Virus record (IMG/VR): IMGVR_UViG_3300017991_000077
Span: 33,476 to 97,475 of that record
Reading direction: 5' to 3' (one strand)
DNA: 64,000 nt
Source of the DNA: a virus
Shown here one piece after another: positions 1 to 64,000 of the stretch (positions are counted from its first letter, which is position 1; the number at the start of each line of letters is the position of its first letter). Made by a program: the position numbers and the translations under genes. The notes below the pieces were generated by a model. That model worked only from the letters and a program-made list of their open reading frames with translations, was not told the origin of the DNA and ran no database searches.

Positions 1-1
1 A

Positions 2-1957
2 ACAAGAATAGCTTTAGTGATGGAAGATGGTTCCACTAATACTGCTACGGTATATGGGGCGTCTAATTCGTTTTTAGACGGTGAGTGGGGATTTTTTGTT
101 ATCTGTATCGATAGAGATGAAGCGAGTGTAAACGGTTCATCTATAATAACAAATGGATCATTGACTGGTACTGGAGTAGATTTTTCTAGTGTTGGGGATG
201 CTGATAGTACAGTTAGTCTTACTTTTGGTGCTACTACTACAGGCACTAGTGGATTTGATTCTAACATAGCTTATTTTGCCATGTATCAGGGTGCCGATTT
301 GTTTCCTGGTGGAAGTCTTAATGTTGAAATTTTTGAAAATTTAGCTGCTAAAAGGTTTGCTCAAGTATCCGGAAGGTACCCACAGAATTTTACGCATGAT
401 ACCGTAATAACAGATGGAGATTGTGAAGCTGTTGGAACAGGCGATTGGAATGTTTTAGATTCTACCCTTTCTAAAGATACTACAGCTCCTTTATACGAAG
501 GGACGCAGCATTTAAGAATAACTTCCACAACGGATAGTTTTTATGCTTATCAGTCAATTACTATATCAGGACATAAATATAGAGTAACTGGAGTAGCTAG
601 ATCTGTAAGCGGTTCAGCAATTCCTCAAGTTTATAGATCAGTTGGTGAAGTATGGGGTGGAACATCTTCAACGGATTGGCAAGAATTCGATGAAACTTTT
701 GTAGCTTCAGCAACAAATTTATTTTTTGGTAGTAGTAGCAGTCATCCTGGGGTCGTTGATTTTGACGATATTACGGTCACAAGAGTTGACGAGCTTCCAA
801 TAGTCGCAACACGAGCATTTGCAGCTTACTTAGACAAAATCGAAAGTGACGGAACAAGAAAACTTTATTACGTTGGTTCCGAATGGTTAAGGCAATGCTA
901 TCGTAATGATGGGACGTATGACGTTTATGGATATTTGCCAGAAGCTCAGAGTACAAATCAGATATCTTATTCACAGGAATTAGACAATGCTGCTTGGGTA
1001 CAGGTAAATATTGCATCAATTGATGTAGATGCAATTACTGCTCCTGATGGAACAACAACAGCGGATGGGTTGATTTCCGACGGTACATCCGGCAATCATA
1101 CTGTGCATGATGTAGTGGCTACGAGTGCTGGTACAGATACTTTTTCATTTTGGGCAAAAAAGGGTGATAGCGTTTATGATTGGGTTAGAGGTTATATCAC
1201 TACCATTGGCGCTTCTTGTTTCTTTGATTTAGATGCTGGAGTTGTTGGAACATCAGCAAATTGCACTGGTTACATAGAAAATTGGGGAAATGGTTGGTTT
1301 CGATGTATTCTTGTTTTTACTGGTGATGGATCTAGTAGACATGCATATATCTATTCAGCAGAAGCTGACGGGGATGCTACTTTCTCAGGCAATAGCTCAG
1401 ATGTTGACACTTATATTTGGGGTATTCAATACGAACAAGGGATGGATTACGCTTCGAGTTATATCCCGACGTCTGGCGGAACGAGCACAAGACTTGCTGA
1501 TCAATTGCGCCATAAAGGCGATGATGGAAACATTACAGATAACGGACAAGGAGCGGTTGTTTGTGATTTTTATTTAGAGAATTACGATACTCAAAACACT
1601 AAAAGAATTATGTCCTTCAATGATGGTGGCGCAGCGGCAGATAGAATTAGTGCGTATGCGAGTAGTTCTAGCGACGTACTAGCAGGGCAAACTGCGGCAA
1701 CAGCCGGAAATGCTGGTTTTTCTTCAACTGTAGGGGATATTAGTGATGGTTCTAAGCATACAGCAAGATTAGTATGGAAAACTGATCTTCTTACTGCATA
1801 TTTAGATGGTGTTCCGGATGCTTCTCCAGATATATCTTGCGATATACCAGATGATATTGATCGAATCGAGATAGGATCTAGTTACGCTTTAGGCACTCAA
1901 TTTTCTGGCTTACTTCGGAATCTTAGAATTTATAATACTCCAATTACTAGAGGATAA
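2..1957 (+). CDS. Tail fibre/spike with LamG and carbohydrate-binding domains (5' partial)
   Basis: The reading frame is open to the left edge, so the N-terminus is missing. What remains starts inside a concanavalin/LamG-like domain (residues like NRDEASVNG in the next gene appear here as DRDEASVNG). A jelly-roll carbohydrate-binding-like module follows, then a domain of the type common in phage tail proteins (TNQISYSQELDNAAW through SYIPTSGG), and a second LamG-like domain at the C-terminus. The next gene is a paralogue with the same domain order. Role inferred: receptor-binding tail fibre or spike. The domain reading is by pattern recognition only. Confidence 0.75.
   Translation, partial: TRIALVMEDGSTNTATVYGASNSFLDGEWGFFVICIDRDEASVNGSSIITNGSLTGTGVDFSSVGDADSTVSLTFGATTTGTSGFDSNIAYFAMYQGADLFPGGSLNVEIFENLAAKRFAQVSGRYPQNFTHDTVITDGDCEAVGTGDWNVLDSTLSKDTTAPLYEGTQHLRITSTTDSFYAYQSITISGHKYRVTGVARSVSGSAIPQVYRSVGEVWGGTSSTDWQEFDETFVASATNLFFGSSSSHPGVVDFDDITVTRVDELPIVATRAFAAYLDKIESDGTRKLYYVGSEWLRQCYRNDGTYDVYGYLPEAQSTNQISYSQELDNAAWVQVNIASIDVDAITAPDGTTTADGLISDGTSGNHTVHDVVATSAGTDTFSFWAKKGDSVYDWVRGYITTIGASCFFDLDAGVVGTSANCTGYIENWGNGWFRCILVFTGDGSSRHAYIYSAEADGDATFSGNSSDVDTYIWGIQYEQGMDYASSYIPTSGGTSTRLADQLRHKGDDGNITDNGQGAVVCDFYLENYDTQNTKRIMSFNDGGAAADRISAYASSSSDVLAGQTAATAGNAGFSSTVGDISDGSKHTARLVWKTDLLTAYLDGVPDASPDISCDIPDDIDRIEIGSSYALGTQFSGLLRNLRIYNTPITRG
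851..894 (+). repeat. 44-base exact repeat shared by the two tail fibre genes (copy 1)
   Basis: This stretch is identical to 3997-4040 in the next gene. It encodes the segment around GTRKLYYVGSEWLRQ, so the paralogues keep long stretches of near-identical DNA that could support recombination between fibres. Confidence 0.9.
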
Positions 1958-1959
1958 TC

Positions 1960-4900
1960 ATGGAACCAGTTATCCACAAAATGAATTTGAAAGGGCAGTT
2001 TGAAACTTCAGACGCCACACCAACGACATCAGCTTTAGAGAATTCTATTGCAACGATGTTTTCCGGAGAAGAAGGCGTTATCAGAGTTTCGTGCAAGGTA
2101 TCTGCATATAATAAGGCTTCGTATGGTGAGGATTATTATTTTGGTTCCGAAACGACTTATATGTACAACCAACATGGTAATAACGAATTCGATCAAATAG
2201 ATTCGAGTTCAGACACCACGTATTCAGAGACGGCAACTTCAGCTTTATCTTTTTCATTGGATGATACTGATGATGTTATTTCGATGGCATATACTGGTGA
2301 AGCTGGTGAAGATTTTATTTGGGAATATGAAGCTGAAATAGAATTATTTGTTGGAAGTTTGCAAGATTGGTTGGATTTGTATTTAACCTTTCAAATATTC
2401 GATGGAAGAAGTGGAGTTGCAAATCTAGATGAAGATATTGAAGTAAATGGAACAACCGTTTCTCCTACTTTTGTTTATTATGGCGGCGATGCTGATGGAA
2501 CAAATTGGATTCCAAGAACTGGCGGACAGACTTTAACGTTAACAGCAACACCAGTTCCAACTTACAACGATGGTTCACCTTGTCTTGGAACAAATGATGA
2601 TTCGGTTAAATTTAATGATGGTGGATTTTACGATGGTACTGATAACGACGTTGCAACTGAAGACTTTGTTATTGAGGTTTTATTTAAACATCAGGCTGAT
2701 GCAGGAAGATACCTTATAAGCACTTACGATGGATCTACCGGATATATTCTTTATACAAATTCAGATAATGCACGGCTTTATATAGAAGATAGTGGTGGAA
2801 GTTCAACGCTTAATACAGGTGCTGTATTAACTCCAGGTTGTTGGTATTATTTATTAGCATATGTCAATCGGGATGAAGCAAGCGTTAATGGTAGTTTTTT
2901 CTATATTAATGGGGTTGCTGTAGGTTCCGGAAAAGATTCTTCAGCAGTTACTGGAACATTAAACACTAATGAATTTCAGCTTGGAGCTTCTTATCTAGGA
3001 TCAGCCAAATCAACTTGTAATTTAGCTTATTGTTCGATGTGGAAATATTCCGATTTGTTCTCAGCAGGTGCTCAAGGTGAAGCAGAAGCGGCTAATTTAG
3101 CGGCGAGTAGATTTGCTCAAGTATCTGGTCGTTATCCTCAAGTTTTTACGCACGATGATGTTTTAATTGATGGAGACATGGAAGCAAGTCCTATAGAGGT
3201 TATTGTTGATGGAGATTGTGAAGCTGTTGGAACAGGTGATTGGACTGCGACAGATGCTACGCTTTCAAAAGATACGACAGCTCCTTTGAATGAAGGTACC
3301 CAACATCTTAGAATAACTTCAACAGCTAATACTTTTTGGGCATCACAGACAATCTTAACAGTAGGAAAAACATATAGAGTAACTGGATCAGCTAGATCGG
3401 CTGGTAGTTCGGCAATTCCAAAAATTAATTCTGTTGGAACTGTTTGGACGGGAACAACAAGTACTGATTGGCAGGATTTTAATGAAATTTTTGTAGCTAC
3501 AGGTACTGTTATTTATTTTGGAAGTAGTAGTACACATCCTGGAATTGTAGATTTTGATAACATACAGGTACTAGAACAAGACGGGGATTGGACTGTTACC
3601 ACAGCAACCCTATCTAAAGATACAACTGCTCCATTATACGAAGGTACACAGCATTTAAGACTTACTTATTTGTCAGCTTTTAATGGATATGCTCAACAAG
3701 CAATTCAAATAGTAGGTCATAAATACCGAGTTACAGGTGTAGCTCGAAGTGACGGAACAGGAATTCCAAAAATAAGTGAGATAGGTGCTACCCATTGGAC
3801 TGGTACTACTTCCACGTCTTGGCAACCTTTTGATATAACATATGTTGCGTTAACCACAGCTCTTAGACTTCAAGGCGGAACTTTAAGTGCAGGTGTATAT
3901 GTCGAGTTTGACGATGTTACAGTTACACGTGTCGATGAGCTTCCAATAGTTGCAACAAGAGCTTTTGCAGCTTATCTAGATAAAATCGAATCAGATGGAA
4001 CAAGAAAACTTTATTACGTTGGTTCCGAATGGTTAAGGCAGTGTCATCGAAATGATGGGACATACGACATTTATGGGTATTTAGCTGAAGCTGCAAGTAC
4101 AAATCAGGTTGATTATTCAGAAGATATTGACAACGTTGCATGGACGCCAACGCAGGCAACCTTTCATGCAACTAAAATTGCTGCTCCAAATGGTGTCGAA
4201 AATGCAATAGGCATGGTTGCAAGTTCTGTCGCTGGTAATCATGCAATACAAGATAGTATCACGTCTAGCGCTGGTACTGATACCGTGTCATTTTGGGCCA
4301 AAAAAGGTAATCAAGACTGGGTGCTCGGGTATTATGGGCTAGGTGCGGCGGCTCAATGTTATTTTGATTTAGATAACGGCGTTGTTGAAGGTACTCCAGT
4401 TAATTGCATTGGATACATAGAAGATTGGGGGGATGACTGGTTCCGTTGTATTATGGTCTTTACAGGTGATGGTGCTGCCCACTCGTTTTATGTATTTTGC
4501 GCCGAAAATGACGGGGACACGTCTTTCTCTGGCGACGATTCTACAGTTTCGACATATGTATGGGGTGTTCAATACGAACAAGGAAGAGATTACGCGACTA
4601 GTTATATCCCAACTTCAGGTGGAGTTAGTACTCGACTTAAAGACCAATTAGAATTTAAGGGTGATGATGGGAATATTACTAACAACCAACAAGGCTCTAT
4701 AGTTGCTAACATTTTACATCCTGATAAAACTCCAATAGATGCCGGTTGGATATATTCATTGAGTGATGGTGCTGCTTCAGCTGATAGAATATACGGATTT
4801 ACTACCAGTTCAGAACATTATATTTGTAGTATGCTTGCTTCTGTAGGAAATGCAGGAGCATCTGCGGGTACTGTTGATGTTTTTGACGGTATAATTCATA

Positions 4901-5094
4901 CAATAAGGGGTAGATGGGAAATTGATAATTTAATTGGTAGAACTGATGAAACAGATGCTACTGCAGATATTGATTGTGGAGTACCAGACGATATAGACAA
5001 AATAGCTATAGGTAACAATAGACTTATGACCAATCAGTTTGGTGGTTTGATAGAAAATTTAAGAATTTATAATATTCCAACAACAAAGGGGTAA
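1960..5094 (+). CDS. Tail fibre/spike with LamG and two tandem carbohydrate-binding modules
   Basis: 1044 residues. After a unique N-terminus (about 1-190) come a LamG-like domain (about 205-370), two tandem copies of a carbohydrate-binding-like module each containing LSKDTTAPL and EGTQHLR, the phage tail domain containing ASTNQVDYSEDIDN and SYIPTSGG, and a C-terminal LamG-like domain. It is a paralogue of the upstream gene, which has only one copy of the middle module. It starts two bases after the previous stop codon. Base composition is AT-rich compared with the genes that follow 5560. Receptor recognition on a surface polysaccharide is an inference. Confidence 0.75.
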   Translation: MEPVIHKMNLKGQFETSDATPTTSALENSIATMFSGEEGVIRVSCKVSAYNKASYGEDYYFGSETTYMYNQHGNNEFDQIDSSSDTTYSETATSALSFSLDDTDDVISMAYTGEAGEDFIWEYEAEIELFVGSLQDWLDLYLTFQIFDGRSGVANLDEDIEVNGTTVSPTFVYYGGDADGTNWIPRTGGQTLTLTATPVPTYNDGSPCLGTNDDSVKFNDGGFYDGTDNDVATEDFVIEVLFKHQADAGRYLISTYDGSTGYILYTNSDNARLYIEDSGGSSTLNTGAVLTPGCWYYLLAYVNRDEASVNGSFFYINGVAVGSGKDSSAVTGTLNTNEFQLGASYLGSAKSTCNLAYCSMWKYSDLFSAGAQGEAEAANLAASRFAQVSGRYPQVFTHDDVLIDGDMEASPIEVIVDGDCEAVGTGDWTATDATLSKDTTAPLNEGTQHLRITSTANTFWASQTILTVGKTYRVTGSARSAGSSAIPKINSVGTVWTGTTSTDWQDFNEIFVATGTVIYFGSSSTHPGIVDFDNIQVLEQDGDWTVTTATLSKDTTAPLYEGTQHLRLTYLSAFNGYAQQAIQIVGHKYRVTGVARSDGTGIPKISEIGATHWTGTTSTSWQPFDITYVALTTALRLQGGTLSAGVYVEFDDVTVTRVDELPIVATRAFAAYLDKIESDGTRKLYYVGSEWLRQCHRNDGTYDIYGYLAEAASTNQVDYSEDIDNVAWTPTQATFHATKIAAPNGVENAIGMVASSVAGNHAIQDSITSSAGTDTVSFWAKKGNQDWVLGYYGLGAAAQCYFDLDNGVVEGTPVNCIGYIEDWGDDWFRCIMVFTGDGAAHSFYVFCAENDGDTSFSGDDSTVSTYVWGVQYEQGRDYATSYIPTSGGVSTRLKDQLEFKGDDGNITNNQQGSIVANILHPDKTPIDAGWIYSLSDGAASADRIYGFTTSSEHYICSMLASVGNAGASAGTVDVFDGIIHTIRGRWEIDNLIGRTDETDATADIDCGVPDDIDKIAIGNNRLMTNQFGGLIENLRIYNIPTTKG
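3997..4040 (+). repeat. 44-base exact repeat shared by the two tail fibre genes (copy 2)
   Basis: Identical to 851-894. The flanking sequence is also similar but diverged at third codon positions. Confidence 0.9.
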
Positions 5095-5097
5095 GTT

Positions 5098-5556
5098 ATG
5101 GCTGATGAATTTGAAGAACTAGCTCCAAAAATACCGAGAGAATATATCGATATTGCAGCATACAAACAGGATAAAGAATTCAAAGATGTTTCAAAAGAAT
5201 GGGAAAAATTAAGAGAAGACCCAGAATCTGAAAATATAGACCTTGATTTATTGCATCGGTTTTATTCTGAGCCAGTAAAAGTACATTTTGGCGAAGTTGA
5301 AGAAGGTGATCCAGAACCTGATTGGTTTTGGCATGTTCTAATTACTCGTGAACAGTGGTTGCAACGAATCAAAGATGAAAGATCCGTAATGGATTTTGAA
5401 TTGCAGCCGATAACAATGAAAAAACCTAAGCCAAATAAACCTACTGAATATCGACCTAGACATATGTTCGGTGGCGGTCAAAACGCCCATTTACCGAGAG
5501 AAAAACAGCCAGTAATTGAAGCTGAAGCACGAAGTCTAGAAATCAGAAAGGAATAA
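5098..5556 (+). CDS. Hypothetical tail-region protein
   Basis: 152 residues, acidic N-terminal half and a basic C-terminal tail with a Pro/Lys-rich stretch (KKPKPNKP). No membrane segment or signal peptide. It sits between a tail fibre gene and a gpI-like tail gene with 3-base gaps on both sides, so a tail assembly or fibre accessory role is plausible. No family recognised. Confidence 0.6.
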   Translation: MADEFEELAPKIPREYIDIAAYKQDKEFKDVSKEWEKLREDPESENIDLDLLHRFYSEPVKVHFGEVEEGDPEPDWFWHVLITREQWLQRIKDERSVMDFELQPITMKKPKPNKPTEYRPRHMFGGGQNAHLPREKQPVIEAEARSLEIRKE

Positions 5557-5559
5557 GTC

Positions 5560-6663
5560 ATGTCCGGTTTTGGTTTAGGGGCATATGGAATGGGTATACC
5601 CTACGGGTCGGTAGTCGCAGGAGGACCTCAAGACTACAGGTCTTTAGGGGATTTCGATTTTTCTGCGGTGTCTCGGAGTGAAGGATATAAGATTCGGATT
5701 ACTTTCACTATTCCGGCAATAGCTGATGCTCCTCAGTGGATTCGTCGTTTACGCATTTTGAGGAAGACGGGAGAATGGCCGCAGTCTTGGGATGACGCAG
5801 ATGCTCAAGAAGTGATCGACGATTATTTCTTTACGGAGGCTACCCACTACATAGACCAAGACGAGTTGGTGCCAAGGCAGACTTATTATTATTCTTTGTT
5901 TGCGCTTCGAGATGACGGTACTTGGGTTAACGACAAGATTTACAACCGAGATTCCGCTTATCCCTATGATCGTTGGGGTTCGGGTTTGAATATGTTTGAT
6001 TCGCTTCCAAGGGGATGGAGGTCAGCCGACGCAGACGAATCGGGAAACCCGTTAGAAAATTTCATGGCCATTTTTGGAGCTTTATCCGATAACATAAAGA
6101 CCGATTGCGAAGCTCTTCTAGACCTCTTCGATATTGATGAACTGCACGATGACTTAGTGTATATCCAAGACAAACGAATCGGTTGGCCTACGTGGTATGC
6201 AGCAGGAGGATTGAAACGAAAGAAGGAAACCAAGGAGGCAGTAGATTTATACAAGCTTCTAGGCAGAGAAGTTGCGTATGAGCAGATGTTAGAAGAGGTT
6301 TCTGGATGGGATGCTTCTATCGAAGAGGGTTGGAAATATATCATGTGGTCTACAGATCTTGAGTGCACTACTCCAGATACTACGCTTCCAGGAATCATCA
6401 CAGACCAAGGTACTCAAGATGATCTTCTGAAGTATACAAACGATAATAATTCGTGGCATTCAGCAAACGGGTTGGGATTATTCATGTCAGAGATTTTGAC
6501 GGTTTCTGATGATCTCTCGCAAGAAATGGTAGATAGATTTGAAGAGCTTCTTGACTGGGGCAAGGCCGGTTTTGTAACGGCTGACTTGATTGTATCCCCA
6601 AAGACAGAAGAGATTTGGTACTCAAATTGGGTTATCGAAGACTGGGATGACGTAATCAGCTAG
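5560..6663 (+). CDS. Tail protein, P2 gpI-like
   Basis: 367 residues. The middle part has the look of the phage tail protein I family: a fibronectin-like beta segment (about 40-110), then YDRWGSGLNMFDSLP, an aromatic/helical part with FLDIDEL-type and WPTWYAAGG motifs, and the helical stretch KKETKEAVDLYKLLG. In P2-like phages gpI is a baseplate-periphery component that joins fibres to the tail. The location directly between fibre genes fits. Ribosome binding site AGAAAGGAAT precedes the ATG. Confidence 0.6.
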   Translation: MSGFGLGAYGMGIPYGSVVAGGPQDYRSLGDFDFSAVSRSEGYKIRITFTIPAIADAPQWIRRLRILRKTGEWPQSWDDADAQEVIDDYFFTEATHYIDQDELVPRQTYYYSLFALRDDGTWVNDKIYNRDSAYPYDRWGSGLNMFDSLPRGWRSADADESGNPLENFMAIFGALSDNIKTDCEALLDLFDIDELHDDLVYIQDKRIGWPTWYAAGGLKRKKETKEAVDLYKLLGREVAYEQMLEEVSGWDASIEEGWKYIMWSTDLECTTPDTTLPGIITDQGTQDDLLKYTNDNNSWHSANGLGLFMSEILTVSDDLSQEMVDRFEELLDWGKAGFVTADLIVSPKTEEIWYSNWVIEDWDDVIS

Positions 6664-6675
6664 GCGAGGTATGTG

Positions 6676-7200
6676 ATGAAGATAGTCGGGCGTTGGAAAG
6701 ACAGGTGCTGTAAAAACGGTAGGTGGTATGACGGGGAACACGGTAAATTCGAATGGGATTTTAATCAGATTCAGAACACTTTTGCCACGTTACTCACGTG
6801 TTGGCTTAGAGAAGAAGCAGGCTACAATCGAATAGGCTATATGGGCATCGGGTCTGGATTGATTGGTTGGGATACGTCCCCTCCAGCACAGCCTTACAGC
6901 CAAACAGCCTTGACCACCGAGTATGCGAGAATGACCATCGCTCAAGTAGACTTAGTTTTTATTGACCCAGCTACAGACCTCCCTACAGGTGGTACTCCGA
7001 GTTCTAAGATAGAGATTACCGTCAACATGGGTGCGGGCGATGCCAACGGTACGATGAGAGAATTTGGACTATTCGGAGGCACGGCTACCGCGGCTTTAGA
7101 TTCAGGGGAAATGGTAAATTGGGTTGTTCACAACAAAATTATCAAGTCACCAGCGATATCGATTCAACGCAAAGTCAGGATTGAATTCCAGACAAACTAG
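6676..7200 (+). CDS. Tail-associated structural protein, hypothetical
   Basis: 174 residues from the ATG at 6676; an in-frame GTG lies one codon upstream at 6673. It resembles small phage tail/fibre-linked proteins that contain a region of type RIGYMGIGSG and a later FGLFGG motif, which are common in phage tail clusters. All-beta character, no Cys pairs of note except RCCKNG near the start. Function inferred from neighbours only. Confidence 0.5.
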   Translation: MKIVGRWKDRCCKNGRWYDGEHGKFEWDFNQIQNTFATLLTCWLREEAGYNRIGYMGIGSGLIGWDTSPPAQPYSQTALTTEYARMTIAQVDLVFIDPATDLPTGGTPSSKIEITVNMGAGDANGTMREFGLFGGTATAALDSGEMVNWVVHNKIIKSPAISIQRKVRIEFQTN

Positions 7201-7209
7201 GAGAAAGAC

Positions 7210-9702
7210 ATGTCAGGGAATACGCCAAATATCAGCCGAGACAGTTTTGTATTTGGAAAACTGTACGATAGAGTAACGCTTCAGCAAGGAGTGCCTATAC
7301 CAGATTCAGACTGGAATGAGCTGGCCGACGTTCTTTCCATGTCGCAGATCCTTGGAGGAATCTATACGCAGCGTGACGGAGTTTTCGGGCCGAACCCCAC
7401 CGCAGCAATAGATTCAGGTTATCGAGTCATAGAAGCTTCAGCTCCTTCTCAGAATTTCGAAATCGAGGCCGGTTGGGCGATGGTTAAAGGCGTTTTAGTG
7501 CCTACGGTTTTAGGACATCCACCGACAGACCACGATTATGAAGATGATACGAACCTCATGGGAGAAGGAACGGTCACGAGTACTGCCGTAGGCGGAACTG
7601 GATCTCAGTTGACCGATTCTTCCAAGTATTGGGAAACATTTCATAGTTTGGCCGGATGTCGGGTGAAGATGACTTCAGGGGCCGAAAGCGGAAACACCTT
7701 CGAAATCCTTAGTCGAACGAACAACACGACTTTTGAGTTGACCACGGTAGAAGCCGGAATCGTAGCCACCGATACCTTTATCATAAAGCCACCAGCGTTG
7801 ACTTCAGCTGTGGCAGTTCCTCGGACAGATGAAGTTTACATCATGGTTTGGTGGGAAGATATTAACGAAGACGAAGATTCGAATTGCGTTCATGCTGGCT
7901 TGAACATTGAAACGAGTCATAGAAGACAACGGAGATGGTGTGTTCGAGTAGCTGAAGGTGGGTCTACTCCGTCAACAGTCGATGCCCACAGTTTCGATGC
8001 TCGGTATCTGAAGATAGCTGAGTTTGTACGGCCAGCAGCTACCGCAAATATTCTGACCGCTCATATTACCCAAGAAGTCTTTTCTGATTACATTGAGACA
8101 GGTCGAATATCTGTAAATCCGATTGCTGCTTACGGAAGTTATCCCGCAATCACAGCCGTAGGAAGTGGCACTGGGGAAGGTCTCAATGTTACAGGCGGCG
8201 CAACCAGCGGAAAAGGAATTATTGCGTTAGGTATCAGTACTGGGGAAGGAATTCATACCACGGGAGGAAGCGTCGGCGGTAGTGGAGTGACAGCCGTAGG
8301 TGGAGCAACAAACGGCGACGGAATTACCTCCACAGGTGGAGCGACAAACGGCAAAGGAATCGTTTCTCAGGGAACAGGAACAGGAGCCGGTATCCAAGCA
8401 ACCGGTGGAGTTTCAGCAGCAACAGGTGTTTTAGCCTACGGAGGAGCAAGCGGTGGTGTAGGAATAATTGCCACAGGAGGAGCTACTAGTGGTGTAGGAG
8501 GAGAGTTCGCTGGGGGATCTCCAGACGGCGGTGGTCTTGTAGCTATTGGCGACGGTACCGGGGTAGGAGTTATTGCAGTAGGTGGAGATACTAGTGGAAC
8601 AGGTCTCAATGCTACAGGTGGAAGTCCCAATGGGTATGGGATGGTCGTTGAGGGAACCGGATCTGGGCGAGGCATACAAGCGTCAGGTGGAGCTACAGGC
8701 GGCCCAGGTATTGTAGCGCTAGGAGGAGCGAGTAGTGGAGAAGGAATCATTACTACAGGGGGGACCCCAAACGGTATAGCCTTACTTGCTACAGGAGACG
8801 GTACCGGAGAGGCTATCGATGCTACCGGAGGAGATTCTGACGGCGATGCAATAAAGGCGACAGGGGGAGCCACAAACGGTCATGGCGTTGTAGCAACCGG
8901 AGCGGGAACAGGTGAAGGTGTTGTTGGAATAGGAGGAACTACTAACGCAGCTGGCGTTGCCGGAATTGGTGGAGTCACTAATGGCATGGGAGTTTCGGGA
9001 ACGGGAGCGGGAACAGGTATGGGAGTTTATGCGTTAGGAGGTTCGAGCGGTGGAGATGGTGTTTGGGGTGTAGGTCAAGGTGGCGGCGATGGAGTAAATG
9101 CAACAGGCAACGGTGCCGGCAGAGGAGTTTATGCGTTAGGCGGAAGTACGAGTGGCATTGGATTATTCGGTACGGGAGGATCTCCTAATGGTTCGGGTGT
9201 AAAAGGACAAGGTACAGGGACAGGAGATGGCGTACATGGAACTGGGGGACCGTCGGCAGGTAATAATGGCGTCGTAGGCGTAGGTGGCGGCGTCACGAGC
9301 GGTGTAGGGGTTCACGGAACCGGATCGGGCATCGGTGCAGGAGTTCAGGGATATGGAGGTTCTGGGGGCGGTAACGGCGTAATGGCTTACGGGTATAGTG
9401 GAGGTTTTGGTATATATTCTGTCGGAAGTGCGGCCGCAGAAGGGGTCTATTCAATAGGTGGAACCTCAAATGGTTCTGGAGTAAAAGGTGTGGGAGGAGC
9501 TACCAACGGTGTCGGCGTTCAGGGACAAGGAACAGGAACCGGGGCCGGAGTATATGCAACGTCAACAGGCAACGCAGCTCCTCTTAGAATAGAACTCACT
9601 GCAGGAGACCCAGCCGCTCCAAATGAAGGCGACATATGGATTACGGGAAATGTGATGCATTTCTATTCGGGCGGAGCAATAAGAACAGTTACGCATACGT
9701 AA
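7210..9702 (+). CDS. Tail fibre with DUF6519-like head and Gly-rich beta-repeat shaft
   Basis: 830 residues. The N-terminus (ISRDSFVFGKLYDRVTLQQG, then PDSDWNELAD) matches the pattern of DUF6519, found at the start of phage tail-like proteins. Residues about 315-800 are a long run of short Gly-rich repeats of the form GTGxGIxATGGATNGxG, expected to form a trimeric beta-structure shaft. The C-terminus (DPAAPNEGDIWITG) is a small cap-like segment. The ribosome binding site is AGGAGAAAGAC. Role: virion fibre, inferred. Confidence 0.7.
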   Translation: MSGNTPNISRDSFVFGKLYDRVTLQQGVPIPDSDWNELADVLSMSQILGGIYTQRDGVFGPNPTAAIDSGYRVIEASAPSQNFEIEAGWAMVKGVLVPTVLGHPPTDHDYEDDTNLMGEGTVTSTAVGGTGSQLTDSSKYWETFHSLAGCRVKMTSGAESGNTFEILSRTNNTTFELTTVEAGIVATDTFIIKPPALTSAVAVPRTDEVYIMVWWEDINEDEDSNCVHAGLNIETSHRRQRRWCVRVAEGGSTPSTVDAHSFDARYLKIAEFVRPAATANILTAHITQEVFSDYIETGRISVNPIAAYGSYPAITAVGSGTGEGLNVTGGATSGKGIIALGISTGEGIHTTGGSVGGSGVTAVGGATNGDGITSTGGATNGKGIVSQGTGTGAGIQATGGVSAATGVLAYGGASGGVGIIATGGATSGVGGEFAGGSPDGGGLVAIGDGTGVGVIAVGGDTSGTGLNATGGSPNGYGMVVEGTGSGRGIQASGGATGGPGIVALGGASSGEGIITTGGTPNGIALLATGDGTGEAIDATGGDSDGDAIKATGGATNGHGVVATGAGTGEGVVGIGGTTNAAGVAGIGGVTNGMGVSGTGAGTGMGVYALGGSSGGDGVWGVGQGGGDGVNATGNGAGRGVYALGGSTSGIGLFGTGGSPNGSGVKGQGTGTGDGVHGTGGPSAGNNGVVGVGGGVTSGVGVHGTGSGIGAGVQGYGGSGGGNGVMAYGYSGGFGIYSVGSAAAEGVYSIGGTSNGSGVKGVGGATNGVGVQGQGTGTGAGVYATSTGNAAPLRIELTAGDPAAPNEGDIWITGNVMHFYSGGAIRTVTHT

Positions 9703-9711
9703 AAAGTTGCA

Positions 9712-9776
9712 GGCTCATTAACGAGCCAGTATCTTTAGATAAGGCCATTGTCTCAGGCTAATGGGACGTAAGGAGG
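9712..9776 (+). promoter_or_regulatory. Intergenic stem-loops and strong RBS
   Basis: A 5-bp stem GGCTC/GAGCC (9712-9727) is followed by a second pairing CCATT/AATGG (9745-9764) and a perfect AGGAGG (9771-9776) seven bases before the next ATG. There is no T-run, so this is more likely an mRNA processing or stability element than a factor-independent terminator. Confidence 0.35.
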
Positions 9777-9782
9777 TAAGAG

Positions 9783-12524
9783 ATGGGTCAGAGTATTAGT
9801 AAACTGGACATCATCGCGATTACTGCAAGTAACGCTGCAGCTACCAAGCTATGGGAGTTTCTTCGGGATCTCCGAGAAGACGCAGCGAACGCTATCGCAG
9901 GAATCACAACGGTATTCCACAAAACTCAGTTGGGCAGTTCTGTAGAGGACACAGCGAATGCGTCGGACTTAGCGACGGCGTATACACTTGCGAATTCCCT
10001 AAAGGCGAAGCTCAACATTCACTTGGCATCGACAGGTACTACGGGGGCGCACGCAGCGGCTTCCGCAGGGTCTATCACTGCAGCCAATGCAACCACAAGG
10101 GAGACTCTAGTTACGCTGCTCAACGAGTTGAAGGCTGATTACAATACCCATCTCACGGAGTCAGGTGTTCACTTAGTCAACGATTCGACTAACTCGACAT
10201 CTTCAGCTGACGGTATGGGTCTTTCAGATCTTTACGATTTGGCCAACGATGTCAAAGCTCAGTACAACGCACACCGGGTAGAAGCGACCGTGCATAAGAC
10301 CAATGACACTACCAACATAGTGTCTTCGGCAGATGCAACGGATCTATCTTCGGCGTTGACTCTGTTGAATGAGATCGACACCGATTATTCGGCGCACATT
10401 GGAACGGCAGATGTTCACGATGTAGCGGATTCGACGAATGTAGTCACTTCGGCTGATGCAACGACCAGAGATACTCTGGTCACTTTGCTTAACGAGCTGA
10501 AGACTGACTATAACGCACACCGGTCTCAAGCCACCGTGCACGCAGTGAACGATTCGGCCAATGCGGTAACCCATGCGGCCGGAAATCTGGCCACAGACCT
10601 CTATGACTTGGCCAACGACGTCAAAGCTCAGTACAACGCTCACAGAACTCAGGCCACTGTTCACAAGACCAACGATACTACAAATGTAGTAACCGCGGCC
10701 GACGCAACAGACTTGGCTTCTCTTCAGACTTTGCTTAACGACATCGACACTCAGTATGCTGCACACTGCGCCACCGCAGATGTTCACGATGCTGCGGATT
10801 CAACCAATGTCATAGCCTCTGCGGACGCGACGACAAGAGACACCTTGGCCACTTTGCTCAACGAGTTGAAGTTGGACATCAATGCACACAGATCGCAGGC
10901 AAGTGTTCACGCAGTGAATGACACTTCGAATGCGATCACGGCAGCCGACACCAATTTGGCTTCGGATCTTTACGATCTGGCCAACGACATCAAGACTCAG
11001 TACAACGCACACTTGAGCGAAGCGACGGTTCACTCCACGGACGATGCAGTGAATACGGTTGTCGCAGCAAATGCGACCGACCAGGCCACGCTCGAGACTT
11101 TACTCAACGAGATCAAAGTCGACTACAACATTCACAGAGCGCTGGGCGCAGTTCATGATGCGGCCGACTCGACGAACGATGTCTCCTCGGCGAATGCTTC
11201 GGACTTGGCCTCGACTCAGACTCTGTTGAATGAATTGAAAACAGACTACAATGCACACAGAACCCAGGCTTCAGTTCACCCAGTGAACGACACTACCAAC
11301 GTTATCGTAGCAGCCAATGCTTCGGACTTGGCAACATCGATCACGCTGGCGAATGAGTTGAAAACAGACTTCAATCTCCACTTGGCAGAAGCCACAGTCC
11401 ACACCACGGATGACACGAAGAATGTAGTTTCGACTACAAATGCTTCGGACCTCCCGACAGCACAGGCTTTGGCCAACGCCCTAAAAGCGGCCTACAATCT
11501 CCACCGGGTTTTAGTGGCAACGCACTTGATCCCAGACGCAACGAACATTATCGCTTCGGCCAATGCATCCGACTTGGATACGGCCATCGCACTGGCGAAC
11601 GAGATTGCGGCGGATTTCGATCTGCACCGGTCTCAGGTAGGCGTTCACCCAGTTGCAGATGCAGTGAACGACGTTACGGAAGATCTGGCCACGACTTTGG
11701 CTCAGATGGTGACGTTCGTGAATGAGGTCAAGACCGACTACAACGCGCACCTTTCACAGTCCACAGTTCACACCACAGACGACGCGACCAATGTGGCTTC
11801 TTCTGCCAATGCATCGGATGAGTCTTCGGCTTACACCTTAGCTAACGAGATAAAAGCCGATTACAACGCCCACCGGGTTCTCACCGGTATGCACGAGCTG
11901 GCAGATGCGACTAACACAATCGCTGCGGCGGCTGCTTCGGACTTGGACACTTCTATCGCTCTGGCGAATGAGCTGGCTACAGACTTCGATCTTCACCGAG
12001 TGGAGACTGGAGTTCACGCGGTCGACGATGCGGTAAACGACGTCACCCAGGACCAGGCGACAGCCCTCGCAGAGGCAGTGGCTTTTGTGAACGAAATCAA
12101 GGCAGACTACACAGCGCACCTTTCGCAGTCTACGGTTCACACATCGGACGATGGAACCAACACCATTGCGGCAGCGGACGCCACAGACCAGGCTTCGGCA
12201 TTCACTCTGGCCAACGAGTTGAAGGCTGATTACAACCTACACCGGGCGACGACGGGTGTTCACGAGATCCAAGATTCTACGAACACCATTTCAGCTCCTT
12301 CGGCGACAGACCTCGATACTGCTATCGATTTGGCCAACGAGTTGGCAGCAGATTTCGATGTACACAGAACCCAGGCCGGCGTTCACGCAGTGGACGATAC
12401 AACCAACGATGTCACTGAGTCTCTTGCATCCACGGATGCAGCTCTCGTGACCCTAGTGAATGAATTGAAGACTGACAACAACGCCCACGTTATTTCGGCG
12501 ATGACATCAGCAATCATTGAGTAA
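9783..12524 (+). CDS. Long tandem-repeat virion protein (about 21 x 41 residues)
   Basis: 913 residues made of about 21 copies of a 41-residue unit. The consensus runs NAHRxQATVHxxxDxTN, then VxxAxATDLAxA, then TLLNELKTDY. Each unit has two conserved His seven residues apart and a conserved Asp-Thr-Asn. The first about 80 residues are a divergent cap. C-ending codons (aac, gac, cac) are far commoner than in neighbouring genes, suggesting high expression. It sits in the virion gene block, so a fibre, tape or surface protein is inferred. No named family recognised. Confidence 0.65.
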   Translation: MGQSISKLDIIAITASNAAATKLWEFLRDLREDAANAIAGITTVFHKTQLGSSVEDTANASDLATAYTLANSLKAKLNIHLASTGTTGAHAAASAGSITAANATTRETLVTLLNELKADYNTHLTESGVHLVNDSTNSTSSADGMGLSDLYDLANDVKAQYNAHRVEATVHKTNDTTNIVSSADATDLSSALTLLNEIDTDYSAHIGTADVHDVADSTNVVTSADATTRDTLVTLLNELKTDYNAHRSQATVHAVNDSANAVTHAAGNLATDLYDLANDVKAQYNAHRTQATVHKTNDTTNVVTAADATDLASLQTLLNDIDTQYAAHCATADVHDAADSTNVIASADATTRDTLATLLNELKLDINAHRSQASVHAVNDTSNAITAADTNLASDLYDLANDIKTQYNAHLSEATVHSTDDAVNTVVAANATDQATLETLLNEIKVDYNIHRALGAVHDAADSTNDVSSANASDLASTQTLLNELKTDYNAHRTQASVHPVNDTTNVIVAANASDLATSITLANELKTDFNLHLAEATVHTTDDTKNVVSTTNASDLPTAQALANALKAAYNLHRVLVATHLIPDATNIIASANASDLDTAIALANEIAADFDLHRSQVGVHPVADAVNDVTEDLATTLAQMVTFVNEVKTDYNAHLSQSTVHTTDDATNVASSANASDESSAYTLANEIKADYNAHRVLTGMHELADATNTIAAAAASDLDTSIALANELATDFDLHRVETGVHAVDDAVNDVTQDQATALAEAVAFVNEIKADYTAHLSQSTVHTSDDGTNTIAAADATDQASAFTLANELKADYNLHRATTGVHEIQDSTNTISAPSATDLDTAIDLANELAADFDVHRTQAGVHAVDDTTNDVTESLASTDAALVTLVNELKTDNNAHVISAMTSAIIE

Positions 12525-12562
12525 CCTATCGATCAAAAGTATCGATTAGAAGGAGGCTCCAA

Positions 12563-12952
12563 ATGGCTCTAAGAATTGGATATGATTTGTTTTCCGGCGC
12601 ATCGCAGGCAGGTATCGACAACAGTGTTCCCGGTGTTGTCCAGGTAGAGACGGCCAAGGCTCTCAAGTACAAGTTGAAGATCCAGAGACTTGCCGACAAC
12701 AAGGAATGGAACACGACTACCGGCGCTTGGGCAACAGCCACCGTAGCAGAAGCCGACGAATTAGATTTCGAGGGTTCGGTTACATCTTCGGGCAATGTCC
12801 CAGCGATTCGCAGAATTTCGATGCGGATTCCAGCAGAGGCTCTTGTCGGAATCGACGCGGACGGTTGCATTATCACAGCCTACGCTACCGGCGATACACC
12901 CTCTTCGGCCGGTGTCGCAATGACACTTGCATTTAAGCCAACCACGCTGTAG
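12563..12952 (+). CDS. Putative abundant virion protein
   Basis: 129 residues, no Cys except one (DGCIITAY), beta-rich, with the same C-ending codon preference as the preceding repeat protein and a very strong ribosome binding site (AAGGAGG). It is the last gene before a terminator. A capsid or tail decoration protein is possible, but this rests on position and codon use only. A similarly sized small beta protein occurs at 50697. Confidence 0.5.
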   Translation: MALRIGYDLFSGASQAGIDNSVPGVVQVETAKALKYKLKIQRLADNKEWNTTTGAWATATVAEADELDFEGSVTSSGNVPAIRRISMRIPAEALVGIDADGCIITAYATGDTPSSAGVAMTLAFKPTTL

Positions 12953-12987
12953 CATTAATAGACCATTGTTTGTTTGTTCCTTTCTTC

Positions 12988-13042
12988 GTCCATCGAGTGA
13001 TCGCCCTCCCCAAGCCCTTGCTCGGTGGACATTTTTATTTTT
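12988..13042 (+). terminator. Factor-independent terminator at end of virion block
   Basis: A 10-bp stem pairs GTCCATCGAG (12988-12997) with CTCGGTGGAC (13021-13030), with one T-G wobble, and is followed at once by ATTTTTATTTTT. It separates the structural block from the lysis-like cassette. Confidence 0.8.
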
Positions 13043-13060
13043 CCAGTTTTAGAGTATAAT
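13032..13060 (+). promoter_or_regulatory. Possible promoter of lysis cassette
   Basis: A perfect TATAAT (13055-13060) lies 21 bases before the ATG at 13082. The -35 position holds only a T-rich stretch inside the terminator tail, so the assignment rests on the -10 box and position after the terminator. Confidence 0.4.
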
Positions 13061-13081
13061 TTCGAATGAAGGAGGAAAGTT

Positions 13082-13468
13082 ATGGAAACACTACAAGGAT
13101 TTATAGAGTTTCTGTCCACGACAGTTTGGGTTCATTGGCCCATTCTGATGTGGATTGTCGTCCTATCGATGTTAGCTCAGATCGTAAAGACCAGGATTTG
13201 CACCGTAGACCTAGCGAGGAAAAATGTAGCAATCTTTTGGGTGAGGAGGATCTTCCCGATAATTTTGCTTTTGATGGGTTTAGTCATGGGGGCGATATGG
13301 CCCGGGGAATCTTCACCCGGTGTAGTAGGGCGTACGTATAATATGCTCTATTTTGCGGGGGGCTCGGCCATGTCCATTACTTTCTTTAACGTATTGAAAC
13401 AATGGATAAAGCGAAAGTACGACGTAGAAATTGGCCTGCTAGGAAGTGCTTATCCGCCGAAGCCATGA
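13082..13468 (+). CDS. Small membrane protein, candidate holin
   Basis: 128 residues with about three hydrophobic segments (around residues 15-36, 56-72 and 85-100) and a charged C-terminus. It is first in a three-gene cassette whose other two members have spanin-like architecture, so a holin role is plausible. The ribosome binding site GGAGGAAAG is strong. No sequence family recognised; an anti-holin or other membrane protein cannot be excluded. Confidence 0.5.
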   Translation: METLQGFIEFLSTTVWVHWPILMWIVVLSMLAQIVKTRICTVDLARKNVAIFWVRRIFPIILLLMGLVMGAIWPGESSPGVVGRTYNMLYFAGGSAMSITFFNVLKQWIKRKYDVEIGLLGSAYPPKP

Positions 13469-13797
13469 TATTTCAAAAAATCAAGAAAGCCGCATTGTGG
13501 ATTGTCGGAATACTGGCAATCATAGTTGGAATCCTATTTGCACTAGACTACGAGAAAGGAAAAGTAGCCCGGCTGAAGGCAGAGGTTGCCATAGCGAAAG
13601 CTCGAGAGAAACTTCAGCATCTAGAAATACAGAAGAAATCCCTTTTAGAACAAGAAAGGCAAATCGGGCGTAAGGATTCGAATCTTGGAAAACGTTTGGC
13701 AAGTTTAGATTCTGAGATTCAGAAAGTGAAGTCAGATGTTAAGAAGAAAACGAGTGCAGAAATTGTTCAGAGGCTTAACGAAATATATCGTCGTTAG
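13465..13797 (+). CDS. Rz-like inner-membrane spanin candidate
   Basis: 110 residues starting at an ATG that overlaps the previous stop codon (ATGA). An N-terminal membrane segment (about residues 9-26, ALWIVGILAIIVGILF) is followed by a long charged coiled coil to the end. This is the layout of inner-membrane spanins (Rz). An upstream in-frame start at 13402 is less likely because it lies inside the preceding gene. The next gene begins inside this one, as in Rz/Rz1 pairs. Confidence 0.5.
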   Translation: MIFQKIKKAALWIVGILAIIVGILFALDYEKGKVARLKAEVAIAKAREKLQHLEIQKKSLLEQERQIGRKDSNLGKRLASLDSEIQKVKSDVKKKTSAEIVQRLNEIYRR

Positions 13798-14215
13798 TTG
13801 GCTGCTTCTCATACCGTCGAGTGTTCTTGCCGAAGGTACGGACGCTTTGACTAAAGCCATTTCTTTGGAATACGAAGGCGAAGAAGGAATGTGGTTTCCT
13901 TCGGACATGGTTTCAGACATGCTTTTCGACATAGAACTCGCCCGAGTACTCCAAACGAAAGTAGATGTTTTAGAAGAAAGGGTTCGGGCTAAGGAGGATC
14001 GGATAATTCTTTGGAAGGATATTAACAAGAAGTCCGAAGAGAAGCAGCTCGAGACGATGAAAATACTCGATAAGTCTATTGAAAAGTATGAAAAAATGGA
14101 CCTTGCGAAGAATAAATGGTGGAAACATCCGGCTTTATGGGTGAGTGTGGGCGTCGTTTTGACCGTTTTGGTGCAAGTAGGATCTACGCAACTATTCAAA
14201 GCTATTGACGATTAG
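13736..14215 (+). CDS. Exported coiled-coil protein with C-terminal membrane anchor (spanin-like)
   Basis: 159 residues. A signal peptide is visible at about 18-32 (IVVSWLLLIPSSVLA, then EG, a signal peptidase I-type site). A coiled coil spans about 75-125 and a membrane segment about 133-150. It overlaps the preceding gene by 62 bases in another frame. The arrangement resembles a spanin partner, but no lipobox Cys is present, so it is not a standard outer-membrane lipoprotein spanin. It may act in host envelope disruption. Confidence 0.5.
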   Translation: MLRRKRVQKLFRGLTKYIVVSWLLLIPSSVLAEGTDALTKAISLEYEGEEGMWFPSDMVSDMLFDIELARVLQTKVDVLEERVRAKEDRIILWKDINKKSEEKQLETMKILDKSIEKYEKMDLAKNKWWKHPALWVSVGVVLTVLVQVGSTQLFKAIDD

Positions 14216-14367
14216 ACTATAACTGTACTTTTTTCATAAGACCCTAAATTATCTATTTACAAAAATCCAACCATTCAATATCCTTATTTTACCTTTTCCT
14301 ACGAGGTGTTAGTGGAACCGTTAAAGGTAGAAGTAGTGACTCTATCTAGAAGAAGTGGTTAATTTGG
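14216..14367. other. Non-coding AT-rich spacer
   Basis: AT-rich stretch without a credible gene. A weak promoter-like pair, TTTACA at 14256 and TATCCT at 14279, is present. A better promoter follows at 14368. Confidence 0.4.
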
Positions 14368-14395
14368 TTGAACGAAACACCAGTTGCCCTATAAT
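14368..14395 (+). promoter_or_regulatory. Promoter of the 14402-14510 RNA
   Basis: TTGAAC (14368-14373), 16-base spacer, perfect TATAAT (14390-14395). Transcription would start near 14402, just before a structured segment and terminator. Confidence 0.55.
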
Positions 14396-14401
14396 CAAAA
14401 T

Positions 14402-14510
14402 TGGCCGTCTCGGCATCGAGACCCCGTTGGTGATTGGTCGGGTCCTCATTCGAGGTGTTCTAACTACTTCGCCTGATTCAATCGTAGGAGCCAACGGGGT
14501 TTTCTTTTTC
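14402..14510 (+). ncRNA. Candidate small RNA or attenuator leader
   Basis: A perfect hairpin GTCTCGGCATCGAGAC (14407-14422) is followed by an outer 9-bp helix CCCCGTTGG (14422-14430) with CCAACGGGG (14491-14499) and then TTTTCTTTTT. Inside lie GATTG/CAATC and CCTC-ATTC-GAGG pairings. With the promoter just upstream, this is either a terminated small RNA of about 100 bases or an attenuator ahead of the replication genes that begin at 14524. No known riboswitch class recognised. Confidence 0.55.
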
Positions 14511-14523
14511 TCGGGAGATTCAT

Positions 14524-15654
14524 ATGACATCAAGTGAAGAATCGATGGTAGACAGTCTCGACCTTTCAGATCGAGACATCAGGTTGATATTCAAAATCAA
14601 GTCCCTTCAGAACAAAGGAGTTCGGGTTAGAATCGCAGATCTAGCAGAGTTTTTTCACGTCAGTAGACCTACTATAGAAAGATCTCTAAAGAAATTTAGA
14701 GAGCTGGAGATTCTCAATATGTCTCGTGAGGGGTCAGTTTTTTGGAGATATGAGTTCCATGATGGGTCACAAAAAATGGCCCATCATGCACCATCAAAAA
14801 GGGCAGGAGAAGTGTCAGAAATGACCCATCATTCTTTTGCTAAAGAGGAGTCTTCCCAGCCAAAAAACAGACGAAAGATTCGCCTTCCCTTGTCTATACA
14901 TACTAAGAGACAATTGTCCTTAGCCAGACAGAACAAAAATAGAAGGCGACCCATCAATTTGCTGGACCTCAGCAAAGAACGGAGTTCTTTAGGTTGTTTT
15001 AGGTCTTTAGAGAAACATAAAACACAAGAAAACAAACTTCGATGTCGAATAGACAAACCATTAATATCACCAGAATCCAACATTATCTACTTGTTCCCCT
15101 TAGACACAGAAATGATACCAAAGGAGGAGGTCATGCCCAAAGTTTCAGGACCATCAGGCCCAATTAGGGATGCGGTCGAACAGGGTTTATCTCAGTCAAA
15201 AGAGGCTCATTGTCTAGCTAAAAAGAGGACATCTAAGGCCCCGAAACAGACTGAAGTATTCAAGGTAAAAAGGACACGCGCAGAGCAACAAAGAGCTGCT
15301 ATGGAACAAAAAGACGTTTCAGAGTATAATTGTAATGATATGTGGTATGTGTTTAAAGATTTTTGGAGATGGGAAGGTAAACCGATAGGGTGGACAAAAA
15401 GAGATCGAAAGCACATAAAAGAGTTGATAGATGAGCAAGGAGCAGAGGCTGTGGTTACTTATATCAAGTATGCAATTGAACATTGGAATGCTTTATGTTC
15501 TAGGTTCAATGTGTCAGGGAAACCCAGCGTACCTTGTCTATATGGCTATAGACGAACATGGCTTTATGAGGCCCTAGAAGGTGGACCGAAGGCTAGAAAA
15601 AACTATGGGGCGGAGTATTCAGATTCAGATATTCCGTCAGGAAGTTGGGGTTAG
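14524..15654 (+). CDS. Replication initiation-like protein with N-terminal winged HTH
   Basis: 376 residues. Residues about 15-75 form a winged helix-turn-helix (IADLAEFFHVSRPTIERSLKKF). A long basic linker follows (about 80-265). The C-terminal part (NDMWYVFKDFWRW, then WTKRDRKHIKELID and a helical end) resembles the helical domains of phage O-like or DnaD-like initiators. Position directly before a DnaC-like loader and DnaB-like helicase supports an origin-binding role. The linker is unusually long and rich in Lys, Ser and Arg. Confidence 0.6.
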   Translation: MTSSEESMVDSLDLSDRDIRLIFKIKSLQNKGVRVRIADLAEFFHVSRPTIERSLKKFRELEILNMSREGSVFWRYEFHDGSQKMAHHAPSKRAGEVSEMTHHSFAKEESSQPKNRRKIRLPLSIHTKRQLSLARQNKNRRRPINLLDLSKERSSLGCFRSLEKHKTQENKLRCRIDKPLISPESNIIYLFPLDTEMIPKEEVMPKVSGPSGPIRDAVEQGLSQSKEAHCLAKKRTSKAPKQTEVFKVKRTRAEQQRAAMEQKDVSEYNCNDMWYVFKDFWRWEGKPIGWTKRDRKHIKELIDEQGAEAVVTYIKYAIEHWNALCSRFNVSGKPSVPCLYGYRRTWLYEALEGGPKARKNYGAEYSDSDIPSGSWG

Positions 15655-15657
15655 TTG

Positions 15658-15993
15658 ATGGCAGGGATGAGCAGTATGGCATTAAAAAGGTGCCGTCGAA
15701 TGACGATAGACGTGAGTGAAACCTCGGGATATTTGGCCCGAATTCAGGTATTTGATCCCAGACGAAATGGGAGTTGCATATCTGAATATCTGGCCAGACA
15801 CGCTATGGATACCGAGAGAATCAAGAGGGCTTGGATGTCTAAATTCCAGGTGCCTCCGGAGTTGATTACGGTAAAACATGAGGGTATACCCGTTTCGGAT
15901 AATGCCGAGACAGATATTATAGAAGATAAGCCTCCCGAGGGGAAAAGTGGAGGAAAAGAAAATGCCGATGAAATTGAGCGAAGCACATCATGA
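15658..15993 (+). CDS. Hypothetical protein in replication block
   Basis: 111 residues from the ATG at 15658, an in-frame TTG lying one codon upstream. The N-terminal half is mixed alpha/beta and the C-terminal 35 residues are acidic and probably disordered. It overlaps the next gene by 32 bases. No family recognised; co-transcription suggests a replication accessory. Confidence 0.5.
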   Translation: MAGMSSMALKRCRRMTIDVSETSGYLARIQVFDPRRNGSCISEYLARHAMDTERIKRAWMSKFQVPPELITVKHEGIPVSDNAETDIIEDKPPEGKSGGKENADEIERSTS

Positions 15994-16576
15994 GTATATG
16001 AATATCGGTAAAGCGTACTGGGGTGCGGATACCGAGAATTTTACTCCCAAACAGAAAAAAGCGATAGCCGGATACCTTAGTGATCTGCCAGGCATGATTC
16101 GGTCTGGTATCGGTATCTATTTGTGGGGAGATAATAGCCGAGGTAAGAGTTATATCGCGGCTGCTTTATGCCGAAAGGTCTGGGCAGATTATCGAGTAAC
16201 TTCTTACTACGTAACGGCATCTGAATTGAAAGAAGCCTGGATTGATGACGTAGAAGCACATCCAGGATCTTCAGAGATGATGACAGACAGAGTTCAAGAA
16301 GCGAGATTCTTGGTTCTCGATGATTTCGGTAAAGAACATCGAACATCTTCGGGTTTTGCCGAGTCTAAATTCGGAGCTTTACTTCGGAGCAGAAAGAAAG
16401 AACTCTTGACTACGGTGATTACGAGTAATTTGGACCCGAGAGAGTTTGGGGAGGTCTACGGTCCATCTACGAAGCATTTAATGAGGGAATGCATGGTTCC
16501 TATCCGGCTCAAGGGACAAGATATTAGGGAACGGATAGCCAAGCGAATATACGACGTTTTTCAAGCAACGGCATAA
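15962..16576 (+). CDS. DnaC/IstB-like helicase loader ATPase
   Basis: 204 residues from the ATG at 15962, chosen because GGAGGAAAAG lies just upstream; a GTG at 15947 is possible. Walker A is WGDNSRGKS (about 55-63), Walker B FLVLDDFG (about 112-119), and a sensor-like TSNLDPREFG follows. The family loads the replicative helicase onto DNA. The DnaB-like helicase is four genes downstream (18866), which fits. Confidence 0.85.
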   Translation: MPMKLSEAHHEYMNIGKAYWGADTENFTPKQKKAIAGYLSDLPGMIRSGIGIYLWGDNSRGKSYIAAALCRKVWADYRVTSYYVTASELKEAWIDDVEAHPGSSEMMTDRVQEARFLVLDDFGKEHRTSSGFAESKFGALLRSRKKELLTTVITSNLDPREFGEVYGPSTKHLMRECMVPIRLKGQDIRERIAKRIYDVFQATA

Positions 16577-16590
16577 ACAAAGGAGCAGAC

Positions 16591-17550
16591 ATGAAGAGGA
16601 TTGAATTCAAAAATTATGCAGGGGTTCGGGTTGGTGGCAAGATTCCGTTGGACCTTTCTGAGTCGACACTCCATATGGAACATGCGTTTTGGCTTACTTC
16701 TCAGGTAGAGAGTGGCGGCAAATTCGGGTGTGTCTTGAACTATGACGGTACCGGCATGACAGCAGGAATAGACCAGTGTATTGCCGTGTATCCGAGAGCG
16801 CTGGACGACGGGAAGAGAAAGAATGACCAGGGACCCTTGTGGGGATTGCTCGCAAGTATTCGGGCAGCTCAGCCTGGTTTGTGGACTCATCGGAAACTAG
16901 ACATCGCTCTTGAACGTGAGGGGTGGTATCTCTCTGGCGATGGTAAATGTCGATGGGCATTTAACGGACGTCTCGTGCCCGGTAAGAAAATTCGAGAAGT
17001 TTTTACTGGGGATAGAGATGGAGTTATGCCGGAAGAAGGACCGGGAAGAAAAGCGGCCACGAAGTGGGTTAGATTATTTCATAGGCTTTTCAGTGATGAA
17101 GCCACTTTTCCGATCCAGGTTGCTTATGGGTTACGCCACTTTCAAAAAAGATCTTGTAAGCGACTGTCCTACAGTAAATATGGTTTTAATCGAGCCATGA
17201 CTATTAACGATGCGGTATATGAGTCTACGCATCTTTCGGCAGTCACGGATTGTTTTTCTGATGACTTCGATTTAGCTATGTCAGTATGGTGGTCTCATAC
17301 TGTAAACGCCCCAGCAGTAACTTTGAAGAAGTTGTGCAAAATCATAGATAAGTATGGAAAAGCCACAGAAGAGAATCAACTCTCTATTGCACGGGCGATA
17401 ATGAGATCTTTAGCTAATTCACATTGGGGAAGATGGAACGACGAGATAAAGAACGGACGATGGCAACGTACTCGTAAGTATGCCATGAAGGTCTGGCCAA
17501 AAGAACTCTTCGCAAAAGATGGGATTATGCCGAAAAAGATAGTCGGATAG
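16591..17550 (+). CDS. Putative lysozyme-fold peptidoglycan hydrolase
   Basis: 319 residues. The N-terminal part has SQVESGGKFG followed by NYDGTGMTAGIDQ, a pattern like the catalytic Glu and substrate-binding segments of lysozyme-superfamily enzymes. The rest (about 150-319) is helical and rich in Trp. No signal peptide is seen, so it would depend on a holin. The strong ribosome binding site AAAGGAGCAG precedes the ATG. The enzymatic call is tentative; a structural protein with a similar motif cannot be excluded. Confidence 0.4.
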   Translation: MKRIEFKNYAGVRVGGKIPLDLSESTLHMEHAFWLTSQVESGGKFGCVLNYDGTGMTAGIDQCIAVYPRALDDGKRKNDQGPLWGLLASIRAAQPGLWTHRKLDIALEREGWYLSGDGKCRWAFNGRLVPGKKIREVFTGDRDGVMPEEGPGRKAATKWVRLFHRLFSDEATFPIQVAYGLRHFQKRSCKRLSYSKYGFNRAMTINDAVYESTHLSAVTDCFSDDFDLAMSVWWSHTVNAPAVTLKKLCKIIDKYGKATEENQLSIARAIMRSLANSHWGRWNDEIKNGRWQRTRKYAMKVWPKELFAKDGIMPKKIVG

Positions 17551-17554
17551 TTCT

Positions 17555-17800
17555 ATGCTTAAAGGATATGTTGAAAAGTCTTTTCGTACGGATAGTCGAG
17601 CGAAAGATTATATTAAGAAACATGGCAAGCTTAGTTGGGAGTTAGATGCTTTAGAGCCACGTGTTCTTGCTGAGATAGTGGAGAACTCTATCATGGCGGC
17701 TGTGGATCAACCTGCTTGGGATGAGGCATGGGAGCAGGAAAGACAGATGAAAGATGTATTACAGAAGGCTTCGCAGCAGTTCAATAAACTGATAGAATAA
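17555..17800 (+). CDS. Small helical phage protein with SWELDALEP motif
   Basis: 81 residues, helical and charged. The segment KHGKLSWELDALEPRVLAEI resembles a motif I associate with phage proteins of unknown role. It lies in a run of co-directional genes between the candidate lysin and a membrane protein. No function assigned. Confidence 0.5.
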   Translation: MLKGYVEKSFRTDSRAKDYIKKHGKLSWELDALEPRVLAEIVENSIMAAVDQPAWDEAWEQERQMKDVLQKASQQFNKLIE

Positions 17801-17825
17801 TTCTTAACTTATATAGGAGGTGTTT

Positions 17826-18437
17826 ATGCGAAAATCAAAGCGATATGTTATTGTATATTTGTTTACCTTTCCAATGGACTTACTTACCTGGTTATCGGTG
17901 TTGTTTCTTTGGATTTGTTGGGGAACTAAATTACAGTGGGTTTCGTATAGTGGGCTGTGGTGTGAGCTTAAGGTAAATTCCTGGCCAACCAAATCTTGGT
18001 ATAGAGTTCCCTTTCGTGAAGGTATCGCTAAGATACGGCCTATCACTGAGTGGGAACAATACGGAAAATGGTATACCTGGGCAGGAACTACTTTAGGTCA
18101 TGGTGGATTTTTTGGACCCGGCCAGTCGGGAGGAGATGGGATTGATACCGATGTGGAAGTACACGAGAATGTACATGTAGAACAATTTGAAGTCAGTATG
18201 GTCACTTCTTTTATTATGGGCCTACTCGTATTTGGAGTTCTTTTATTTGGAGGTCATATGCAAGTAGGAATTGTTCTCGGAGGTACTTTGTGGATATTGG
18301 GTTTTATTTTGATGTGCATGGGAGGCTGGTTGGTGGGTTTTCTTCAAGGTGAAGGAGCTTATCGAGGAAGTGTACATGAGGAGGGGGCGTACGCGATTGC
18401 TGCGGAATACGCTCGTAAGAAGAACGGACTTGATTGA
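17826..18437 (+). CDS. Membrane protein with HENVH metalloprotease-like motif
   Basis: 203 residues from the ATG at 17826, seven bases after a perfect AGGAGG. It has a hydrophobic N-terminus (about 7-30), a central soluble segment with TLGH and HENVHVEQFE (an HExxH-type zinc motif), and two hydrophobic segments (about 120-170). Similar integral membrane proteins with TLGH then HExVHVxQYE occur widely in bacteria and phages; I know of no assigned role. Membrane-bound proteolysis is only a hypothesis. Confidence 0.6.
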   Translation: MRKSKRYVIVYLFTFPMDLLTWLSVLFLWICWGTKLQWVSYSGLWCELKVNSWPTKSWYRVPFREGIAKIRPITEWEQYGKWYTWAGTTLGHGGFFGPGQSGGDGIDTDVEVHENVHVEQFEVSMVTSFIMGLLVFGVLLFGGHMQVGIVLGGTLWILGFILMCMGGWLVGFLQGEGAYRGSVHEEGAYAIAAEYARKKNGLD

Positions 18438-18440
18438 GGA

Positions 18441-18866
18441 ATGCAGCGCGGAGAACTGTCCAATCGGCCCGCAGCTATTTGTGGCGTTGATTACCGAGTG
18501 TTATTGGATATCAGATTTCCTTACGGATGGTTCCTCGTAAAAGTACCTGAGTTACTTCTAAGCAAACATTTTGAAGGTATGATGCGGGAGGCGTTACCTT
18601 GGCGTGTCGGTGCTCGGGGTTGGCTTGAAAGAAACTGGGAAAGGAGGTTCGCAAGCGTATCAGTAGGAGTGCCCTTGCTAGCACCAGCTATTGATATGAT
18701 TTTAGGGGACTACATCGCAGAGCAATATCATTTCGACACAGTTCAGGATTTCAGACAATGGGTCAGAATTACTCCCCAGGTATATCGAGTGTTCACTGAA
18801 GATGCAGCCTTGTTGGGGTTAGATAACATTACTTCTCGATTATCTGGTTGGACGGAGAAAGCGTAA
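18441..18866 (+). CDS. Hypothetical protein
   Basis: 141 residues, mixed composition, no membrane segment and no recognised motif. The stop codon overlaps the start of the DnaB-like helicase by one base, so translation is probably coupled. Confidence 0.5.
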   Translation: MQRGELSNRPAAICGVDYRVLLDIRFPYGWFLVKVPELLLSKHFEGMMREALPWRVGARGWLERNWERRFASVSVGVPLLAPAIDMILGDYIAEQYHFDTVQDFRQWVRITPQVYRVFTEDAALLGLDNITSRLSGWTEKA

Positions 18867-20131
18867 TGAACTACGAAGAGGCGTTGATTTCTAAGATATT
18901 GACGGAGGGGTGTCTTGAAGAGGTTTTGGACGCTAGAGTTTCTGTAGACCTTTTCGAATCGCATAAGGATGTTTGGGAATATGTTTTGGAGGTTTTTCGG
19001 GAACATGGGAGCGTTCCCCCAGTAGATACAGTCGAACAACGGTTTCGAGATTTTTCGATGGAGGTTTCAGAAACCTCGATGACATTTTTCATATCGGAGC
19101 TTCGTAAGAGATGGGTTCACAATACGATAGCCACGAGCATGAAGGTTCAGGCGGATCTCTTGAAGAAAAGAGAACCTTTGCAGGCTTTAGATGAAATGAG
19201 GGAAACTCTACTCAAGGCGGAGGTGGAATCGAGACCTGCAAAAGACTTGAATATTGTAGAAGAACCTGAGCGTCGTATTACTGCATATGAAGACATTGTA
19301 AAAGCAGGAGGTGTTACAGGTATTCCTACTCCTTGGGCATGTTTTAACGAGGTTACTCAGGGGTTTAATGGGGAAGAACTCATTATGATGGCTGGGAGGT
19401 CTGGAATTGGTAAAACGTGGTGTGAGGCAGTTTTGGCTTGTGCTCAGTGGTCGCTAGGTTATACGCCGATACTGTTTTCAAGAGAAATGGCGGTACATCA
19501 GATTGTTCGGCGTATTGATGCAGTGCATGCGCAGCTCCCGTACCAGAGATTTCGATCTGGGTTGTTGACTACTGATGAGTTTGAACGATGGTCGAAATCT
19601 TTGGCCGAAATGAAAGATGGGTTACCTTTTTGGGTGACGGGTGATGATGAGGGAAGATTGGGCGTATCTGGTATTGCGGCAAAGATTCATCGATATAAGC
19701 CGTCAATAGTCTATATCGACGGAGGTTATCTTTTAGAAGATGAGAGAGGTGCTCGAGCATCTTGGGAGCGGTGGTCTAATGTATGTCGGGATTTGAAGAA
19801 GCTGGCGCAACAGGAGAATCTTCCGATAGTCTTATCACATCAATTTAATCTGGAGGGTAAAGACGATAAAGGGGATGCAGATACTCTGAAGTATGGTGAC
19901 GTACAGATGTGGTTTGATTTGATTGTCGGGTTATATCAGACAGAGGATTTGCGATTGAATAAGGAGATGCTTTTTAAAATAAACAAACAACGAGAAGGAG
20001 AGAGACTTGAGTGGGTGACTGAATGGGATCTAGATAAGATGGTTTTCGAAGTAAAATCTGAAGGACGAGATGATGTAGGAGAGGCTGTTCCTTATGAAGA
20101 AGATTCAGAAGGAGACAGAGTACCTTTTTAA
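18866..20131 (+). CDS. DnaB-like replicative helicase
   Basis: 421 residues starting at an ATG overlapping the previous stop; a TTG at 18848 is a poorer choice. A short N-terminal helical domain (about 1-120) is followed by a RecA-like motor domain. Walker A is GRSGIGKT (177-184), Walker B IVYIDGG (about 278-284), and the PIVLSHQ segment is typical. The family unwinds DNA at the fork. The protein ends with an acidic tail. The loader (15962) and primase (20353) flank it. Confidence 0.85.
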   Translation: MNYEEALISKILTEGCLEEVLDARVSVDLFESHKDVWEYVLEVFREHGSVPPVDTVEQRFRDFSMEVSETSMTFFISELRKRWVHNTIATSMKVQADLLKKREPLQALDEMRETLLKAEVESRPAKDLNIVEEPERRITAYEDIVKAGGVTGIPTPWACFNEVTQGFNGEELIMMAGRSGIGKTWCEAVLACAQWSLGYTPILFSREMAVHQIVRRIDAVHAQLPYQRFRSGLLTTDEFERWSKSLAEMKDGLPFWVTGDDEGRLGVSGIAAKIHRYKPSIVYIDGGYLLEDERGARASWERWSNVCRDLKKLAQQENLPIVLSHQFNLEGKDDKGDADTLKYGDVQMWFDLIVGLYQTEDLRLNKEMLFKINKQREGERLEWVTEWDLDKMVFEVKSEGRDDVGEAVPYEEDSEGDRVPF

Positions 20132-20392
20132 ATGGCTGTATACGTTAGCGTTGAGTTGAAAGATGTTGGAAGTTTGATGGAAGCTATCCAATATGTAGTT
20201 GATCGAGAAGGCGAGCCTATAACTAAAGAAACAGCAGAATATTTACAGGAGACTCTTTCTCGGGTTCAACGGCATATTGATAACGAACATTATGGGGATG
20301 CAGCCGCTACGGAGATAACGCGGGTTTTAGATTTTCTTGGAGGAGGGAACTCATGGACGAAAGAAGAATCTTGGAGGTCTTGGAAGAGATAG
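20132..20392 (+). CDS. Small hypothetical protein
   Basis: 86 residues, helical, beginning directly after the helicase stop codon and overlapping the primase gene by 40 bases. No family recognised. The gene order suggests a replication accessory. Confidence 0.5.
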   Translation: MAVYVSVELKDVGSLMEAIQYVVDREGEPITKETAEYLQETLSRVQRHIDNEHYGDAAATEITRVLDFLGGGNSWTKEESWRSWKR

Positions 20393-21381
20393 ACGCCAAA
20401 AACATTTCAATTTATGATCGCAATATTCAGTGTTCTTGTTTCTTAGCTCCTTATCGAAGAGGACACGACTCCTACAGTGACCATGCAGGTTCGATGGGGA
20501 TTTCTATCGATTCCGAAGATGAAAGTAAGGTGCATTGTTTCAGTTGTGGATTCGGTGGTTCCTTTGTCAGAGCTGTTGAATTGTTGGATAAGTATAAAAG
20601 TCGGGTAGACCTTTCTAAGTTGCTTTCTCGAATGCGGGAGATTGAGGATAAGGACCCTGTTCAGGTGGCTGCATCTGTGGGAAGTTACGATGAGCCTTTG
20701 TTCCAGGCAGTGCGAAAGGCGTATTTGGGAGAATGTCTTTTGAGAATGTCCTTTTCTCCTGGAGCGCATACGAGCATTGTATCAAGGGGATTTTCTGTCG
20801 ATACACTTAAAACCTGGGAATGTCATTATGATGATCGCTATATGCGAGTAGTATTTCCTGTTCGAGACCGAGTACTTTCTTCGGGACTTAAATGTCATGC
20901 AGGTCTTGTAGGTGCAGTTGGCCGGACAGTAGTCAATAGCGATATAAAATATTTCAATTATTTTGGATTAGAAAAAGCAAATCATTTATATGGGGAGCAC
21001 TTAACTAAGACTGGACCAACTGTAGTGGTTGTAGAGGGAATATTAGATACTATTGCAGTTTGGCAGTCATTACAGAAAGCAGGTATGGGGGAGTATTGTG
21101 ATGTAGTTGGTTTGCTTGGAGCCTCTGCGTCAAATAAGCAAATGGCAAAATTGGCGTCTACCTGGGAGGAAATGATAGTCTTTCTAGACGATGATCCAGC
21201 AGGTTGGTCAGGTCAGCTCAGGTTGGTTAAAGGGTCTGGTAGAAAGGTTATGGTGAAAGGAGTTCAGTATCCCCGAGGAGTTCAGTATCCCCGAGGTAAA
21301 GGCAATGACCCGGCGAGTTTGATGCAGAACGGAGTAGATTTAGTACGCCTGATTAAGACTGCAAGTCTGCTGGTCTATTAG
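20353..21381 (+). CDS. DNA primase, zinc ribbon plus TOPRIM
   Basis: 342 residues. Cys27, Cys29, Cys62 and Cys65 (HCFSCGFGG) form a likely zinc ribbon of the CHC2 type. The TOPRIM part shows VVVVEGILDT (about 216-225) and VFLDDDPAG (about 266-274), the Glu and Asp-x-Asp metal ligands. It would make RNA primers for the DnaB-like helicase encoded just upstream. An 18-base tandem duplication inside the gene inserts six residues near the C-terminus. The ribosome binding site is GGAGGGAA. Confidence 0.85.
   Translation: MDERRILEVLEEIDAKNISIYDRNIQCSCFLAPYRRGHDSYSDHAGSMGISIDSEDESKVHCFSCGFGGSFVRAVELLDKYKSRVDLSKLLSRMREIEDKDPVQVAASVGSYDEPLFQAVRKAYLGECLLRMSFSPGAHTSIVSRGFSVDTLKTWECHYDDRYMRVVFPVRDRVLSSGLKCHAGLVGAVGRTVVNSDIKYFNYFGLEKANHLYGEHLTKTGPTVVVVEGILDTIAVWQSLQKAGMGEYCDVVGLLGASASNKQMAKLASTWEEMIVFLDDDPAGWSGQLRLVKGSGRKVMVKGVQYPRGVQYPRGKGNDPASLMQNGVDLVRLIKTASLLVY
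21259..21294 (+). repeat. Tandem 18-base duplication inside primase gene
   Basis: Two exact copies of GGAGTTCAGTATCCCCGA (21259-21276 and 21277-21294). The reading frame is kept, giving GVQYPR twice. Confidence 0.95.
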
Positions 21382-21398
21382 CATAGAAAGGAGATACG

Positions 21399-22001
21399 AT
21401 GTTTAGGTTTATGCTATTGTTGTGTCTATTGATGGGGGTTTCAGGAAGCAGTCTCGCGCAGAAAGCTATTTATGACCCAGTTTATTACGGCAAGCTTACG
21501 TCTCACAGAGGGCTGAAAGGTCTTGGTGTAGTTAGACCTCAGGGACGTCCAGTATCGCGGGAGCAGTGGACAGATATGGAACGTCTGTGGATGGCTCGGA
21601 GTGTTGTTGGCGAGGCGAGTTTTTTGGCTCTTGAAGAGCATGTGGAGATCGCCTGGGTATATGCGACCATTGCTCGGCAAAAAGGATTGTCTTTGTTGAG
21701 GGTTATCAAAGGGTATTCTGCAGCAGTCAAGCAAAGAAGTACTAAGACTCGTAAGTGGATTCTTGAGTTGAAGTTAAATGGAAGTAAGCCAAGACATTGG
21801 CCAAGTAATTTGAGTTGGAAGGTACATAAAAAATTATGGTTCCGGATACTCGATAATTTAGAGGAATGGGCCAAAGGTAATAGACCCAGTAAATTGGATG
21901 GGGCTAATCATTTTGGAGGAGATATGGATACTCCTGGTATTCGATGGGTAAAGTTAGACGCTCCCTACGCCAATAGTTTTTATCGAGCCGAAGCTAAATA
22001 A
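21399..22001 (+). CDS. Exported cell-wall hydrolase, SleB-like
   Basis: 200 residues. A signal peptide (about 1-20, LLLCLLMGVSGSSLA) precedes a domain with MARSVVGEASFLALEEHVEIAW, reminiscent of the SleB/lysozyme-like hydrolase pattern where the Glu of GEA is catalytic. The C-terminus has HFGGDMDTPGIRW. The family cleaves peptidoglycan. Export by the host Sec system would put it in the periplasm without a holin. It closes the replication block before promoter 22008. Confidence 0.6.
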   Translation: MFRFMLLLCLLMGVSGSSLAQKAIYDPVYYGKLTSHRGLKGLGVVRPQGRPVSREQWTDMERLWMARSVVGEASFLALEEHVEIAWVYATIARQKGLSLLRVIKGYSAAVKQRSTKTRKWILELKLNGSKPRHWPSNLSWKVHKKLWFRILDNLEEWAKGNRPSKLDGANHFGGDMDTPGIRWVKLDAPYANSFYRAEAK

Positions 22002-22007
22002 TACTGC

Positions 22008-22036
22008 TTGACAAAACTTTTTAATATACTTATCAT
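22008..22036 (+). promoter_or_regulatory. TTGACAAAACT-class promoter 1
   Basis: TTGACA (22008-22013) within TTGACAAAACT, 17-base spacer, TATCAT (22031-22036). It precedes the SSB gene by about 75 bases of leader. Confidence 0.8.
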
Positions 22037-22110
22037 TATTATCTACCTACATACATCAGTGGTCTAAGGGGAATTACGGCTAAAAGCCCACAATCAACAA
22101 AGGAGAAAAG

Positions 22111-22812
22111 ATGTCAAAAGCCAGTTGGTATTCTACAGGTAGTGACGCCGATGAAGCGGTGAAAGATGAAGTCGCAAGACAAGAAGCAGCCAGAGAAGAA
22201 AGATCAAGAAATCAGATTCGTCGCTGGTGGATGAGGCCGACGGACGAAGACGATGAGAAGCATTTAGTATTTGTTGACGATGAGAAGCATCCAGATGGAT
22301 ATAAGCTTCCTTTCGTATTTCGAGAGCATAATATCCATTTGAATGGACACTGGAGGAATTGGTTTACTTGTATCGAAGGGTTGCCAGGAGAAGATGGAAA
22401 GCCACAGCATTGTCCGTTGTGTAGGGCGGAGAATAGGCCCTATTTAGCGGCTGCATACACAGTCCAGAATAGGGATTCCTATACTGTAAAGGATGGGTCT
22501 ATTCGGAATGCTGACGGAACGGAGCTCAATCTGTTTGTATGTAAGACGAAGGTATACAAGATGATTCGGAAGGCCAGCAAGAAAAAGAAGGGGTTGCGGG
22601 GTTGGTTGGTGGAGGTTACCAGAACTTCTTCGGATGCTCCGAATACGGGTGACCTTTTTGAATTTGAAGAGTGGAACCAATTGCCGAAGAATGTAGTTCC
22701 TTATGACTACATGACTCTTTTTATGCCAAAGAGTGAAAAGGAGCTTGTAGACATATTGGCAGGAGGAGCAGCTAAAGAGGTAGAGGCACAAGACGACTTA
22801 ATACGGTTCTAA
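22111..22812 (+). CDS. Single-stranded DNA-binding protein, gp32-like
   Basis: 233 residues. The central region (HWRNWFTCIEG, then HCPLCRAENRP) has a CxxC zinc-type pair as in phage gp32-like proteins. The C-terminus is acidic and ends DDLIRF, close to the DDIPF-type tail that SSBs use to recruit partners. It has its own promoter (22008) and a strong ribosome binding site (AAAGGAGAAAAG), and lies next to the polymerase gene. SSB coats single-stranded DNA during replication and recombination. Confidence 0.7.
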   Translation: MSKASWYSTGSDADEAVKDEVARQEAAREERSRNQIRRWWMRPTDEDDEKHLVFVDDEKHPDGYKLPFVFREHNIHLNGHWRNWFTCIEGLPGEDGKPQHCPLCRAENRPYLAAAYTVQNRDSYTVKDGSIRNADGTELNLFVCKTKVYKMIRKASKKKKGLRGWLVEVTRTSSDAPNTGDLFEFEEWNQLPKNVVPYDYMTLFMPKSEKELVDILAGGAAKEVEAQDDLIRF

Positions 22813-22820
22813 CTCTTTGT

Positions 22821-22852
22821 GGGGGCCTGGTCACGTGGGGCTAGGCTCCTTT
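22821..22852 (+). terminator. Hairpin after SSB gene
   Basis: GGGGCCTGG pairs with CTAGGCTCC (ending 22849), with G-T wobbles, followed by TTTCATT. A weak terminator or attenuator; partial readthrough would feed the polymerase gene. Confidence 0.5.
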
Positions 22853-22872
22853 CATTAATTGAAAGGAAAACA

Positions 22873-22974
22873 ATGGATGCTCTATTTTTGGGGATTGTGT
22901 TTGTAGTCTCTTCCACCGTAGTTTATGTACTTTTGTATAGCATTAAGGCACTAGTAGAAAAGATATTCAAATAA
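22873..22974 (+). CDS. 33-residue single-pass membrane peptide
   Basis: ATG at 22873 follows GAAAGGAAAA. The peptide is almost entirely one hydrophobic helix (LFLGIVFVVSSTVVYVLLY) with a short basic end. Its stop codon overlaps the start of the polymerase gene (TAATG), so it may couple translation of the polymerase. Confidence 0.5.
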   Translation: MDALFLGIVFVVSSTVVYVLLYSIKALVEKIFK

Positions 22975-24827
22975 TGAATACCTTAACTATATTACCCAAG
23001 CATTTTCGAGAGCTTGAGCAGAAGCTTGAGCAGTTTCCTCGATATGGTCTTGATTACGAAACAACGAGTAGTCATCCACATCCGAAGGCGGCGCTGCATC
23101 ATGATAAGTTGCGAGTAGTCGGTTATGGGCTGGGGTTTCCTGATGGGAGCAAGACCTATGTTCCCATGGCTCATATTGATGGGGGTAACGCCCCGATGTC
23201 TGAGGCCATGACGACTTTAGAGAAAGCGGTATCTAATCCAAAGAAGGAGGTATGGGCACACGGGTTAAAATTTGAGATTCAAGCAAGTCGGGCGATTGGT
23301 CTCGAAATTCAGAATAAGAAGAGATGTAGTCTTCTTGCTCAGTGGTTACTCGGAAAAGGTTTTCGAGGGAGTAGGGGACATGGGCTCAAAGCTGCAGCCA
23401 AAGAATATTTAGGTGTGCAGATGACTGAATGGGGAGAAGTGATTTCTGAGACTAAACGAGCACATGAGGTATCCCCAGAAGTGATGGGTCCTTATTGCGG
23501 AGATGATAGTTTGCAGACTTTGCGTCTCGGCGAACTCTGGGTGCCGGAGATGCGGGAGTTGGATTTAATTCATGTGTTCGAAGATCTTGAGTGTCCTTTT
23601 GCTGAAGTGCTTACTCATATTCGTGAAGTGGGCTTTGCTATCAATCGAGATATGCTTTTGGAGATGCACGAGGATTTTTCGAAAGAGGAGAAAAGACTTG
23701 GGGACGCCTTTTACGATTTAGTAGGGGTCAGTATTTCTTCTAATCAGAAAATATCTAGGCGGTTGTATGAGGAACTCAAGTGGTGGCCTTGTAAGGGGTT
23801 CAAAAAAGGAGCCTCAGGGTATTATTCGATAGATAAAGGCCATAGAGAAAAACTGAAGTCTAGGTTGAAGGAGGGGTCTCCCGGATGGGCAGCACTTAAC
23901 CTCAAAAGTAAGCATGCCCAGATAGCAAAGCTGAATTCGACATATACTCATTCTCTAGTTAAAGCAGCCGACTCAAATGTAGATGGTCGTCTCCGATGTG
24001 AATTCAAGCAACATGGAACAGATACCGGAAGGTTATCCTCAGCTGATCCGAGTTTTCAAAACATTCCAAGTAGAGGTGACGGAAAAATAATTCGAGACGC
24101 TTTCATAGCGGAGGAGGGATGGGTAATTTGTGATGCAGATTATTCAGGAGCTGATTTAGTGATGATGGCTCATCTCTCTAGAGACCCCAAAATGCTAGAG
24201 TTGTTTAATCGGCCGAACAAGGAAGATAGGGATCTTCATCAGTTGACTGCTACTGAGTGTGATTGTCCGAGACCTACAGGGAAGGTTTTGAATCTTGGTC
24301 TTATTTATGAGATGGGGCCAGAAACCCTTTCGGGGAATTTAAAATGTAGTTTTCAAGTGGCGAAGATGATTCATGCGAAGTGGCACACTGCGTATCCAAT
24401 GGTTAGAGCTTATCATGCGAGGCAACATGCCTATGTTTTAAAGCATGGGTATGTGAGGACGATAACTGGACGTGTTCGGCTGCTTCCTGAAGTATATTCT
24501 AAGAATCCCCGAATTAGGGCTATGGGTTTACGAAACGCAGTCAATACTGCAGACCAAGGTTCGGTGGCCGATGTCATCAAAATCGCAATGAGGAATCTTT
24601 ATCTAGAATGGAAAGAGCGAGGAGTTCTTTATGATTATTGGACTAAGCAAGGAAAGGCTAAAATCCAGAGTCAAGTGCATGATGAGGTAATCTGTTCTCT
24701 TAGAAAAGATTTCGCAGAAGAGGGTAAGAACGACATCCAGAGGCATATGGAGAATGCGGTGAAACTTCGGGCACCTATGATAGCAGAGCCCGGACTAGGG
24801 CCTACTTGGTTGTCTGCGAAAGTATAG
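22974..24827 (+). CDS. polA: Family A DNA polymerase with 3'-5' exonuclease domain
   Basis: 617 residues with no 5' nuclease domain. Exonuclease motifs: LDYETT (Asp27, Glu29), AHGLKFE (95-101) and YCGDDS (174-179). Polymerase motifs: A, DADYSGAD (387-394); B, RPTGKVLNLGLIY (433-445); C, QVHDEV near 565. Within motif B the position equivalent to E. coli Pol I Phe762 is Leu (residue 441). The Tyr766 equivalent is kept, but the next residue is Glu, not Gly. This is the replicative polymerase, encoded with SSB, helicase and primase. Confidence 0.92.
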   Translation: MNTLTILPKHFRELEQKLEQFPRYGLDYETTSSHPHPKAALHHDKLRVVGYGLGFPDGSKTYVPMAHIDGGNAPMSEAMTTLEKAVSNPKKEVWAHGLKFEIQASRAIGLEIQNKKRCSLLAQWLLGKGFRGSRGHGLKAAAKEYLGVQMTEWGEVISETKRAHEVSPEVMGPYCGDDSLQTLRLGELWVPEMRELDLIHVFEDLECPFAEVLTHIREVGFAINRDMLLEMHEDFSKEEKRLGDAFYDLVGVSISSNQKISRRLYEELKWWPCKGFKKGASGYYSIDKGHREKLKSRLKEGSPGWAALNLKSKHAQIAKLNSTYTHSLVKAADSNVDGRLRCEFKQHGTDTGRLSSADPSFQNIPSRGDGKIIRDAFIAEEGWVICDADYSGADLVMMAHLSRDPKMLELFNRPNKEDRDLHQLTATECDCPRPTGKVLNLGLIYEMGPETLSGNLKCSFQVAKMIHAKWHTAYPMVRAYHARQHAYVLKHGYVRTITGRVRLLPEVYSKNPRIRAMGLRNAVNTADQGSVADVIKIAMRNLYLEWKERGVLYDYWTKQGKAKIQSQVHDEVICSLRKDFAEEGKNDIQRHMENAVKLRAPMIAEPGLGPTWLSAKV

Positions 24828-24836
24828 GAGAGATTA

Positions 24837-25022
24837 ATGGAGATTTCAGTAGCAGAGGCAAGAGAAGTTATTTCAAAGGCTTTTAAGGAGGACCCACATT
24901 TCAAATTTGGTTACATCGCCAATATTGCAGAGTTTCTTCATGATCGGGGTTATCTGAAACAGCCATTGAAAGATAAAAATGATGTAGCTGAGGCTGTGCT
25001 CGATTTAATATTTGAAGGGTAG
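24837..25022 (+). CDS. Small hypothetical protein
   Basis: 61 residues, helical, charged, with an AGGAGAG ribosome binding site. It follows the polymerase gene by nine bases. No family recognised. Confidence 0.5.
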   Translation: MEISVAEAREVISKAFKEDPHFKFGYIANIAEFLHDRGYLKQPLKDKNDVAEAVLDLIFEG

Positions 25023-25036
25023 TCCTATAGATAAGG

Positions 25037-25140
25037 ACGGTGCCGGCAGCTAAGATTTCGCGAGTTTTCGACAACAAAAGTACATAGCAAGAAGACCAGA
25101 CAATAATGTGTGGGTTCTTGAGGTTGTCGGCACCGTTTTA
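25037..25140 (+). ncRNA. Structured RNA element closed by a 9-bp helix and U-run
   Basis: ACGGTGCCG (25037-25045) is perfectly complementary to CGGCACCGT (25128-25136), which is followed by TTTTATATTT. Inside, CAAGAA (25088-25093) pairs with TTCTTG (25115-25120). A further hairpin GTCC/GGAC lies just upstream (25022-25038). The layout resembles the 14402-14510 element. It could be a terminator with a large loop, a small RNA or a leader. No promoter is obvious. Confidence 0.45.
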
Positions 25141-25154
25141 TATTTGGAGAAACA

Positions 25155-25387
25155 ATGTCCGAATCAAGAACTATTCCTTTGAAGCACCCTCCTTTTTAGA
25201 GGAGGTTTGTGAGGAATTGAGTTTATATAGACCTCGTGTCTTGGAGTGTACGGTAGATGAAAGTTGGATTGATATGAAGCTTCGTTGTGGAATCAACAAA
25301 AAGCCTGTTTGGTTCATAGGGCGTGTTTGGTATGACCGTCCATATTATATGTTGCATACCGGGTGGATTTGGATTGGAGTCTGGTGA
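25155..25387 (+). CDS. Hypothetical protein, probably read through a T-run frameshift
   Basis: The coding frame covering 25198-25387 is clear and ends in an ATGA overlap with the next gene, but no good start exists in that frame: the ATG at 25106 has no ribosome binding site and lies inside the structured RNA. An ATG at 25155 with GGAG upstream opens another frame (MSESRTIPLKHPPF, then TAG). A -1 shift on the T5 run at 25193-25197 would join them into about 77 residues. Alternatively one T is missing from the sequence. Function unknown. Confidence 0.4.
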
Positions 25388-25512
25388 TGAAACGACAACG
25401 AAAGAAGAATGCTAAGAGAGAAGCTCTATGGCTTGCGTGTTTGATAAAGGCACATCCTGGTTTAATATTCTTTTCTGGACCACGGAAACTCTATTATGTG
25501 GGTGAAGAGTAG
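25387..25512 (+). CDS. 41-residue basic peptide
   Basis: The ATG overlaps the previous stop (TGATGA). The N-terminus is strongly basic (MKRQRKKNAKRE), followed by a hydrophobic stretch (LWLACLIKAHPGLIFFSG). No family recognised. Confidence 0.45.
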   Translation: MKRQRKKNAKREALWLACLIKAHPGLIFFSGPRKLYYVGEE

Positions 25513-25545
25513 CTGAGGCTAGGTCAAAAAAAGGAAACTCAGCAT

Positions 25546-25743
25546 ATGATTAAAAATATACCCGATAAGCCAGGACACTACTGGTATTGTTTGCAGGGTA
25601 AAGACCCAATAATAATTAAGATAATTAAGCTTCCTGGTAGAGAGGCATGGACTACGATTGATGGATATGGATGTAAGGTAGAAGACCTTCCAGGAGTCGT
25701 AGGGCCATTAAGAATCGAGGATTTTATTCCTCCAGCCATTTAA
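25546..25743 (+). CDS. Small hypothetical protein
   Basis: 65 residues beginning MIKNIPDKPGHYWY, a start typical of small beta-rich phage proteins. AAAAGGAAACT precedes the ATG. No function assigned. Confidence 0.5.
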   Translation: MIKNIPDKPGHYWYCLQGKDPIIIKIIKLPGREAWTTIDGYGCKVEDLPGVVGPLRIEDFIPPAI

Positions 25744-25754
25744 CAGGTGAAATT

Positions 25755-26018
25755 ATGGCGACACATACTTTGAAGGCTTGGCCCAACTTTTTTGAGGCTG
25801 TGCGAAAAGGAATAAAGACTTTTGAAATCCGTAAAAACGATAGGGGATTTCGGGTAGGAGATATACTTAATCTTAATGAGTATGATCCTTCTAGAAAAAC
25901 CTATTCAGGAAATGTTTTGGAAATGAAGGTCACTTATCTGTTGAGTGATCCCCATTTCGGTCTTCAAGACGGATACGTGGTGATGGGTATTGTTCCGAGG
26001 AGTTTTCATGAGTTTTAA
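25755..26018 (+). CDS. DUF3850 / ASCH-like protein
   Basis: 87 residues matching the DUF3850 pattern: HTLKAWPNFFEAVRKGIKTF, EIRKNDRGFRVGD and DGYVVMG. These belong to the ASCH superfamily of small putative RNA-binding domains. The biological role in phages is not known. It overlaps the helicase gene by 11 bases. Confidence 0.8.
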   Translation: MATHTLKAWPNFFEAVRKGIKTFEIRKNDRGFRVGDILNLNEYDPSRKTYSGNVLEMKVTYLLSDPHFGLQDGYVVMGIVPRSFHEF

Positions 26019-28236
26019 GAGTGCTATTGTGGATAGTATGGTTCGAGTATTCGAGACTAAGGTGCCTGAGTATCTTTACTCTGAGTATACACTCAACACC
26101 GTAGAGGGAGGTTTTAAGCTCTATTCGGTAGATTCAAATTCTGGGGTAGTTTCTTTTCCACGTTCGGCCCAACGATATTTTGATTGTGAAGATCGTACTT
26201 CTCAAGGAAGAAGTATTGATCGGGAATACGAGGCTAAGTTTAAGCCAAGAGAATATCAAGAAGAAGCTGTTGCGGCGACATGTCAGTACCTGTCTCGGCA
26301 TAGGGGAGGAGTTCTTATTGCAGGTTGTGGAAAAGGAAAGACCGTTATGGCCACTGAAAGTGCACTCAGACTAAACAAGTCGACATGTATTTTAGTGCAT
26401 AAGGAGTTTTTGGCAGACCAATGGGAAGCAGCTATAAAAATGCTTTCTGGAATTCATACTGTAGGTCGGTTGAAGCGGGATCAATGTGATACAGGTCAAG
26501 ATTTTGATTTCGTCATTGCGAGTACTCAGAGTCTTACTAATCCAAAGCGGGAGTATCCCAAAGAATTTTTTGATTCTTTTGGATTGTTAATCGCAGACGA
26601 ATGTCACAGATACGGGGCTGAAATTTGGCACCAGGTATTTCAGCAGTTCCCCGCTCGGTATCGACTCGGGTTAACAGCCACCGCGGAGAGGTATGATGGG
26701 CTGTGGGGACTCGTGCAAGAACATGTCGGATATACCGCGACTTGTATCGATGCAGATCCTATCGAGAATAAAGTATTCATGGTGAAACTGACTACAGGAA
26801 TTCCAGAATCGGCATGGAATCATAAGTGGTTGGACGATAATATGAAGAGGGCCAAGCTAGTATCTATTTTAGCAAACCACGATGGCAGGAATGAGGTGAT
26901 TGCTCGGAATATTCTCAAGGCTTTCGAGAGCAATCGAATAACTTTAGTGATTTCAGAAAGACGGGCGCAGCTTGAGGAGCTTAGTAAGAAGCTTCAGAGT
27001 AGAGGCGTAGATGAAAAGCATATTGGATTTTTTGTAGGGGGTCGCAAGAAGAAAGATTTAGACGAGGTACAGTTGAAGCCGCTTATCATGTGCTGTTTGG
27101 AAGAAGATGCTTTGTGTTTAACTCTAACTGGGTGGAAGCATTATTCTCAGTTGAGTATCGGGGAGTGGGTAGCATCCTATAGTATAGAGAGAGAGGTTAT
27201 TGAGTATGTCCCTCTAGTAGATATTAAGGTTTATGATTTTGATGGCTATCTCGCTGAAATAGATAGGAAAAGATTAAATGTTAGGATGACTTGGGGTCAT
27301 AAGAATGTAGTTTATAGAGGAGGTAAAGAATTTCTTGAAAAGGCGTGTTTTTTACAGACTGGAGACAAAGTTAGAGTGTTTGCTCCTGTTGATTATCCAG
27401 AACATGGGGAGAGTATAGGAGTTTCGCAGGCAGAGTTGGTGGGATGGTTTATCGCTGAAGGTACATGTACGCGGGATGATGGTGTGATTTTATACCAAAA
27501 CGAGGGGAAGACTGCTGAGCGGATAGACTATTTACTCGGAATAGCTGGTTGGGCGTATTCTCGAAGAGAGTATCGTCCAGGACAAATCAGTTGGCATTTC
27601 GGAGCAGCTCTTTCTAGAGCTACTTTTTTGAATTGGTCTCCAGATAAAGATTTAAATTCTTTTTTAATAGGGTTGCCTCAAAGGGAAGTAGACGCTTTAT
27701 TTGTTGGTTTGGTTGATGGTGATGGGAGTTACTACAAAAACACAGTTGTTTTTACGCAGAGAAAAGTTTCTACGGTCGATTGGTTTACTATTTTAGCTCT
27801 TCGGTGTGGCTATTCACCTTATGTAGGTAAGGATGAAAGAATAGGTAGAGTCTTCTTAACTAAGAAGAAATTTGTTGGTCTTACGGATAGAGAGTTTCAT
27901 GTAGCTCCAGTTAAGTATAGAGGGAAGGTATGGTGTCCGAAGACGAAGAATGACACTTGGATTGCTCGGAGTAGAGGTTCTATTTTTATTACTGGTAATA
28001 CCTATCAGATGGCCAAAGAAGGATTAGATATTGAGGCGTTGGATGCTTTGTTTATGGCTACCCCTCAATATGGAGTTACGCAGACCGTAGGTCGAATATT
28101 GAGAGAGCTTGAAGGTAAGGCTGTTCCCGTTACAGTTGATTTTGTTGATTCAGATGTTGAGCGGTTGAGAGGTCAGGCGTTTGGACGGGTAAAACAATAT
28201 CGCGCTTTAGGATGTGAAGTTGTAGGAGAGTTTTGA
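26008..28236 (+). CDS. SF2 DNA helicase (UvsW/XPB-like) interrupted by an intein
   Basis: 742-residue precursor from the ATG at 26008, which has CGAGGAG upstream. N-extein: Walker A AGCGKGKT (105-112), a DECH box (IADECHRYG) and LTATAER (motif III). C-extein: TYQMAKEGLDIEALD (motif V) and QTVGRILRE (motif VI). The intein separates motifs IV and V. After splicing the helicase is about 440 residues. UvsW-like helicases act in branch migration, replication restart and recombination, fitting the RecA downstream. Confidence 0.88.
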   Translation: MSFKSAIVDSMVRVFETKVPEYLYSEYTLNTVEGGFKLYSVDSNSGVVSFPRSAQRYFDCEDRTSQGRSIDREYEAKFKPREYQEEAVAATCQYLSRHRGGVLIAGCGKGKTVMATESALRLNKSTCILVHKEFLADQWEAAIKMLSGIHTVGRLKRDQCDTGQDFDFVIASTQSLTNPKREYPKEFFDSFGLLIADECHRYGAEIWHQVFQQFPARYRLGLTATAERYDGLWGLVQEHVGYTATCIDADPIENKVFMVKLTTGIPESAWNHKWLDDNMKRAKLVSILANHDGRNEVIARNILKAFESNRITLVISERRAQLEELSKKLQSRGVDEKHIGFFVGGRKKKDLDEVQLKPLIMCCLEEDALCLTLTGWKHYSQLSIGEWVASYSIEREVIEYVPLVDIKVYDFDGYLAEIDRKRLNVRMTWGHKNVVYRGGKEFLEKACFLQTGDKVRVFAPVDYPEHGESIGVSQAELVGWFIAEGTCTRDDGVILYQNEGKTAERIDYLLGIAGWAYSRREYRPGQISWHFGAALSRATFLNWSPDKDLNSFLIGLPQREVDALFVGLVDGDGSYYKNTVVFTQRKVSTVDWFTILALRCGYSPYVGKDERIGRVFLTKKKFVGLTDREFHVAPVKYRGKVWCPKTKNDTWIARSRGSIFITGNTYQMAKEGLDIEALDALFMATPQYGVTQTVGRILRELEGKAVPVTVDFVDSDVERLRGQAFGRVKQYRALGCEVVGEF
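27094..27999 (+). mobile_element. Intein with LAGLIDADG homing endonuclease
   Basis: 302 residues. It begins with Cys (CLEEDALCLTLTG, a block A-like start) and ends FITGN before a +1 Thr. The penultimate residue is Gly instead of the usual His. Two LAGLIDADG-like motifs are visible: ELVGWFIAEG and EVDALFVGLVDGDG. Excising it restores a continuous helicase motif (IMC joined to TYQMAKEGLD). The insertion point is in the conserved motif V region, a typical intein site. Confidence 0.88.
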
Positions 28237-28824
28237 GTGATACGATGTAAAGACTGTGACTTCTGGTTGGGCAAATATTTTTTTGAGAGTGATTATTATA
28301 CGGGAGAAGAAAAAACAGGGCCAGTTCCTAATTGTAGCCATCCCAAATGGGTAGAGGCTTCGAAAGAGGAGGTTCCTCCTTCGGATGGAGTGCACTATTG
28401 GGATTTTGAAGATTACGGGGCGATGTTTGCAACGGGTCCGGAGTTCGGATGTATCCATGGGGAAGCTCCTGATACGCTTGATCAGATTTACATAGATGAA
28501 GAATTTTGTAAGAAGGTGACGATTAAAAGCGGAGGGGAAGACGATGAAGAACTTGTGGACTGGTTTGAAGATGAATCGATAGCCTTTAATTGCGGTGGGT
28601 ATTATGAGGCTCCAGTTCCTTTGTCAAAAGATCTCGGGAAGGAAGATGTATGTATTGTCTTCTATCCAAAAGAAGGAAAAATCATTGATGAAAGTGAGAT
28701 GCTAAGTAGGTTGCACAACGGACCTAACGATTGGGTTGCTTTTCGATCAGATGGAAAAGACCTCCGGCCAGTACATGTTGATCGAGACGCCTCGAACGAG
28801 GTTGAATATAGCAAAACTCTCTGA
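28237..28824 (+). CDS. Phage protein with N-terminal Cys cluster (zinc-binding type)
   Basis: 195 residues, GTG start with AGGAG upstream. The first 85 residues carry MIRCKDCDFW, then NCSHPKW and FGCIHGE, a C4 pattern seen in small phage proteins that probably bind zinc. The C-terminal half is acidic with no recognised motif. Function unknown. Confidence 0.6.
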   Translation: MIRCKDCDFWLGKYFFESDYYTGEEKTGPVPNCSHPKWVEASKEEVPPSDGVHYWDFEDYGAMFATGPEFGCIHGEAPDTLDQIYIDEEFCKKVTIKSGGEDDEELVDWFEDESIAFNCGGYYEAPVPLSKDLGKEDVCIVFYPKEGKIIDESEMLSRLHNGPNDWVAFRSDGKDLRPVHVDRDASNEVEYSKTL

Positions 28825-28960
28825 ATGCACTTTAGTAGAAGAGAATTTTTTCTTGGCTTTTGTCGATAAGGAAGGAAACAAAGTAGACCTTTTTATCCGA
28901 GAAACGAGGGAGGACGGAACAGTAATCCCAATAGTCATTAAGCATAAGGAGAAGATATGA
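28775..28960 (+). CDS. Small hypothetical protein
   Basis: 61 residues if started at the ATG at 28775; an ATG at 28736 would give 74. It overlaps the previous gene by 50 bases and the next by 4 (ATGA). Beta-rich, no family recognised. The start is uncertain because no clear ribosome binding site is present. Confidence 0.45.
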   Translation: MLIETPRTRLNIAKLSECTLVEENFFLAFVDKEGNKVDLFIRETREDGTVIPIVIKHKEKI

Positions 28961-29379
28961 AGGTTTCACATGTGCGTATCCCTAGAAAATCCGTCGATTT
29001 GAGACTTAATGGTAAGGATATATTAATCAGTCTAGACATCCCTTGGTTTACTTATCTTTGGAGACGATTAGAGCTAGAAAACTTGTTGGTTAATGGTGTT
29101 GAGGGTTTTAAAGAATTGGTTTTATTCGATGGAGATTTGTACTGGCCAGCCCTTACGCAGATTCGAAGTACGACGGATGGAATACATTTACGAGTATCGT
29201 GGGAGACTCTGACGAAAAAAGATTTGGTTGTTCTGTTTTGTGAGGAAGCAGCCGCTAATGCCGCATTACGGCATCGATTTGGGGGGGATGTAGTCGATGA
29301 GGTAGAAGATAAAAGGCATTCGATTTTTAAGCAGAGTCTTCAATCAATAGCCGCTGAACTGAGTGTAAGAAGGAGGTAA
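28957..29379 (+). CDS. Hypothetical protein
   Basis: 140 residues, mixed alpha/beta, with a strong AAGGAGAAG ribosome binding site. Its 3' end lies inside an 84-base tandem duplication that also carries the start region of the next gene. No family recognised. Confidence 0.5.
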   Translation: MKVSHVRIPRKSVDLRLNGKDILISLDIPWFTYLWRRLELENLLVNGVEGFKELVLFDGDLYWPALTQIRSTTDGIHLRVSWETLTKKDLVVLFCEEAAANAALRHRFGGDVVDEVEDKRHSIFKQSLQSIAAELSVRRR

Positions 29380-29501
29380 TAATGGGAAAGTTGAGTGAAC
29401 TTGCTTCTGTTTTACAGGAGTCTTCAATCAATAGCCGCTGAACTGAGTGTAAGAAGGAGGTAATAATGGGAAAGTTGAGTGAACTTGCTTCTGTTTTACA
29501 G
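29334..29501 (+). repeat. Perfect 84-base tandem duplication of a gene junction
   Basis: 29334-29417 and 29418-29501 are identical. The unit holds the last codons of the upstream gene, an AAGGAGGT ribosome binding site, an ATG and the first 12 codons of the next gene. GAGTCTTCAAT begins each copy and occurs a third time at 29502, so slippage between 11-base direct repeats explains the duplication. The first ATG (29382) opens only an 18-codon frame. Confidence 0.95.
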
Positions 29502-29993
29502 GAGTCTTCAATAGTCGTAGACCAGGAAGTTTTGTTTTCTACTCCTGTAGAAGAAATGACCGAAGAAGCAGTTTTGGCTGCTTGGTCTTTTATTGATCGT
29601 ATCGAGAAGGAGTTATTCAAAAAGAGGAAGGCGGAGTTGCGGACTGCTCTTATGGAGTTTGCGGAAGAGGGAGGTTCTAAGGACGCGAAGGGGTCCTTTA
29701 TTTATCCTATCGGGGATGGTGAAGCGAAGAAGGAGCATAGGTCTGGCAAAATTTCTTTTGTGATGGAGGAAGTAGAGAAATTGATTGAGAGATGGGGAGA
29801 TGATTCGAGGTTCGAGTCTCTTATCAAATACGTACCAAAAGTAGATGAATCTGTTTTCAAATTTCTTGTGGAAGCTGGTCTTCTCTCTAAGAGGGATATT
29901 GCACGGATAACTGATGTTGGGAAACCTACTTATGCTTTGAAGGTTAAAAAGCCTTCTGCGGTAAAGAGGCTTCCTATTAAGAAGGGTAACTAG
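29466..29993 (+). CDS. Hypothetical phage protein
   Basis: 175 residues beginning MGKLSELASVLQE. It is helical in the first half (RIEKELFKKRKAELRTALME) and has a basic C-terminus. The start at 29466 is the second of two identical start regions; only this one gives the full protein. No family recognised. Confidence 0.6.
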   Translation: MGKLSELASVLQESSIVVDQEVLFSTPVEEMTEEAVLAAWSFIDRIEKELFKKRKAELRTALMEFAEEGGSKDAKGSFIYPIGDGEAKKEHRSGKISFVMEEVEKLIERWGDDSRFESLIKYVPKVDESVFKFLVEAGLLSKRDIARITDVGKPTYALKVKKPSAVKRLPIKKGN

Positions 29994-30563
29994 ATGTCAG
30001 ATTCAGTAGACACGGAGGGTGGGGGGAACAAAGCGGCTGAATACAATCGGACGTATTACACGAAGAACCAGGAGAGACTCAAAGAATACAGACGAAATCG
30101 CTATCGAGATGATCCTGAATATCGAGAGCAATGTATTCAACGGGCGCTTGAGAGAAAACAGAGATTGGCTGAACAGCGGTATCGAGAGGGAGGGCCGAAG
30201 CCGAGGAGGAATTTCTTGGAACCGGGTTACTTCTTGATCTCTTTAGGAGATACGGAAGTGAAGGTCAAGATGTTTACTATTGGTGTTTTGGCTAAACGGT
30301 TTGGAAGGGGAGTAAAAACTCTTCGAATGTGGGAGAGAAGAGGAACGATACCTTCGGCGATGTATCGAGATTCAGGGGGACGTTCAGGGAATCGATTATA
30401 TACGGAGTTTCAGGTGGAGAAGTTGGTAGCTATCTTCAAGGAAGCTATCGAGGTAAATGGTCGTAGAATGGTGAAAAACCGAATAAACAAGACGGTGTTC
30501 CCAGAGTTGGCGAGGAAGCTTTGGGAAGATTATCCATTGGGAATTGACCCAGAACAATATTGA
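29994..30563 (+). CDS. MerR-like HTH DNA-binding protein
   Basis: 189 residues. The first 65 are very basic and helical (YRRNRYRDDPEYREQ, ALERKQRLAEQRY). Residues about 92-140 fit a MerR-type winged helix (MFTIGVLAKRFGRGVKTLRM, then WERRGTIPSAMYRDSGG, RLYTEFQV). No effector-binding domain follows. A phage transcription factor or DNA-architecture protein is likely; its target is unknown. Confidence 0.7.
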   Translation: MSDSVDTEGGGNKAAEYNRTYYTKNQERLKEYRRNRYRDDPEYREQCIQRALERKQRLAEQRYREGGPKPRRNFLEPGYFLISLGDTEVKVKMFTIGVLAKRFGRGVKTLRMWERRGTIPSAMYRDSGGRSGNRLYTEFQVEKLVAIFKEAIEVNGRRMVKNRINKTVFPELARKLWEDYPLGIDPEQY

Positions 30564-30572
30564 GGAGAACAC

Positions 30573-30926
30573 ATGGCAAAGTCAAAAGAGAATACGTCAA
30601 AGAAATCCCCAAAGCCGCAGGGGATAGAAGCAGCCGGTAAGATTTGGGTTTCAAGAGAATATCCAAAGAATCCGTCTAAGGATGCTCAAGATGAAAAGTA
30701 TCTTCATGTTAGGTCTTTTGAAGTAGAGCCTGCATGGATACGAGTTGGGTATGGTCTAACAAAGAATCTAGGTAACTATGAGAGTGCTAGATGTGATGTC
30801 GGAGTTACGTTGCCTTGTTACGTGGAAGAGATCCCAGAGGCGTTTGAAGAAGCCTGGGAGATAGCTCACAAAGAGATTCAGGCACAGGTAGAGCAGATCA
30901 ATAGTCCTCCTCGTCGGAAACGATAA
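30573..30926 (+). CDS. Conserved-type phage protein before RecA
   Basis: 117 residues with VSREYPKNP, then RVGYGLTKNLGNYESARCDV and GVTLPCYVEE. The pattern is familiar from small phage proteins near recombination genes, but its role is not known to me. Its last base is the first base of the RecA start codon. Confidence 0.55.
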   Translation: MAKSKENTSKKSPKPQGIEAAGKIWVSREYPKNPSKDAQDEKYLHVRSFEVEPAWIRVGYGLTKNLGNYESARCDVGVTLPCYVEEIPEAFEEAWEIAHKEIQAQVEQINSPPRRKR

Positions 30927-32095
30927 TGGCAAAATCACCGCTTCACAAGACAATGATGTCCATCAATAAAAAGTATGGACATGGGACAATACTGCCGGCA
31001 GGTGAGGCTACAGGTCTTGTTATTGATCGGCTACCAACGGGAATTTTCGATCTGGATATGAAGTTAGGAGGAGGTATTCCGAGAGGTCGAATCACGATGT
31101 TCAAAGGAGAATTTTCTACTTGCAAGTCTGCGGTATGCATGAGAGCAGCTGCAGCAGCACAGCGCTATTGTCGTTATTGTGGTACTCCCTTTGAATTTAT
31201 TTCCTTTTATGGGGAGGTTACTGAGCAGGATTGCGAGTGCGGAAGAAATGAGCCTATGCGGGTAGTTTGGCTTGATGCTGAGCATTCGTTTGATCCGCCT
31301 TACGCAGCTAAATGGGGAATCTCTATAGACGATCTATACGTCATCGAGACGGAATATGCAGAACAGGCAATCGATGTAGCAGATGCTGTTATTCGTTCTG
31401 GAGAGTGTGACCTTATGGTTGTTGACTCGGTTGCTGCTCTTACTCCTTCCATCGAGGTAGCGGAGTCGAGTGAGAAATGGCAAATGGGCGTGATGGCTCG
31501 ATTGATGAACAAGGCTTTGAGGAAGTGGACCTCGGGGATGAATTCCTTCGGTCTGTTATCAGAGACAAACGTCACCATAATTTTGGTAAACCAAATGAGG
31601 GTGAGTATCGGAGGGTATCGGCCTACTATGACTTCGCCTGGAGGAAAGGGATTGGATTTCTATGAGTCCGTAGAGGTTCGATTCAAGAAAGACGACCTCC
31701 TTCTAGATCCAGTGACAAAACGGCCAATCGGTTTGCAGGTTGATTTCGTAGTTAAGAAGAACAAAACAGCTCCACCAGCACCGCCAGGAGGAAGTTTTGC
31801 TTTGTATTTTGTACCGAAGCCTGGTCAATATCAAGTTGGAAGTACTGACCTTGATATGCAGGTATTGAAAGCAGCTATTTTTTGGAAGCTTATCGTGAAG
31901 AAAGGGTCTTGGTATCAGCTTCCTGGTGGAGAGAAATTCCAGGGGTTGAGACCAACGGCAGAATGCTTGAAAGAGAATCCAGAACTCCTGTCCAGTTTGA
32001 TGGAAGAAATCGAAGCTCGAGAGTTAGCTTGGGTCAATACCGGGGATGCAGGAGAGACAGAGGTTGAAGTCGAAGAGGAAGAAGAAGATGACTGA
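30926..32095 (+). CDS. recA: RecA/UvsX-type recombinase with zinc-knuckle insertion
   Basis: 389 residues. The RecA core is clear: LPTGIFDLDMKLGGGIPRGR, a P-loop at GEFSTCKS (61-68), VVWLDAEHSFD (113-123), LMVVDSVAALTP and the ILVNQMR loop. The P-loop has Cys where GKS/GKT is usual. Cys82, Cys85, Cys103 and Cys105 lie in an insertion between the P-loop helix and the next strand and form a probable zinc site. The protein ends in an acidic tail. It would drive strand exchange with the SSB and helicases nearby. Confidence 0.9.
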   Translation: MAKSPLHKTMMSINKKYGHGTILPAGEATGLVIDRLPTGIFDLDMKLGGGIPRGRITMFKGEFSTCKSAVCMRAAAAAQRYCRYCGTPFEFISFYGEVTEQDCECGRNEPMRVVWLDAEHSFDPPYAAKWGISIDDLYVIETEYAEQAIDVADAVIRSGECDLMVVDSVAALTPSIEVAESSEKWQMGVMARLMNKALRKWTSGMNSFGLLSETNVTIILVNQMRVSIGGYRPTMTSPGGKGLDFYESVEVRFKKDDLLLDPVTKRPIGLQVDFVVKKNKTAPPAPPGGSFALYFVPKPGQYQVGSTDLDMQVLKAAIFWKLIVKKGSWYQLPGGEKFQGLRPTAECLKENPELLSSLMEEIEARELAWVNTGDAGETEVEVEEEEEDD

Positions 32096-32411
32096 TAAGT
32101 TTGATTTGGAAGAGAGTAAGAAATTTGCAACGGATGTTCTTACCTCTACTTTACATGGGCCTTTGCCTACTAAGTCAGCGATGAGGTTAGCTCAAGATGT
32201 GGTGACTTTATGCGAGGCTATACAGCCAGCGGAGGTGTTGTTTATTTTTGCGAATTGGTTGTCAGTAAGAAAAAAAGAGATGATTTTAGGGAATTGTAAG
32301 TCTCATAAAGAAGTTTTACGTCTTACCCACGTTTTTTGCGAGAAAAATGGATTTGATGTAGGCGAGAAATCTCGCACTCGCCATTGGAAGATACCGAAGG
32401 AGGAAGAATGA
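32088..32411 (+). CDS. Small protein paralogous to C-terminus of the DUF3310 protein
   Basis: 107 residues from the ATG at 32088, overlapping the RecA stop by 8 bases. The region IQPAEVLFIFANWLSVRKKE, then LTHVFCEKNGF, lines up with LQPSEVLLGFMAWLTTRKQA and LIHKFCKVNDF in the next gene. The two genes therefore share a domain by duplication. Function unknown. Confidence 0.6.
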   Translation: MTDKFDLEESKKFATDVLTSTLHGPLPTKSAMRLAQDVVTLCEAIQPAEVLFIFANWLSVRKKEMILGNCKSHKEVLRLTHVFCEKNGFDVGEKSRTRHWKIPKEEE

Positions 32412-33157
32412 CATCCCCAGGAAATGAAGATCAACACTATGATGAATCTCTTTCTATTCAGCCAATTAATTTGATCGAAGATTGGGGTCTTGATTTTATC
32501 GATGGGTCTATTGTGAAGTATGCTACTCGATGGCGGAAGAAAAATGGCATTAAGGATCTTGAGCGTATCATTTGGTATGCGAATCGACAGAAAGATAGAT
32601 TTCGTGCAGGAGATGTGATTTGGAATCGAGATAGAAAATCTATAGAGCTATCTGAGTATATTGAGCTTCAGAATTTAGGGTATTCCGAAGCGACTATTGT
32701 TTCGAATGCATGTTTATGGAAAGATTTTTTACTCCGTGAACACGTAAATTTCGATATGGGAGGAGTTTCGGATAGCGGTCAAATGTTAGACGAAATAATT
32801 GAGCACGCTGAGATACTTATCAAAAAAGAAAAAGAATCTGTAAAGAAGACTAGTATGACGTTGACTGATTGTGTCGACATCTCACCTAAGATTTTGGCTC
32901 CAGAGTATTCATCTATCTCTATAGATGTTGCAAAGACTTTAGATCAAACAGTAGTGTTTTATTACGATACGTTGCAGCCCTCTGAAGTACTACTCGGATT
33001 TATGGCCTGGCTTACAACACGGAAGCAGGCAATCACCTTCAGTGAGAAGCATGATGCATCTGTAGCAGCCAAGCTTATACATAAATTTTGTAAGGTTAAT
33101 GATTTTGAAGCACCTCGAGATAATTATACAGAGTATTTTGAGATGCCGGAGGATTAG
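32408..33157 (+). CDS. DUF3310 (SaV-like) protein with extra C-terminal domain
   Basis: 249 residues from the ATG at 32408. The N-terminal part (QPINLIEDWGLDFIDGSIV, KYATRWRKKN, DLERIIWYANR) fits DUF3310, a small phage domain known from SaV-like proteins. The C-terminal about 80 residues match the protein encoded just upstream. Such a fusion suggests that both domains act together, possibly in nucleotide metabolism, which is inference only. Confidence 0.75.
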   Translation: MTSPGNEDQHYDESLSIQPINLIEDWGLDFIDGSIVKYATRWRKKNGIKDLERIIWYANRQKDRFRAGDVIWNRDRKSIELSEYIELQNLGYSEATIVSNACLWKDFLLREHVNFDMGGVSDSGQMLDEIIEHAEILIKKEKESVKKTSMTLTDCVDISPKILAPEYSSISIDVAKTLDQTVVFYYDTLQPSEVLLGFMAWLTTRKQAITFSEKHDASVAAKLIHKFCKVNDFEAPRDNYTEYFEMPED

Positions 33158-33190
33158 AAGAAAAGATAAAGCATAGACAAAGGAGAAGAC

Positions 33191-33610
33191 ATGGCAGAGT
33201 TGATCAAAAGAATTACTGAAAAGTCGAAAGAGAAGCCGTGGTTCCATACTGGCACAACAGCGGATTCTCTTATGCAGGCGCGCAAGGAATACGCAGAAGT
33301 AATTTCGCCTAGGAAGGCGGGGTCAGGTCTTCCTTGTGATTCTGTTTGGCTAACACAGGATGGAAGAGAAGTTCGAGTAGCCGATATGGGAGATAGACAT
33401 CTTTTAAACACAATACGTTTTATTGAGAGAAACAGGCAAGCATACGCGTTTAAAGAAGCAATATCCTGTATGAGATGTTCGATTCAGGTTGGAACTATGG
33501 CGAAGTTTGCTCTTGAGCAGGAAATAAATTTTCTTCTGTATAGTGACGATGCGTATCCTTATGTCTATTACGATATGTTGGAAGAAGCTGAGCAGAGGAG
33601 TTTACAATGA
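33191..33610 (+). CDS. Hypothetical protein
   Basis: 139 residues, AAAGGAGAAG ribosome binding site. It includes a DSVWLTQDGREV segment and ADMGDRHLLNTIRFIERNRQ, similar in style to short phage proteins that begin with TxDGREIxxxDMxxxHL. No function assigned. Confidence 0.5.
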   Translation: MAELIKRITEKSKEKPWFHTGTTADSLMQARKEYAEVISPRKAGSGLPCDSVWLTQDGREVRVADMGDRHLLNTIRFIERNRQAYAFKEAISCMRCSIQVGTMAKFALEQEINFLLYSDDAYPYVYYDMLEEAEQRSLQ

Positions 33611-33870
33611 AGGATACTATGACAAGATGTTTATCTCACGCCGGGGAAAAACCAGATAAGTGTTTAAGCTGCAAAGTGCAGTGTTTGGAAAGAGTGCTCG
33701 TAGAAGCGTTGGTACAGTGCCGCGATTTTATGGAAGCACGGGGTTGTTTTGGTGATGATGGGTGCGCTGCATTCGGTGGTGAGAAGTGTTTGTGCGAAGA
33801 GGCCGTAGTATTTCATATTCTAAACACTCCGTTGATTCAGCGGGTTATGGGGCAGAAGGGTGGATCATGA
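33607..33870 (+). CDS. Cys-rich small protein
   Basis: 87 residues with about nine Cys, including KCLSCKVQC and KCLCEE, so metal binding is likely. It overlaps both neighbours by 4 bases. No family recognised. Confidence 0.5.
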   Translation: MKDTMTRCLSHAGEKPDKCLSCKVQCLERVLVEALVQCRDFMEARGCFGDDGCAAFGGEKCLCEEAVVFHILNTPLIQRVMGQKGGS

Positions 33871-34196
33871 GTATCTTATCCAAAAAAGAATTTCATGGAA
33901 GGTTGGTCGATTTGCAGATGGAGATTCTTAAGGTGTATCCGGATGTTGAGGTGGCTCTTCGATTTTATCGCCCGGTAGGACTATGTGATTCTTTTAACTT
34001 TGATTCATCTACAGTATCAATAACAGCTAGAATTTACCGTAAATTTAAAGGTCTACCTATGAAGGCGGTAGCAGCTTCTGTACGCGTACCTCTTCAGTAT
34101 GTAGATGAGTCTGATGGAAGTATGGACGATGCATATTGGGACCACCTTTTTCGACATTTAACTTATGATCTTGCTAGAGAACTTCGAAATGCTTAA
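33867..34196 (+). CDS. Hypothetical protein
   Basis: 109 residues from the ATG at 33867, which overlaps the previous stop (ATGA). Mixed alpha/beta with no recognised motif. It overlaps the nuclease gene that follows by 8 bases. Confidence 0.5.
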   Translation: MSILSKKEFHGRLVDLQMEILKVYPDVEVALRFYRPVGLCDSFNFDSSTVSITARIYRKFKGLPMKAVAASVRVPLQYVDESDGSMDDAYWDHLFRHLTYDLARELRNA

Positions 34197-34563
34197 GCCA
34201 AAGAAGCATACTCCAAACAAGCCGCGGCCAAATATGTGGGATGCGGAGGAGCCTTCAGCAAAGGCAAAATCGATGGGCAATGAAAAGCGATTATCAAAGG
34301 CTCTAGGTTTTAGGCTGACGCCAGGTTCGGGTAATACTCCTTGGGTCTCAGTAAAAGGAGACGGGGTTACTTCGGAATTTATGGTGGAATGTAAGGAAAC
34401 CAAGGGGTCTAAGATAATCGTTGGAATAGACATATTGACTAAGCTGTGCAACGAGGCGGCACGAGCAGGGAAAGACCCAGTTTTGGTACTATCTGCATAT
34501 GGAATACCGGACCCGATACCCAAGGAATGGGTCTGTTTCCCTTTAGGGGTATTTGAGGAGTAA
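34189..34563 (+). CDS. PD-(D/E)XK nuclease, Holliday-junction-resolvase-like
   Basis: 124 residues from the ATG at 34189. The fold signature is visible: GNEKRLSKALGFRLTPGSGN (helix with Glu and a Gly-Ser loop), KGDGVTSEFMVECKETKG (Asp then ExK), and a helix plus DPVLVLS strand. This matches small phage resolvase-like or VRR-type nucleases. A role in resolving branched DNA beside RecA and UvsW-like proteins is inferred. Confidence 0.65.
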   Translation: MLKPKKHTPNKPRPNMWDAEEPSAKAKSMGNEKRLSKALGFRLTPGSGNTPWVSVKGDGVTSEFMVECKETKGSKIIVGIDILTKLCNEAARAGKDPVLVLSAYGIPDPIPKEWVCFPLGVFEE

Positions 34564-34588
34564 ACTAGTGGCGAGAAAGGATTGAATA

Positions 34589-34927
34589 ATGGGACAAAGT
34601 TTGAAAGTACTTCCTAAGTTGAAGCTATGTGAGGGTTGTCCTCTGAATTCGATAACATTGGTTAATGGGTCTGTTCCTCTTGATTGTGTTAATTGTCTTC
34701 GGAAAGAGGTTGCTCGATTGGAGGCGGAAATGGAGGGGACTGATGTGGAGATCTCCGGTTTGAATGGTCGAATAGCGAAAGCGGCAGGAAAGCTGGGAGG
34801 TCTTTCTAGGGCCTTAAAGGAATCTCAGGTCAAGGTATCTCGGTATGAAAAGGTGATGTGTGTAGTATTGCCTCGCCTTCTGACTAAAGATGTTGAAATG
34901 ATACAGAAGATCTTGGAGGTATCGTGA
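34589..34927 (+). CDS. Zinc-knuckle and coiled-coil protein
   Basis: 112 residues. Two Cys pairs (CEGCPL and DCVNCLRKE) precede a coiled coil (about 43-85). The ribosome binding site AAAGGATTG precedes the ATG. Function unknown. Confidence 0.5.
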   Translation: MGQSLKVLPKLKLCEGCPLNSITLVNGSVPLDCVNCLRKEVARLEAEMEGTDVEISGLNGRIAKAAGKLGGLSRALKESQVKVSRYEKVMCVVLPRLLTKDVEMIQKILEVS

Positions 34928-35127
34928 GTTTTATTTTGAAAGATGCAACAGTAGTTGCGGTTAATCGAGAGGGTACTGCGATTTTGGTAGATGCAGTGGA
35001 GTTGGATGAGCCTGTATGGGTTCCTCAAAGTCAAATTGAGGCTGAATCGGAAATTTGGAAACGAGGAGATGAGGGGGATCTTGTGGTTACTGAGTGGATA
35101 GCTGGAGAGAAAGGGTGGTTAGATTAA
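34924..35127 (+). CDS. Small phage protein with VPQSQI/EWIA motifs
   Basis: 67 residues, GTG start overlapping the previous stop (GTGA). The segment EPVWVPQSQIEAESEIWKRG then LVVTEWIAGEKGW follows a pattern common in small phage proteins of unknown function. Confidence 0.55.
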   Translation: MSFILKDATVVAVNREGTAILVDAVELDEPVWVPQSQIEAESEIWKRGDEGDLVVTEWIAGEKGWLD

Positions 35128-35474
35128 TGAAGAAGGTGTATTGCCCGGAGTGCGGTCGGGAGATGAAGTTGGTTTCTCAGGGAAACGTGAATAGGAATCT
35201 CCAACGAAAAACCTCTAAAGGGGGCTGGAGTGAAGTGAAGCAGCTGCCTAGGTATCGTGTAGAATTCAAATGCCGGAAACGCTCATGCAGAAATTTAGTA
35301 TTCGAGCATACGAGTAAGGCAAAGGCGATGCGATTGATAAACATTCGTTTCGACAGAAGAAGACATGAATTGTTGGCAGCCGCAAAAGAAGAGCGTCTTG
35401 AAAAAGAGGCAAAGCAGAAGGCGGCTAAGAAGGCTTTTCTAAAGAAGGAGAAGGAGAATGTCGTTACTCCCTAG
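35127..35474 (+). CDS. Zinc-ribbon protein with basic tail
   Basis: 115 residues from the ATG at 35127, overlapping the previous stop by one base. YCPECGRE and CRKRSCRN form a four-Cys ribbon. The C-terminal 40 residues are a Lys/Glu-rich helix. Nucleic-acid binding is plausible, not shown. Confidence 0.5.
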   Translation: MKKVYCPECGREMKLVSQGNVNRNLQRKTSKGGWSEVKQLPRYRVEFKCRKRSCRNLVFEHTSKAKAMRLINIRFDRRRHELLAAAKEERLEKEAKQKAAKKAFLKKEKENVVTP

Positions 35475-35745
35475 AATCAAGGATGCTATTGATCGTCATG
35501 TTGTGACAGGTGGTCATTGTGGTGATTTTGTTACCGCTGTTCTTGAGAATAATTTAAAAGAAGCGTTTGTCCGTGCTGACGATCATAATGCTGCTCATAT
35601 GAAGGACATTGTGGCTTATTGCTACTATGAGATCCCTTCGACTGCTTGGGGATCTCCTGAAGCTGTGGCGAAATGGCGAGAGCTTGGGGGTACTAAGGGA
35701 CTTGCGGAGAAACATACCAGACAGCAGGCCGAGGAATCTGAGTAA
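35458..35745 (+). CDS. Conserved-type small phage protein
   Basis: 95 residues: VVTGGHCGDFVTAVLENNLK, then RADDHNAAHMKDIVAYCY and WGSPEAVAKW. This pattern recurs in many phages without known function. It overlaps the previous gene by 17 bases and the next by one. Confidence 0.6.
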   Translation: MSLLPRIKDAIDRHVVTGGHCGDFVTAVLENNLKEAFVRADDHNAAHMKDIVAYCYYEIPSTAWGSPEAVAKWRELGGTKGLAEKHTRQQAEESE

Positions 35746-36083
35746 TGGGGGATCTCAGAGAGATACGAAAGTGGTCGCCAGAGAAGATGAACTTACGGAT
35801 AAGGGAATTGGCGCAAGGCAAGATCCAAAATAAAGAACTAGATGAGTTGATCGTAATATGCCTAGAAGTTCTTCGTATCGTTGTCAATGAGCAGGGCTGG
35901 AATAAATCCCCGTTAGATTTATTTGTCGGTGCTTTTGGTTCTTTGGAGTTAACAGGCCCCATTTCCAAGCCTTTAGTGAAGCGTTTTCTTGAGACGAAGG
36001 TTTTGTTAGCCAAATTTGAGAGTGGAGACCCTAATGTGAAGGAGACAGTTCGACCAGAGTTAGTTGCTAGGGGAATGCTCTAA
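35745..36083 (+). CDS. Hypothetical protein
   Basis: 112 residues, helical, start overlapping the previous stop by one base. It is the last gene before promoter 36087. No family recognised. Confidence 0.5.
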   Translation: MGDLREIRKWSPEKMNLRIRELAQGKIQNKELDELIVICLEVLRIVVNEQGWNKSPLDLFVGAFGSLELTGPISKPLVKRFLETKVLLAKFESGDPNVKETVRPELVARGML

Positions 36084-36086
36084 ATT

Positions 36087-36119
36087 TTGACAAAACTTTG
36101 TCATATGCTACAATATAAT
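36087..36119 (+). promoter_or_regulatory. TTGACAAAACT-class promoter 2
   Basis: TTGACA (36087-36092) in TTGACAAAACT, 16-base spacer, TACAAT (36109-36114) preceded by TG (extended -10). A second TATAAT overlaps at 36114-36119. The stretch TATAATTGATC is shared with promoter 5. It drives the ligase gene. Confidence 0.8.
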
Positions 36120-36166
36120 TGATCTTATAAACAACAGAAGATATACCAAAGATAAAGGAGAGAGAC

Positions 36167-37207
36167 ATGGAAGACCTGAAGACTATTCTGCAGTTGAAGC
36201 CAGCAAAGTGTGATGGGAGTTGCGATACTTCAGTAGAGCATGTGGCGGAACGTAAGATAGATGGGCATCGTGCTTTGCTGCATTTTGGGAAGCATCTTAC
36301 TCGGGCGTATCTGACGTCTAGACGTATTTCAATAAAGACTGGGGAGTTCGCAGAGAATGGTCTGAAGGTGCCGCAGATCATCGTTCCAGCAGATAAGTAT
36401 GCTCAGAAGAGGGGCCTTGGATATACAGTGTTAGATGGGGAGATTGTAATTCCTGGAGAGCCCTTTGAGGCCGTGCAGTCTGTTTTGGGATGCAAACCAG
36501 GTAAGGCAATTATGCGACAGGAGAAAGGGCCGAAGGCGGTATTCAAAGTATTCGATATTCTCTTCTATGGAAATGTAGATGTTCGGGTATTACCTTGGGT
36601 TGAGCGACGATCTTTGTTTGTAAACCGGATTCTTGGTGATCGTCGAGTGGCGAGGTTAGGGGTTTCGCTTAAGTCTGAGTTTATACATGAGGAGGAGGTT
36701 TTATACGGTACGGACCACTCCAGGATTTTTAATCGGATAGTTGCAGAGGGAGGTGAAGGATTGGTTTTGAAAGATCCCCAGGCTATCTACGGAAAGGGGT
36801 GGACTAAGTGGAAGAAGGAGGAAACCTACGACGTAGTGATAATGGGGTTTACGGAGGGAAACAAAAAGCTTCGGGGGATGTTTGGTGCAGTACGATTTGG
36901 GGCGTATAAAGATGGAGCGCTTGTAGAGATTGGGAAGTGTTCGGGTATGCCAGAAGGGGAGTGTTTTTATGTCAACGATGCGGGCGATACTGTAGCTCCG
37001 AATTCTCCAGGTTGTTTATTGAAGCCTCTTTATGAAGATGGCCAGGAGCCAGGAACGAGGGCATGGTTTCACGCGAATAGAGAACGACTAATTGGGTCGG
37101 TAATAGAAGTGGAATGTAAGGGATTGACCAAAAAGCGGAAATTAAGACATCCACAGTTCTTTAGGATAAGAGAAGACAAACTAGCTGCACAGTGTGTGGC
37201 ACCATAG
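36167..37207 (+). CDS. ATP-dependent DNA ligase
   Basis: 346 residues. The adenylated Lys is Lys30 in ERKIDGHR (motif I). LDGEIVI (motif III), FDIL (IIIa), EGLVLKDP (IV) and WKKEETYD (V) follow in order. The C-terminal OB-fold part ends with IEVECKGLTKKRKLRHPQF. The enzyme seals nicks during replication and repair. It has its own class promoter and a strong ribosome binding site (AAAGGAGAGAG). Confidence 0.9.
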   Translation: MEDLKTILQLKPAKCDGSCDTSVEHVAERKIDGHRALLHFGKHLTRAYLTSRRISIKTGEFAENGLKVPQIIVPADKYAQKRGLGYTVLDGEIVIPGEPFEAVQSVLGCKPGKAIMRQEKGPKAVFKVFDILFYGNVDVRVLPWVERRSLFVNRILGDRRVARLGVSLKSEFIHEEEVLYGTDHSRIFNRIVAEGGEGLVLKDPQAIYGKGWTKWKKEETYDVVIMGFTEGNKKLRGMFGAVRFGAYKDGALVEIGKCSGMPEGECFYVNDAGDTVAPNSPGCLLKPLYEDGQEPGTRAWFHANRERLIGSVIEVECKGLTKKRKLRHPQFFRIREDKLAAQCVAP

Positions 37208-37215
37208 GAGGAGTT

Positions 37216-38310
37216 ATGCCGGAAGTAAAGAAAGTTTTAGTTGAGAAGTGTGTTGTGAATGACGATTTCAATACTCGAAAAATGGGTCCAGGGGACCTTA
37301 CGGATTTGACGGAATCTATCAAGGTCAAGGGTATCCTTGAGCCGATTCTCGGTAAGGACAAAGGCAAAGGAGGAGAGGTAGAAATTTACGCTGGATTTAG
37401 GCGGTTGGCTGCAGCAAAATTGGCAGGGTTGACTTCGGTTCCTGTGTTGGTACGGCCTCGGAGGTCTGTTACTCGGCAGCAGATGCTTGAGTATAATGTT
37501 GTAGAAAATGTTCACAGAGAGAATTTGAACTCTGTAGACGAAGCGTATGCCTATCAACGTATGCAAGAAGATCATAAGATGGGCGTTCCGGAAATCTGTG
37601 CTTCTATTGGGGTCAAGAAGGCTCGGGTGGAACAACGGATGAGGTTACTTAAGTTGCAGCAGATTGTTCGGGATGCTGTACACGAAGAGAGAATTTCGAT
37701 GGTCTCAGCTTTTGAGATTGACAGGCTTCCCGTTGAAAAGCAGGCAAAGTATGTCAGCGTAGCTGAAGATCTTTCGGGACAACGGTTGGTGGCTATGATT
37801 AATCAGGAGCTCGACAAGCTTCAGAAAAAGGTTCCGGGTACTAAGAAGGATGCTCCGGATGATGGGGAAGGTGATGATAAGCCACCCGTAGCACAGACTG
37901 TGGAGCACGTTCGGGTCATCAAGCAGGCGAGCGCAGTTATCTGTGCGGGTTTAGGATACGACAAAGAGCGCACAGCTGAAGTCAAAAAGGTAGATTTCAG
38001 ACCCTTAGAGGATGACCATTTGACAGTCGTAGCGAGATTCTTCGATGATTGTGCGGATCAAGTAGAAGAGGATATTACTATCAACGAGAAGGCTCAGAGG
38101 GAAGTCATTGAATTTGTTGAAGGAGACCAGGGGGGCAAGTATCTTGATATGGAGGCACCGATAGTGCGCGGAGCCCTTATCTCGGCAATCATGCAACGGG
38201 CGAAAGAAGTTGCATTGGAGAATGCGGCGGGAAAGGATATTCGTCCCAAGATTACTTATGCTCTAATTAAAGGCATTCTCGATGAGTTCTTTGTTGAGGA
38301 AGAAGAGTAA
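37216..38310 (+). CDS. ParB-like nuclease-fold/HTH protein
   Basis: 364 residues from the ATG at 37216 after AGGAGGAG. The N-terminus has DLTESIKVKGILEPILG, then EIYAGFRRLAAAKLAGLTSV and ENVHRENLNSVDEAYAY, the ParB/Srx-domain and box II pattern. A KorB-like HTH follows (about 125-160). The C-terminal half is acidic and helical and unique. No parS-like repeat or ParA was seen, so a regulatory or DNA-packaging role is as likely as partitioning. Confidence 0.8.
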   Translation: MPEVKKVLVEKCVVNDDFNTRKMGPGDLTDLTESIKVKGILEPILGKDKGKGGEVEIYAGFRRLAAAKLAGLTSVPVLVRPRRSVTRQQMLEYNVVENVHRENLNSVDEAYAYQRMQEDHKMGVPEICASIGVKKARVEQRMRLLKLQQIVRDAVHEERISMVSAFEIDRLPVEKQAKYVSVAEDLSGQRLVAMINQELDKLQKKVPGTKKDAPDDGEGDDKPPVAQTVEHVRVIKQASAVICAGLGYDKERTAEVKKVDFRPLEDDHLTVVARFFDDCADQVEEDITINEKAQREVIEFVEGDQGGKYLDMEAPIVRGALISAIMQRAKEVALENAAGKDIRPKITYALIKGILDEFFVEEEE

Positions 38311-38358
38311 TCTGCCGGGTTCGTATTTTCAGTTCAATAAAAGAAAGGAATTCAAACA

Positions 38359-39537
38359 ATGTTGACGCATTATGGGGAGAAGGATTATGCGGTTGCGGCT
38401 TCGGAGGCGGCTGCACACGCGAAGAACAAGTTATATGGGCTTATCGATGAAGGTCGGTCTTCTGCCCAGTGGCTTGTGAATAAGGTACAGACTGAGGTGC
38501 CAGAAGATCGAGTTATCGCTGCAAGAGATTTTCGGTTTGATGGGATGGTGGATGATAGACCTCCAGGGTTTCCTCATGGTTTATTGTTTCAGTTTGCTGA
38601 GAAGGACCGTACAGGAATAATGGGTACTTCTGTAGAGAAGGATTTTACACTAGAAGACCATGCGTTGTCTCAGATTTGTGGGAGAACTGACGGCAAGAAG
38701 ACGGGGCTTGCGTGGAAGTACGCTCAGTGGCTTCGAGAGCCAGATAGGATAGGCTGGGGTCTACCTCTGTTGGCTAACAATCTAAACGAGATTTATAAGC
38801 ATCAGGGGAACAAGAGGTACCTTGTGAGGAGTTATCACGAGAATGTCAGAGGGTTTCTCAGCGACAGTTATCGAAGGTTGGATTCAAGACCTTTACTCGA
38901 GGCTTTTGCTACGACTGCACAGGAATGTGGAGCTGTTCCTATTCGGGGATATGGGAACAATACCAAGGTAGCGATGAAGGCTCTCTTGCCGTACGTGTTC
39001 GAGCCAGCAGACAACGAGGTCATTGCTTTCGGGGCGATGTGGGAAAACAGTGATTATGGAAAGGGCAAGTTGAAAATATGGGGTTTTATGATGAGATTGT
39101 GGTGCACTAATTACATGATCAGTGAAACAGGATTTTCTCAAGTCCATCTCGGAAAGAAGCTCTCAGACAATATGCTTTTTAGCCAAAAGACTTACGATTT
39201 GGATACTGCTACTTCGGCTTCGGCTATCAAGGATGTAGTAACCCAGGCATTGAGTCCTGATACGACGAACAAGTATTGTGAGGTAATACGGAAAGCACAC
39301 GAGCAGAAGATAGATCCTCGGGTGGCGATTAAGAGGGTATCGACTGCTTTAAATAAAGGAGAAACGGAGTTACTTACGGAAATTTATAACACTGGGGGAG
39401 TTGAGTTATTACCCCCAGGGGATACTGCATGGCGACTTAGTAATGCCTTATCGTGGGTAGCTGGACAAAGTGAGGACCAAGAGCGTAAATTAGATATAAT
39501 GAAAGTTGCAGGAGGAGTGCTTTCTGCGGTAGCATAG
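38359..39537 (+). CDS. DUF932-like protein
   Basis: 392 residues. YLVRSYHENVRGFLSDSYRR, then LDSRPLLEAFATTAQECG fits DUF932, a family found in phages and plasmids with unknown function. The rest is mixed alpha/beta with a central WENSDYGKGKLKIWGFMMRL region. AAAGGAATT precedes the ATG by some distance. Confidence 0.65.
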   Translation: MLTHYGEKDYAVAASEAAAHAKNKLYGLIDEGRSSAQWLVNKVQTEVPEDRVIAARDFRFDGMVDDRPPGFPHGLLFQFAEKDRTGIMGTSVEKDFTLEDHALSQICGRTDGKKTGLAWKYAQWLREPDRIGWGLPLLANNLNEIYKHQGNKRYLVRSYHENVRGFLSDSYRRLDSRPLLEAFATTAQECGAVPIRGYGNNTKVAMKALLPYVFEPADNEVIAFGAMWENSDYGKGKLKIWGFMMRLWCTNYMISETGFSQVHLGKKLSDNMLFSQKTYDLDTATSASAIKDVVTQALSPDTTNKYCEVIRKAHEQKIDPRVAIKRVSTALNKGETELLTEIYNTGGVELLPPGDTAWRLSNALSWVAGQSEDQERKLDIMKVAGGVLSAVA

Positions 39538-39553
39538 CTTTAAGGAGTTTTAG

Positions 39554-39691
39554 ATGATAAGGTCAACCAAAGGTGGTTTTGTAATATTTTCTGAAGATGG
39601 CTCCAAGAAATTAAGTAAAGTCTATAAAACCAGAGAAGAGGCAGAGAAGCGACTAAAACAGATAGAGTATTTCAAGCGTAAAAAGAAGTAA
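39554..39691 (+). CDS. 45-residue basic protein
   Basis: ATG at 39554 with TAAGGAG upstream. The product begins MIRSTKGGFVIFSEDGSKKL and ends EAEKRLKQIEYFKRKKK. This resembles small phage proteins that have a beta-hairpin followed by a basic helix (KxREEAExxLxxI). Function unknown. Confidence 0.6.
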   Translation: MIRSTKGGFVIFSEDGSKKLSKVYKTREEAEKRLKQIEYFKRKKK

Positions 39692-39730
39692 TAGTTCAGT
39701 TATCGCAGTAAGACATACTAGGAGATATGG

Positions 39731-40648
39731 ATGACGTTACAGGATTTAATACGAAGCGTTCACGGACCCGGAGAATTAATCCCCGCACTAGACCTATTTC
39801 TTGCAAAGCGAGAAGGCGATTATAGAGCATCTGGATGGCATCCGTCAGATTTTTGTGGGATATGTGTTCGAAAGAGAGTGCTTCATAGTTTGATACAAAT
39901 GCCGAGTAAATGGGGAGAACCAGATCCCGGAAGACAGCGGATATTTGATTTAGGTTCAGCACTTCATGCCCTTTATCAGAACGAATATTTTGGCGATATG
40001 GGTATTCTTTGGGGGAAATGGAAGAACCTTATTACTCAGGAGATAGTTTGGGGATTCAAACCAGAGTTGGGAAGTCGTCTTTGGGAATATCTAGAAGTAC
40101 CTATTGTAGCACCCTTGATAGGATATAAGCCGTCAAAGCATGGGAAGTTGGCTGCTCCTTCGGGTAAACTTCGAATTGTGGGACACACTGACGGGCTCGT
40201 GAAAATCGATAATATCTGGGCGATACTGGAGATGAAGTCCATAAATGAAAGAGGGTTCGGCTATCTTAGTGCTCCGGTTTACAATGCAGATCTTCAGGGA
40301 CAGATTTATGGAGAGCTTATTCGAGACGGACATGTTCCCGTTCCGAAGGGGGTGAATGTTCCTAGACCTACCAAGTTAATAGTGTTCTATATTGGGAAAA
40401 ATAATTCTAAAGAAAAAGAGTTTTGGCAGGATCTTGACAAAGATGTAGCTGATGAGCAGTTGCAGAAACCTCTTCAGTATGAATTGGCGATGACACGACG
40501 AGAGCTTCCTCCTCGAGAGGCAGAATGTACAAATATGTTGAAGCCTCCGGCAAAGAAGTGTGATGTAGGTTCACATTGTTTCGGAAGTCTTTCTTGGGGT
40601 GAGTTGGAACGTTTTGGAAGGAATGCTGACAGTAAAGTTTCATGGTGA
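39731..40648 (+). CDS. Cas4/RecB-like PD-(D/E)XK exonuclease with Cys cluster
   Basis: 305 residues. GHTDGLVKID then AILEMKSI gives the Asp and ExK of the RecB-type nuclease. HPSDFCGICVRKR near residue 40 and Cys residues at the C-terminus (CTNMLKPPAKKC, HCFG) suggest an iron-sulfur cluster as in Cas4/AddB-type nucleases. The family resects DNA ends. The RuvC-like gene follows two genes later, forming a recombination set. Confidence 0.75.
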   Translation: MTLQDLIRSVHGPGELIPALDLFLAKREGDYRASGWHPSDFCGICVRKRVLHSLIQMPSKWGEPDPGRQRIFDLGSALHALYQNEYFGDMGILWGKWKNLITQEIVWGFKPELGSRLWEYLEVPIVAPLIGYKPSKHGKLAAPSGKLRIVGHTDGLVKIDNIWAILEMKSINERGFGYLSAPVYNADLQGQIYGELIRDGHVPVPKGVNVPRPTKLIVFYIGKNNSKEKEFWQDLDKDVADEQLQKPLQYELAMTRRELPPREAECTNMLKPPAKKCDVGSHCFGSLSWGELERFGRNADSKVSW

Positions 40649-40651
40649 AAT

Positions 40652-41146
40652 ATGGAAGACAGTCAAACGGTTATAAAGGCTAGAAAAAAGATAGAAAAAC
40701 TTGGACTCCCTGTTCCCGACAAACCAGCAGGAGGATCGGCGGATCTAGAATGGCCGGCCAATGTCGGAGATCTTTCTGTAGATGAACTTGCTGAGCATAT
40801 GTCTTGGTGGACAGGTTGGGCTTCTTATGCCAGGCAGCATTTAGCAGAAGCAGATACGAATGCAGCCGCATACAAGGAGCAGTACAGTACTTCAATGAGT
40901 GAGGCAGTGTTTAAAAGCGAAGGTGATTACGGCACTGTTACTGAGATGAAGGCGGCTATTGCACAAAGACCTGATTTGCAGAAGATACAGGCCCGCGTGT
41001 TAGAAGCCAGCGGAATACGAGATATGGTGAAGGCTCTGTTGGCGGGATACGAAGAAAAGCGGGCCACTATCAGCCGAGAAATCACCCGTAGAGGTTTGGA
41101 GTGGGGAGAGCAGACTTCTGAGGGGAAGGACCGGTTTAGGGCATGA
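40652..41146 (+). CDS. Hypothetical protein in recombination operon
   Basis: 164 residues, mainly helical, with VDELAEHMSWWTGWASYARQ and a C-terminal basic helix. It sits between a Cas4-like nuclease and a RuvC-like resolvase with 3- and 4-base junctions. A recombination or nuclease accessory role is inferred. No family recognised. Confidence 0.5.
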   Translation: MEDSQTVIKARKKIEKLGLPVPDKPAGGSADLEWPANVGDLSVDELAEHMSWWTGWASYARQHLAEADTNAAAYKEQYSTSMSEAVFKSEGDYGTVTEMKAAIAQRPDLQKIQARVLEASGIRDMVKALLAGYEEKRATISREITRRGLEWGEQTSEGKDRFRA

Positions 41147-41700
41147 AAATCTTGGGGATAGACCCTGGGCAGACTAAGAGCGGAGTGGTCATTCTGGATA
41201 CTGAAAAGCAAAAGGTTCTCTATTCAAAGCACTTAGATAATCACGAGATATTTGCATCTTTGGGTGGAAGCCTCGTGTGGTCTAAGACTGGTGGGATTGA
41301 GGGGTTGGGTGATAGTGCTTGGGAAGCTGTGGCTATCGAGGATATTCAGCCACAGGGTTATGCGGTAGGAAATACGACTTTTGACACTCTTCGATGGGTT
41401 GGTAGGTTTGAGGGAAGGTGTTGGGTATCTCATACCACTGTGAGGCTTATTGGCAGAGGTGATGAGAAGATAGTATTATGTGGGTGCAAAACGTTTATTG
41501 ATCCCAAGACGAATAAGCGTCAGGGGATAAAGGACGCACAGATTAGACAGGCAATCATAGATATGTTTCCAGCTACCGGAGGGGGTAAGAGGCCCGTGAT
41601 CGGTACCAAGAAGCAACCCGGACCTCTTTACGGGGTATCTGGTCATTGTTGGTCTGCATTGTCTGTGGCTATTACATATTGGAAAACCCAGGAGGAGTGA
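41143..41700 (+). CDS. RuvC-like RNase H-fold nuclease
   Basis: 185 residues. ILGIDPGQTKSG gives the first catalytic Asp (Asp7), VAIEDIQ the Glu (Glu66), and KDAQIRQAIIDMF plus SGHCWSALSVAI the C-terminal region. The usual final Asp pair of RuvC is not obvious; His is found in that segment, so the active site may differ. Phage RuvC-like proteins resolve branched DNA before packaging. Confidence 0.7.
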   Translation: MKILGIDPGQTKSGVVILDTEKQKVLYSKHLDNHEIFASLGGSLVWSKTGGIEGLGDSAWEAVAIEDIQPQGYAVGNTTFDTLRWVGRFEGRCWVSHTTVRLIGRGDEKIVLCGCKTFIDPKTNKRQGIKDAQIRQAIIDMFPATGGGKRPVIGTKKQPGPLYGVSGHCWSALSVAITYWKTQEE

Positions 41701-42006
41701 ATGAAAACCGCAGTTGAGACGGAGACAGAGTATCCTGATAAGACGGAATTAAGGGTGGCGGGTGGATCGGCTGCGGCGAAAGTAGCAGGAGCACTTGTAA
41801 AGAACATGCAAGAAGGAAAGAGGGTGCAGCTCCTAGCAATGGGGGCAGGGGCTGTTAATCAGGCGGTCAAGGCTATTTGTATTGCTCGGGGAATGGTAGC
41901 GCCTTACGGATGGAATCTGAATTGTATCCCTGGGTTTGTGGATGAGTATGTGAATGGTCAACATAGAACCGCAATAAAGCTCTACGTGCAGAAGGAGACG
42001 GTGTAG
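41701..42006 (+). CDS. spoVS: SpoVS-family protein
   Basis: 101 residues. The core ELRVAGGSAAAKVAGALVKN, then LLAMGAGAVNQAVKAICIAR, NCIPGFVDEYVNG and RTAIKLYV follows the SpoVS pattern closely. SpoVS is a small Alba-like dimer, best known from sporulating Firmicutes and also from Deinococcus-Thermus; nucleic-acid binding has been proposed. Finding it directly upstream of queD in a phage is unusual. It begins at the base after the RuvC-like stop. Confidence 0.85.
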   Translation: MKTAVETETEYPDKTELRVAGGSAAAKVAGALVKNMQEGKRVQLLAMGAGAVNQAVKAICIARGMVAPYGWNLNCIPGFVDEYVNGQHRTAIKLYVQKETV

Positions 42007-42008
42007 GG

Positions 42009-42494
42009 ATGACGTTCGAGGTTTCAAAACGATTTGAATTCGATGCGGCTCATAGATTGATGGAACATCCAGGAAAATGCAAAAATATCCACGGACATCG
42101 ATATGTGGCTGAAGTGGTAATACAGCATAATACGTCTGTAGTAGGTGAGATGGCTTCGGGTATGGTTATTGATTTTGGAGTTCTTAAAGAAGTTGTCGGT
42201 TCTTGGATAGATAAGGCATGGGATCATTGTCTTATTCTTAACGATAGAGATCCTTTGGTGTCGTTATTGTTGACTAGCCAACTTGGTGAAGACATCCCAA
42301 ATATGTTTCTTACAGTAGGAGATCCTACAGCAGAAAACATGGCTGAAATTTTGTATCGTAAAGCTAGAGATCTTTTGTATTTGTCAGGTCCGCTTGATGT
42401 GGCGTCAACACTTTCTCCAAAGGAGACGAAGATTGTGACTGCTCGAATTTGGGAGACGCCTACGAGCGTGGCGGAATATCGAGAAGAGCGATGA
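42009..42494 (+). CDS. queD: 6-carboxy-tetrahydropterin synthase (QueD)
   Basis: 161 residues. Zinc ligands His15 (FDAAHRL), His28 and His30 (NIHGHRY) and the catalytic Cys24 (GKCKN) are present, as is the AWDHCLILND segment. QueD converts dihydroneopterin triphosphate to 6-carboxytetrahydropterin, the second step to preQ0. The family also includes PTPS enzymes, but the neighbours queE, folE and queC settle the assignment. The stop overlaps the queE start (ATGA). Confidence 0.9.
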   Translation: MTFEVSKRFEFDAAHRLMEHPGKCKNIHGHRYVAEVVIQHNTSVVGEMASGMVIDFGVLKEVVGSWIDKAWDHCLILNDRDPLVSLLLTSQLGEDIPNMFLTVGDPTAENMAEILYRKARDLLYLSGPLDVASTLSPKETKIVTARIWETPTSVAEYREER

Positions 42495-43159
42495 CCTACA
42501 AGATAAACGAGGTCTTCTTTAGTATTCAGGGAGAAGGGGAATCTCTCGGGTTTCCCGCAGTCTTTATTAGGTTTTCTGGATGTAATTTGAAGTGTTCTTT
42601 TTGTGATACTTCTCACGAGTTTCACGAGGTACTAACAGCGAAGCAAATTGCACGAAGAGTACGAAGTGCCTTGGCAGAGAAGCTGTGGCCGCAGTCTTTG
42701 GATCATATTCCTTTGCGATGCGTCTTCACCGGAGGCGAGCCTTTGATGCAGCTCAGTAATGAGATCGCAGATGAGATAAAAACCTTGGGATTTTCCTTGT
42801 GTATCGAGACTAACGGAACGATAGTTCCTGACGATTTTGATTGGGGTCTGTATGACGAAGTTGTAGTAAGTCCGAAGAGTCCAAACGGAGTATCAGATAA
42901 AATACTCGAGAGAGCCACTTGCCTTAAAGTGGTAGTTCCTTTGATGCAGTCTCGGTCTGTGGTGAAATACATGTCGGCCAATGGACCTCGGTTGAGGTCA
43001 AGGGTTCTTCAGCCGATACTCCCACGAGAAGGATTCCACAGTTGGAAATGGACGGACAATTGTTTAGACGCTAAGCATCTAGCTATGGCATGGTTACGTG
43101 ATCGACAAGAAGAGTGGAGAGTGATTCCCCAGGCACATGCCTCGATGGGACTAAAATAA
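42491..43159 (+). CDS. queE: 7-carboxy-7-deazaguanine synthase (QueE)
   Basis: 222 residues from the ATG at 42491. The radical SAM motif is C31-NLK-C35-SF-C38 followed by DT, and the start VFFSIQGEGESLGFP is typical of QueE. TGGEPLMQ and ETNGT lie in the SAM-binding barrel. It converts 6-carboxytetrahydropterin to 7-carboxy-7-deazaguanine. It is one of four preQ0 pathway genes in this operon. Confidence 0.93.
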   Translation: MTYKINEVFFSIQGEGESLGFPAVFIRFSGCNLKCSFCDTSHEFHEVLTAKQIARRVRSALAEKLWPQSLDHIPLRCVFTGGEPLMQLSNEIADEIKTLGFSLCIETNGTIVPDDFDWGLYDEVVVSPKSPNGVSDKILERATCLKVVVPLMQSRSVVKYMSANGPRLRSRVLQPILPREGFHSWKWTDNCLDAKHLAMAWLRDRQEEWRVIPQAHASMGLK

Positions 43160-43169
43160 AGGAGATATT

Positions 43170-43562
43170 GTGGACGAGAAAAAAGAATACAGAGAAGGAC
43201 ACGACCCAGATCCAAAGGGGCCAAGTGAGGAAGTAGGTGCAGCCGAAGATAGCCACAAGGATGTCGTTTCTGAGAAGCCCCGGATAGTGACTGCATTTTT
43301 GATAGTCAAAACTATAGACGGAATTGAGCTGGTAACCGATTTACCCGACTTGAACATGGATCACTCTGTGAGTCTTCCAGAACTTCGGGACCTTACTTAC
43401 AGTGTTTCAATGGATACTCAGGCAATTTTGGTAGCTCGTAGAGCTTCTACTATGTGCATGACCTCTATGAGGGACCCTGCATCGAAGAGGGCAAGAGACG
43501 CTTCTGTAATTCAGCCCGTAGGTAAGCCAACGCTTGTTGGGCCAAATGGAGTTCCAAGATGA
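43170..43562 (+). CDS. Hypothetical protein within preQ0 operon
   Basis: 130 residues with GTG start after AAAGGAGAT. The first 40 residues are acidic and probably disordered. A beta segment (IVTAFLIVKTIDGIELVTDL) follows, then a helix. It overlaps folE by 4 bases. The role is unknown; the context suggests a partner in base modification or its regulation. Confidence 0.5.
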   Translation: MDEKKEYREGHDPDPKGPSEEVGAAEDSHKDVVSEKPRIVTAFLIVKTIDGIELVTDLPDLNMDHSVSLPELRDLTYSVSMDTQAILVARRASTMCMTSMRDPASKRARDASVIQPVGKPTLVGPNGVPR

Positions 43563-44122
43563 CAGAACAAGATGCTCAGGCTGTAGCTACTATTTCTGAG
43601 GCTGTGTCTAAAATACTTCCGGCGTTGGGAGAAGATGGAAACAGAGAGGGCTTGAAAGATACTCCTGAGCGAGTAGCGAGAATGTTTCTAGAAATGACGA
43701 CAGGTCTCAGAGAACCCGCACCCAAGATAACGACGTTTGACCGCGGAAATAATGACCAGATGATTACAGTATTGGACCTTACCTATTTTTCAAATTGTGA
43801 GCATCATCTTGTACCTTTTTTTGGAAAGGTACATATCGGCTATATTCCCAGGGATCGTATTGCGGGGTTGTCGAAATTTGGTCGAGTAGTGGATTGGTTT
43901 GCGAAGAGGCCGCAGATACAGGAGCGTCTCACTGCTCAAATAGCGGACCATATTATTGACCAGATAGCTCCTTTAGGCGTTATCGTTGTGGTAGAAGGAA
44001 TGCATATGTGCATGGCGATGCGGGGAGTCAAAAAGCCTAATCATATGACGATTACAAGTGCCATTCGTGGAACCATTCCAAAGAACGAATTTTTTGACCT
44101 TTTGAAACTCCAAAGAGGGTAG
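43559..44122 (+). CDS. folE: GTP cyclohydrolase I (FolE)
   Basis: 187 residues. Zinc ligands Cys80 (NCEHHLVPF), His83 and Cys151 (MCMAMRG) are all present. GLKDTPERVARMF and AGLSKFGRVVDWFA are characteristic. It makes dihydroneopterin triphosphate from GTP, the first step of the preQ0 pathway. Start overlaps the previous stop (ATGA). Confidence 0.95.
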   Translation: MTEQDAQAVATISEAVSKILPALGEDGNREGLKDTPERVARMFLEMTTGLREPAPKITTFDRGNNDQMITVLDLTYFSNCEHHLVPFFGKVHIGYIPRDRIAGLSKFGRVVDWFAKRPQIQERLTAQIADHIIDQIAPLGVIVVVEGMHMCMAMRGVKKPNHMTITSAIRGTIPKNEFFDLLKLQRG

Positions 44123-44124
44123 TT

Positions 44125-44553
44125 ATGGGAACGATAGTTTTTGACCTCGATGGCGTTATTGCCACCGGGACGAAGGAAGAGATTTATTCTGACGAGGCGG
44201 GATGGGCCTATGAGAAATGTGAAGTTGTAGAGTCTTCAAGATTGTTGGTTAGTCTTTTGTTTCTGAAAAATCATACGATCATAATCAATACAGCTAGGCC
44301 GGAGGTTGACCGCGAGAAAACTATCGCCTGGTTAGACCAAAACGCCATACCTTTTTCTAGACTCTATATGAATAAGCCCCGAGGTGAGATCTATATTGAT
44401 GATCGCAATTACCCAAAAGCGTTTTTTCCAGGAGATGAGGCTACCGCTCTTGAAGTCGCGGCGGACATAGATAAAACGGTAAAAAGACGATTGGATAGAT
44501 GGGAGCAGGGAGGAAAAGACCCCTTCCACAGAAAGGTAACTAATCCCCAATGA
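44125..44553 (+). CDS. HAD-superfamily phosphatase-like protein
   Basis: 142 residues. IVFDLDGVI (Asp6, Asp8) is HAD motif I; IIINTARPEVDREKTIAWL resembles motif II; IYIDDRNY carries the acidic motif. Small HADs of this type occur as phosphatases for sugars or nucleotides. Between folE and queC it may act on a pterin or nucleotide phosphate, or on a sugar phosphate for the glycosyltransferases. Overlaps queC by 4 bases. Confidence 0.7.
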   Translation: MGTIVFDLDGVIATGTKEEIYSDEAGWAYEKCEVVESSRLLVSLLFLKNHTIIINTARPEVDREKTIAWLDQNAIPFSRLYMNKPRGEIYIDDRNYPKAFFPGDEATALEVAADIDKTVKRRLDRWEQGGKDPFHRKVTNPQ

Positions 44554-45254
44554 AAAAACAGGTAGTATTGTATAGTGGAGGCCCGGATTCTTACATAACT
44601 TATCGATACGTTAAGGGTGTTCATAATGCCGAACGTCGTGGGGAAATCATTCCTCAGTATTTTGATCTAGGTCACAGGTATGCAACGTCAGAGTTGGTAG
44701 CGGTTGCTAGGACCGTACCTGAGACTCGGGTGGATCGCAGTTTGATTGGGTTAGGTGAGCTTGAGCAACCGGATGGATATATTTGGAATCGCAATGCGTT
44801 TTTGGTGTTAATGGCCGCAAAGAATTTTGATGGAGATGGGGGACGTATTTATCTCTCAGTACAGCGGGACGAGCAAAGTATTCCAGATAGAACCGACAAG
44901 TTTATGCGCCAGTTACCTTATCTTTTAGATACACTAGGTCAGTCTAATATCGAAGTAGTAACGCCCTGGGCAATTTCTGATAAGACTGATATGGTTGAGT
45001 GGTATCTTGAGAGATTCAATCCAGAAAAATTGATGATGACTACTTCGTGTTATCAGAGAACAGAAGGTTTGCCTTGCGGGAATTGTCCGGCATGTATTCG
45101 TCGATATATTGCTTTTTCTCTAAACGGGCTTGTTGAAAAGTATGCGCAAGACCCCGTAAGAAGTGAGATGGCTCGACAGTATCGTCTTCGGGCAGATGCC
45201 GGGGAGTATAGTGAAAAACGAACACAGCGGATATGGGCTGCTTTGGGGGTGTAA
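44550..45254 (+). CDS. queC: 7-cyano-7-deazaguanine synthase (QueC)
   Basis: 234 residues. The PP-loop is SGGPDS (9-14) and the zinc site is Cys167, Cys176, Cys179 and Cys182 (CYQRTEGLPCGNCPACIRR). It converts 7-carboxy-7-deazaguanine to preQ0 using ATP and ammonia, completing the pathway begun by FolE, QueD and QueE. No QueF is seen, so preQ0 rather than preQ1 is the expected product. Confidence 0.92.
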   Translation: MKKQVVLYSGGPDSYITYRYVKGVHNAERRGEIIPQYFDLGHRYATSELVAVARTVPETRVDRSLIGLGELEQPDGYIWNRNAFLVLMAAKNFDGDGGRIYLSVQRDEQSIPDRTDKFMRQLPYLLDTLGQSNIEVVTPWAISDKTDMVEWYLERFNPEKLMMTTSCYQRTEGLPCGNCPACIRRYIAFSLNGLVEKYAQDPVRSEMARQYRLRADAGEYSEKRTQRIWAALGV

Positions 45255-45255
45255 C

Positions 45256-45480
45256 ATGGCAAAGTGCAAGAGTTGTGGGGCATCTATTATCTGGTCTAAA
45301 ACAGTGAAGGGAAAAGCAGTTCCTTTAGATGTTGAGCCAACGAAACGGTATGTTTTGTGTTCAGACCCCTTTGCAGCTCCAGGAGAGGAATCACGGGTAG
45401 AACTTCGCACTTGTTATCGGTCTCACTTTGTTACATGTCCACATGCCGATAAGCACAGAAAGGGAAAGAAGGATGGTTGA
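45256..45480 (+). CDS. Zinc-ribbon small protein
   Basis: 74 residues from the ATG at 45256. MAKCKSCGASIIW with CPHADKHRKG at the end is a common phage zinc-ribbon pattern (CxxC, then ESHFxTCPxADxHR-like). It lies between queC and a radical SAM gene with overlaps. Function unknown. Confidence 0.6.
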   Translation: MAKCKSCGASIIWSKTVKGKAVPLDVEPTKRYVLCSDPFAAPGEESRVELRTCYRSHFVTCPHADKHRKGKKDG

Positions 45481-46624
45481 TAACCAAGAAGGAACATTTG
45501 AAAAACGGTGGGATAAGTCCTTTGAAAAAATGCAGGTTTTAAAAGCGGAATGGATGATCACTCGGAAGTGCAATCTCAAGTGTTCATATTGTAAAATACG
45601 GGATAGCCGCACTCTGAAGGCTCCAGAGCTTTCAACTGAAGCATTGGTCAAGATAGTTCAGTTGTTTAGTCGAAATTGGCCGGGAGCACCTATGGTGGTG
45701 TACGGAGGGGAGCCTACTGAGCGGGATGATTTACCGGAGTTGCTGAGGGCAGGCCGGTTATATCGAGTGAAGTTGCCTGTCATTTCTAATTCGATTCGGG
45801 TAGTTGAAGATTCGGGTTATGCTCGGTTGCTCGTAGAATCGGGATTGGAAAATTGGTCAGTCTCTCTTGATGGTCTTGCTTATATGAATTCAGCTCTTGA
45901 TATGTCGGGACGAAAGAAATCGTTGTACGGATTGATGGCGCTCAGATTGTTCAGGGATATTTATGGTCTTCGAGACTTGGTGGCGTGTGTCACAGTGAAT
46001 CGAAAAAATATTCGGTATTTGCCCGATATACTTCGAGCGCTAACCTCCGAAGGAATTCATAGTATCTTTACTCCGTTGCATATTGGCGGTCCCGGATATG
46101 AGTATGCTCAGGGCAATGTAGAGGATCTTCCTCTACAAGAGGATCTCGACGAGATTTCTCCTCTAATGTACGAGATGGTGAAATCGGGAAGGTTCTTGTG
46201 TTCTAACGATGCAGCCTGGTTCAACGTTTGGCCGAAACACTTCCGTAAGCAGGATTGGATGTGTAACGATAAAGGGCTTTTAACCATAGATGCAGACGGC
46301 AGCCTAAAATACTGCGTTGATATTCCTTTTAGAGAAGAAGACCGAATGAATGTATTCGAGCTTAATACGGAGACAGGCCAGAAGAAGTTTTTGGATATTA
46401 TCCAGAAAGGGCCTCCTTGTAAGGGGTGTCTGTGGAATCCTGCATACGAGTGTATCAAGAGAGCACGGGACCCACACATCGGTATTGAGAGCGGGAGAGA
46501 GCGGTCCAGGCATTATGTGGCAGAGGAAAGGCTTGAGTTGTTGCATGGAGGAGCTGGGAGATATTTTGAAGGGAATCCGGAATTGAAGCGTGTTCCTCTT
46601 GGAGGGAAGCATGAATCCGATTGA
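45473..46624 (+). CDS. Radical SAM protein with C-terminal Cys cluster (SPASM-like)
   Basis: 383 residues from the ATG at 45473. C33-NLK-C37-SY-C40 is the radical SAM cluster; VVYGGEPTERDDL is the GGE motif. The C-terminal part has several Cys (WMCNDKG, YCVDIPF, CKGCLWNPAYEC), as in SPASM/twitch auxiliary clusters. It is clearly distinct from QueE. The substrate is unknown: it may modify the base, a sugar or a peptide. It stands between queC and three glycosyltransferase genes and overlaps both neighbours. Confidence 0.85.
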   Translation: MVDNQEGTFEKRWDKSFEKMQVLKAEWMITRKCNLKCSYCKIRDSRTLKAPELSTEALVKIVQLFSRNWPGAPMVVYGGEPTERDDLPELLRAGRLYRVKLPVISNSIRVVEDSGYARLLVESGLENWSVSLDGLAYMNSALDMSGRKKSLYGLMALRLFRDIYGLRDLVACVTVNRKNIRYLPDILRALTSEGIHSIFTPLHIGGPGYEYAQGNVEDLPLQEDLDEISPLMYEMVKSGRFLCSNDAAWFNVWPKHFRKQDWMCNDKGLLTIDADGSLKYCVDIPFREEDRMNVFELNTETGQKKFLDIIQKGPPCKGCLWNPAYECIKRARDPHIGIESGRERSRHYVAEERLELLHGGAGRYFEGNPELKRVPLGGKHESD

Positions 46625-47501
46625 CCGAGTAACAGTGGCCATTCCCACTAGGGATAGGCCGGAGTATCTATCAATTCTATTGAGTTCTCTGATACCTCAA
46701 GCGAAGTATATTTCAGAAATTATTATTCTTTCAAATGGTCCAACAGAGAATCAGACTGAGGTTCCGATTGTTACTCGATTTACAGATACCCTAAAAGCTA
46801 TGGATCTCAGCGTGCGTTCGATTTATTTGGGAGAGATTGGGAGAAGTGCCGCAACTGCATACAATCGGGCGATGTTGGAATGCCAGTCCCAGGTATTGCT
46901 CTGTTTAGATGACGATACTTGGGTTGAGCCGAATTGCTTGGGGTGGCTAATCGAGTCTTTCAATTTTTTAGAAACTCAGGGTTCCGAGCCGGTAGTATTG
47001 AGCCCGGTCAGTCCGTGGATGGATCGAGCGTGGGAGGGGATTGGACCAGAGGTCATTAACTATTCGTTTGACGAAGATACTCGGATGGTGGAATTGATTC
47101 CGCATCATGAGCCTTTGGACGGAAATGCACACGAGACTTTTAGTCGTCTAGTACGATTTAATTCTCAGTTTGATGTGGATAGTTCTCAGCCACAAATTCA
47201 CCCTTCAGATGCTATAAGTCCTCTTGCGTTTATGCTTCGACCAAATTTGGGGGCTCCTTGGAGTGATGTTGGGCATCCTTGTACGTTTTCGGATTTAGCT
47301 TGGAGTATTCAGCTCCAGTTATTCCATGGGTATAAATTGTTTTTTGATATTCGATGTGATGTTTGGCACGTGAATGCTAGTCACGGCGGACTTCGAAAGA
47401 GTGAGGGAGATTACTCCAAACGAAGTGAAGGATACCTGGCTCAACTTCGAAGAGTTGGGAGTCTTCTTTCGTCATTAAAGTTGAGAAAAGAGCAGTCATG
47501 A
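46611..47501 (+). CDS. GT2-like glycosyltransferase
   Basis: 296 residues from the ATG at 46611, after GGAGGGAAG. VTVAIPTRDRPEYLSILLSS is the nucleotide-binding start and CLDDDTWVEP holds the DxD-type metal site. GT-A fold glycosyltransferases transfer sugar from a nucleotide sugar. The C-terminal half (about 150-296) is divergent. It is the first of three adjacent glycosyltransferase genes between radical SAM and DpdA. Confidence 0.8.
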   Translation: MNPIDRVTVAIPTRDRPEYLSILLSSLIPQAKYISEIIILSNGPTENQTEVPIVTRFTDTLKAMDLSVRSIYLGEIGRSAATAYNRAMLECQSQVLLCLDDDTWVEPNCLGWLIESFNFLETQGSEPVVLSPVSPWMDRAWEGIGPEVINYSFDEDTRMVELIPHHEPLDGNAHETFSRLVRFNSQFDVDSSQPQIHPSDAISPLAFMLRPNLGAPWSDVGHPCTFSDLAWSIQLQLFHGYKLFFDIRCDVWHVNASHGGLRKSEGDYSKRSEGYLAQLRRVGSLLSSLKLRKEQS

Positions 47502-48328
47502 CATCTATTCAAGAAGACAAGAAGGTATCTGTAGTAATCCCTACTATCGGTAGAATCGAGACTCTTCCGGCAGTGATCACCGCAGTTGAATTTCAAACCT
47601 ATAATATGATCGATGAGATTATTATTTTGGATGAAGCGGCTTGTCCGATTTCGGAGTCTTATCCCGTGAATCAGGCTTTAGATGTTCTTTCGGTAAGCGG
47701 TATCGATGTAAAGATCCTTCGTAATCGCAAGCGGAAGGGGATAGGAGCTGCTCGACTATTGTTGGCGAAAGAAGCCAGGAATGAGTTGATTTTGATGATA
47801 GACGACGATGTAGTTCTATACCCCAGGTGCTTGGAAATCTTGGTAGAGTCTCTTGGACTTGAGTATCCCTGGGCGGTCCCACATTGTTTTTTAGTGCCCA
47901 AGGCTTTAGAGCTAGATGGATATATCGATTGGAAGGTAGATCCAGATAATCCGGAAGTTTTGAAGTGGACTCAAAAGTACCCATGGTTTATTCCGTATTT
48001 TAGATACTCTACGAGAGTCATTACTCAATTGGAGATAGCCGGCACGCAGAGCATATTGATTCGAAAGACTCGTTTTTTGAATTCTTGTTCACGTTTACCT
48101 GAGCTTGGGAATCTCCCGAGGGAAGATACCTATATGACCAAGAAGATGGGATTAGGGGTTTTTGATTCTTATGCGGAATGTCTTCACTACGAGCATCCAT
48201 CTCAAGTCGACAGAGGGAATTGGGGATCTTCTATGTTTTATCGACTCCATGAGGCTATCAAACGAGACCCCGATGCATTCCTGGGGTTTATTCGTAAGTT
48301 CGACAGTTCAGAAAAAAGGAATGGATGA
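47498..48328 (+). CDS. GT2 glycosyltransferase
   Basis: 276 residues, overlapping the previous gene by 4 bases (ATGA). VSVVIPTIGRIETLPAVITA and LILMIDDDVVLYPRCLE are the donor-binding and DDD metal-site motifs. A YEHPSQVDRGNWGSSMFYRL segment near the C-terminus may bind acceptor. Acceptor unknown; context suggests a modified DNA base or a virion glycan. Confidence 0.85.
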   Translation: MTSIQEDKKVSVVIPTIGRIETLPAVITAVEFQTYNMIDEIIILDEAACPISESYPVNQALDVLSVSGIDVKILRNRKRKGIGAARLLLAKEARNELILMIDDDVVLYPRCLEILVESLGLEYPWAVPHCFLVPKALELDGYIDWKVDPDNPEVLKWTQKYPWFIPYFRYSTRVITQLEIAGTQSILIRKTRFLNSCSRLPELGNLPREDTYMTKKMGLGVFDSYAECLHYEHPSQVDRGNWGSSMFYRLHEAIKRDPDAFLGFIRKFDSSEKRNG

Positions 48329-49101
48329 TGTATCCAGTTTTTGTGATCAATTTAGACCGATCAAAAGATCGTTGGGAAACGATGCTCAAGACTTTTCCTT
48401 TAGATAATCTCCAGCGAATTCGGGCAGTAGATGGAAGACAGTGGGAGCTGGGGGGAAAAACGGATGATACTGGAAGGGTTCTTTGGGATCCAGAGAAGGT
48501 AACAATGTTGAAGGATTTGGGTGTACTTGGAGACCATCCGATTTATAGCATAGGAGGTACGAACCCCCTCTGGCCAGGAGTTCCCTGTGACTTGGGTTGT
48601 ACGTTAAGTCACGCAAAGATATGGAGAAAAATTTATCAAGAGCAGATACCCTGGGCGGTCATTCTTGAGGATGACACTGAGCCTACGGAGTTTGTGGCTA
48701 ATCGGAGGTTATGGGACGTTTTAAGGTATATGATACCTATGGGGGCAGATGTAGTGCTTTTGTCTGGACATCAAGAGGGCACTAATAGTCGAGAACTCGA
48801 CCGCGATGGCCAGTTTATTGGGGGATTTGGGACTGAGGGATATGCTATCTCTTGGAGGGGTGCTGAAGTAGCGTTGCACGCAGAGTTCCCGATGTATGAG
48901 ACGTTAGACCGACAGTGGTTTAAGCGAGGTTTTTTGTCTTGCCTAATGAAAAATCAGATTCCTCTTCCGCCAGTTCCCTATAAGGTTCGAGCATATGGTC
49001 TTCGAGAACCGATTATTCGGATTTCTGCAGTAGGAGACACAACTACGTTTTCTCATACCGGCAATAAAGAGTGGCACCTACAGAAAGGAAAGGACCAATG
49101 A
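48325..49101 (+). CDS. GT25-family glycosyltransferase
   Basis: 258 residues. VFVINLDRSKDRWETML at the N-terminus, GCTLSHAKIW and AVILEDDTEP fit the GT25 (LPS biosynthesis-type) family. It overlaps both neighbours by 4 bases, so it is made with the GT2 pair and DpdA. In bacteria GT25 enzymes add galactose or glucose to surface glycans; the acceptor here is unknown. Confidence 0.87.
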   Translation: MMYPVFVINLDRSKDRWETMLKTFPLDNLQRIRAVDGRQWELGGKTDDTGRVLWDPEKVTMLKDLGVLGDHPIYSIGGTNPLWPGVPCDLGCTLSHAKIWRKIYQEQIPWAVILEDDTEPTEFVANRRLWDVLRYMIPMGADVVLLSGHQEGTNSRELDRDGQFIGGFGTEGYAISWRGAEVALHAEFPMYETLDRQWFKRGFLSCLMKNQIPLPPVPYKVRAYGLREPIIRISAVGDTTTFSHTGNKEWHLQKGKDQ

Positions 49102-50654
49102 GTAAGAACGAGACTTCGATTGTTCCGATAGAAGACCCCCTTTCTCTAAGTAAAGAGAAGCTCGAAGCTCATTTGAAACGATGGGATAGAGATCTTTCTG
49201 AGGAGAATCGATGTTATGGAATGAAGCTGCTTTTAGCAGGAGCTGAGCAGAAGAAAGTTCGGGATGGTTTGTATCGAGCCGGGATTCGACATATTCTCGT
49301 CTCGTATTACTACCTGAGAAAGTGGTTAAAGAATCGACCTGCCCAGGAGATTGCAGAAGACTTTGGTCGTTTTGATTTCGTGTTTCTGGATTCTGGAGGA
49401 TATACGTTGATGGTCCAGAACGAAAAAGAAGGCGTCCAGGTAGATATTAACGAGTATTCCAGCGAGTATTATACTGAGCTAAAACGTATTGGATCTATCT
49501 TTGCAGGGTGTGCTGAAGTGGACCTTCCGAATAAGTTGGGATGGGATTATTATGAGAGCATCAAACAAGAGATGGTGGATGAAGGGGTGCCTATAGTCCC
49601 TGTGATGCATGGAAAACCCTTAGAGTTCTATGGGGATCTTGGATGGTTTGATGATTATCCTTATATTGCAATCGGCTCTTTGGTACTTACAACCCCCAGT
49701 TATCGAGGATGGGTGAATCAAGTATTTGATGTGTGTAAGGAAAAAGGAATATTAGTTCATGGTTTCGGGGTCACCGATACCAAGACTATGCTCAAATCTC
49801 AGTATTATTCTTGTGACTCAACTACCTGGTTAAATGGGTCAAAGTTTGGGTCTACGATGGTTTTTGAGAATGGTCGAATTCGGCATTATGATCATCTTAA
49901 TAAGGCTGTGCGTCGAAGATTTAAAAAGCGTTTTGAGGATAATGGTATCATTTGGAGTGACATCGAGGCGGATAAGGGTTTCGAAGTAGACATGATGAAT
50001 GCGCTTGCTTGGAAACAGCTCGGTGACTACGTGAGATATTCTGCTATTAGAAGCTATTGGCTCACTCCAGAGGAGAAGGATAGAGCGCTTACGTTAAAGT
50101 CTAAGGCGTTCAATGCTGAAGGGGTTATTGATCGAAAAGTTTCGATAGAGCGAGCGGAAGCCAGAAGATTACTGGCAGTGGAAGATCCGGATTCAGATGA
50201 CAGATCTCATGAGATACTCCATTGCGATACTTGCCACGTGACTGGACGATGCCCTCGGTGGAAAGCAGGGGAAGCTTGTGGATATGATATAAATGTTCGT
50301 TTAGAGTCTCAAGGAGACCTACAGAAAATGCTTCAGATATTACTGGAGGCTCAGTATGGAAGGGTTATGACCGGAGTACTTTTTGAAAAGCTTGAAGGAG
50401 GAGTGCTCGATAAGAATCTGTCTGCGGAGCTTCAGCGGACTATTGGTATGGTAGCAGATATTAAGAGTATCTTTGCACCCAGAGTTGAAGAGGAAATAGA
50501 GATTCGGGCTAAGGGAGGTAAAGGGGCTTTGTCCTCAATTTTGGCAGGCGTCTTTGCTCCTACAGGTGTTGGAAAATCAGGATCAGGAAATTCGCAGGTT
50601 CAGAGGGCAGCTAATAAGATTATTGATGTGGAGCCAGACGTATCAGAAGATTGA
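49098..50654 (+). CDS. dpdA: DpdA-like DNA-guanine transglycosylase
   Basis: 518 residues from the ATG at 49098, overlapping the GT25 stop. FLDSGGY (about 97-102) matches the Asp-Ser-Gly-Gly catalytic loop of tRNA-guanine transglycosylases; HGFGVTDT (221-228) and YSCDSTTWL (with Asp240 as candidate nucleophile) follow in barrel order. Cys376, Cys379, Cys385 and Cys394 form a zinc-type cluster. The C-terminal about 110 residues are an extra domain. Phage DpdA proteins exchange guanine in DNA for a 7-deazaguanine. The full preQ0 pathway is in the same gene run. Confidence 0.85.
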   Translation: MSKNETSIVPIEDPLSLSKEKLEAHLKRWDRDLSEENRCYGMKLLLAGAEQKKVRDGLYRAGIRHILVSYYYLRKWLKNRPAQEIAEDFGRFDFVFLDSGGYTLMVQNEKEGVQVDINEYSSEYYTELKRIGSIFAGCAEVDLPNKLGWDYYESIKQEMVDEGVPIVPVMHGKPLEFYGDLGWFDDYPYIAIGSLVLTTPSYRGWVNQVFDVCKEKGILVHGFGVTDTKTMLKSQYYSCDSTTWLNGSKFGSTMVFENGRIRHYDHLNKAVRRRFKKRFEDNGIIWSDIEADKGFEVDMMNALAWKQLGDYVRYSAIRSYWLTPEEKDRALTLKSKAFNAEGVIDRKVSIERAEARRLLAVEDPDSDDRSHEILHCDTCHVTGRCPRWKAGEACGYDINVRLESQGDLQKMLQILLEAQYGRVMTGVLFEKLEGGVLDKNLSAELQRTIGMVADIKSIFAPRVEEEIEIRAKGGKGALSSILAGVFAPTGVGKSGSGNSQVQRAANKIIDVEPDVSED

Positions 50655-50696
50655 GCGGCAAGGAGATTTAGGGTATAAGGAAATAGGAGGTAAGTT

Positions 50697-51104
50697 ATGA
50701 GGTTTCAAGCATCAGGACAATTTTTGGCGGGACAGACCGATGTAGATCCAGCGGCTGCTCCGAATACGATTTTGTTGCCCCATTTGTTGGTTCCAAGACC
50801 GAGACGTGAGGAAATCAACGCGCCTTCTGTTTTGAAGTTGGCATTGCTGGGTACAGGGGCCGAGACGTTAACTGTGTCGTTGTATGGTCTCGTAGAAGAC
50901 GTTGACAGGCCACAATCACGGGCAGATCTTAAGGCCGCAGGAATCCGATGGACTGTATTTGCGACCGGTGTTGTAGTGACCAACGGAGCCTATACGAATG
51001 TTACATCAGACCTACCTATCGGCGGCATTCTTTATGCTCGAAGGACTGCGGACACCATTACAGCACTTCAGACCCGTGCTTTGCACATGGCTTGGGGATT
51101 CTAA
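50697..51104 (+). CDS. Small beta-rich protein, possible virion component
   Basis: 135 residues, perfect AGGAGG upstream. No Cys, beta-rich, with C-ending codons more frequent than in neighbours. The style is similar to the small structural protein at 12563, so a capsid decoration protein is possible. No family recognised. Confidence 0.45.
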   Translation: MRFQASGQFLAGQTDVDPAAAPNTILLPHLLVPRPRREEINAPSVLKLALLGTGAETLTVSLYGLVEDVDRPQSRADLKAAGIRWTVFATGVVVTNGAYTNVTSDLPIGGILYARRTADTITALQTRALHMAWGF

Positions 51105-51119
51105 TAAGTAGAGTATTCA

Positions 51120-51731
51120 ATGAAAAAGTTAGTTTTAGGCTTAGGTACCGGAAGGTGCGGAACGGTATCTTTATCGAGATTGTTGGATATTCAGGAGGGG
51201 TATGGGGTTACCCATGAAATGTATAGACTCCCCTGGATTGTAGATACAGGGGAATTCGAAAAAATCGCACATATTTTGAGGAGTACTACTACACCCATAG
51301 CGGGTGATGTGGCTTTTTATCTAATGCCTTATTTTGAGTTATTTTCTAAGTCTTTTGATGTTCGGGCTGTTTGTTTACAGAGACCCAAGGAAGAAGTAGT
51401 TGAAAGCTACCTACACAAGACTGAAGGAAGAAATCATTGGTCTTTTTATTCTCAGTCTTGGCAGAATAAACTTTGGAGACAAGAGGAGGAATGGGATCGA
51501 TGTTTTCCGAGTTATTCTCTGGCGAAAAAAGAGGCCATTGGGAAGTATTGGGATGATTATTATACGATTGCTCGGGAATACCAGGAGGAATACCCAGCGA
51601 ATTTTCGAATATTCGGTATGGACTACGCATTAAACACAGAAGACGGGCAACGTGATTTGTTAGGATTCGTTGGAGTAATGCATCCGATTACGTTGTCTAA
51701 AAACAGACTGAATGTCAGTAAAAGGAGATAG
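51120..51731 (+). CDS. Sulfotransferase-like protein
   Basis: 203 residues. LVLGLGTGRCGTVSLSRLL is the PAPS 5'-phosphosulfate loop and VCLQRPKEEVVESYLHK the 3'-phosphate binding segment of sulfotransferases. These enzymes move sulfate from PAPS to hydroxyl or amine groups of sugars or small molecules. It lies two genes after DpdA and the glycosyltransferases. The acceptor is unknown; a sugar made by that cluster is a natural guess. Confidence 0.75.
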   Translation: MKKLVLGLGTGRCGTVSLSRLLDIQEGYGVTHEMYRLPWIVDTGEFEKIAHILRSTTTPIAGDVAFYLMPYFELFSKSFDVRAVCLQRPKEEVVESYLHKTEGRNHWSFYSQSWQNKLWRQEEEWDRCFPSYSLAKKEAIGKYWDDYYTIAREYQEEYPANFRIFGMDYALNTEDGQRDLLGFVGVMHPITLSKNRLNVSKRR

Positions 51732-51735
51732 GCAA

Positions 51736-52140
51736 ATGACAGAGGATAATAAACAGGAAGCCGGATTTAACTATGATGAATGGAAAAGTCAGGGTGAGAT
51801 GGCGCTATCTCAGCTTCGACTGAAGGAGGAAAGCCTTGAGTCTGCGCTCAAAGAGGTGAACGAGCAAATAAAGGGACTGGAGACTTCTTTAGGTCTCGTA
51901 AAAGGCGGGAAAAAAACTCGGGTCAGGATTCGTCCAGCGATTGTTCAGTGTATGAAGGAAGAGGAACGCAAAGATGCTCCGCTTTTGATAAAGGATTTGA
52001 TAGCTCTGGTACTGTTGGCTGTTCCACAGGCAACCTCAAGCAGTGTTGATCGAGCAATTCGACGTTTGGTTTCTGATACTCCGGCATATAGTATTTCGGG
52101 AGACCTTATCGCAATAGACCATTCTTTGTTGACAGACTAG
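51736..52140 (+). CDS. Coiled-coil plus HTH-like protein
   Basis: 134 residues from the ATG at 51736. Residues about 20-60 form a coiled coil (RLKEESLESALKEVNEQIKG). The C-terminal part (SSSVDRAIRRLVSD, YSISGDLIAI) has a winged-helix feel, as in small regulators. Its own target is unknown. It ends just before promoter 52159. Confidence 0.5.
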   Translation: MTEDNKQEAGFNYDEWKSQGEMALSQLRLKEESLESALKEVNEQIKGLETSLGLVKGGKKTRVRIRPAIVQCMKEEERKDAPLLIKDLIALVLLAVPQATSSSVDRAIRRLVSDTPAYSISGDLIAIDHSLLTD

Positions 52141-52158
52141 TCTCGTATTTCTCTCTAA

Positions 52159-52186
52159 TTGACAAAACTTTTCTATCTGCTATACT
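52159..52186 (+). promoter_or_regulatory. TTGACAAAACT-class promoter 3
   Basis: TTGACA (52159-52164) in TTGACAAAACT, 16-base spacer, TATACT (52181-52186) preceded by TG (TGCTATACT). It drives a gene remnant and the DUF4417 gene. Confidence 0.8.
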
Positions 52187-52267
52187 CTATTACCCTACTG
52201 TGAGTTCATATTTTGCATGGGCTGCATAGTATGGTATCGTTGAATCATCATAGCAAAGGAGGATTTC

Positions 52268-52328
52268 ATGGGAGGCTGAGGCGAAGCTGGAGACGGCTAA
52301 GGATAAGTTGAAGTCTCTTAGAAGTTAG
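52268..52328 (+). pseudogene. Remnant of a deleted gene (start plus C-terminal codons)
   Basis: A ribosome binding site and start identical to those of the Lys-rich gene at 53151 (26 bases match, 52251-52276 and 53134-53159) are followed after three codons by TGA. In the +1 frame, 52272-52328 encodes EAEAKLETAKDKLKSLRS and stops, like the coiled-coil end of a lost protein. A deletion joining two sites at GGAGG explains this. The next gene starts with a further copy of the same start region (52327-52344). Confidence 0.6.
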
Positions 52329-52337
52329 GAGGATTTC

Positions 52338-53057
52338 ATGGGAGTACCTGATACATCTAAGTGGAAAAGACTTCCAGGTAATTTTGATGTTCTGAATCTT
52401 GTTAGAGATGAAGAGTATTATAGCGACAATGAGTATGGAATTCCCGTCGTTCAAGGTATCGAAGCGCTCGAGCCTAATTTTGTGGAGTTGTGGACTAGGC
52501 GAACACAGATAGAAGGCGAAGAACTAGATCTTGCATGGCACTTCTTTACAGATGATTACCGATTCGAGCCGGTTTGGAATAAACCAGATAAATACCTCGA
52601 AGAACTTTTAAGGGCCGAGGCAGTATTCACGCCAGATTTCTCTATGTATCTTGAGTGGCCTAGAGCAGCTCAAATTTGGAACACCTATCGAAATAGATGG
52701 TTGGGTGCTTTTTGGGAGAGTCACGGTATCTCTGTTATTCCTACGATCACTTGGGGAGATTGGCGAACCTACGATTTTTGTTTTTCTGGGGTAGCTCAAG
52801 GAGCGACGGTGGCTATTTCTACGATGGGTGTCCTTCCTAGTGATAGTGATAAAGACCTTTTTAAATCGGGATACTACGCAATGGTGGAGGCAATACAGCC
52901 ATCTTTAGTGGTTGTATATGGGGAACAGTGGGAAAAACTAGGACTCGATGACGTAGTGCCAGTGTGTCGATATGCTCCTACGGGAGTACTTGAGATGAGA
53001 GCGAGGCTTGAAAAAGCTTTAGATAGACGACAATTGAAATTATTTGTTTTCGATTAA
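52338..53057 (+). CDS. DUF4417 protein
   Basis: 239 residues. WHFFTDDYRFEPVWNKPDKY, TPDFSMYLEWPRAAQIWNTY, then RNRWLGAFWESHGISVIPTI and DFCFSGVAQGATVAISTMG fit DUF4417, a family shared by phages, plasmids and some bacteria, function unknown. It has a promoter of the common class and an AGGAGG site seven bases upstream. Confidence 0.85.
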   Translation: MGVPDTSKWKRLPGNFDVLNLVRDEEYYSDNEYGIPVVQGIEALEPNFVELWTRRTQIEGEELDLAWHFFTDDYRFEPVWNKPDKYLEELLRAEAVFTPDFSMYLEWPRAAQIWNTYRNRWLGAFWESHGISVIPTITWGDWRTYDFCFSGVAQGATVAISTMGVLPSDSDKDLFKSGYYAMVEAIQPSLVVVYGEQWEKLGLDDVVPVCRYAPTGVLEMRARLEKALDRRQLKLFVFD

Positions 53058-53079
53058 TGCATTATTTAGTTACAGAACC

Positions 53080-53108
53080 TTGACAAAACTGATATGCATC
53101 CTTATATT
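53080..53108 (+). promoter_or_regulatory. TTGACAAAACT-class promoter 4
   Basis: TTGACA (53080-53085) in TTGACAAAACT, 17-base spacer, TATATT (53103-53108). It drives the Lys-rich gene at 53151. Confidence 0.75.
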
Positions 53109-53150
53109 TATATTATGTACAGAGGTTTACAACTAGCAAAGGAGGATTTC

Positions 53151-53810
53151 ATGGGAGGCAGAGGGTCAAAAGCAGGTGGCGGCGGAGGCGGTGGAGGTGG
53201 AGGAGGTGGTGCTGTTAAAAAGGCGGTTGCGAAGAAATTTACGGCTAAAGAAGTAGAAGCTAGGAAGGAGCAGGCTGAACGGTTAGCGAAGGCTAGTATA
53301 GCTATTCGGAATAACCCTAAAGCTACTAAGGCAGATAAAGCGATTTCGGTAAAAGATGCTGAGAAGGCTGTGAAAAGATTTGAGGAGGCCAAGAAGGCGG
53401 TAGCTAAAAAACCAGATAAAGGAGCTGTAGCTAAGAAAACTGTGGCTAAAAAAGCAGAGACTCGAAAACCAATAGAAAAGACTGAGGGAGGTAAATTATT
53501 ACCCGGAGGAAAAAAGTTAGAAATCTCAGCCGATGGTAAGACAGCGACGTCTAGCAAGTTGACAGAAAATCAGTTTGATAGAGTAAAACGGGGTGTGGAA
53601 GGGTCTAAGGACTGGAAACGGATGGAAAGAGAGCCGCACGGAGGTATGGGGTCAAGCGCTTGGGGGAGTACTACCAGGTATGTTAATAGTAAAGGAGACC
53701 GCATGACCTTAGATATAAGTGGGACGGAAGGAGGAGGTATGAGGCCCAGCAGACGTGCTCGTTTAGAGTTGAATAAGCTTTCGTCTAAAGAAATTGAAGA
53801 AGCCAGATAG
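53151..53810 (+). CDS. Lys-rich protein with poly-Gly N-terminus
   Basis: 219 residues from the ATG at 53151, chosen because AAAGGAGG lies directly before it. MGGRGSKAGG is followed by 11 further Gly, then an Ala/Lys/Val-rich region (VAKK, AVAKKP repeats) like histone H1-type or nucleoid proteins, then a more ordered C-terminal part (about 140-219). It has its own class promoter. DNA or RNA binding is likely by composition only. Confidence 0.6.
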   Translation: MGGRGSKAGGGGGGGGGGGGAVKKAVAKKFTAKEVEARKEQAERLAKASIAIRNNPKATKADKAISVKDAEKAVKRFEEAKKAVAKKPDKGAVAKKTVAKKAETRKPIEKTEGGKLLPGGKKLEISADGKTATSSKLTENQFDRVKRGVEGSKDWKRMEREPHGGMGSSAWGSTTRYVNSKGDRMTLDISGTEGGGMRPSRRARLELNKLSSKEIEEAR

Positions 53811-53860
53811 ACTTTAGCCACCCCATTAAAGACTATATATCATTCTTTTTTGTTGTTTTC

Positions 53861-53888
53861 TTGACAAAACTGTTTACTCTACTATAAT
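53861..53888 (+). promoter_or_regulatory. TTGACAAAACT-class promoter 5
   Basis: TTGACA (53861-53866) in TTGACAAAACT, 16-base spacer, perfect TATAAT (53883-53888). It drives 53947 and the following small genes. Confidence 0.85.
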
Positions 53889-53946
53889 TGATCATATATT
53901 CAATCGAACGAAAAGAGGAACACAAAAACAATAGGAGAGGTACGTC

Positions 53947-54678
53947 ATGATGGTCAAAAAACCTAAGATTCGGAAGCCAACAAAACAACAGTTGGAATTG
54001 TATCAGAGGATGATGAGTGAGCGTATGGGACCTAAGATAGAGATGGGGACTTCTATGTTTACTGTTCCAGTCGATCACTCTACAAATTGGAACGCAGATA
54101 CTTTGGCTGTAATTGGTAAAGAAAAGCGGCCATACCTGATGGGTGAAGGATTGGGGTCTTCATTTTTTTCTGCACCTAAGTACACTGTAGTGAGATCGTC
54201 AGAGGAACAGGAGGCATTAGAAAAAGCAGAGCTTGAGTATAAGTTAGAAATGAAGATACTTGCCAAAAGGAAGCGAGAGCGTATGCGAAAGTCTGAGAAG
54301 GCTTTGAAGAAAATGCTTCCTGACAAGATAGAAACTAGCAAAGTCTTGGTACATCAGCGAATTTTTCATATGACTTGGGCTCGTAAGGACTGGGAGACTC
54401 GAGCGAATAAATGCGGGGGGCTTCTTGAGGGCATCGATGTGGCCAAGACGGATTATGGGCGCTTGTTGATCGTGCCTGTAATTGAAGAAGAAGAAGCCAA
54501 GGATTTAGGTTTGTTGGAGGAGAAGGTTCCGAAGAAAAGACAACTTCGGGATTTAGATGGCCGGCGATTTTGGGTAGCGGCTGAGATTAAAGAATTTGTT
54601 CAACGTGTGTTTGGAAGTGTTCGGTGGAATAGACCTTTGTCAATTTCAGAGGCTGAACAGTTTGGGGTTGGGGTATGA
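53947..54678 (+). CDS. Hypothetical basic coiled-coil protein
   Basis: 243 residues; ATG preceded by GGAGAGGTACGTC. A Lys/Glu-rich coiled coil (about 80-120, RKRERMRKSEKALKKM) separates two mixed domains. No family recognised. Expressed from the common-class promoter, so probably an early protein. Confidence 0.55.
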   Translation: MMVKKPKIRKPTKQQLELYQRMMSERMGPKIEMGTSMFTVPVDHSTNWNADTLAVIGKEKRPYLMGEGLGSSFFSAPKYTVVRSSEEQEALEKAELEYKLEMKILAKRKRERMRKSEKALKKMLPDKIETSKVLVHQRIFHMTWARKDWETRANKCGGLLEGIDVAKTDYGRLLIVPVIEEEEAKDLGLLEEKVPKKRQLRDLDGRRFWVAAEIKEFVQRVFGSVRWNRPLSISEAEQFGVGV

Positions 54679-54764
54679 TTGAAAGTACATCTAAAGTGGA
54701 TATCTTTGGTCTTTTACTTTTAATCATTTTCGTCGTGTGGACGGTGGAACGGTGTGTTGGATAA
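54675..54764 (+). CDS. 29-residue single-pass membrane peptide
   Basis: The ATG overlaps the previous stop (ATGA). The peptide contains one hydrophobic helix (IFGLLLLIIFVVW) and a short polar end. It resembles the 33-residue peptide at 22873 in layout only. Confidence 0.45.
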   Translation: MIESTSKVDIFGLLLLIIFVVWTVERCVG

Positions 54765-54773
54765 GGAGCAGCC

Positions 54774-54935
54774 ATGGAGGAAAAGAGAAAGAAGAAACGT
54801 GATTGGGAGTTGGAAGAAGATGAGGAGTGGGAACGGGTAGAGCCTTTACGGCGTCGAAAGCCCGCCCCGAAGTCACCAGTAATCGGCACGAATTTGAGGA
54901 AGCAGTTGGAAGAATGGAAACAACGAGAAAAGTAG
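54774..54935 (+). CDS. 53-residue charged peptide
   Basis: ATG at 54774 with TAAGGAGCAG upstream. It is extremely charged (MEEKRKKKRDWELEEDEEW, then LRRRKPAPKS). Probably disordered; function unknown. Confidence 0.45.
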   Translation: MEEKRKKKRDWELEEDEEWERVEPLRRRKPAPKSPVIGTNLRKQLEEWKQREK

Positions 54936-54948
54936 ACGGAGGTTCTTT

Positions 54949-55185
54949 ATGTCTAGTTCTAATGAGAGAGTTTCGACGTTACCCGGTATTCCTGATTTAG
55001 CTCAGCGATTACACGAGGACAGAGCAAGAGTGATTTTGTGCGCTTATAAGGCTGAAGTAGGAGATTGGCACTACATCAGATTTAATGACAACGGGCCTGG
55101 AGTGGAGACAGCAGAGATAGGGGCAATGGCGAAAATGCTGATGTGGCTCAATGAGCTTCAGGCGGCAGATGATGAGATAGATTAA
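54949..55185 (+). CDS. Small hypothetical protein
   Basis: 78 residues, GGAGG upstream. No motif recognised. It ends one base before the antisense methyltransferase gene, so the two are convergent. Confidence 0.5.
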   Translation: MSSSNERVSTLPGIPDLAQRLHEDRARVILCAYKAEVGDWHYIRFNDNGPGVETAEIGAMAKMLMWLNELQAADDEID

Positions 55186-55932
55186 TTAGGGCCATAGAAT
55201 AACATCGTAGTCTAATGATTTTGGATCTGTAGGAAGAGCATCTATTTTAACTGTCGGATTCTTAGTAAGAGCAAACGTATAATTCAATTTTGAAAACATT
55301 TCATTTATTGAGGCTATGTCCGCACCCAAATGAGCGTGAAGCTCCAGAAGAATGATAGGTCGGTATTCAGCAATAGTCTCTTTAGCGCCTTCAAAGACTC
55401 TGTGTTCTGAACCTTCTACATCTACTTTCATGAGGTGTAGATTTTTCAGATTCATATTATCGAGCTGTTTGGTATATACCAAACATTGAGATGAATCTTG
55501 AGTCTGAGTTGGTTGGAGTTGTTCTTCGTTTAACGTATGCCAGCCGCTTTCTTTTCCTAAATGTAGTATCGCGGTGGAGGTGGAGTCGCTTAAGGCTGCA
55601 TTAATGGCAGTGATGTTTGCGAATTGATTTTCTTGGATGGATCTTACAATCCATTTGAAATTAGTAGGTTCTGGCTCGAAGGCGTATATTCGGCCTTTGT
55701 TGATAAGGGTTGCTGCGAAGAGAGCAAAGTCTCCTTTACAAGAACCAACATCAAGAAAGGTCATATTCTCTAGAAGGAGGTTGCTCAGTAGTTTGAACTT
55801 AAATGTTTCGTAAGTGCCAAGAACTCTGGCGACCATTTTGTATGATTCTTCTAGGTCCAGATATACGGTATAGTTGTGGGGAGTTTTATATTTTCTGTGT
55901 TCCATGCGTCGAGTGTAACACGAAGATTTCAT
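55186..55932 (-). CDS. FkbM-family methyltransferase
   Basis: 248 residues if started at the ATG at 55932 (minus strand); 239 from the next Met. FLDVGSCKGDFALFAA is the SAM-binding loop; LHLMKVDVEGSEHRVFEGA and IILLELHAHLG are the FkbM post-motifs. FkbM-type enzymes usually O-methylate sugars or natural products. It is the only minus-strand gene, and its 5' end overlaps promoter 6. This suggests a later insertion. A role in modifying the glycan made by the cluster is inference. Confidence 0.8.
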   Translation of the reverse strand: MKSSCYTRRMEHRKYKTPHNYTVYLDLEESYKMVARVLGTYETFKFKLLSNLLLENMTFLDVGSCKGDFALFAATLINKGRIYAFEPEPTNFKWIVRSIQENQFANITAINAALSDSTSTAILHLGKESGWHTLNEEQLQPTQTQDSSQCLVYTKQLDNMNLKNLHLMKVDVEGSEHRVFEGAKETIAEYRPIILLELHAHLGADIASINEMFSKLNYTFALTKNPTVKIDALPTDPKSLDYDVILWP

Positions 55933-55955
55933 TTTAGTATTCAAAAGCTTGCCTC

Positions 55956-55983
55956 TTGACAAAACTTTTCATTATGCTATTCT
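55956..55983 (+). promoter_or_regulatory. TTGACAAAACT-class promoter 6
   Basis: TTGACA (55956-55961) in TTGACAAAACT, 16-base spacer, TATTCT (55978-55983) preceded by TG (TGCTATTCT). It drives 56054 through a leader that holds a terminator-like hairpin. Confidence 0.75.
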
Positions 55984-56017
55984 TAACACATACCCAATAG
56001 ATGGAAGGCAGAGAAAC

Positions 56018-56040
56018 CGGCTGAAAAGCCGAATTTTTTC
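56018..56040 (+). terminator. Hairpin with U-run in the leader of 56054
   Basis: CGGCTGAAAAGCCG (56018-56031), a 5-bp stem with GAAA loop, followed by AATTTTTTC. It lies between promoter 6 and the ribosome binding site, so it could attenuate this transcript or stop readthrough. Confidence 0.55.
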
Positions 56041-56053
56041 AAAAGGAGAAGTC

Positions 56054-56767
56054 ATGGTAGCCAAAAAAGTAGACAAAAAAGCAGACACGGCAGTAACCAC
56101 GAAAGAAGAAATCAAGACTAAGTCTAGTCGCAAGGGGAAGGGAACTGTAGATAAAGAAGCACCCTTTAAGGTATTCGAGGTTACTTTGCCTGGGAACATC
56201 AAAATTCAGAAGCGGTTTCGAGAGGGACGAGAGCCTCAAGCAGTGGTGGTTGGACTTCGATTGACTGGAGAGCCCTTTGTCTATCGGTGGACTTCAAGTA
56301 TCAGTGTTGCTCAAGGACTCGCAAAGTCTGTGACTACGAAGTATGTCGAGAAGAAAGACAGGTTCAAAGAAATTTGGGTTCTCGAGGGGAAAGATATAAA
56401 ATTTGTTCGAGTTCAAAGCCCAGATGAGGGAGCGTTACCCCGAGAAGTTACTGAAGACAGATCTTGGACACGGGAATATCGAAATAAAATCAGAGCCGAA
56501 AAAGGGTTGCCACCGTTAGGTAGTCATAAGACTAAATCAAAGGAACCTTCGAAGGAAGATTCGAAGAGCAAAAAGAAGGGTGACGCTAAATTTAAGACCA
56601 AAAAGAAGTCAGGAAAAAAGACTGTAGCAGATGCATCTGAGGCTGCGGGAGCGGAAGCATTCACTTCGAAAAAACGGGCTTTATCTGCGGCGAAAGCGCT
56701 TGGTATTTCTCCAAGTGCTGTTGTCAAAGATACTGACGGCGGCTGGATAATAAATAAGGCATCTTAG
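56054..56767 (+). CDS. Lys-rich protein, possible nucleoid-type
   Basis: 237 residues from the ATG at 56054, which has AAAAGGAGAAG upstream. The N-terminus (MVAKKVDKKADTAV) and residues about 155-200 are Lys-rich; the middle is beta-rich (about 40-130, FRYRW-type and EIWVLEGKDIKFVR segments). The C-terminus (KKRALSAAKALGI) is a short helix. Early expression is suggested by the class promoter. No family recognised. Confidence 0.55.
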   Translation: MVAKKVDKKADTAVTTKEEIKTKSSRKGKGTVDKEAPFKVFEVTLPGNIKIQKRFREGREPQAVVVGLRLTGEPFVYRWTSSISVAQGLAKSVTTKYVEKKDRFKEIWVLEGKDIKFVRVQSPDEGALPREVTEDRSWTREYRNKIRAEKGLPPLGSHKTKSKEPSKEDSKSKKKGDAKFKTKKKSGKKTVADASEAAGAEAFTSKKRALSAAKALGISPSAVVKDTDGGWIINKAS

Positions 56768-56776
56768 GAGGAAAAG

Positions 56777-57496
56777 ATGAAGTCTATTTTTGATATGTCC
56801 GATGAAGAGATTGTGAATCTCAGTGATGAGGAAATCGAAACTCAGGTTAAGCTTACGATGGCGAAAGAGGGCGTTCAATTTCCAGAGCCCGTGACTTTTG
56901 CCGAGGAGATTTCTATTCCAGAACCTGAGTTGGACATGTATTCATGTAATCTTTTTGATAACTACGGGTTTGCGACGATGGAGGATCTTCAGGAAGTACT
57001 GAATGTTTTAGACCGAGTAACTCTGTACAAGCAGGATTATGACTACAGTGTTGGGTATGACATAAAGTATCGTGTAGAGCTTTCTTCCGATGCGGAGGAG
57101 TTGGTCATTCGGCAAAAGAAGCTCTATTCCAAAGAAGACTATTTAAATTACTCGCAGGTATTGATCGATAACAAAAAGATCAAAAAAGAAAATGATAAGC
57201 TGACTTCGGCATATAAGTCTCAGATGGCTGAGGCTTCCGAGGTACGGAAAAGGGTAGACGCTAGAATACATGATGCGATTTCTGCACAAAGTAGAAAGGA
57301 ACGGTACTCCTCATTATATGAAGAGTACCTTGAGCTAGCTGAGGGTAGTACCTCCATAGCTTTACGTTTTCTTGTTGACGCTTATAAGCCAACCAAAGAG
57401 CAGCTGTTATACATTCAGAAAAAGCATTCATTTGAGGAGAAGCTTCTCGATGAATTCATTTCGGAAGAGAAAGAAGACGAAAACCCAGAGGTTTAA
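56777..57496 (+). CDS. Hypothetical acidic protein
   Basis: 239 residues, AGGAGG upstream. The first 45 residues have a repeated SDEEI acid motif. A long coiled coil follows (about 125-165). No family recognised. Confidence 0.5.
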   Translation: MKSIFDMSDEEIVNLSDEEIETQVKLTMAKEGVQFPEPVTFAEEISIPEPELDMYSCNLFDNYGFATMEDLQEVLNVLDRVTLYKQDYDYSVGYDIKYRVELSSDAEELVIRQKKLYSKEDYLNYSQVLIDNKKIKKENDKLTSAYKSQMAEASEVRKRVDARIHDAISAQSRKERYSSLYEEYLELAEGSTSIALRFLVDAYKPTKEQLLYIQKKHSFEEKLLDEFISEEKEDENPEV

Positions 57497-57511
57497 CGGT
57501 TGGATTGTGTC

Positions 57512-57580
57512 ATGATTACGGGGGATGAGCCCTATACTGCACAAGCAACTAGCCCTGACGATTTAATAAGGCTGAAGTAG
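57512..57580 (+). CDS. 22-residue peptide upstream of MmcB-like gene
   Basis: ATG at 57512, peptide MITGDEPYTAQATSPDDLIR then LK. Its stop codon abuts the next ATG. No ribosome binding site is clear. It could be a leader peptide or simply chance. Confidence 0.25.
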   Translation: MITGDEPYTAQATSPDDLIRLK

Positions 57581-58500
57581 ATGAAGCTTGTTAAGAAATA
57601 TACTTCTAAAGAATTGATACGGCGATTGCGGCTTCGATATGAAGACACCCAAAAGTATGCTTTTTTGAGCAAGTGGCTAACGGGACCGGGTTTCGATGTA
57701 CTAGTTGGGTGGATGCTGCGGTGTTAGGGTTGTGGCCTTCTGACGGACTTACACGACGAGCTTTCGAGGTAAAAGTATCTCGGGCAGATTTTTTGAATGA
57801 GTTAGATAAGCCCCTCAAGAATTCGTGGGTTCGGAAGTACTTTCATGAATTTTGGTTTGTCGCGCCAGCAGGAGTCATCAAAGAAGAAGAATTGCCGGAG
57901 GGAGATGGTTGGCTCTGTCCTCGTGGAGATGACCAGTTGACTACGAAGAGACATGCAAGCAGAAAAGTCGAGCCGTCACTTGACAACACCTTTTTAGCAA
58001 GTCTTGCTCGGTCGATGGGAAAGGCTAACGAAAAATATAAGGAGGTTGCGACGACTCGTTTTCTTGAAGAAAGTTCTGAGCATCAGAGGGCTTTGAGGTA
58101 TCAGCAGGCTACTGAGCGGTACTTAAAAGAAAGCGGGCAGTACGTTCGAAATTACTCAGGGGAAGATATGGCGAATGAGGTATTCGCTCGATTACAGAAG
58201 TCTTCGATGGATACGAAATATCAAGGGGATTACGAGAGAATTAAGTATCATCTCGAACAGTATCAAGAAACTTTATTTGAGATGTATGACGCGATGACTG
58301 CTCTAGTATTTGTGAATGTATTAGAGACCGATGAGATGGGTGAGCGATTGCACAAATATTTGGCCGATAAAAACAGTCTTACTCTGAGCCACCAGCGAGC
58401 CAGAACCAAAAAATCAAAAAAGAATTACAAAACGAAACAATGGAGTGAGATGTTGAAGACTTTTGATTTCATGAAAGAACGAATAAAAAAGCCCTTTTAG
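57581..58500 (+). CDS. MmcB-like PD-(D/E)XK protein, needs a -1 frameshift
   Basis: The 5' frame from the ATG at 57581 (MKLVKKYTSKELIRRLRLRY, then EDTQKYAFL) ends at 57727. The frame from about 57667 continues to 58500 (EQVANGTGFRCTSWVDAAV, then LWPSDGLTRRAFEVKVSRAD). Joined by a -1 shift at T_TTT_TTG (57661-57667) they give an MmcB-type DNA repair nuclease core (YAFLEQVANGTGF...SLWPS...GFEVKVSR pattern). The C-terminal half is helical and unique. Without the shift the long part would start at a GTG (57673). Either programmed frameshifting or a missing T is possible. Confidence 0.55.
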
Positions 58501-58517
58501 GGGAATAGGAGTAATGA

Positions 58518-58982
58518 ATGGAGGAGCGTGTTTTGGTAAAAAAGAAAGATGCCGCTGAAATAATCGCAGAACTAAAGGTAGACTTGATAAAATTGAGAAG
58601 TGAATATGGGGAAGTGAAAGAGAAAGTAGAAGAACAAGAAGTAACAATAGGGGCGATAAACCGCACGAACGCAGTGTTGGAACAGGAGAATCTAGACCTC
58701 AAAGAGATAATTGCGCAGCCTTCAAAGCTTCGGGAAGAGTTGAGAGAGTTTGCCGATGCTCAAGAATCTGTTCTTCGGGTTCACGATGAAGATCGTGGGG
58801 ATAGTTGGAGAGATGCTTCGGTAGCTTGGTTATTTCATCGGCTAGAAGGGGAAGTAGGAGAACTTCAGGATGCTTTTAACGATTGTCTTCCTGAGCGTGT
58901 TCGTATGGAGTGCCTCGATGTAGCGAATTTCGCAATGTTTATTTTTTCTAAACTAAAAGGAGAAGTACTGACAAAATTTTAG
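58518..58982 (+). CDS. MazG-like NTP pyrophosphohydrolase-type protein
   Basis: 154 residues. An N-terminal coiled coil (about 10-65) precedes a helical domain: WLFHRLEGEVGELQDAFNDC, then ERVRMECLDVANFAMFIF, the E-x2-E and E-x3-D pattern of all-alpha NTP-PPases. These enzymes hydrolyse nucleotide triphosphates. In phages they may control nucleotide pools or counter (p)ppGpp. The coiled-coil fusion is unusual. Confidence 0.6.
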   Translation: MEERVLVKKKDAAEIIAELKVDLIKLRSEYGEVKEKVEEQEVTIGAINRTNAVLEQENLDLKEIIAQPSKLREELREFADAQESVLRVHDEDRGDSWRDASVAWLFHRLEGEVGELQDAFNDCLPERVRMECLDVANFAMFIFSKLKGEVLTKF

Positions 58983-59021
58983 TCTTTAACCTATGAGTTA
59001 CAAATGAAGAGGAACAAAACA

Positions 59022-59690
59022 ATGGCAAAAGAAACGAAGAAAAAAGAAACGAAGAAAAAAGAGAAGAAAAAAGCAACGCTGACTGTCAAGATGACTTTCA
59101 CTGAAGGTCTGTTGGGGACTGCTAGTGCGAACCCAGAATTGCATGAGGAGTATATTGCATCTAAGAGCGCAGACAAGGCCAAGATGAAAGAGGAGCTGGC
59201 CAGTCTGCCAAGCGAAGAACTGATGGATAAGTCGATGACGGTCTTTAGCCGCGACCCCGCAGGAGATCCTTTCTTATTTGATTATCAGATTAAGGGCTAC
59301 CTTAAAGAGACAATCGGTGCGATGGTGGATTTTGATCCAATAGTCCTTCAAGAAAAGCCTTCAGTCAAACTGTCGAAGTATACCTACAAGCGGTACATCG
59401 ATAAGTATATCTTCGTATTCCCACGAAAGATTCCTTTGAGGATGCCCGAAGGCTCTACGGTAACGACGTGCACAAGGCCCCTCAGAGCTGAGACGATGAA
59501 AGGGGAACGGGTTGCTTTGGCGACCAGCGAAGAAGTACCGAAGGGCACGGAGTTGGAGTGTACTATCTACTGGAGGCACCCAAAGTTTGAGGAGTGTATT
59601 AGAGACGCGTTGGAATACGGAGAATGGTCCGGCATAGGCCAGTGGCGGAATTCAGGAAAAGGGCGGTTTGTTTGGGAGGAATTGTCCTAA
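59022..59690 (+). CDS. Hypothetical protein with Lys-rich N-terminus
   Basis: 222 residues from the ATG at 59022 (GAGGAAC upstream; an in-frame ATG at 59004 has no good site). The first 20 residues repeat KKKETKKKE. The body has LTVKMTFTEGLLGTASANPE, then a beta-rich C-terminus ending GQWRNSGKGRF. Such proteins occur in phage clusters without known function. Confidence 0.5.
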   Translation: MAKETKKKETKKKEKKKATLTVKMTFTEGLLGTASANPELHEEYIASKSADKAKMKEELASLPSEELMDKSMTVFSRDPAGDPFLFDYQIKGYLKETIGAMVDFDPIVLQEKPSVKLSKYTYKRYIDKYIFVFPRKIPLRMPEGSTVTTCTRPLRAETMKGERVALATSEEVPKGTELECTIYWRHPKFEECIRDALEYGEWSGIGQWRNSGKGRFVWEELS

Positions 59691-59789
59691 GACGCTAAGG
59701 CATGGTTGTGCCAGGCGAGGTAAGAGCATAGCCTGGATTGGCATTTCTCAGTAATAGTATGGCGATGAGTAGAAAGCAAAGGAATCGTT
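59691..59789. other. Non-coding spacer with hairpin and GGCATGG-type words
   Basis: Contains GCTAAGGCATGG, a 6-bp hairpin CCAGGC/GCCTGG (59711-59736) and GCAAAGGAATCG before the next start. The words look like those in the 62203-62960 repeat locus, so it may be a small relative of that locus. Confidence 0.5.
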
Positions 59790-61823
59790 ATGAAATTTAA
59801 GGAATTTAACTCGTTGTTGCAGAAGCATGTTCAGGCGATGGCAAAAGACCAACAGTATTTGTTTATGGTGGATCTCGATAAGGACACTGTTTGGGATACA
59901 TACTTGAACAGTTATCCAGAGGGAACAAACCCGATTTTTAGAAAACGTCGCGAGCATGATTGCAGTTGCTGTCGGCATTTTATTCGGGATTTAGGAAGAG
60001 TCGTTGCCATTAAAAACAGGGAAGTGATTACTATCTGGGATTTCGATACGAAGAGTGATGAGTATCAGCCCGTAGTGAATGCTCTTTCAGACCTCATAAA
60101 GTCGAGACCTATTGTGGATGTCTTCATCCCTACTACGAAGTCAATCGGGACAAAGAATAATATAGAGCTTTTGGACAGCGGGGGTGTCCTTGAGTGGAAT
60201 CATTTTTATACCCCCGTACCGAAGTCTTTGGTGACATATGGATTAAGCCAGGCCAGTACTGTTCAAGGACAAATGAGGGATGTTCGTAACGTATTCAAAA
60301 GGTCGCTTAAAGAAATCAGTATCGAGGCGACGAAGACCGTTTTAGAGCTGATTGCTCAGAAGTCTCTGTACAAGGGAGAAGAGTGGCAGTCTGTTTTGAA
60401 GCAGTTTAAAAAGCTTCAGGAGGAGTATTCGAGTATAGACAGTCGGAGTATTTCAGAACTTTATTGTTGGGAAACTTCAGTTCGAGTAGGGCCGATTATT
60501 GGCAAGATTCGAAATCATTCTATCGGAGTTTTGTTAACGGACCTTTCGGAAGGAACAGACCTTGATGCGGCCGTTAGTCGTTATGAGGCCATTGTAGCGC
60601 CTACAAATTACAAACGGCCAAAGGCTATCTTCACCAAGATGATGATTCAGTCAGCTCAAAAGACTGTCAAAGAGTTGGGTTTTGAGGCTTCTTTGGGAAG
60701 ACGGTTCGCAGTACTCGAAGACATTACAGTGCCGAATACCCTTTTCGCCAATCGCAGCGCGACTAAGATTATGACGGGCGATGTCTTTGAGGAGATGGCA
60801 GCGGAGATGCCAGATGGACCGAAGAATCTATCCAAAGTAGAAGAGATAGATATTCGGACTTTCGTCGAACAAGTGTTGCCAAAGGCTACAAGCATCTCAG
60901 CCCTTTTAGAAAACAAGCACGAGAAAAATATGGTTTCTTTGATTGCTCCAAAAGACATCGGCAGCAAGACGATGTTCAAATGGAATAATAATTTTTCTTG
61001 GGCTTATTCGGGCAATATCACGGATAGCATGAAAGAGCGCGTGAAGTCTGCCGGAGGTAAGACCGACGGAGTTCTTAGGTTCTCTATTCAGTGGAATGAC
61101 GACGCCGATACGCCAGACGATTTGGATGCGCATTGCTATGAGCCAAGAGGGAATCTTATCTATTTTAGTAATATGCGGAATCAGAATACGGGTGGACATT
61201 TGGATGTCGACATAACACACCCACATAAAGAAGTTGCTGTGGAAAATATTACGTGGCCGAGTCTACGTAGAATGGAACAAGGAAGGTATGTTTTCTTGGT
61301 ACATAACTATGCTTCACGAGGAGGTAGGGCCGGTTTTTCTGCGGAAATTGAGTTCGATGGCAATATTTATTCGTTCGAGTATCCAAGGCCTTTGAGGCAA
61401 GGTCAGAAGGTGAACGTAGCTGAAGTGCATTTTGATGGGAAAGCATTTACGCTCAAAGGGCTTTTGAAGTCTCAGCATTCTTCTAAGGAGATTTGGGGCC
61501 TTTCTTCAAACAAGTTTCATCCCGTAACGGTGGCGTCGTTCTCGCCCAATTATTGGGATAAACAAGACGAGATTGGTCACCGACACCTCTTTTTTTTCCT
61601 CGATAAATGCGAGAATCCAGAGAGCCCAAACGGCTTTTTTAATGAGTTCTTGAATCAAAATTTGATGGAACATAAGAGAGTATTCGAGGCTTTAGGGGCC
61701 AAGATGCGGGTAGACGATTCAAGCAATCAGTTATCTGGACTTGGTTTTTCAATGACGAAGAGAGCACAACTAGTAGTGAAAGTAACAGGTACTTTTGAGC
61801 GAATGCTCAAGGTAAATTTTTAA
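59790..61823 (+). CDS. Large hypothetical protein with DUF2135/YfaP-like beta domain
   Basis: 677 residues. The middle (about 430-540) has LRFSIQWNDDADTPDDLDAH, then CYEPRGNLIYFSNM and GGHLDVDITHP, which resembles DUF2135/YfaP-type beta-sandwich domains. The N-terminus has EHDCSCCRHFI, a likely metal site. Other parts are helical. The size and position among unknown genes give no clear role. No membrane segment. Confidence 0.6.
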   Translation: MKFKEFNSLLQKHVQAMAKDQQYLFMVDLDKDTVWDTYLNSYPEGTNPIFRKRREHDCSCCRHFIRDLGRVVAIKNREVITIWDFDTKSDEYQPVVNALSDLIKSRPIVDVFIPTTKSIGTKNNIELLDSGGVLEWNHFYTPVPKSLVTYGLSQASTVQGQMRDVRNVFKRSLKEISIEATKTVLELIAQKSLYKGEEWQSVLKQFKKLQEEYSSIDSRSISELYCWETSVRVGPIIGKIRNHSIGVLLTDLSEGTDLDAAVSRYEAIVAPTNYKRPKAIFTKMMIQSAQKTVKELGFEASLGRRFAVLEDITVPNTLFANRSATKIMTGDVFEEMAAEMPDGPKNLSKVEEIDIRTFVEQVLPKATSISALLENKHEKNMVSLIAPKDIGSKTMFKWNNNFSWAYSGNITDSMKERVKSAGGKTDGVLRFSIQWNDDADTPDDLDAHCYEPRGNLIYFSNMRNQNTGGHLDVDITHPHKEVAVENITWPSLRRMEQGRYVFLVHNYASRGGRAGFSAEIEFDGNIYSFEYPRPLRQGQKVNVAEVHFDGKAFTLKGLLKSQHSSKEIWGLSSNKFHPVTVASFSPNYWDKQDEIGHRHLFFFLDKCENPESPNGFFNEFLNQNLMEHKRVFEALGAKMRVDDSSNQLSGLGFSMTKRAQLVVKVTGTFERMLKVNF

Positions 61824-61833
61824 GGAGAAAACA

Positions 61834-62202
61834 ATGTTCGAAAAAGCATCGAGAAAGAAATTGCGGTTTAATTATCACGGGTCAATATCAGTAGAAGATC
61901 TGTGGGATCTCTCCGTCGAAGACCTGGATGATATGTATGGACTGCTGAGAACTGAGCAGAAGGAAACAAGCACCGAAAGTCTTTTGAAGTCGAAGAGGCT
62001 TGCGGGAACCAATCTTGATCTACGTATCAATCTTGTGAAACATGTCGTCGAGACCAAATTGCAGGAAGCCGATGAGAGAGAAAATCGAGCTATTGTGAAA
62101 CTTCAGAAAGAGAAGATCGCAGAACTTATTCAGGCAAAGAAGGACGATGGTTTGAAGGAAATGACCGTTGAAGAACTTCAAGAGAAGATGGACGAACTCT
62201 AG
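61834..62202 (+). CDS. Conserved-type small coiled-coil protein
   Basis: 122 residues, TAAGGAGAAA upstream. SVEDLWDLSVEDLDDMYGLL, then LRINLVKHVVETKLQE is a pattern seen in small phage proteins beside larger unknown genes. The C-terminal half is a Lys/Glu-rich helix. Function unknown. Confidence 0.6.
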   Translation: MFEKASRKKLRFNYHGSISVEDLWDLSVEDLDDMYGLLRTEQKETSTESLLKSKRLAGTNLDLRINLVKHVVETKLQEADERENRAIVKLQKEKIAELIQAKKDDGLKEMTVEELQEKMDEL

Positions 62203-62960
62203 CAGGGCAAAGCAAAGGCATGGGGCCGTGGTGCTGGTCATTGCAAAGGCATAGTCAAGGCGAAGGGGAGTGAAGCTACGTTATGCTCCGGTAAGGTTTT
62301 GAGAAGTTGGGTTTTGCGTTGAAATGGTTGTGTGTCGCGTTGAAATGGTTGTGTGTCGCGGAGATTAGTTCGGCTTTAGCAAAGCATAGATGAGATAAGC
62401 ATCAGTGAAGCGTAGGCAAAGCAAGGTACTATGACGTAAGGCCCAGGCGTAGAGTGGAGCTGTTTGGATTGGAACTGCAAAGGCACTGAAGAGTTGAGCA
62501 CCAGAACAGTACGGAATTGACTCGTGTCGTAAGCAAAGGCAAGGTAGAATCTGGTTTTGAGCGGCGATGGAGAAGCGGTGTGCTGACATGCGAAGGCAAT
62601 GAAATTCCTGGACTTGAGGCGTGTTGAAATGCAAAGGCATGGAAATGAACCGGAAAGCGTAGGCAGCGTTTGGAACGGCATCACTAAGGTACTGTGCTGC
62701 GAAGCATGATTCAGCAAAGGCAAAGAGATGTGAGGATACGAAATGCGATGGAATTGCGTAGACTCGAGACGCTAAGACTGTGCAGAGGCATAGAAAGGGA
62801 CGGTTAAGTGAAGGAAAGGTCGCGCTAGGTGCGGCAATGCAAAGCAAAGGCAGGACATAGTTCAGTAAGACACTGCAGAGGCGAAGTAGGTCCAAGAAGT
62901 GCTGCGGGATCGCGGGGTGAGGTGTAGACCGGTGTAGAAGTGCAAGGGCAGAAAGGAGAG
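62203..62960 (+). repeat. Gene-free locus built on recurring GCAAAGGCA motifs
   Basis: About 760 bases with no credible + strand gene. GCAAAGGCA occurs exactly at 62212, 62243, 62477, 62533, 62631, 62713 and 62844. Near copies lie at 62410 and 62657 (GCGTAGGCA), 62590 (GCGAAGGCA), 62782 (GCAGAGGCA), 62875 (GCAGAGGCG) and 62942 (GCAAGGGCA). Spacing is often 31, 56-57 or 67 bases. The + strand is purine-rich. The motif resembles a ribosome-binding or primer-like word, but the function is unknown. Confidence 0.8.
62316..62360 (+). repeat. 21-base exact tandem duplication
   Basis: GCGTTGAAATGGTTGTGTGT plus C occurs twice in a row (62316-62336, 62337-62357) followed by GCG. It lies inside the repeat locus and is another recent slippage event. 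Confidence 0.95.
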
Positions 62961-62967
62961 TATAAGA

Positions 62968-63378
62968 ATGAATATTCCGATAGTTAGATTAGAAATTGAG
63001 GGAATGAAACACTCTGTTCAAACGGCTTTGACTGAGTATATTATGCAGATGGATGAGGATATTCATGTAGCGATTGAAAAGGTAATTACTCCTGATAATA
63101 TTTCCTTGGTCATTTCTGATTCGGTAGCACGCACATTAAAAGATGTGTTGCAGACCGAAATAGATAGCCTGTTTAGGTATGGCGATGGACGTAGGGTCCT
63201 AAGAAAAACGGTAAGAAGTTTGATATGGGAACATCTTTCTAAAGATAGGGTGACTACAGATGACACGGGAACAGATACTTCAGAATCGGTTAGAGGATCA
63301 GAATCAGGAGATAAAGAATCTGAATCTGAAGATACAGATGATGGCGAAGAAGATGGAACATCTGAAGGTGGAGAATAA
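62968..63378 (+). CDS. Hypothetical protein with acidic C-terminus
   Basis: 136 residues after AAAGGAGAG. The first 95 residues are mixed and helical. The last 40 are Asp/Glu/Ser/Gly-rich (SESGDKESESEDTDDGEEDG), probably disordered. The C-terminal coding region overlaps the next gene in another frame by about 119 bases. Confidence 0.5.
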   Translation: MNIPIVRLEIEGMKHSVQTALTEYIMQMDEDIHVAIEKVITPDNISLVISDSVARTLKDVLQTEIDSLFRYGDGRRVLRKTVRSLIWEHLSKDRVTTDDTGTDTSESVRGSESGDKESESEDTDDGEEDGTSEGGE

Positions 63379-63460
63379 TAATCTGAGATTCTTTGCGAAT
63401 ATTCGGCTTGAGGTTTCTAGTCCACGGGTCCCTGTAACAACGCTTCCAGGAAAACAATAG
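63260..63460 (+). CDS. Coiled-coil protein overprinting the previous gene
   Basis: 66 residues from the ATG at 63260. MTREQILQNRLEDQNQEIKN, then LNLKIQMMAKKMEHLKVENN has leucine-zipper spacing. It is not certain which of the two overlapping frames is used here, but the zipper looks like selected protein sequence. Confidence 0.45.
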   Translation: MTREQILQNRLEDQNQEIKNLNLKIQMMAKKMEHLKVENNNLRFFANIRLEVSSPRVPVTTLPGKQ

Positions 63461-63468
63461 GGGTTTCC

Positions 63469-63729
63469 ATGTCAGCTACGTCCATCATGAGGGTTCTTCA
63501 GGTGTTGAGAGAAAAGCAGAAGAAGAGGCTGTCTGTTCAGGAGAGAAAAATTCAAGATGTTCTGTTAATGAAAACTTTCGAAACCTATGATGATCCGCAT
63601 GAGTTTTTTAAGTTTCTACGATTAGCCGCCTTAGAGCAAAAGTCGATAATGCGTAAAAGAAAAGGACAGCCCAAGCCTTTGACGGCGACAATTGAAGAAT
63701 TGATAGGGCATAGCGGACTAGAAAAATGA
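63469..63729 (+). CDS. Small hypothetical basic protein
   Basis: 86 residues, AATAGGGGTTTCC upstream. Basic and helical, with FETYDDPHEFFKFLRLAALE in the middle. No family recognised. Confidence 0.5.
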   Translation: MSATSIMRVLQVLREKQKKRLSVQERKIQDVLLMKTFETYDDPHEFFKFLRLAALEQKSIMRKRKGQPKPLTATIEELIGHSGLEK

Positions 63730-63755
63730 CTGGATTGGTTAACAAGGGGAAATCA

Positions 63756-64000
63756 ATGCGACGTGATCCACGGACAGACCCGCAAGAGGGCGATGTGCTT
63801 TGGCAGGCCAACGGGACGCGAGAGCTACACATAGATCGGGATAAAGCACGAGGACCCTTGTGCTTTGGGGCATTAGTGATGAAACCTCCGGTTTGCCGCA
63901 TATGTCTGGCCGAGGATCTGGTGCGCATTGCCAAGACAATTGACATGCCTGATCGTGGGGTGCTCGTCACGGCGTCAGTGGATATGCGAAGGCGTCGGGG
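63756..64000 (+). CDS. Partial gene, phage protein beginning MRRDPRTDPQEGD
   Basis: The frame is open to the right edge. The ATG at 63756 has AAGGGG upstream; an in-frame ATG at 63726 overlaps the previous stop. MRRDPRTDPQEGDVL is the start pattern of small phage proteins of unknown function. CxxC (VCRICLAEDL) follows. GC content is visibly higher than in the rest of the window. Confidence 0.55.
   Translation, partial: MRRDPRTDPQEGDVLWQANGTRELHIDRDKARGPLCFGALVMKPPVCRICLAEDLVRIAKTIDMPDRGVLVTASVDMRRRR

Follow-up and report, generated by a model that had tools for sequence, protein, structure and literature searches.

What is made by a chain of viral genes that begins with queD, ends with dpdA and carries three glycosyltransferase genes in between? 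Phage DNA modification by FolE, QueD, QueE, QueC and DpdA is known, for example from CAjan, Rosebush and 9g (PMC6884629). The locus studied here, positions 42009 to 50654 of a 64,000-nucleotide stretch of viral DNA (the window; its contig is G000), shares with these phages the base-making genes and the transglycosylase family, and adds a variable glycosyltransferase cassette, a SPASM/twitch radical SAM enzyme and a QueC lacking two motifs, whereas CAjan has a canonical QueC and no GT2 match. From its gene content and the layout of its relatives, we consider it probable that this operon makes a 7-deazaguanine that replaces guanine in phage DNA and is decorated with a glycan. Its genes are as follows:

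42009..42494, + strand, queD, 6-carboxytetrahydropterin synthase (PF01242, 1.3e-32; phrog_2389, 3.9e-30)
42491..43159, + strand, queE, 7-carboxy-7-deazaguanine synthase, a radical SAM enzyme (phrog_2076, 4.6e-32; PF04055, 1.9e-9)
43170..43562, + strand, small acidic protein with an N-terminal YREG, retained between queE and folE in relatives
43559..44122, + strand, folE, GTP cyclohydrolase I (PF01227, 4.9e-64; NF006826, over cut-off)
44125..44553, + strand, HAD-superfamily phosphatase, PNKP/NT5C-like (phrog_1238, 3.6e-14; PF25109, 0.0012)
44550..45254, + strand, queC homologue of a variant subfamily without YxQxHxxE and YPDC (PF06508, 6e-17; motif comparison)
45256..45480, + strand, small Cys-rich protein (ORF; homologue at L026:1974-2177)
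45473..46624, + strand, radical SAM enzyme, SPASM/twitch type (PF04055, 6e-12)
46611..47501, + strand, GT2a, glycosyltransferase with a DDD motif (PF00535, 5.4e-12)
47498..48328, + strand, GT2b, glycosyltransferase with a DDD motif (PF00535, 2e-14; weakly PF20691, 0.0047)
48325..49101, + strand, GT25-family glycosyltransferase (PF01755, 4.6e-14, over cut-off)
49098..50654, + strand, dpdA, predicted DNA-guanine transglycosylase (phrog_887, 2.2e-52; Foldseek TGT, 1.6e-6, and DpdA 7ui4)

The overlapping chain reported in a preliminary description of this DNA was recovered, with all named genes in place and in a single direction and with six ATGA overlaps of 4 bases (queD/queE, the 43170 ORF/folE, HAD/queC, GT2a/GT2b, GT2b/GT25 and GT25/dpdA). 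The starts of queE and GT2a were corrected to 42491 and 46611, respectively, and QueD scored slightly below the cut-off of TIGR03367. Three ORFs had been missed, namely, those for the HAD phosphatase (44125-44553), the acidic protein (43170-43562) and the Cys-rich protein (45256-45480). Homologues of the acidic protein were found in related contigs G001 and G003 by blastp and in G043 by position and motif. The HAD phosphatase gene is retained in G001, G003 and G004, and an ORF resembling it adjoins a variant QueC in contig L088. The Cys-rich protein is probably not specific to the pathway, since it is located elsewhere in G001.

The protein encoded at the end of the chain matched phrog_887 across residues 37 to 491, while no match to the Pfam TGT family was found. 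Its predicted model contains a TGT-type barrel fold (pLDDT mostly 80 to 94 in the barrel region), and the closest PDB folds were the TGTs 4gh1, 1iq8, 4htb and 6z0d, with DpdA 7ui4 likewise among the matches; searching PDB sequences with a profile of DpdA gave no relevant match. The DSGG motif and Asp240 pointed out previously are present, the former starting at D98, and D98, D240, C376, C379, C385 and C394 do not vary among five aligned DpdAs; we take these to be the catalytic and zinc residues of TGTs. Family, fold and active site thus support the prediction that this protein is a DpdA family transglycosylase, the family pointing to DNA as its substrate. Together with the family matches of the que genes, these data support the 7-deazaguanine pathway proposed at the outset.

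The claim that this pathway comprises the full route from GTP to preQ0 fared less well. The window QueC retains the ATP loop SGGxDS, as SGGPDS, and the C(x)8CxxCxxC zinc motif (CYQRTEGLPCGNCPAC) as defined in PMC13329287. YxQxHxxE is missing, its place being occupied by LGHRY; VPxRN has kept RN, with VP changed to IW; and YPDC is replaced by IPDR. QueC of G001 to G004 and of phage BS162P1 also lacks YxQxHxxE, for which CAjan has YGQRH, and the Tyr and Cys of YPDC are likewise gone in G001 to G004. CAjan QueC, in contrast, retains both motifs, and CAjan DNA contains dPreQ0 (PMC6884629). Since the window QueC is without two signature motifs, one of them harboring the tyrosine (Y131 in Escherichia coli QueC) that is required for preQ0 (PMC13329287), the full route is unproven and preQ0 is uncertain as the QueC product; a simple preQ0 pathway was thus rejected as the proven reading. 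Cap9 (type IV CBASS) and QatC are QueC-family amide ligases, and QatC lacks the canonical substrate motifs (PMC13329287, PMC13279940). The window QueC may similarly represent a QueC scaffold in a non-preQ0 role, its canonical motifs being lost in part, but it adjoins glycosyltransferases, the HAD phosphatase and DpdA, whereas Cap9 and QatC adjoin a protein partner. It has no strong QatC sequence match either (0.006 with model NF041925, far under its cut-off).

Between QueC and DpdA, the radical SAM protein with C-terminal cysteines, the two GT2 enzymes and the GT25 enzyme described before were all found, GT2a and GT2b reaching 46 and 54 bits against PF00535 (cut-off, 23.3) and GT25 reaching 53 bits against PF01755 (cut-off, 24). 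The radical SAM protein carries the cluster motif CX3CX2C at C33, C37 and C40, and its C-terminal auxiliary-cluster cysteines C264, C281, C316 and C319 are conserved in all three aligned sequences. It gave no Pfam match to the SPASM domain PF13186, which was found in the radical SAM proteins of contigs L041 and L153, beside GT4-dpdA. Its fold, predicted with low confidence (pLDDT, 52), resembles anSME, PqqE, BlsE and MoaA, the likeness to BlsE, MoaA and anSME being only a hint. A SPASM/twitch radical SAM enzyme is dispensable for glycosyltransferase cassettes generally, as G004 and G043 have cassettes without one. GT2b has homologues in G001 (63% identity) and G003 (51%), both encoded directly after the radical SAM gene, and GT2a has one in G003 (31%); no GT25 homologue was seen in the cassettes of the relatives. 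Beyond a weak match of GT2b to the TET-associated glycosyltransferases (TAGT, PF20691), which the GT2 of G004 also displayed (2.4e-4), no signature specific to nucleic acids was found in the three glycosyltransferases of the window.

A search for the same gene order found this layout in five more contigs of uncultured viruses (G001, G002, G003, G004 and G043), so that it is not due to chance; the six metagenomic contigs are not fully independent, because G000, G001 and G003 have a common backbone. The que genes and dpdA are constant in all six, while the glycan genes between them vary, the relatives encoding GT2 and GT4 enzymes, teichoic-type transferases and two unrelated deacetylases. The cassette is GT2b-GT4 in G001 and GT2b-NodB deacetylase-GT2a-GT4-GT4 in G003. 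With ORFs assigned by eye or by weak matches included in the counts, G002 has one GT2 and two GT2-like ORFs, and G004 has one GT2, Glyphos_transf and two GT4-like ORFs. G043 has GT4, PIG-L, an NTP transferase, GT4, Glyphos_transf, an epimerase and a methyltransferase. DpdA motif patterns recovered relatives better than single-protein or alignment scans, which, when run on viral contigs with the radical SAM protein or DpdA, gave just one or two relatives each because those proteins diverge fast. In the genome contig collection, no DpdA relative was found, and just generic radical SAM proteins without adjacent dpdA. The only viral matches in a GT2b scan carry the que/dpdA set, and a GT2a scan gave none; neither scan thus gave the refuting result named at the outset, the glycosyltransferase genes in related phages lacking que genes.

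These data suggest the following pathway. FolE, QueD and QueE, with their strong family matches, would convert GTP to 7-carboxy-7-deazaguanine (CDG), and the variant QueC may activate its carboxyl with ATP, the product being either preQ0 or an amide formed with ammonia or a different amine. DpdA would exchange guanine in DNA for this base, as its fold and active site suggest. Gene order further suggests that GT2b, GT2a and GT25 use host NDP-sugars to assemble a short chain of sugars on the base, either prior to its insertion or afterwards, and that the radical SAM enzyme, perhaps with the HAD phosphatase, prepares the acceptor or alters a sugar. Such a modification would probably serve to shield phage DNA from host nucleases, with the sugar set exchanged between related phages. 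The earlier proposal of a modified base that is then glycosylated is supported in part, for the 7-deazaguanine pathway with DpdA and for the membership of the glycosyltransferases in it, and not, given the QueC motifs, for preQ0 as the product. We also advance, tentatively and as the less likely case, that the locus is an exchangeable one for DNA sugars, comparable to those for O antigen or capsule. The constant genes would make and insert the 7-deazaguanine, and the swapped glycosyltransferases, deacetylases, teichoic-type transferases, epimerase and methyltransferase would provide a phage-specific DNA glycan. Instead of making preQ0, QueC would couple the 7-carboxyl to an amine and so provide the site for the sugar; the amine could be an amino sugar, ammonia itself, or a phosphorylated amino alcohol that the HAD phosphatase would trim afterwards.

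Alternatively, the base pathway and DpdA might act on DNA and the glycosyltransferases, merely co-operonic, on a virion protein or a host surface glycan or lipid. GT2 and GT25 are indeed common surface-glycan enzymes, cyanophages have GT25 homologues (25 to 28% identity), and GT2 matches lie far from dpdA in other DpdA contigs, 0 of 12 PF00535 matches falling within 1.5 kb of it in 44 further contigs. We nevertheless judge this unlikely, as the position of the cassette from que to dpdA is constant in six contigs while its glycosyltransferases differ, and as the PF00535 matches of G000, G001 and G002 are all inside the cassette and absent from the rest of the contig. In addition, another family, GT4, adjoins dpdA and a QueD paralogue across diverse phages. 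Within 1.5 kb of dpdA lay 7 of the 13 PF00534 (GT4-type) matches in the same 44 contigs, compared to 6.9% expected (P = 9e-6, some of these contigs being possibly related to each other); the 44 were unselected, the last six, several of them added for their glycosyltransferases, having been left out.

An end product without sugar (preQ0, amide or carboxyl), the glycosyltransferases and radical SAM enzyme acting on a soluble intermediate or being inactive, appears quite improbable. To our knowledge, the phage 7-deazaguanines all bear only small groups at C7, and both the in-frame TAG that interrupts the radical SAM gene of G001 and the lack of a SPASM/twitch enzyme in G004 and G043 would fit such a product. 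However, the overlapping glycosyltransferase ORFs are intact and GT2b is 51 to 63% identical where DpdA is 52 to 57% identical, thus indicating selection. That the product is a tRNA base, a phage glycosylated queuosine, is scarcely credible: QueD, QueE and FolE are common to tRNA queuosine synthesis and glycosylated queuosine has a precedent in animals, but the transglycosylase falls in phrog_887 with known phage DpdAs and without a Pfam TGT match, and neither a queuosine-completing gene in the operon nor a tRNA gene in the window was found.

Pyrimidines are known to carry sugars in phage DNA, e.g., as glycosylated hydroxymethyl-pyrimidines (T4 alpha- and beta-glucosyltransferases, TET-associated glycosyltransferases of PF20691), and 7-deazaguanines in DNA are known as small purine changes. 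As in the T4 and TET-associated types, phage glycosyltransferases would here act on a modified base of phage DNA, in line with the weak PF20691 matches, but the base would be a purine introduced by post-replicative transglycosylation, whereas the pyrimidines are made as nucleotides or by TET/JBP. In animal tRNA, dedicated glycosyltransferases form mannosyl- and galactosyl-queuosine, which resemble the proposed product in carrying sugar on a 7-deazaguanine base and differ from it in being in tRNA, with the sugar on the cyclopentenediol of queuosine. No published description of a glycosylated 7-deazaguanine in DNA was found in the part of the literature that was searched. If true, a glycosylated purine in DNA would be a new class of hypermodified DNA uniting the sugar-pyrimidine and 7-deazaguanine themes, and its variation from phage to phage would amount to serotype-like variety in DNA, with a bearing on restriction, CRISPR and type IV enzymes.

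A second layout also recurs, QueD2 (a QueD-like paralogue, possibly DpdL)-GT4-dpdA, often with a radical SAM gene (rSAM2) between QueD2 and GT4; 17 of 78 loci had a GT4, radical SAM or QueD2 match. PF00535 gave no match in the known dpdA phages CAjan, GiJojo and BS162P1. A GT4 related to that of the second layout was also found surrounded by que genes in cultured phages, namely, Pseudomonas phages PA5oct, Paride and MIJ3, Xanthomonas phage X1 and Acidovorax phage ACP17, which makes the question directly testable.

The gene cluster belongs to an IMG/VR virus contig of 97,475 bases (G000), of which the window forms bases 33476-97475, and it consists of a single chain of genes:

42009-50654, plus strand: queD, queE, small acidic ORF, folE, HAD phosphatase, queC, small Cys-rich ORF, radical SAM, glycosyltransferases GT2a, GT2b and GT25, dpdA

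Six junctions of the chain are 4-base ATGA overlaps, among them GT2a/GT2b, GT2b/GT25 and GT25/dpdA. The base-making genes and DpdA gave strong family matches, and the glycosyltransferases clear ones. The DpdA-like transglycosylase with DSGG and D240 of the preliminary description was borne out: its predicted structure has a confident barrel whose top matches among solved structures are tRNA-guanine transglycosylases, DpdA 7ui4 also being among the matches, and when five divergent DpdAs are aligned, D98 (of DSGG), D240 and four cysteines are invariant. Bacteroides phage BS162P1 has its DpdA divided between two ORFs (L005:11947-13717), one catalytic and a separate Cys-rich C-terminal one. A small protein, SpoVS-like by eye, is encoded directly upstream of queD in the window (41701-42006) and in several relatives.

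The layout is common to five further uncultured virus contigs:

G001, 104 kb: queD, queE, small ORF, folE, HAD, radical SAM, GT2b, GT4, dpdA; queC elsewhere in the contig
G002, 65 kb: queD, queE, folE, a GT2, two GT2-like ORFs (one without any family match), queC, radical SAM, dpdA
G003, 104 kb: queD, queE, small ORF, folE, HAD, queC, radical SAM, GT2b, NodB-type polysaccharide deacetylase, GT2a, two GT4, dpdA
G004, 72 kb: queD, queE, small ORF, folE, HAD, GT4-like ORF, CDP-glycerol-transferase-like ORF, second GT4-like ORF, GT2, queC, dpdA
G043, 78 kb: queD, queE, YREG ORF, folE, NAD-dependent epimerase, QueD-like paralogue, methyltransferase, GT4, PIG-L deacetylase, NTP transferase, GT4, CDP-glycerol-transferase-like ORF, dpdA

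The ends of the layout are conserved among the six contigs and its middle is exchanged. Both GT4-like ORFs of G004 were called by eye, with no Pfam glycosyltransferase match, and no queC was found in the 78 kb of G043. In G000, G001 and G002, all PF00535 (GT2-type) matches of the entire contig fall inside the cassette. Locus L102 (queD, queE, queC, folE and a long dpdA, with no glycosyltransferase between folE and dpdA) and BS162P1 look like versions free of the glycosyltransferase cassette.

Canonical QueC carries the motifs YxQxHxxE, VPxRN and YPDC, plus an ATP loop and a zinc site; the E. coli enzyme requires the YPDC tyrosine, Y131, to form preQ0 (PMC13329287). In the window QueC, SGGPDS and the zinc site are intact, but LGHRY and IPDR stand in place of the substrate motifs YxQxHxxE and YPDC; the QueC proteins of contigs G001 to G004 and of BS162P1 likewise diverge from the canonical motifs. 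YPDC is retained, or nearly, in the QueC of CAjan, whose DNA contains dPreQ0 (PMC6884629), and in most of the 31 QueC-family proteins from the other DpdA loci, a contrast suggesting that the variant QueC has some function different from preQ0 synthesis, or performs only part of it. Of the full route from GTP to preQ0 initially proposed, the part up to 7-carboxy-7-deazaguanine (CDG) is supported by the family matches of FolE, QueD and QueE, and the altered substrate motifs make preQ0 an uncertain product of the QueC step. For Cap9 and QatC, which are related to QueC, coupling of a 7-deazaguanine to a protein has been proposed (PMC13329287, PMC13279940), so the window enzyme could plausibly form an amide with some other amine. 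In locus L088 (50-3172), a longer QueC-like protein (469 aa), a small HAD-like ORF and a variant QueC directly precede dpdA.

Downstream of the putative QueC product, the DpdA-type transglycosylase, present by family, would presumably act on DNA; base insertion may come before or after glycosylation, and the sugars would be drawn from host NDP-sugar pools. The radical SAM protein could make the acceptor or alter a sugar. The window type is accompanied by GT2s in all its contigs here (G000 to G003), but is not required for sugar addition as such, since the G004 and G043 cassettes are without it, QueE being the sole radical SAM protein of G004. Some of the glycans may contain N-acetyl-hexosamine, as deacetylases of two unrelated families occur in operons of this kind, NodB-type in G003 and PIG-L in G043. 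Just beyond the window cassette, a weak sulfotransferase-like ORF (51120-51731; PF17784, 0.011) and an ORF resembling FkbM-type methyltransferases (55186-55962, minus strand) could also modify a sugar. The G001 radical SAM gene (L002:9980-11122) contains one in-frame TAG at codon 259, a Trp in the window protein, reflecting either a population nonsense mutation or an assembly error.

Among viral sequences, 79 loci matched a DpdA motif pattern, and a DpdA ORF could be recognised in 78 of them. In 44 contigs chosen regardless of glycosyltransferases, 7 of 13 PF00534 (GT4-type) matches lay within 1.5 kb of dpdA, the length-based expectation being 6.9% (binomial P 9e-6, approximate as the contigs are possibly partly related), and none of the 12 PF00535 matches did. 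HMMs built from DpdA loci revealed that a second layout recurs, folE - QueD-like paralogue - (radical SAM) - GT4 - dpdA; 17 of the 78 loci carry a match to its GT4, radical SAM or QueD-like paralogue, a count that is descriptive only, as part of these loci also served to train the HMMs. Its GT4 is a neighbour of dpdA or of que genes in L033, L053, L054, L057, L063, L074, L081, L084, L086, L092, L096 and L110, and among que genes in isolated phages, namely Xanthomonas phage X1, Acidovorax ACP17, Pseudomonas Paride and relatives, Synechococcus BUCT-ZZ01 and Sinorhizobium Phosso. The small QueD-like paralogue, which may be the CDG decarboxylase DpdL, is usually present, and a radical SAM gene in several. 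The X1 stretch reads as follows:

Xanthomonas phage X1: folE, PIG-L-like ORF (by eye), GT4, annotated queuine transglycosylase, queE

The DpdA model scored no DpdA in the GT4/que stretches of these isolated phages and a transglycosylase is annotated in X1 alone, so that the DpdA of the others is only putative. The GT4 and QueD-like paralogue layout is a possible second architecture for sugar-bearing 7-deazaguanine.

Phages are already known to carry 7-deazaguanines, and also glycosylated pyrimidines in their DNA. The titles, abstracts and text passages covered by the literature searches yielded no description of glycosylated 7-deazaguanine in phage DNA. Elsewhere in the window, a helicase ORF has an apparent intein-like insertion (25990-28236), two long structural-looking ORFs (7210-12524) are built of many short internal repeats, and GC skew of the plus strand is positive almost throughout, mostly 0.15-0.3.

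Follow-up and report, generated by a model that had tools for sequence, protein, structure and literature searches.

The closest described counterpart of the locus analysed here is VIPR (Viral Interference Programmable Repeat), reported in April 2026 (PMC13142463, bioRxiv 2026.04.26.720920) in the one paper naming it that our literature search on stand-alone phage RAMPs returned. As described there, a phage RAMP protein (Vipr) acts together with vrRNAs made of alternating GGY/NN repeats, by which double-stranded DNA is read at a 1-nt skip, and competing elements are repressed; VIPR is proposed as the ancestor of the CRISPR RAMP systems. The same report speaks of long flanking intergenic sequences, of pentanucleotide repeats or 'a related consensus' and of variable array architectures, with seven types in all and staggered, overlapping arrays in some of them. 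Our point of comparison is the type II system of the Escherichia phage SUSP1 (NC_028808.2), in which the genes AVU07_agp039 and agp038 are flanked by long intergenic stretches holding GGT-NN runs; going by the description in PMC13142463, we assign them as its vipr and vap1.

In this work we analysed a 64,000-nt stretch of DNA (the window), which comprises bases 33476-97475 of a virus contig of 97,475 bases. In its remainder there are genes for terminase, portal, capsid, tail sheath, tape measure and baseplate, and the virus is thus a contractile-tailed phage. Our results show that the non-coding locus at 62203-62967 is a real, strand-specific array of 5-nt repeats, which is under selection and tied to a RAMP gene. 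The repeat unit is G-H-N-N-N (H = not G), that is, one G per 5 nt, with an extra G (a six-nt step, ...AAAGGC) roughly each 26-36 nt, in about one unit in five. When an array HMM built from 54 relatives (the window excluded) was applied to this locus, the LLR of the + strand was 107.8 nats, against a maximum of 2.3 in 200 dinucleotide shuffles (z 110), while the minus strand contained no array (-4.1) and coding stretches scored at shuffle level. The Viterbi parse runs through the main array without interruption, starting at one gene's stop codon and reaching nearly to the RBS of the next, and a model-free autocorrelation of the Gs in the main region gave z values of 8.7 at lag 5, 7.3 at lag 26 and 8.2 at lag 31. 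No further arrays were found in the other 33 kb of the contig. The features are collected in Table 1.

Table 1. Features of the RAMP gene and its arrays (positions are those of the window)
Feature	Position	Strand	Basis
vipr-like gene, 228 aa, predicted stand-alone Cas7/Csm3-type RAMP	59004..59690	+	AF2, Foldseek, VIA, profiles, hhalign
Short array, 19 units, 4 six-nt steps	59694..59792	+	LLR 10.4 vs shuffle max 3.3, z 18; parse
677-aa phrog_1735 gene, between both arrays	59790..61823	+	PHROGs
122-aa phrog_2018 gene; main array begins at its stop codon	61834..62202	+	PHROGs
Main array, candidate for vrRNA (guide RNA); 144 units G-H-N-N-N of 5 nt, 26 steps of 6 nt	62202..62947	+	HMM, Viterbi parse, autocorrelation
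GCAAAGGCA phase mark 1 (six-nt step)	62212..62220	+	word count, HMM parse
GCAAAGGCA phase mark 2, 31 nt past mark 1	62243..62251	+	word count, HMM parse
21-nt tandem duplication, GCGTTGAAATGGTTGTGTGTC x2 = four units	62316..62357	+	sequence, parse
GCAAAGGCA phase mark 3	62477..62485	+	word count, HMM parse
GCAAAGGCA phase mark 4, parse crosses probable 4-nt step	62533..62541	+	word count, HMM parse
GCAAAGGCA phase mark 5	62631..62639	+	word count, HMM parse
GCAAAGGCA phase mark 6	62714..62722	+	word count, HMM parse
GCAAAGGCA phase mark 7	62844..62852	+	word count, HMM parse

The original prediction had drawn attention to this locus through a nine-letter word, said to be present in seven exact and about six near copies at clustered spacings. 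The seven exact copies of GCAAAGGCA are there, every one on the + strand of 62203-62967, and shuffles of this 765-bp region hold 0.02 copies on average and at most 1 in 2000 trials; elsewhere in the window there is one more copy, at 34258, and whole-window shuffles hold 0.45 copies on average and never more than 3. Three further copies carry one mismatch (62590, 62782 and 62942), and a count of six would need a looser rule. The word is not the repeat unit for which it had been taken: since GCAAAG followed by GC is the commonest form of the six-nt step, GCAAAGGCA is one kind of phase mark within the finer 5-nt repeat, and the marks bounding the blocks are also written GCAAAGGC. The spacings between neighbouring exact or one-mismatch copies (31, 234, 56, 57, 41, 83, 68, 62 and 98) follow from 5-nt units to which each mark adds one base, and in the relatives the preferred distances are 26/31/36/41 for one mark, 52/57/62/67 for two and 83/88/93/98 for three. 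Ahead of one GCAAAGGCA mark, at 62522-62541, a step of 4 nt (GTAA) is suggested by the parse; such steps, which the HMM forbids, may compensate six-nt steps. That the locus lacks a + strand gene was also correct, the longest + strand ORF in the region having at most 37 aa. On the opposite strand a 176-aa ORF without a Pfam match (62365-62895) lies within the array, and gene callers may annotate spurious ORFs of this kind on such arrays. The 21-nt tandem duplication suggests block duplication as a possible way in which arrays grow.

The resemblance noted between this locus and 59691-59789 holds as well, with an HMM score of 10.4 nats against a shuffle maximum of 3.3. This short array lies directly behind the RAMP gene and ends on the ATG of the following gene, with which it shares 3 bases; the main array is 2.5 kb from the RAMP gene, with the phrog_1735 and phrog_2018 genes intervening. 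We considered whether the array could be tied to this gene pair instead, and rejected it: that position is without an array in three other loci with relatives of the pair (L009, L010 and L011), so that it is the RAMP gene to which the array belongs, and both genes of the pair are probably outside the system. Neighbouring genes in the window encode MazG-like (by eye), phrog_5429 and phrog_1735 proteins. Coding in the window is almost wholly on the + strand, apart from a gene for an FkbM-family methyltransferase at 55186-55962 (-).

The predicted product of the 228-aa gene, for which an alternative start exists at 59022, folds as a Cas7/Csm3-type RAMP in the AlphaFold2 model (74 relatives; pLDDT 89.8, pTM 0.85). 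Searched against the PDB with Foldseek, the model found type VII Cas7 (E 8e-9), with type III Csm3 also among the best matches, and VIA superposed it on the best solved structures with Z 13.7 over 169 residues (4.6 A) and Z 13.6 over 158 residues (3.3 A); no non-RAMP family of note was among the fold matches listed, an absence that carries no evidential weight. Profile comparison agreed weakly and independently with the fold (type VII Cas7, E 3.8e-5; Csm4, E 0.003). Pfam and PHROGs returned no family for the protein, PADLOC and NCBIfam gave weak Cas7_IIId, Csm3 and Csm4 matches in some relatives, and among viral models a 'Cas system-associated RAMP superfamily protein' of Siphoviridae sp. ctcMb1 comes closest. 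The C-terminus carries a G-loop, GIGQWRNSGKGRF.

The link between array and gene comes from the relatives. When viral contigs were scanned for two nearby copies of GCAAAGGCA, the stretch was found in most such regions to follow directly on the stop codon of a gene whose product ends in G(I/L)GQWRNSGKGRF. The call to look for the word in other phages was answered in two ways: BLAST of the locus against phages gave no meaningful match, and the word scan did find similar non-coding regions; what is conserved in the array is the pattern only, and not the sequence. The 228-aa protein gathered 80 relatives in viral contigs and 64 in species genomes. In the relatives GC dinucleotides lie 5, 10 and 15 nt apart and then 21, 26, 31 and 36 nt apart, the G grid is coherent over more than 120 nt, and the motif is oriented forward in 383 cases and in reverse in 5. 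The array is on the strand of the gene in 126 of 129 loci with a RAMP gene; in 84 of these it starts within 150 nt downstream, 48 have one upstream, and arrays reach 328 units. As a reverse test, 120 loci were fetched by the 9-mer pattern only, and the gene was present in all 11 of those with long arrays. Eight others of the 120 had an HMM segment of 6-17 units, mostly with nearly all steps of 6 nt, and for most of these this is what coding repeats would give. GC being self-complementary, the reverse-strand matches in some relatives mostly mirror forward arrays. Every neighbour family is confined to 12 or fewer of the 220 loci, and a vap is thus not evident.

Some loci depart from the usual arrangement. 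Arrays of 157 and 114 units stand on both sides of the RAMP gene in one contig (L196 and L075), where C is strongly kept at position 2, so that the pattern scores on the reverse strand too, and in three RAMP loci (L178, L210 and L277) an upstream array is oriented opposite to the gene. A 17-unit array-like segment (L063, 9593-9682, -) has no RAMP gene in the fetched stretch. RAMP relatives were also found in a Lokiarchaeota bin (L228, without a detectable array) and in a Saccharibacteria bin (L216); these could be bin contamination or viruses of those hosts.

Selection keeps the G grid. Seven pairs of related arrays, 75-95% identical, could be aligned, and in them differences amount to 1.8% of sites for the unit G and 2.6% for the extra G, against 9-12% at each of the other four unit positions.

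How does this locus compare with VIPR? As in the systems described in PMC13142463, there is a phage-encoded stand-alone RAMP of ~20-25 kDa with a G-loop, there are long intergenic tandem 5-nt arrays by the gene in which fixed G-containing and variable positions alternate, and the occurrence is in phages and proviruses. That the protein is a stand-alone phage RAMP with RRM core and G-loop is supported by the AF2 model, by Foldseek and VIA, by the alignment with SUSP1 Vipr and by the virion genes on the contig, and the intergenic 5-nt repeats by the RAMP gene are of the VIPR kind in a wide sense (G-H-NNN with six-nt steps). In contrast to the form presented there, each unit has one fixed G (G-H-NNN) and not GGY/NN, an extra G recurs each 26-36 nt, such six-nt steps being absent from the main text of the report, and a continuous array of 144 units lies two genes off vipr, with no vap. 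SUSP1 Vipr and the window family align in hhalign (E 2.4e-6, probability 89) and have the G-loop GxGxWR...GRF in common (GVGDWRPRFGRF in SUSP1 Vipr). The vrRNAs of SUSP1 are separate, ~100 nt long, with 9-16 repeats per run on a strict GGT/GGC-NN grid without six-nt steps, a structured tail and vap1, whereas in the window 144 units form one run with 26 six-nt steps and a degenerate base before the G. The array ends at the RBS of the next gene, and its last 148 nt show no more folding than shuffled sequence, in contrast to the invariable structured 3' tail of type II; the vap gene for a DNA-binding protein adjacent in type II was found neither among the window neighbours nor in the 220 loci, and the array HMM had no match on SUSP1. 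Hammerhead ribozymes, which separate vrRNAs in another VIPR type, were not seen, there being no Rfam match in the window. The window form may already be among the seven types of PMC13142463 as described there, and the locus is best filed as a VIPR of a form differing from the tested type.

With the type III (Csm3/Cas7) and type VII (Cas7) backbones the protein shares the fold over its whole length (VIA Z 12-13.7, 3.3-4.6 A rmsd), and weak sequence similarity in the C-terminal 50 residues. Unlike CRISPR, with its ~30-nt repeats and spacers, the putative guide repeats are 5 nt long; no CRISPR repeats or spacers and, among the annotated genes, no Cas10/Cas14, Cas5 or Cas6 were found nearby.

We propose, with a probability of about 0.85, that this is a VIPR-type locus of a contractile-tailed phage, in which the RAMP-coated array RNA would serve as a gapped guide against rival DNA. 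Vipr (59004-59690) would coat the transcript of the main array, and also that of the short array, with each 5-nt unit occupied by one subunit that holds on to the conserved G. The variable bases between the Gs would be displayed as a gapped guide; the double-stranded DNA that it addresses would be that of competing phages or prophages, and their transcription would be blocked. The six-nt step, found about every 5-6 units, delimits blocks of 26-36 nt and probably shifts the register or the spacing against the target. Transcription of the array and its binding by the RAMP into an RNP are suggested by what PMC13142463 describes for VIPR, and guide function, DNA target and repression are likewise modelled on that description. 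At the locus itself, searches for promoters, terminators, Rfam families, tRNAs and a global RNA fold gave nothing beyond chance, no promoter being recognised ahead of the main array, and in 16 related loci Rfam matched just a tRNA. The array RNA folds no better than shuffles, which fits the expectation for an unpaired guide.

Targets were sought by matching 344 arrays (19,151 units) to both strands of 7.46 Mb of fetched phage and host DNA with the arrays masked, varying the variable positions, the skip (0-3 bases) and the extra bases at the six-nt step; the controls had their units in reversed or permuted order. The top-ranked decoding uses positions 4 and 5, a 1-nt skip and +3 at each six-nt step. 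It gave three ten-unit matches, one of them of low complexity, against 0-1 in ten permutations and 0 in reversed order; its nine-unit matches numbered 7 against 0-1 in the first set and 8 against 2-5 in the enlarged set. Other decodings were at noise level. Eight-unit matches were not enriched at 4,611 start sites (5, against 2-7 permuted), so purine-rich composition may explain the matches of the top decoding. In one of them, units 76-85 of the L225 array (3232-3756) match 20/20 at 3966-4005 of L249 and at 9117 of L358, a site formed by the RBS and start of the vipr gene of another phage; this is a possible natural target, statistically unproven, and a lead only. The second ten-unit match, of L242 units 76-85 with L287 at 9406, also falls on a gene start, AAAGGAG...ATG. 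A single guide from the window read with the top decoding had 0 matches in the viral contigs and in its own contig, an uninformative outcome.

What else might such an array be? Four roles had been put forward in the original prediction, and an array of protein binding sites came closest, as the array is probably protein-bound, but as RNA and by the RAMP. An RNA decoy is possible, but accounts for neither the hypervariable bases nor the RAMP linkage. A graveyard of promoter- or RBS-like units does not agree with a strict 5-nt grid in which G alone is clearly selected, or with promoter-like and terminator-like matches at shuffle level. An origin finds no support: the GC-skew proposed as a check is high (0.367) with no sign change at the locus, and the array travels with the RAMP gene and not with replication genes. 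This last point also weighs against the wider idea of a double-stranded DNA element, with helically phased sites at which a protein of replication, partition or packaging would bind. A mean step of 5.17 bp, a 31-nt period close to three helical turns and the presence of arrays in the early or recombination modules of some relatives would suit it; we consider it very unlikely in view of the strong strand polarity relative to the RAMP gene, the lack of a palindromic site and the crRNA that RAMP proteins bind in solved structures.

An RNA bound by the RAMP without any guide function, acting as a scaffold, a sponge or an autoregulatory leader that titrates or protects the protein, would let the bases between the Gs drift, and it is consistent with Gs that alone are clearly constrained, with positions 2-5 varying about equally between related arrays and with decoding searches that found no target. 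It seems to us improbable, if less so than a DNA element, since the repeats of SUSP1 Vipr, a protein sharing the fold and the G-loop, serve as programmable guides according to the description in PMC13142463, since arrays that reach 328 units would be long leaders, and since the main array of the window is kept 2.5 kb from the gene. Least credible of all is a non-functional, low-complexity filler that arose by slippage from a purine-rich seed; the 21-nt duplication within the array and the lack of sequence similarity to other phages in BLAST could be read in this way, but a 5-nt grid kept over 745 nt through divergence, Gs whose neighbours vary about five times as much and a near-perfect co-occurrence with one gene family already contradict it.

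Within the VIPR reading, a more tentative proposal is that these phages may use a distinct VIPR code, with one fixed G and three to four information bases per unit, six-nt steps that set off blocks of ~31 nt for six RAMP subunits, and arrays of more than 100 units read continuously; we hold this to be possible, yet on balance doubtful. If true, many overlapping guides would be drawn from one RNA, and the recognition rule would differ from the GGY/NN rule with its 1-nt skip, the top candidate adding 3 target bases per six-nt step. The repeat geometry here departs in any case from the tested VIPR form, and the locus provides a computable signature for such arrays. With 355 relatives in one viral collection and 64 in species genomes, many phages and prophages of gut, rumen and environmental origin probably have guide-RNA arrays in what are now unannotated 'non-coding' stretches.
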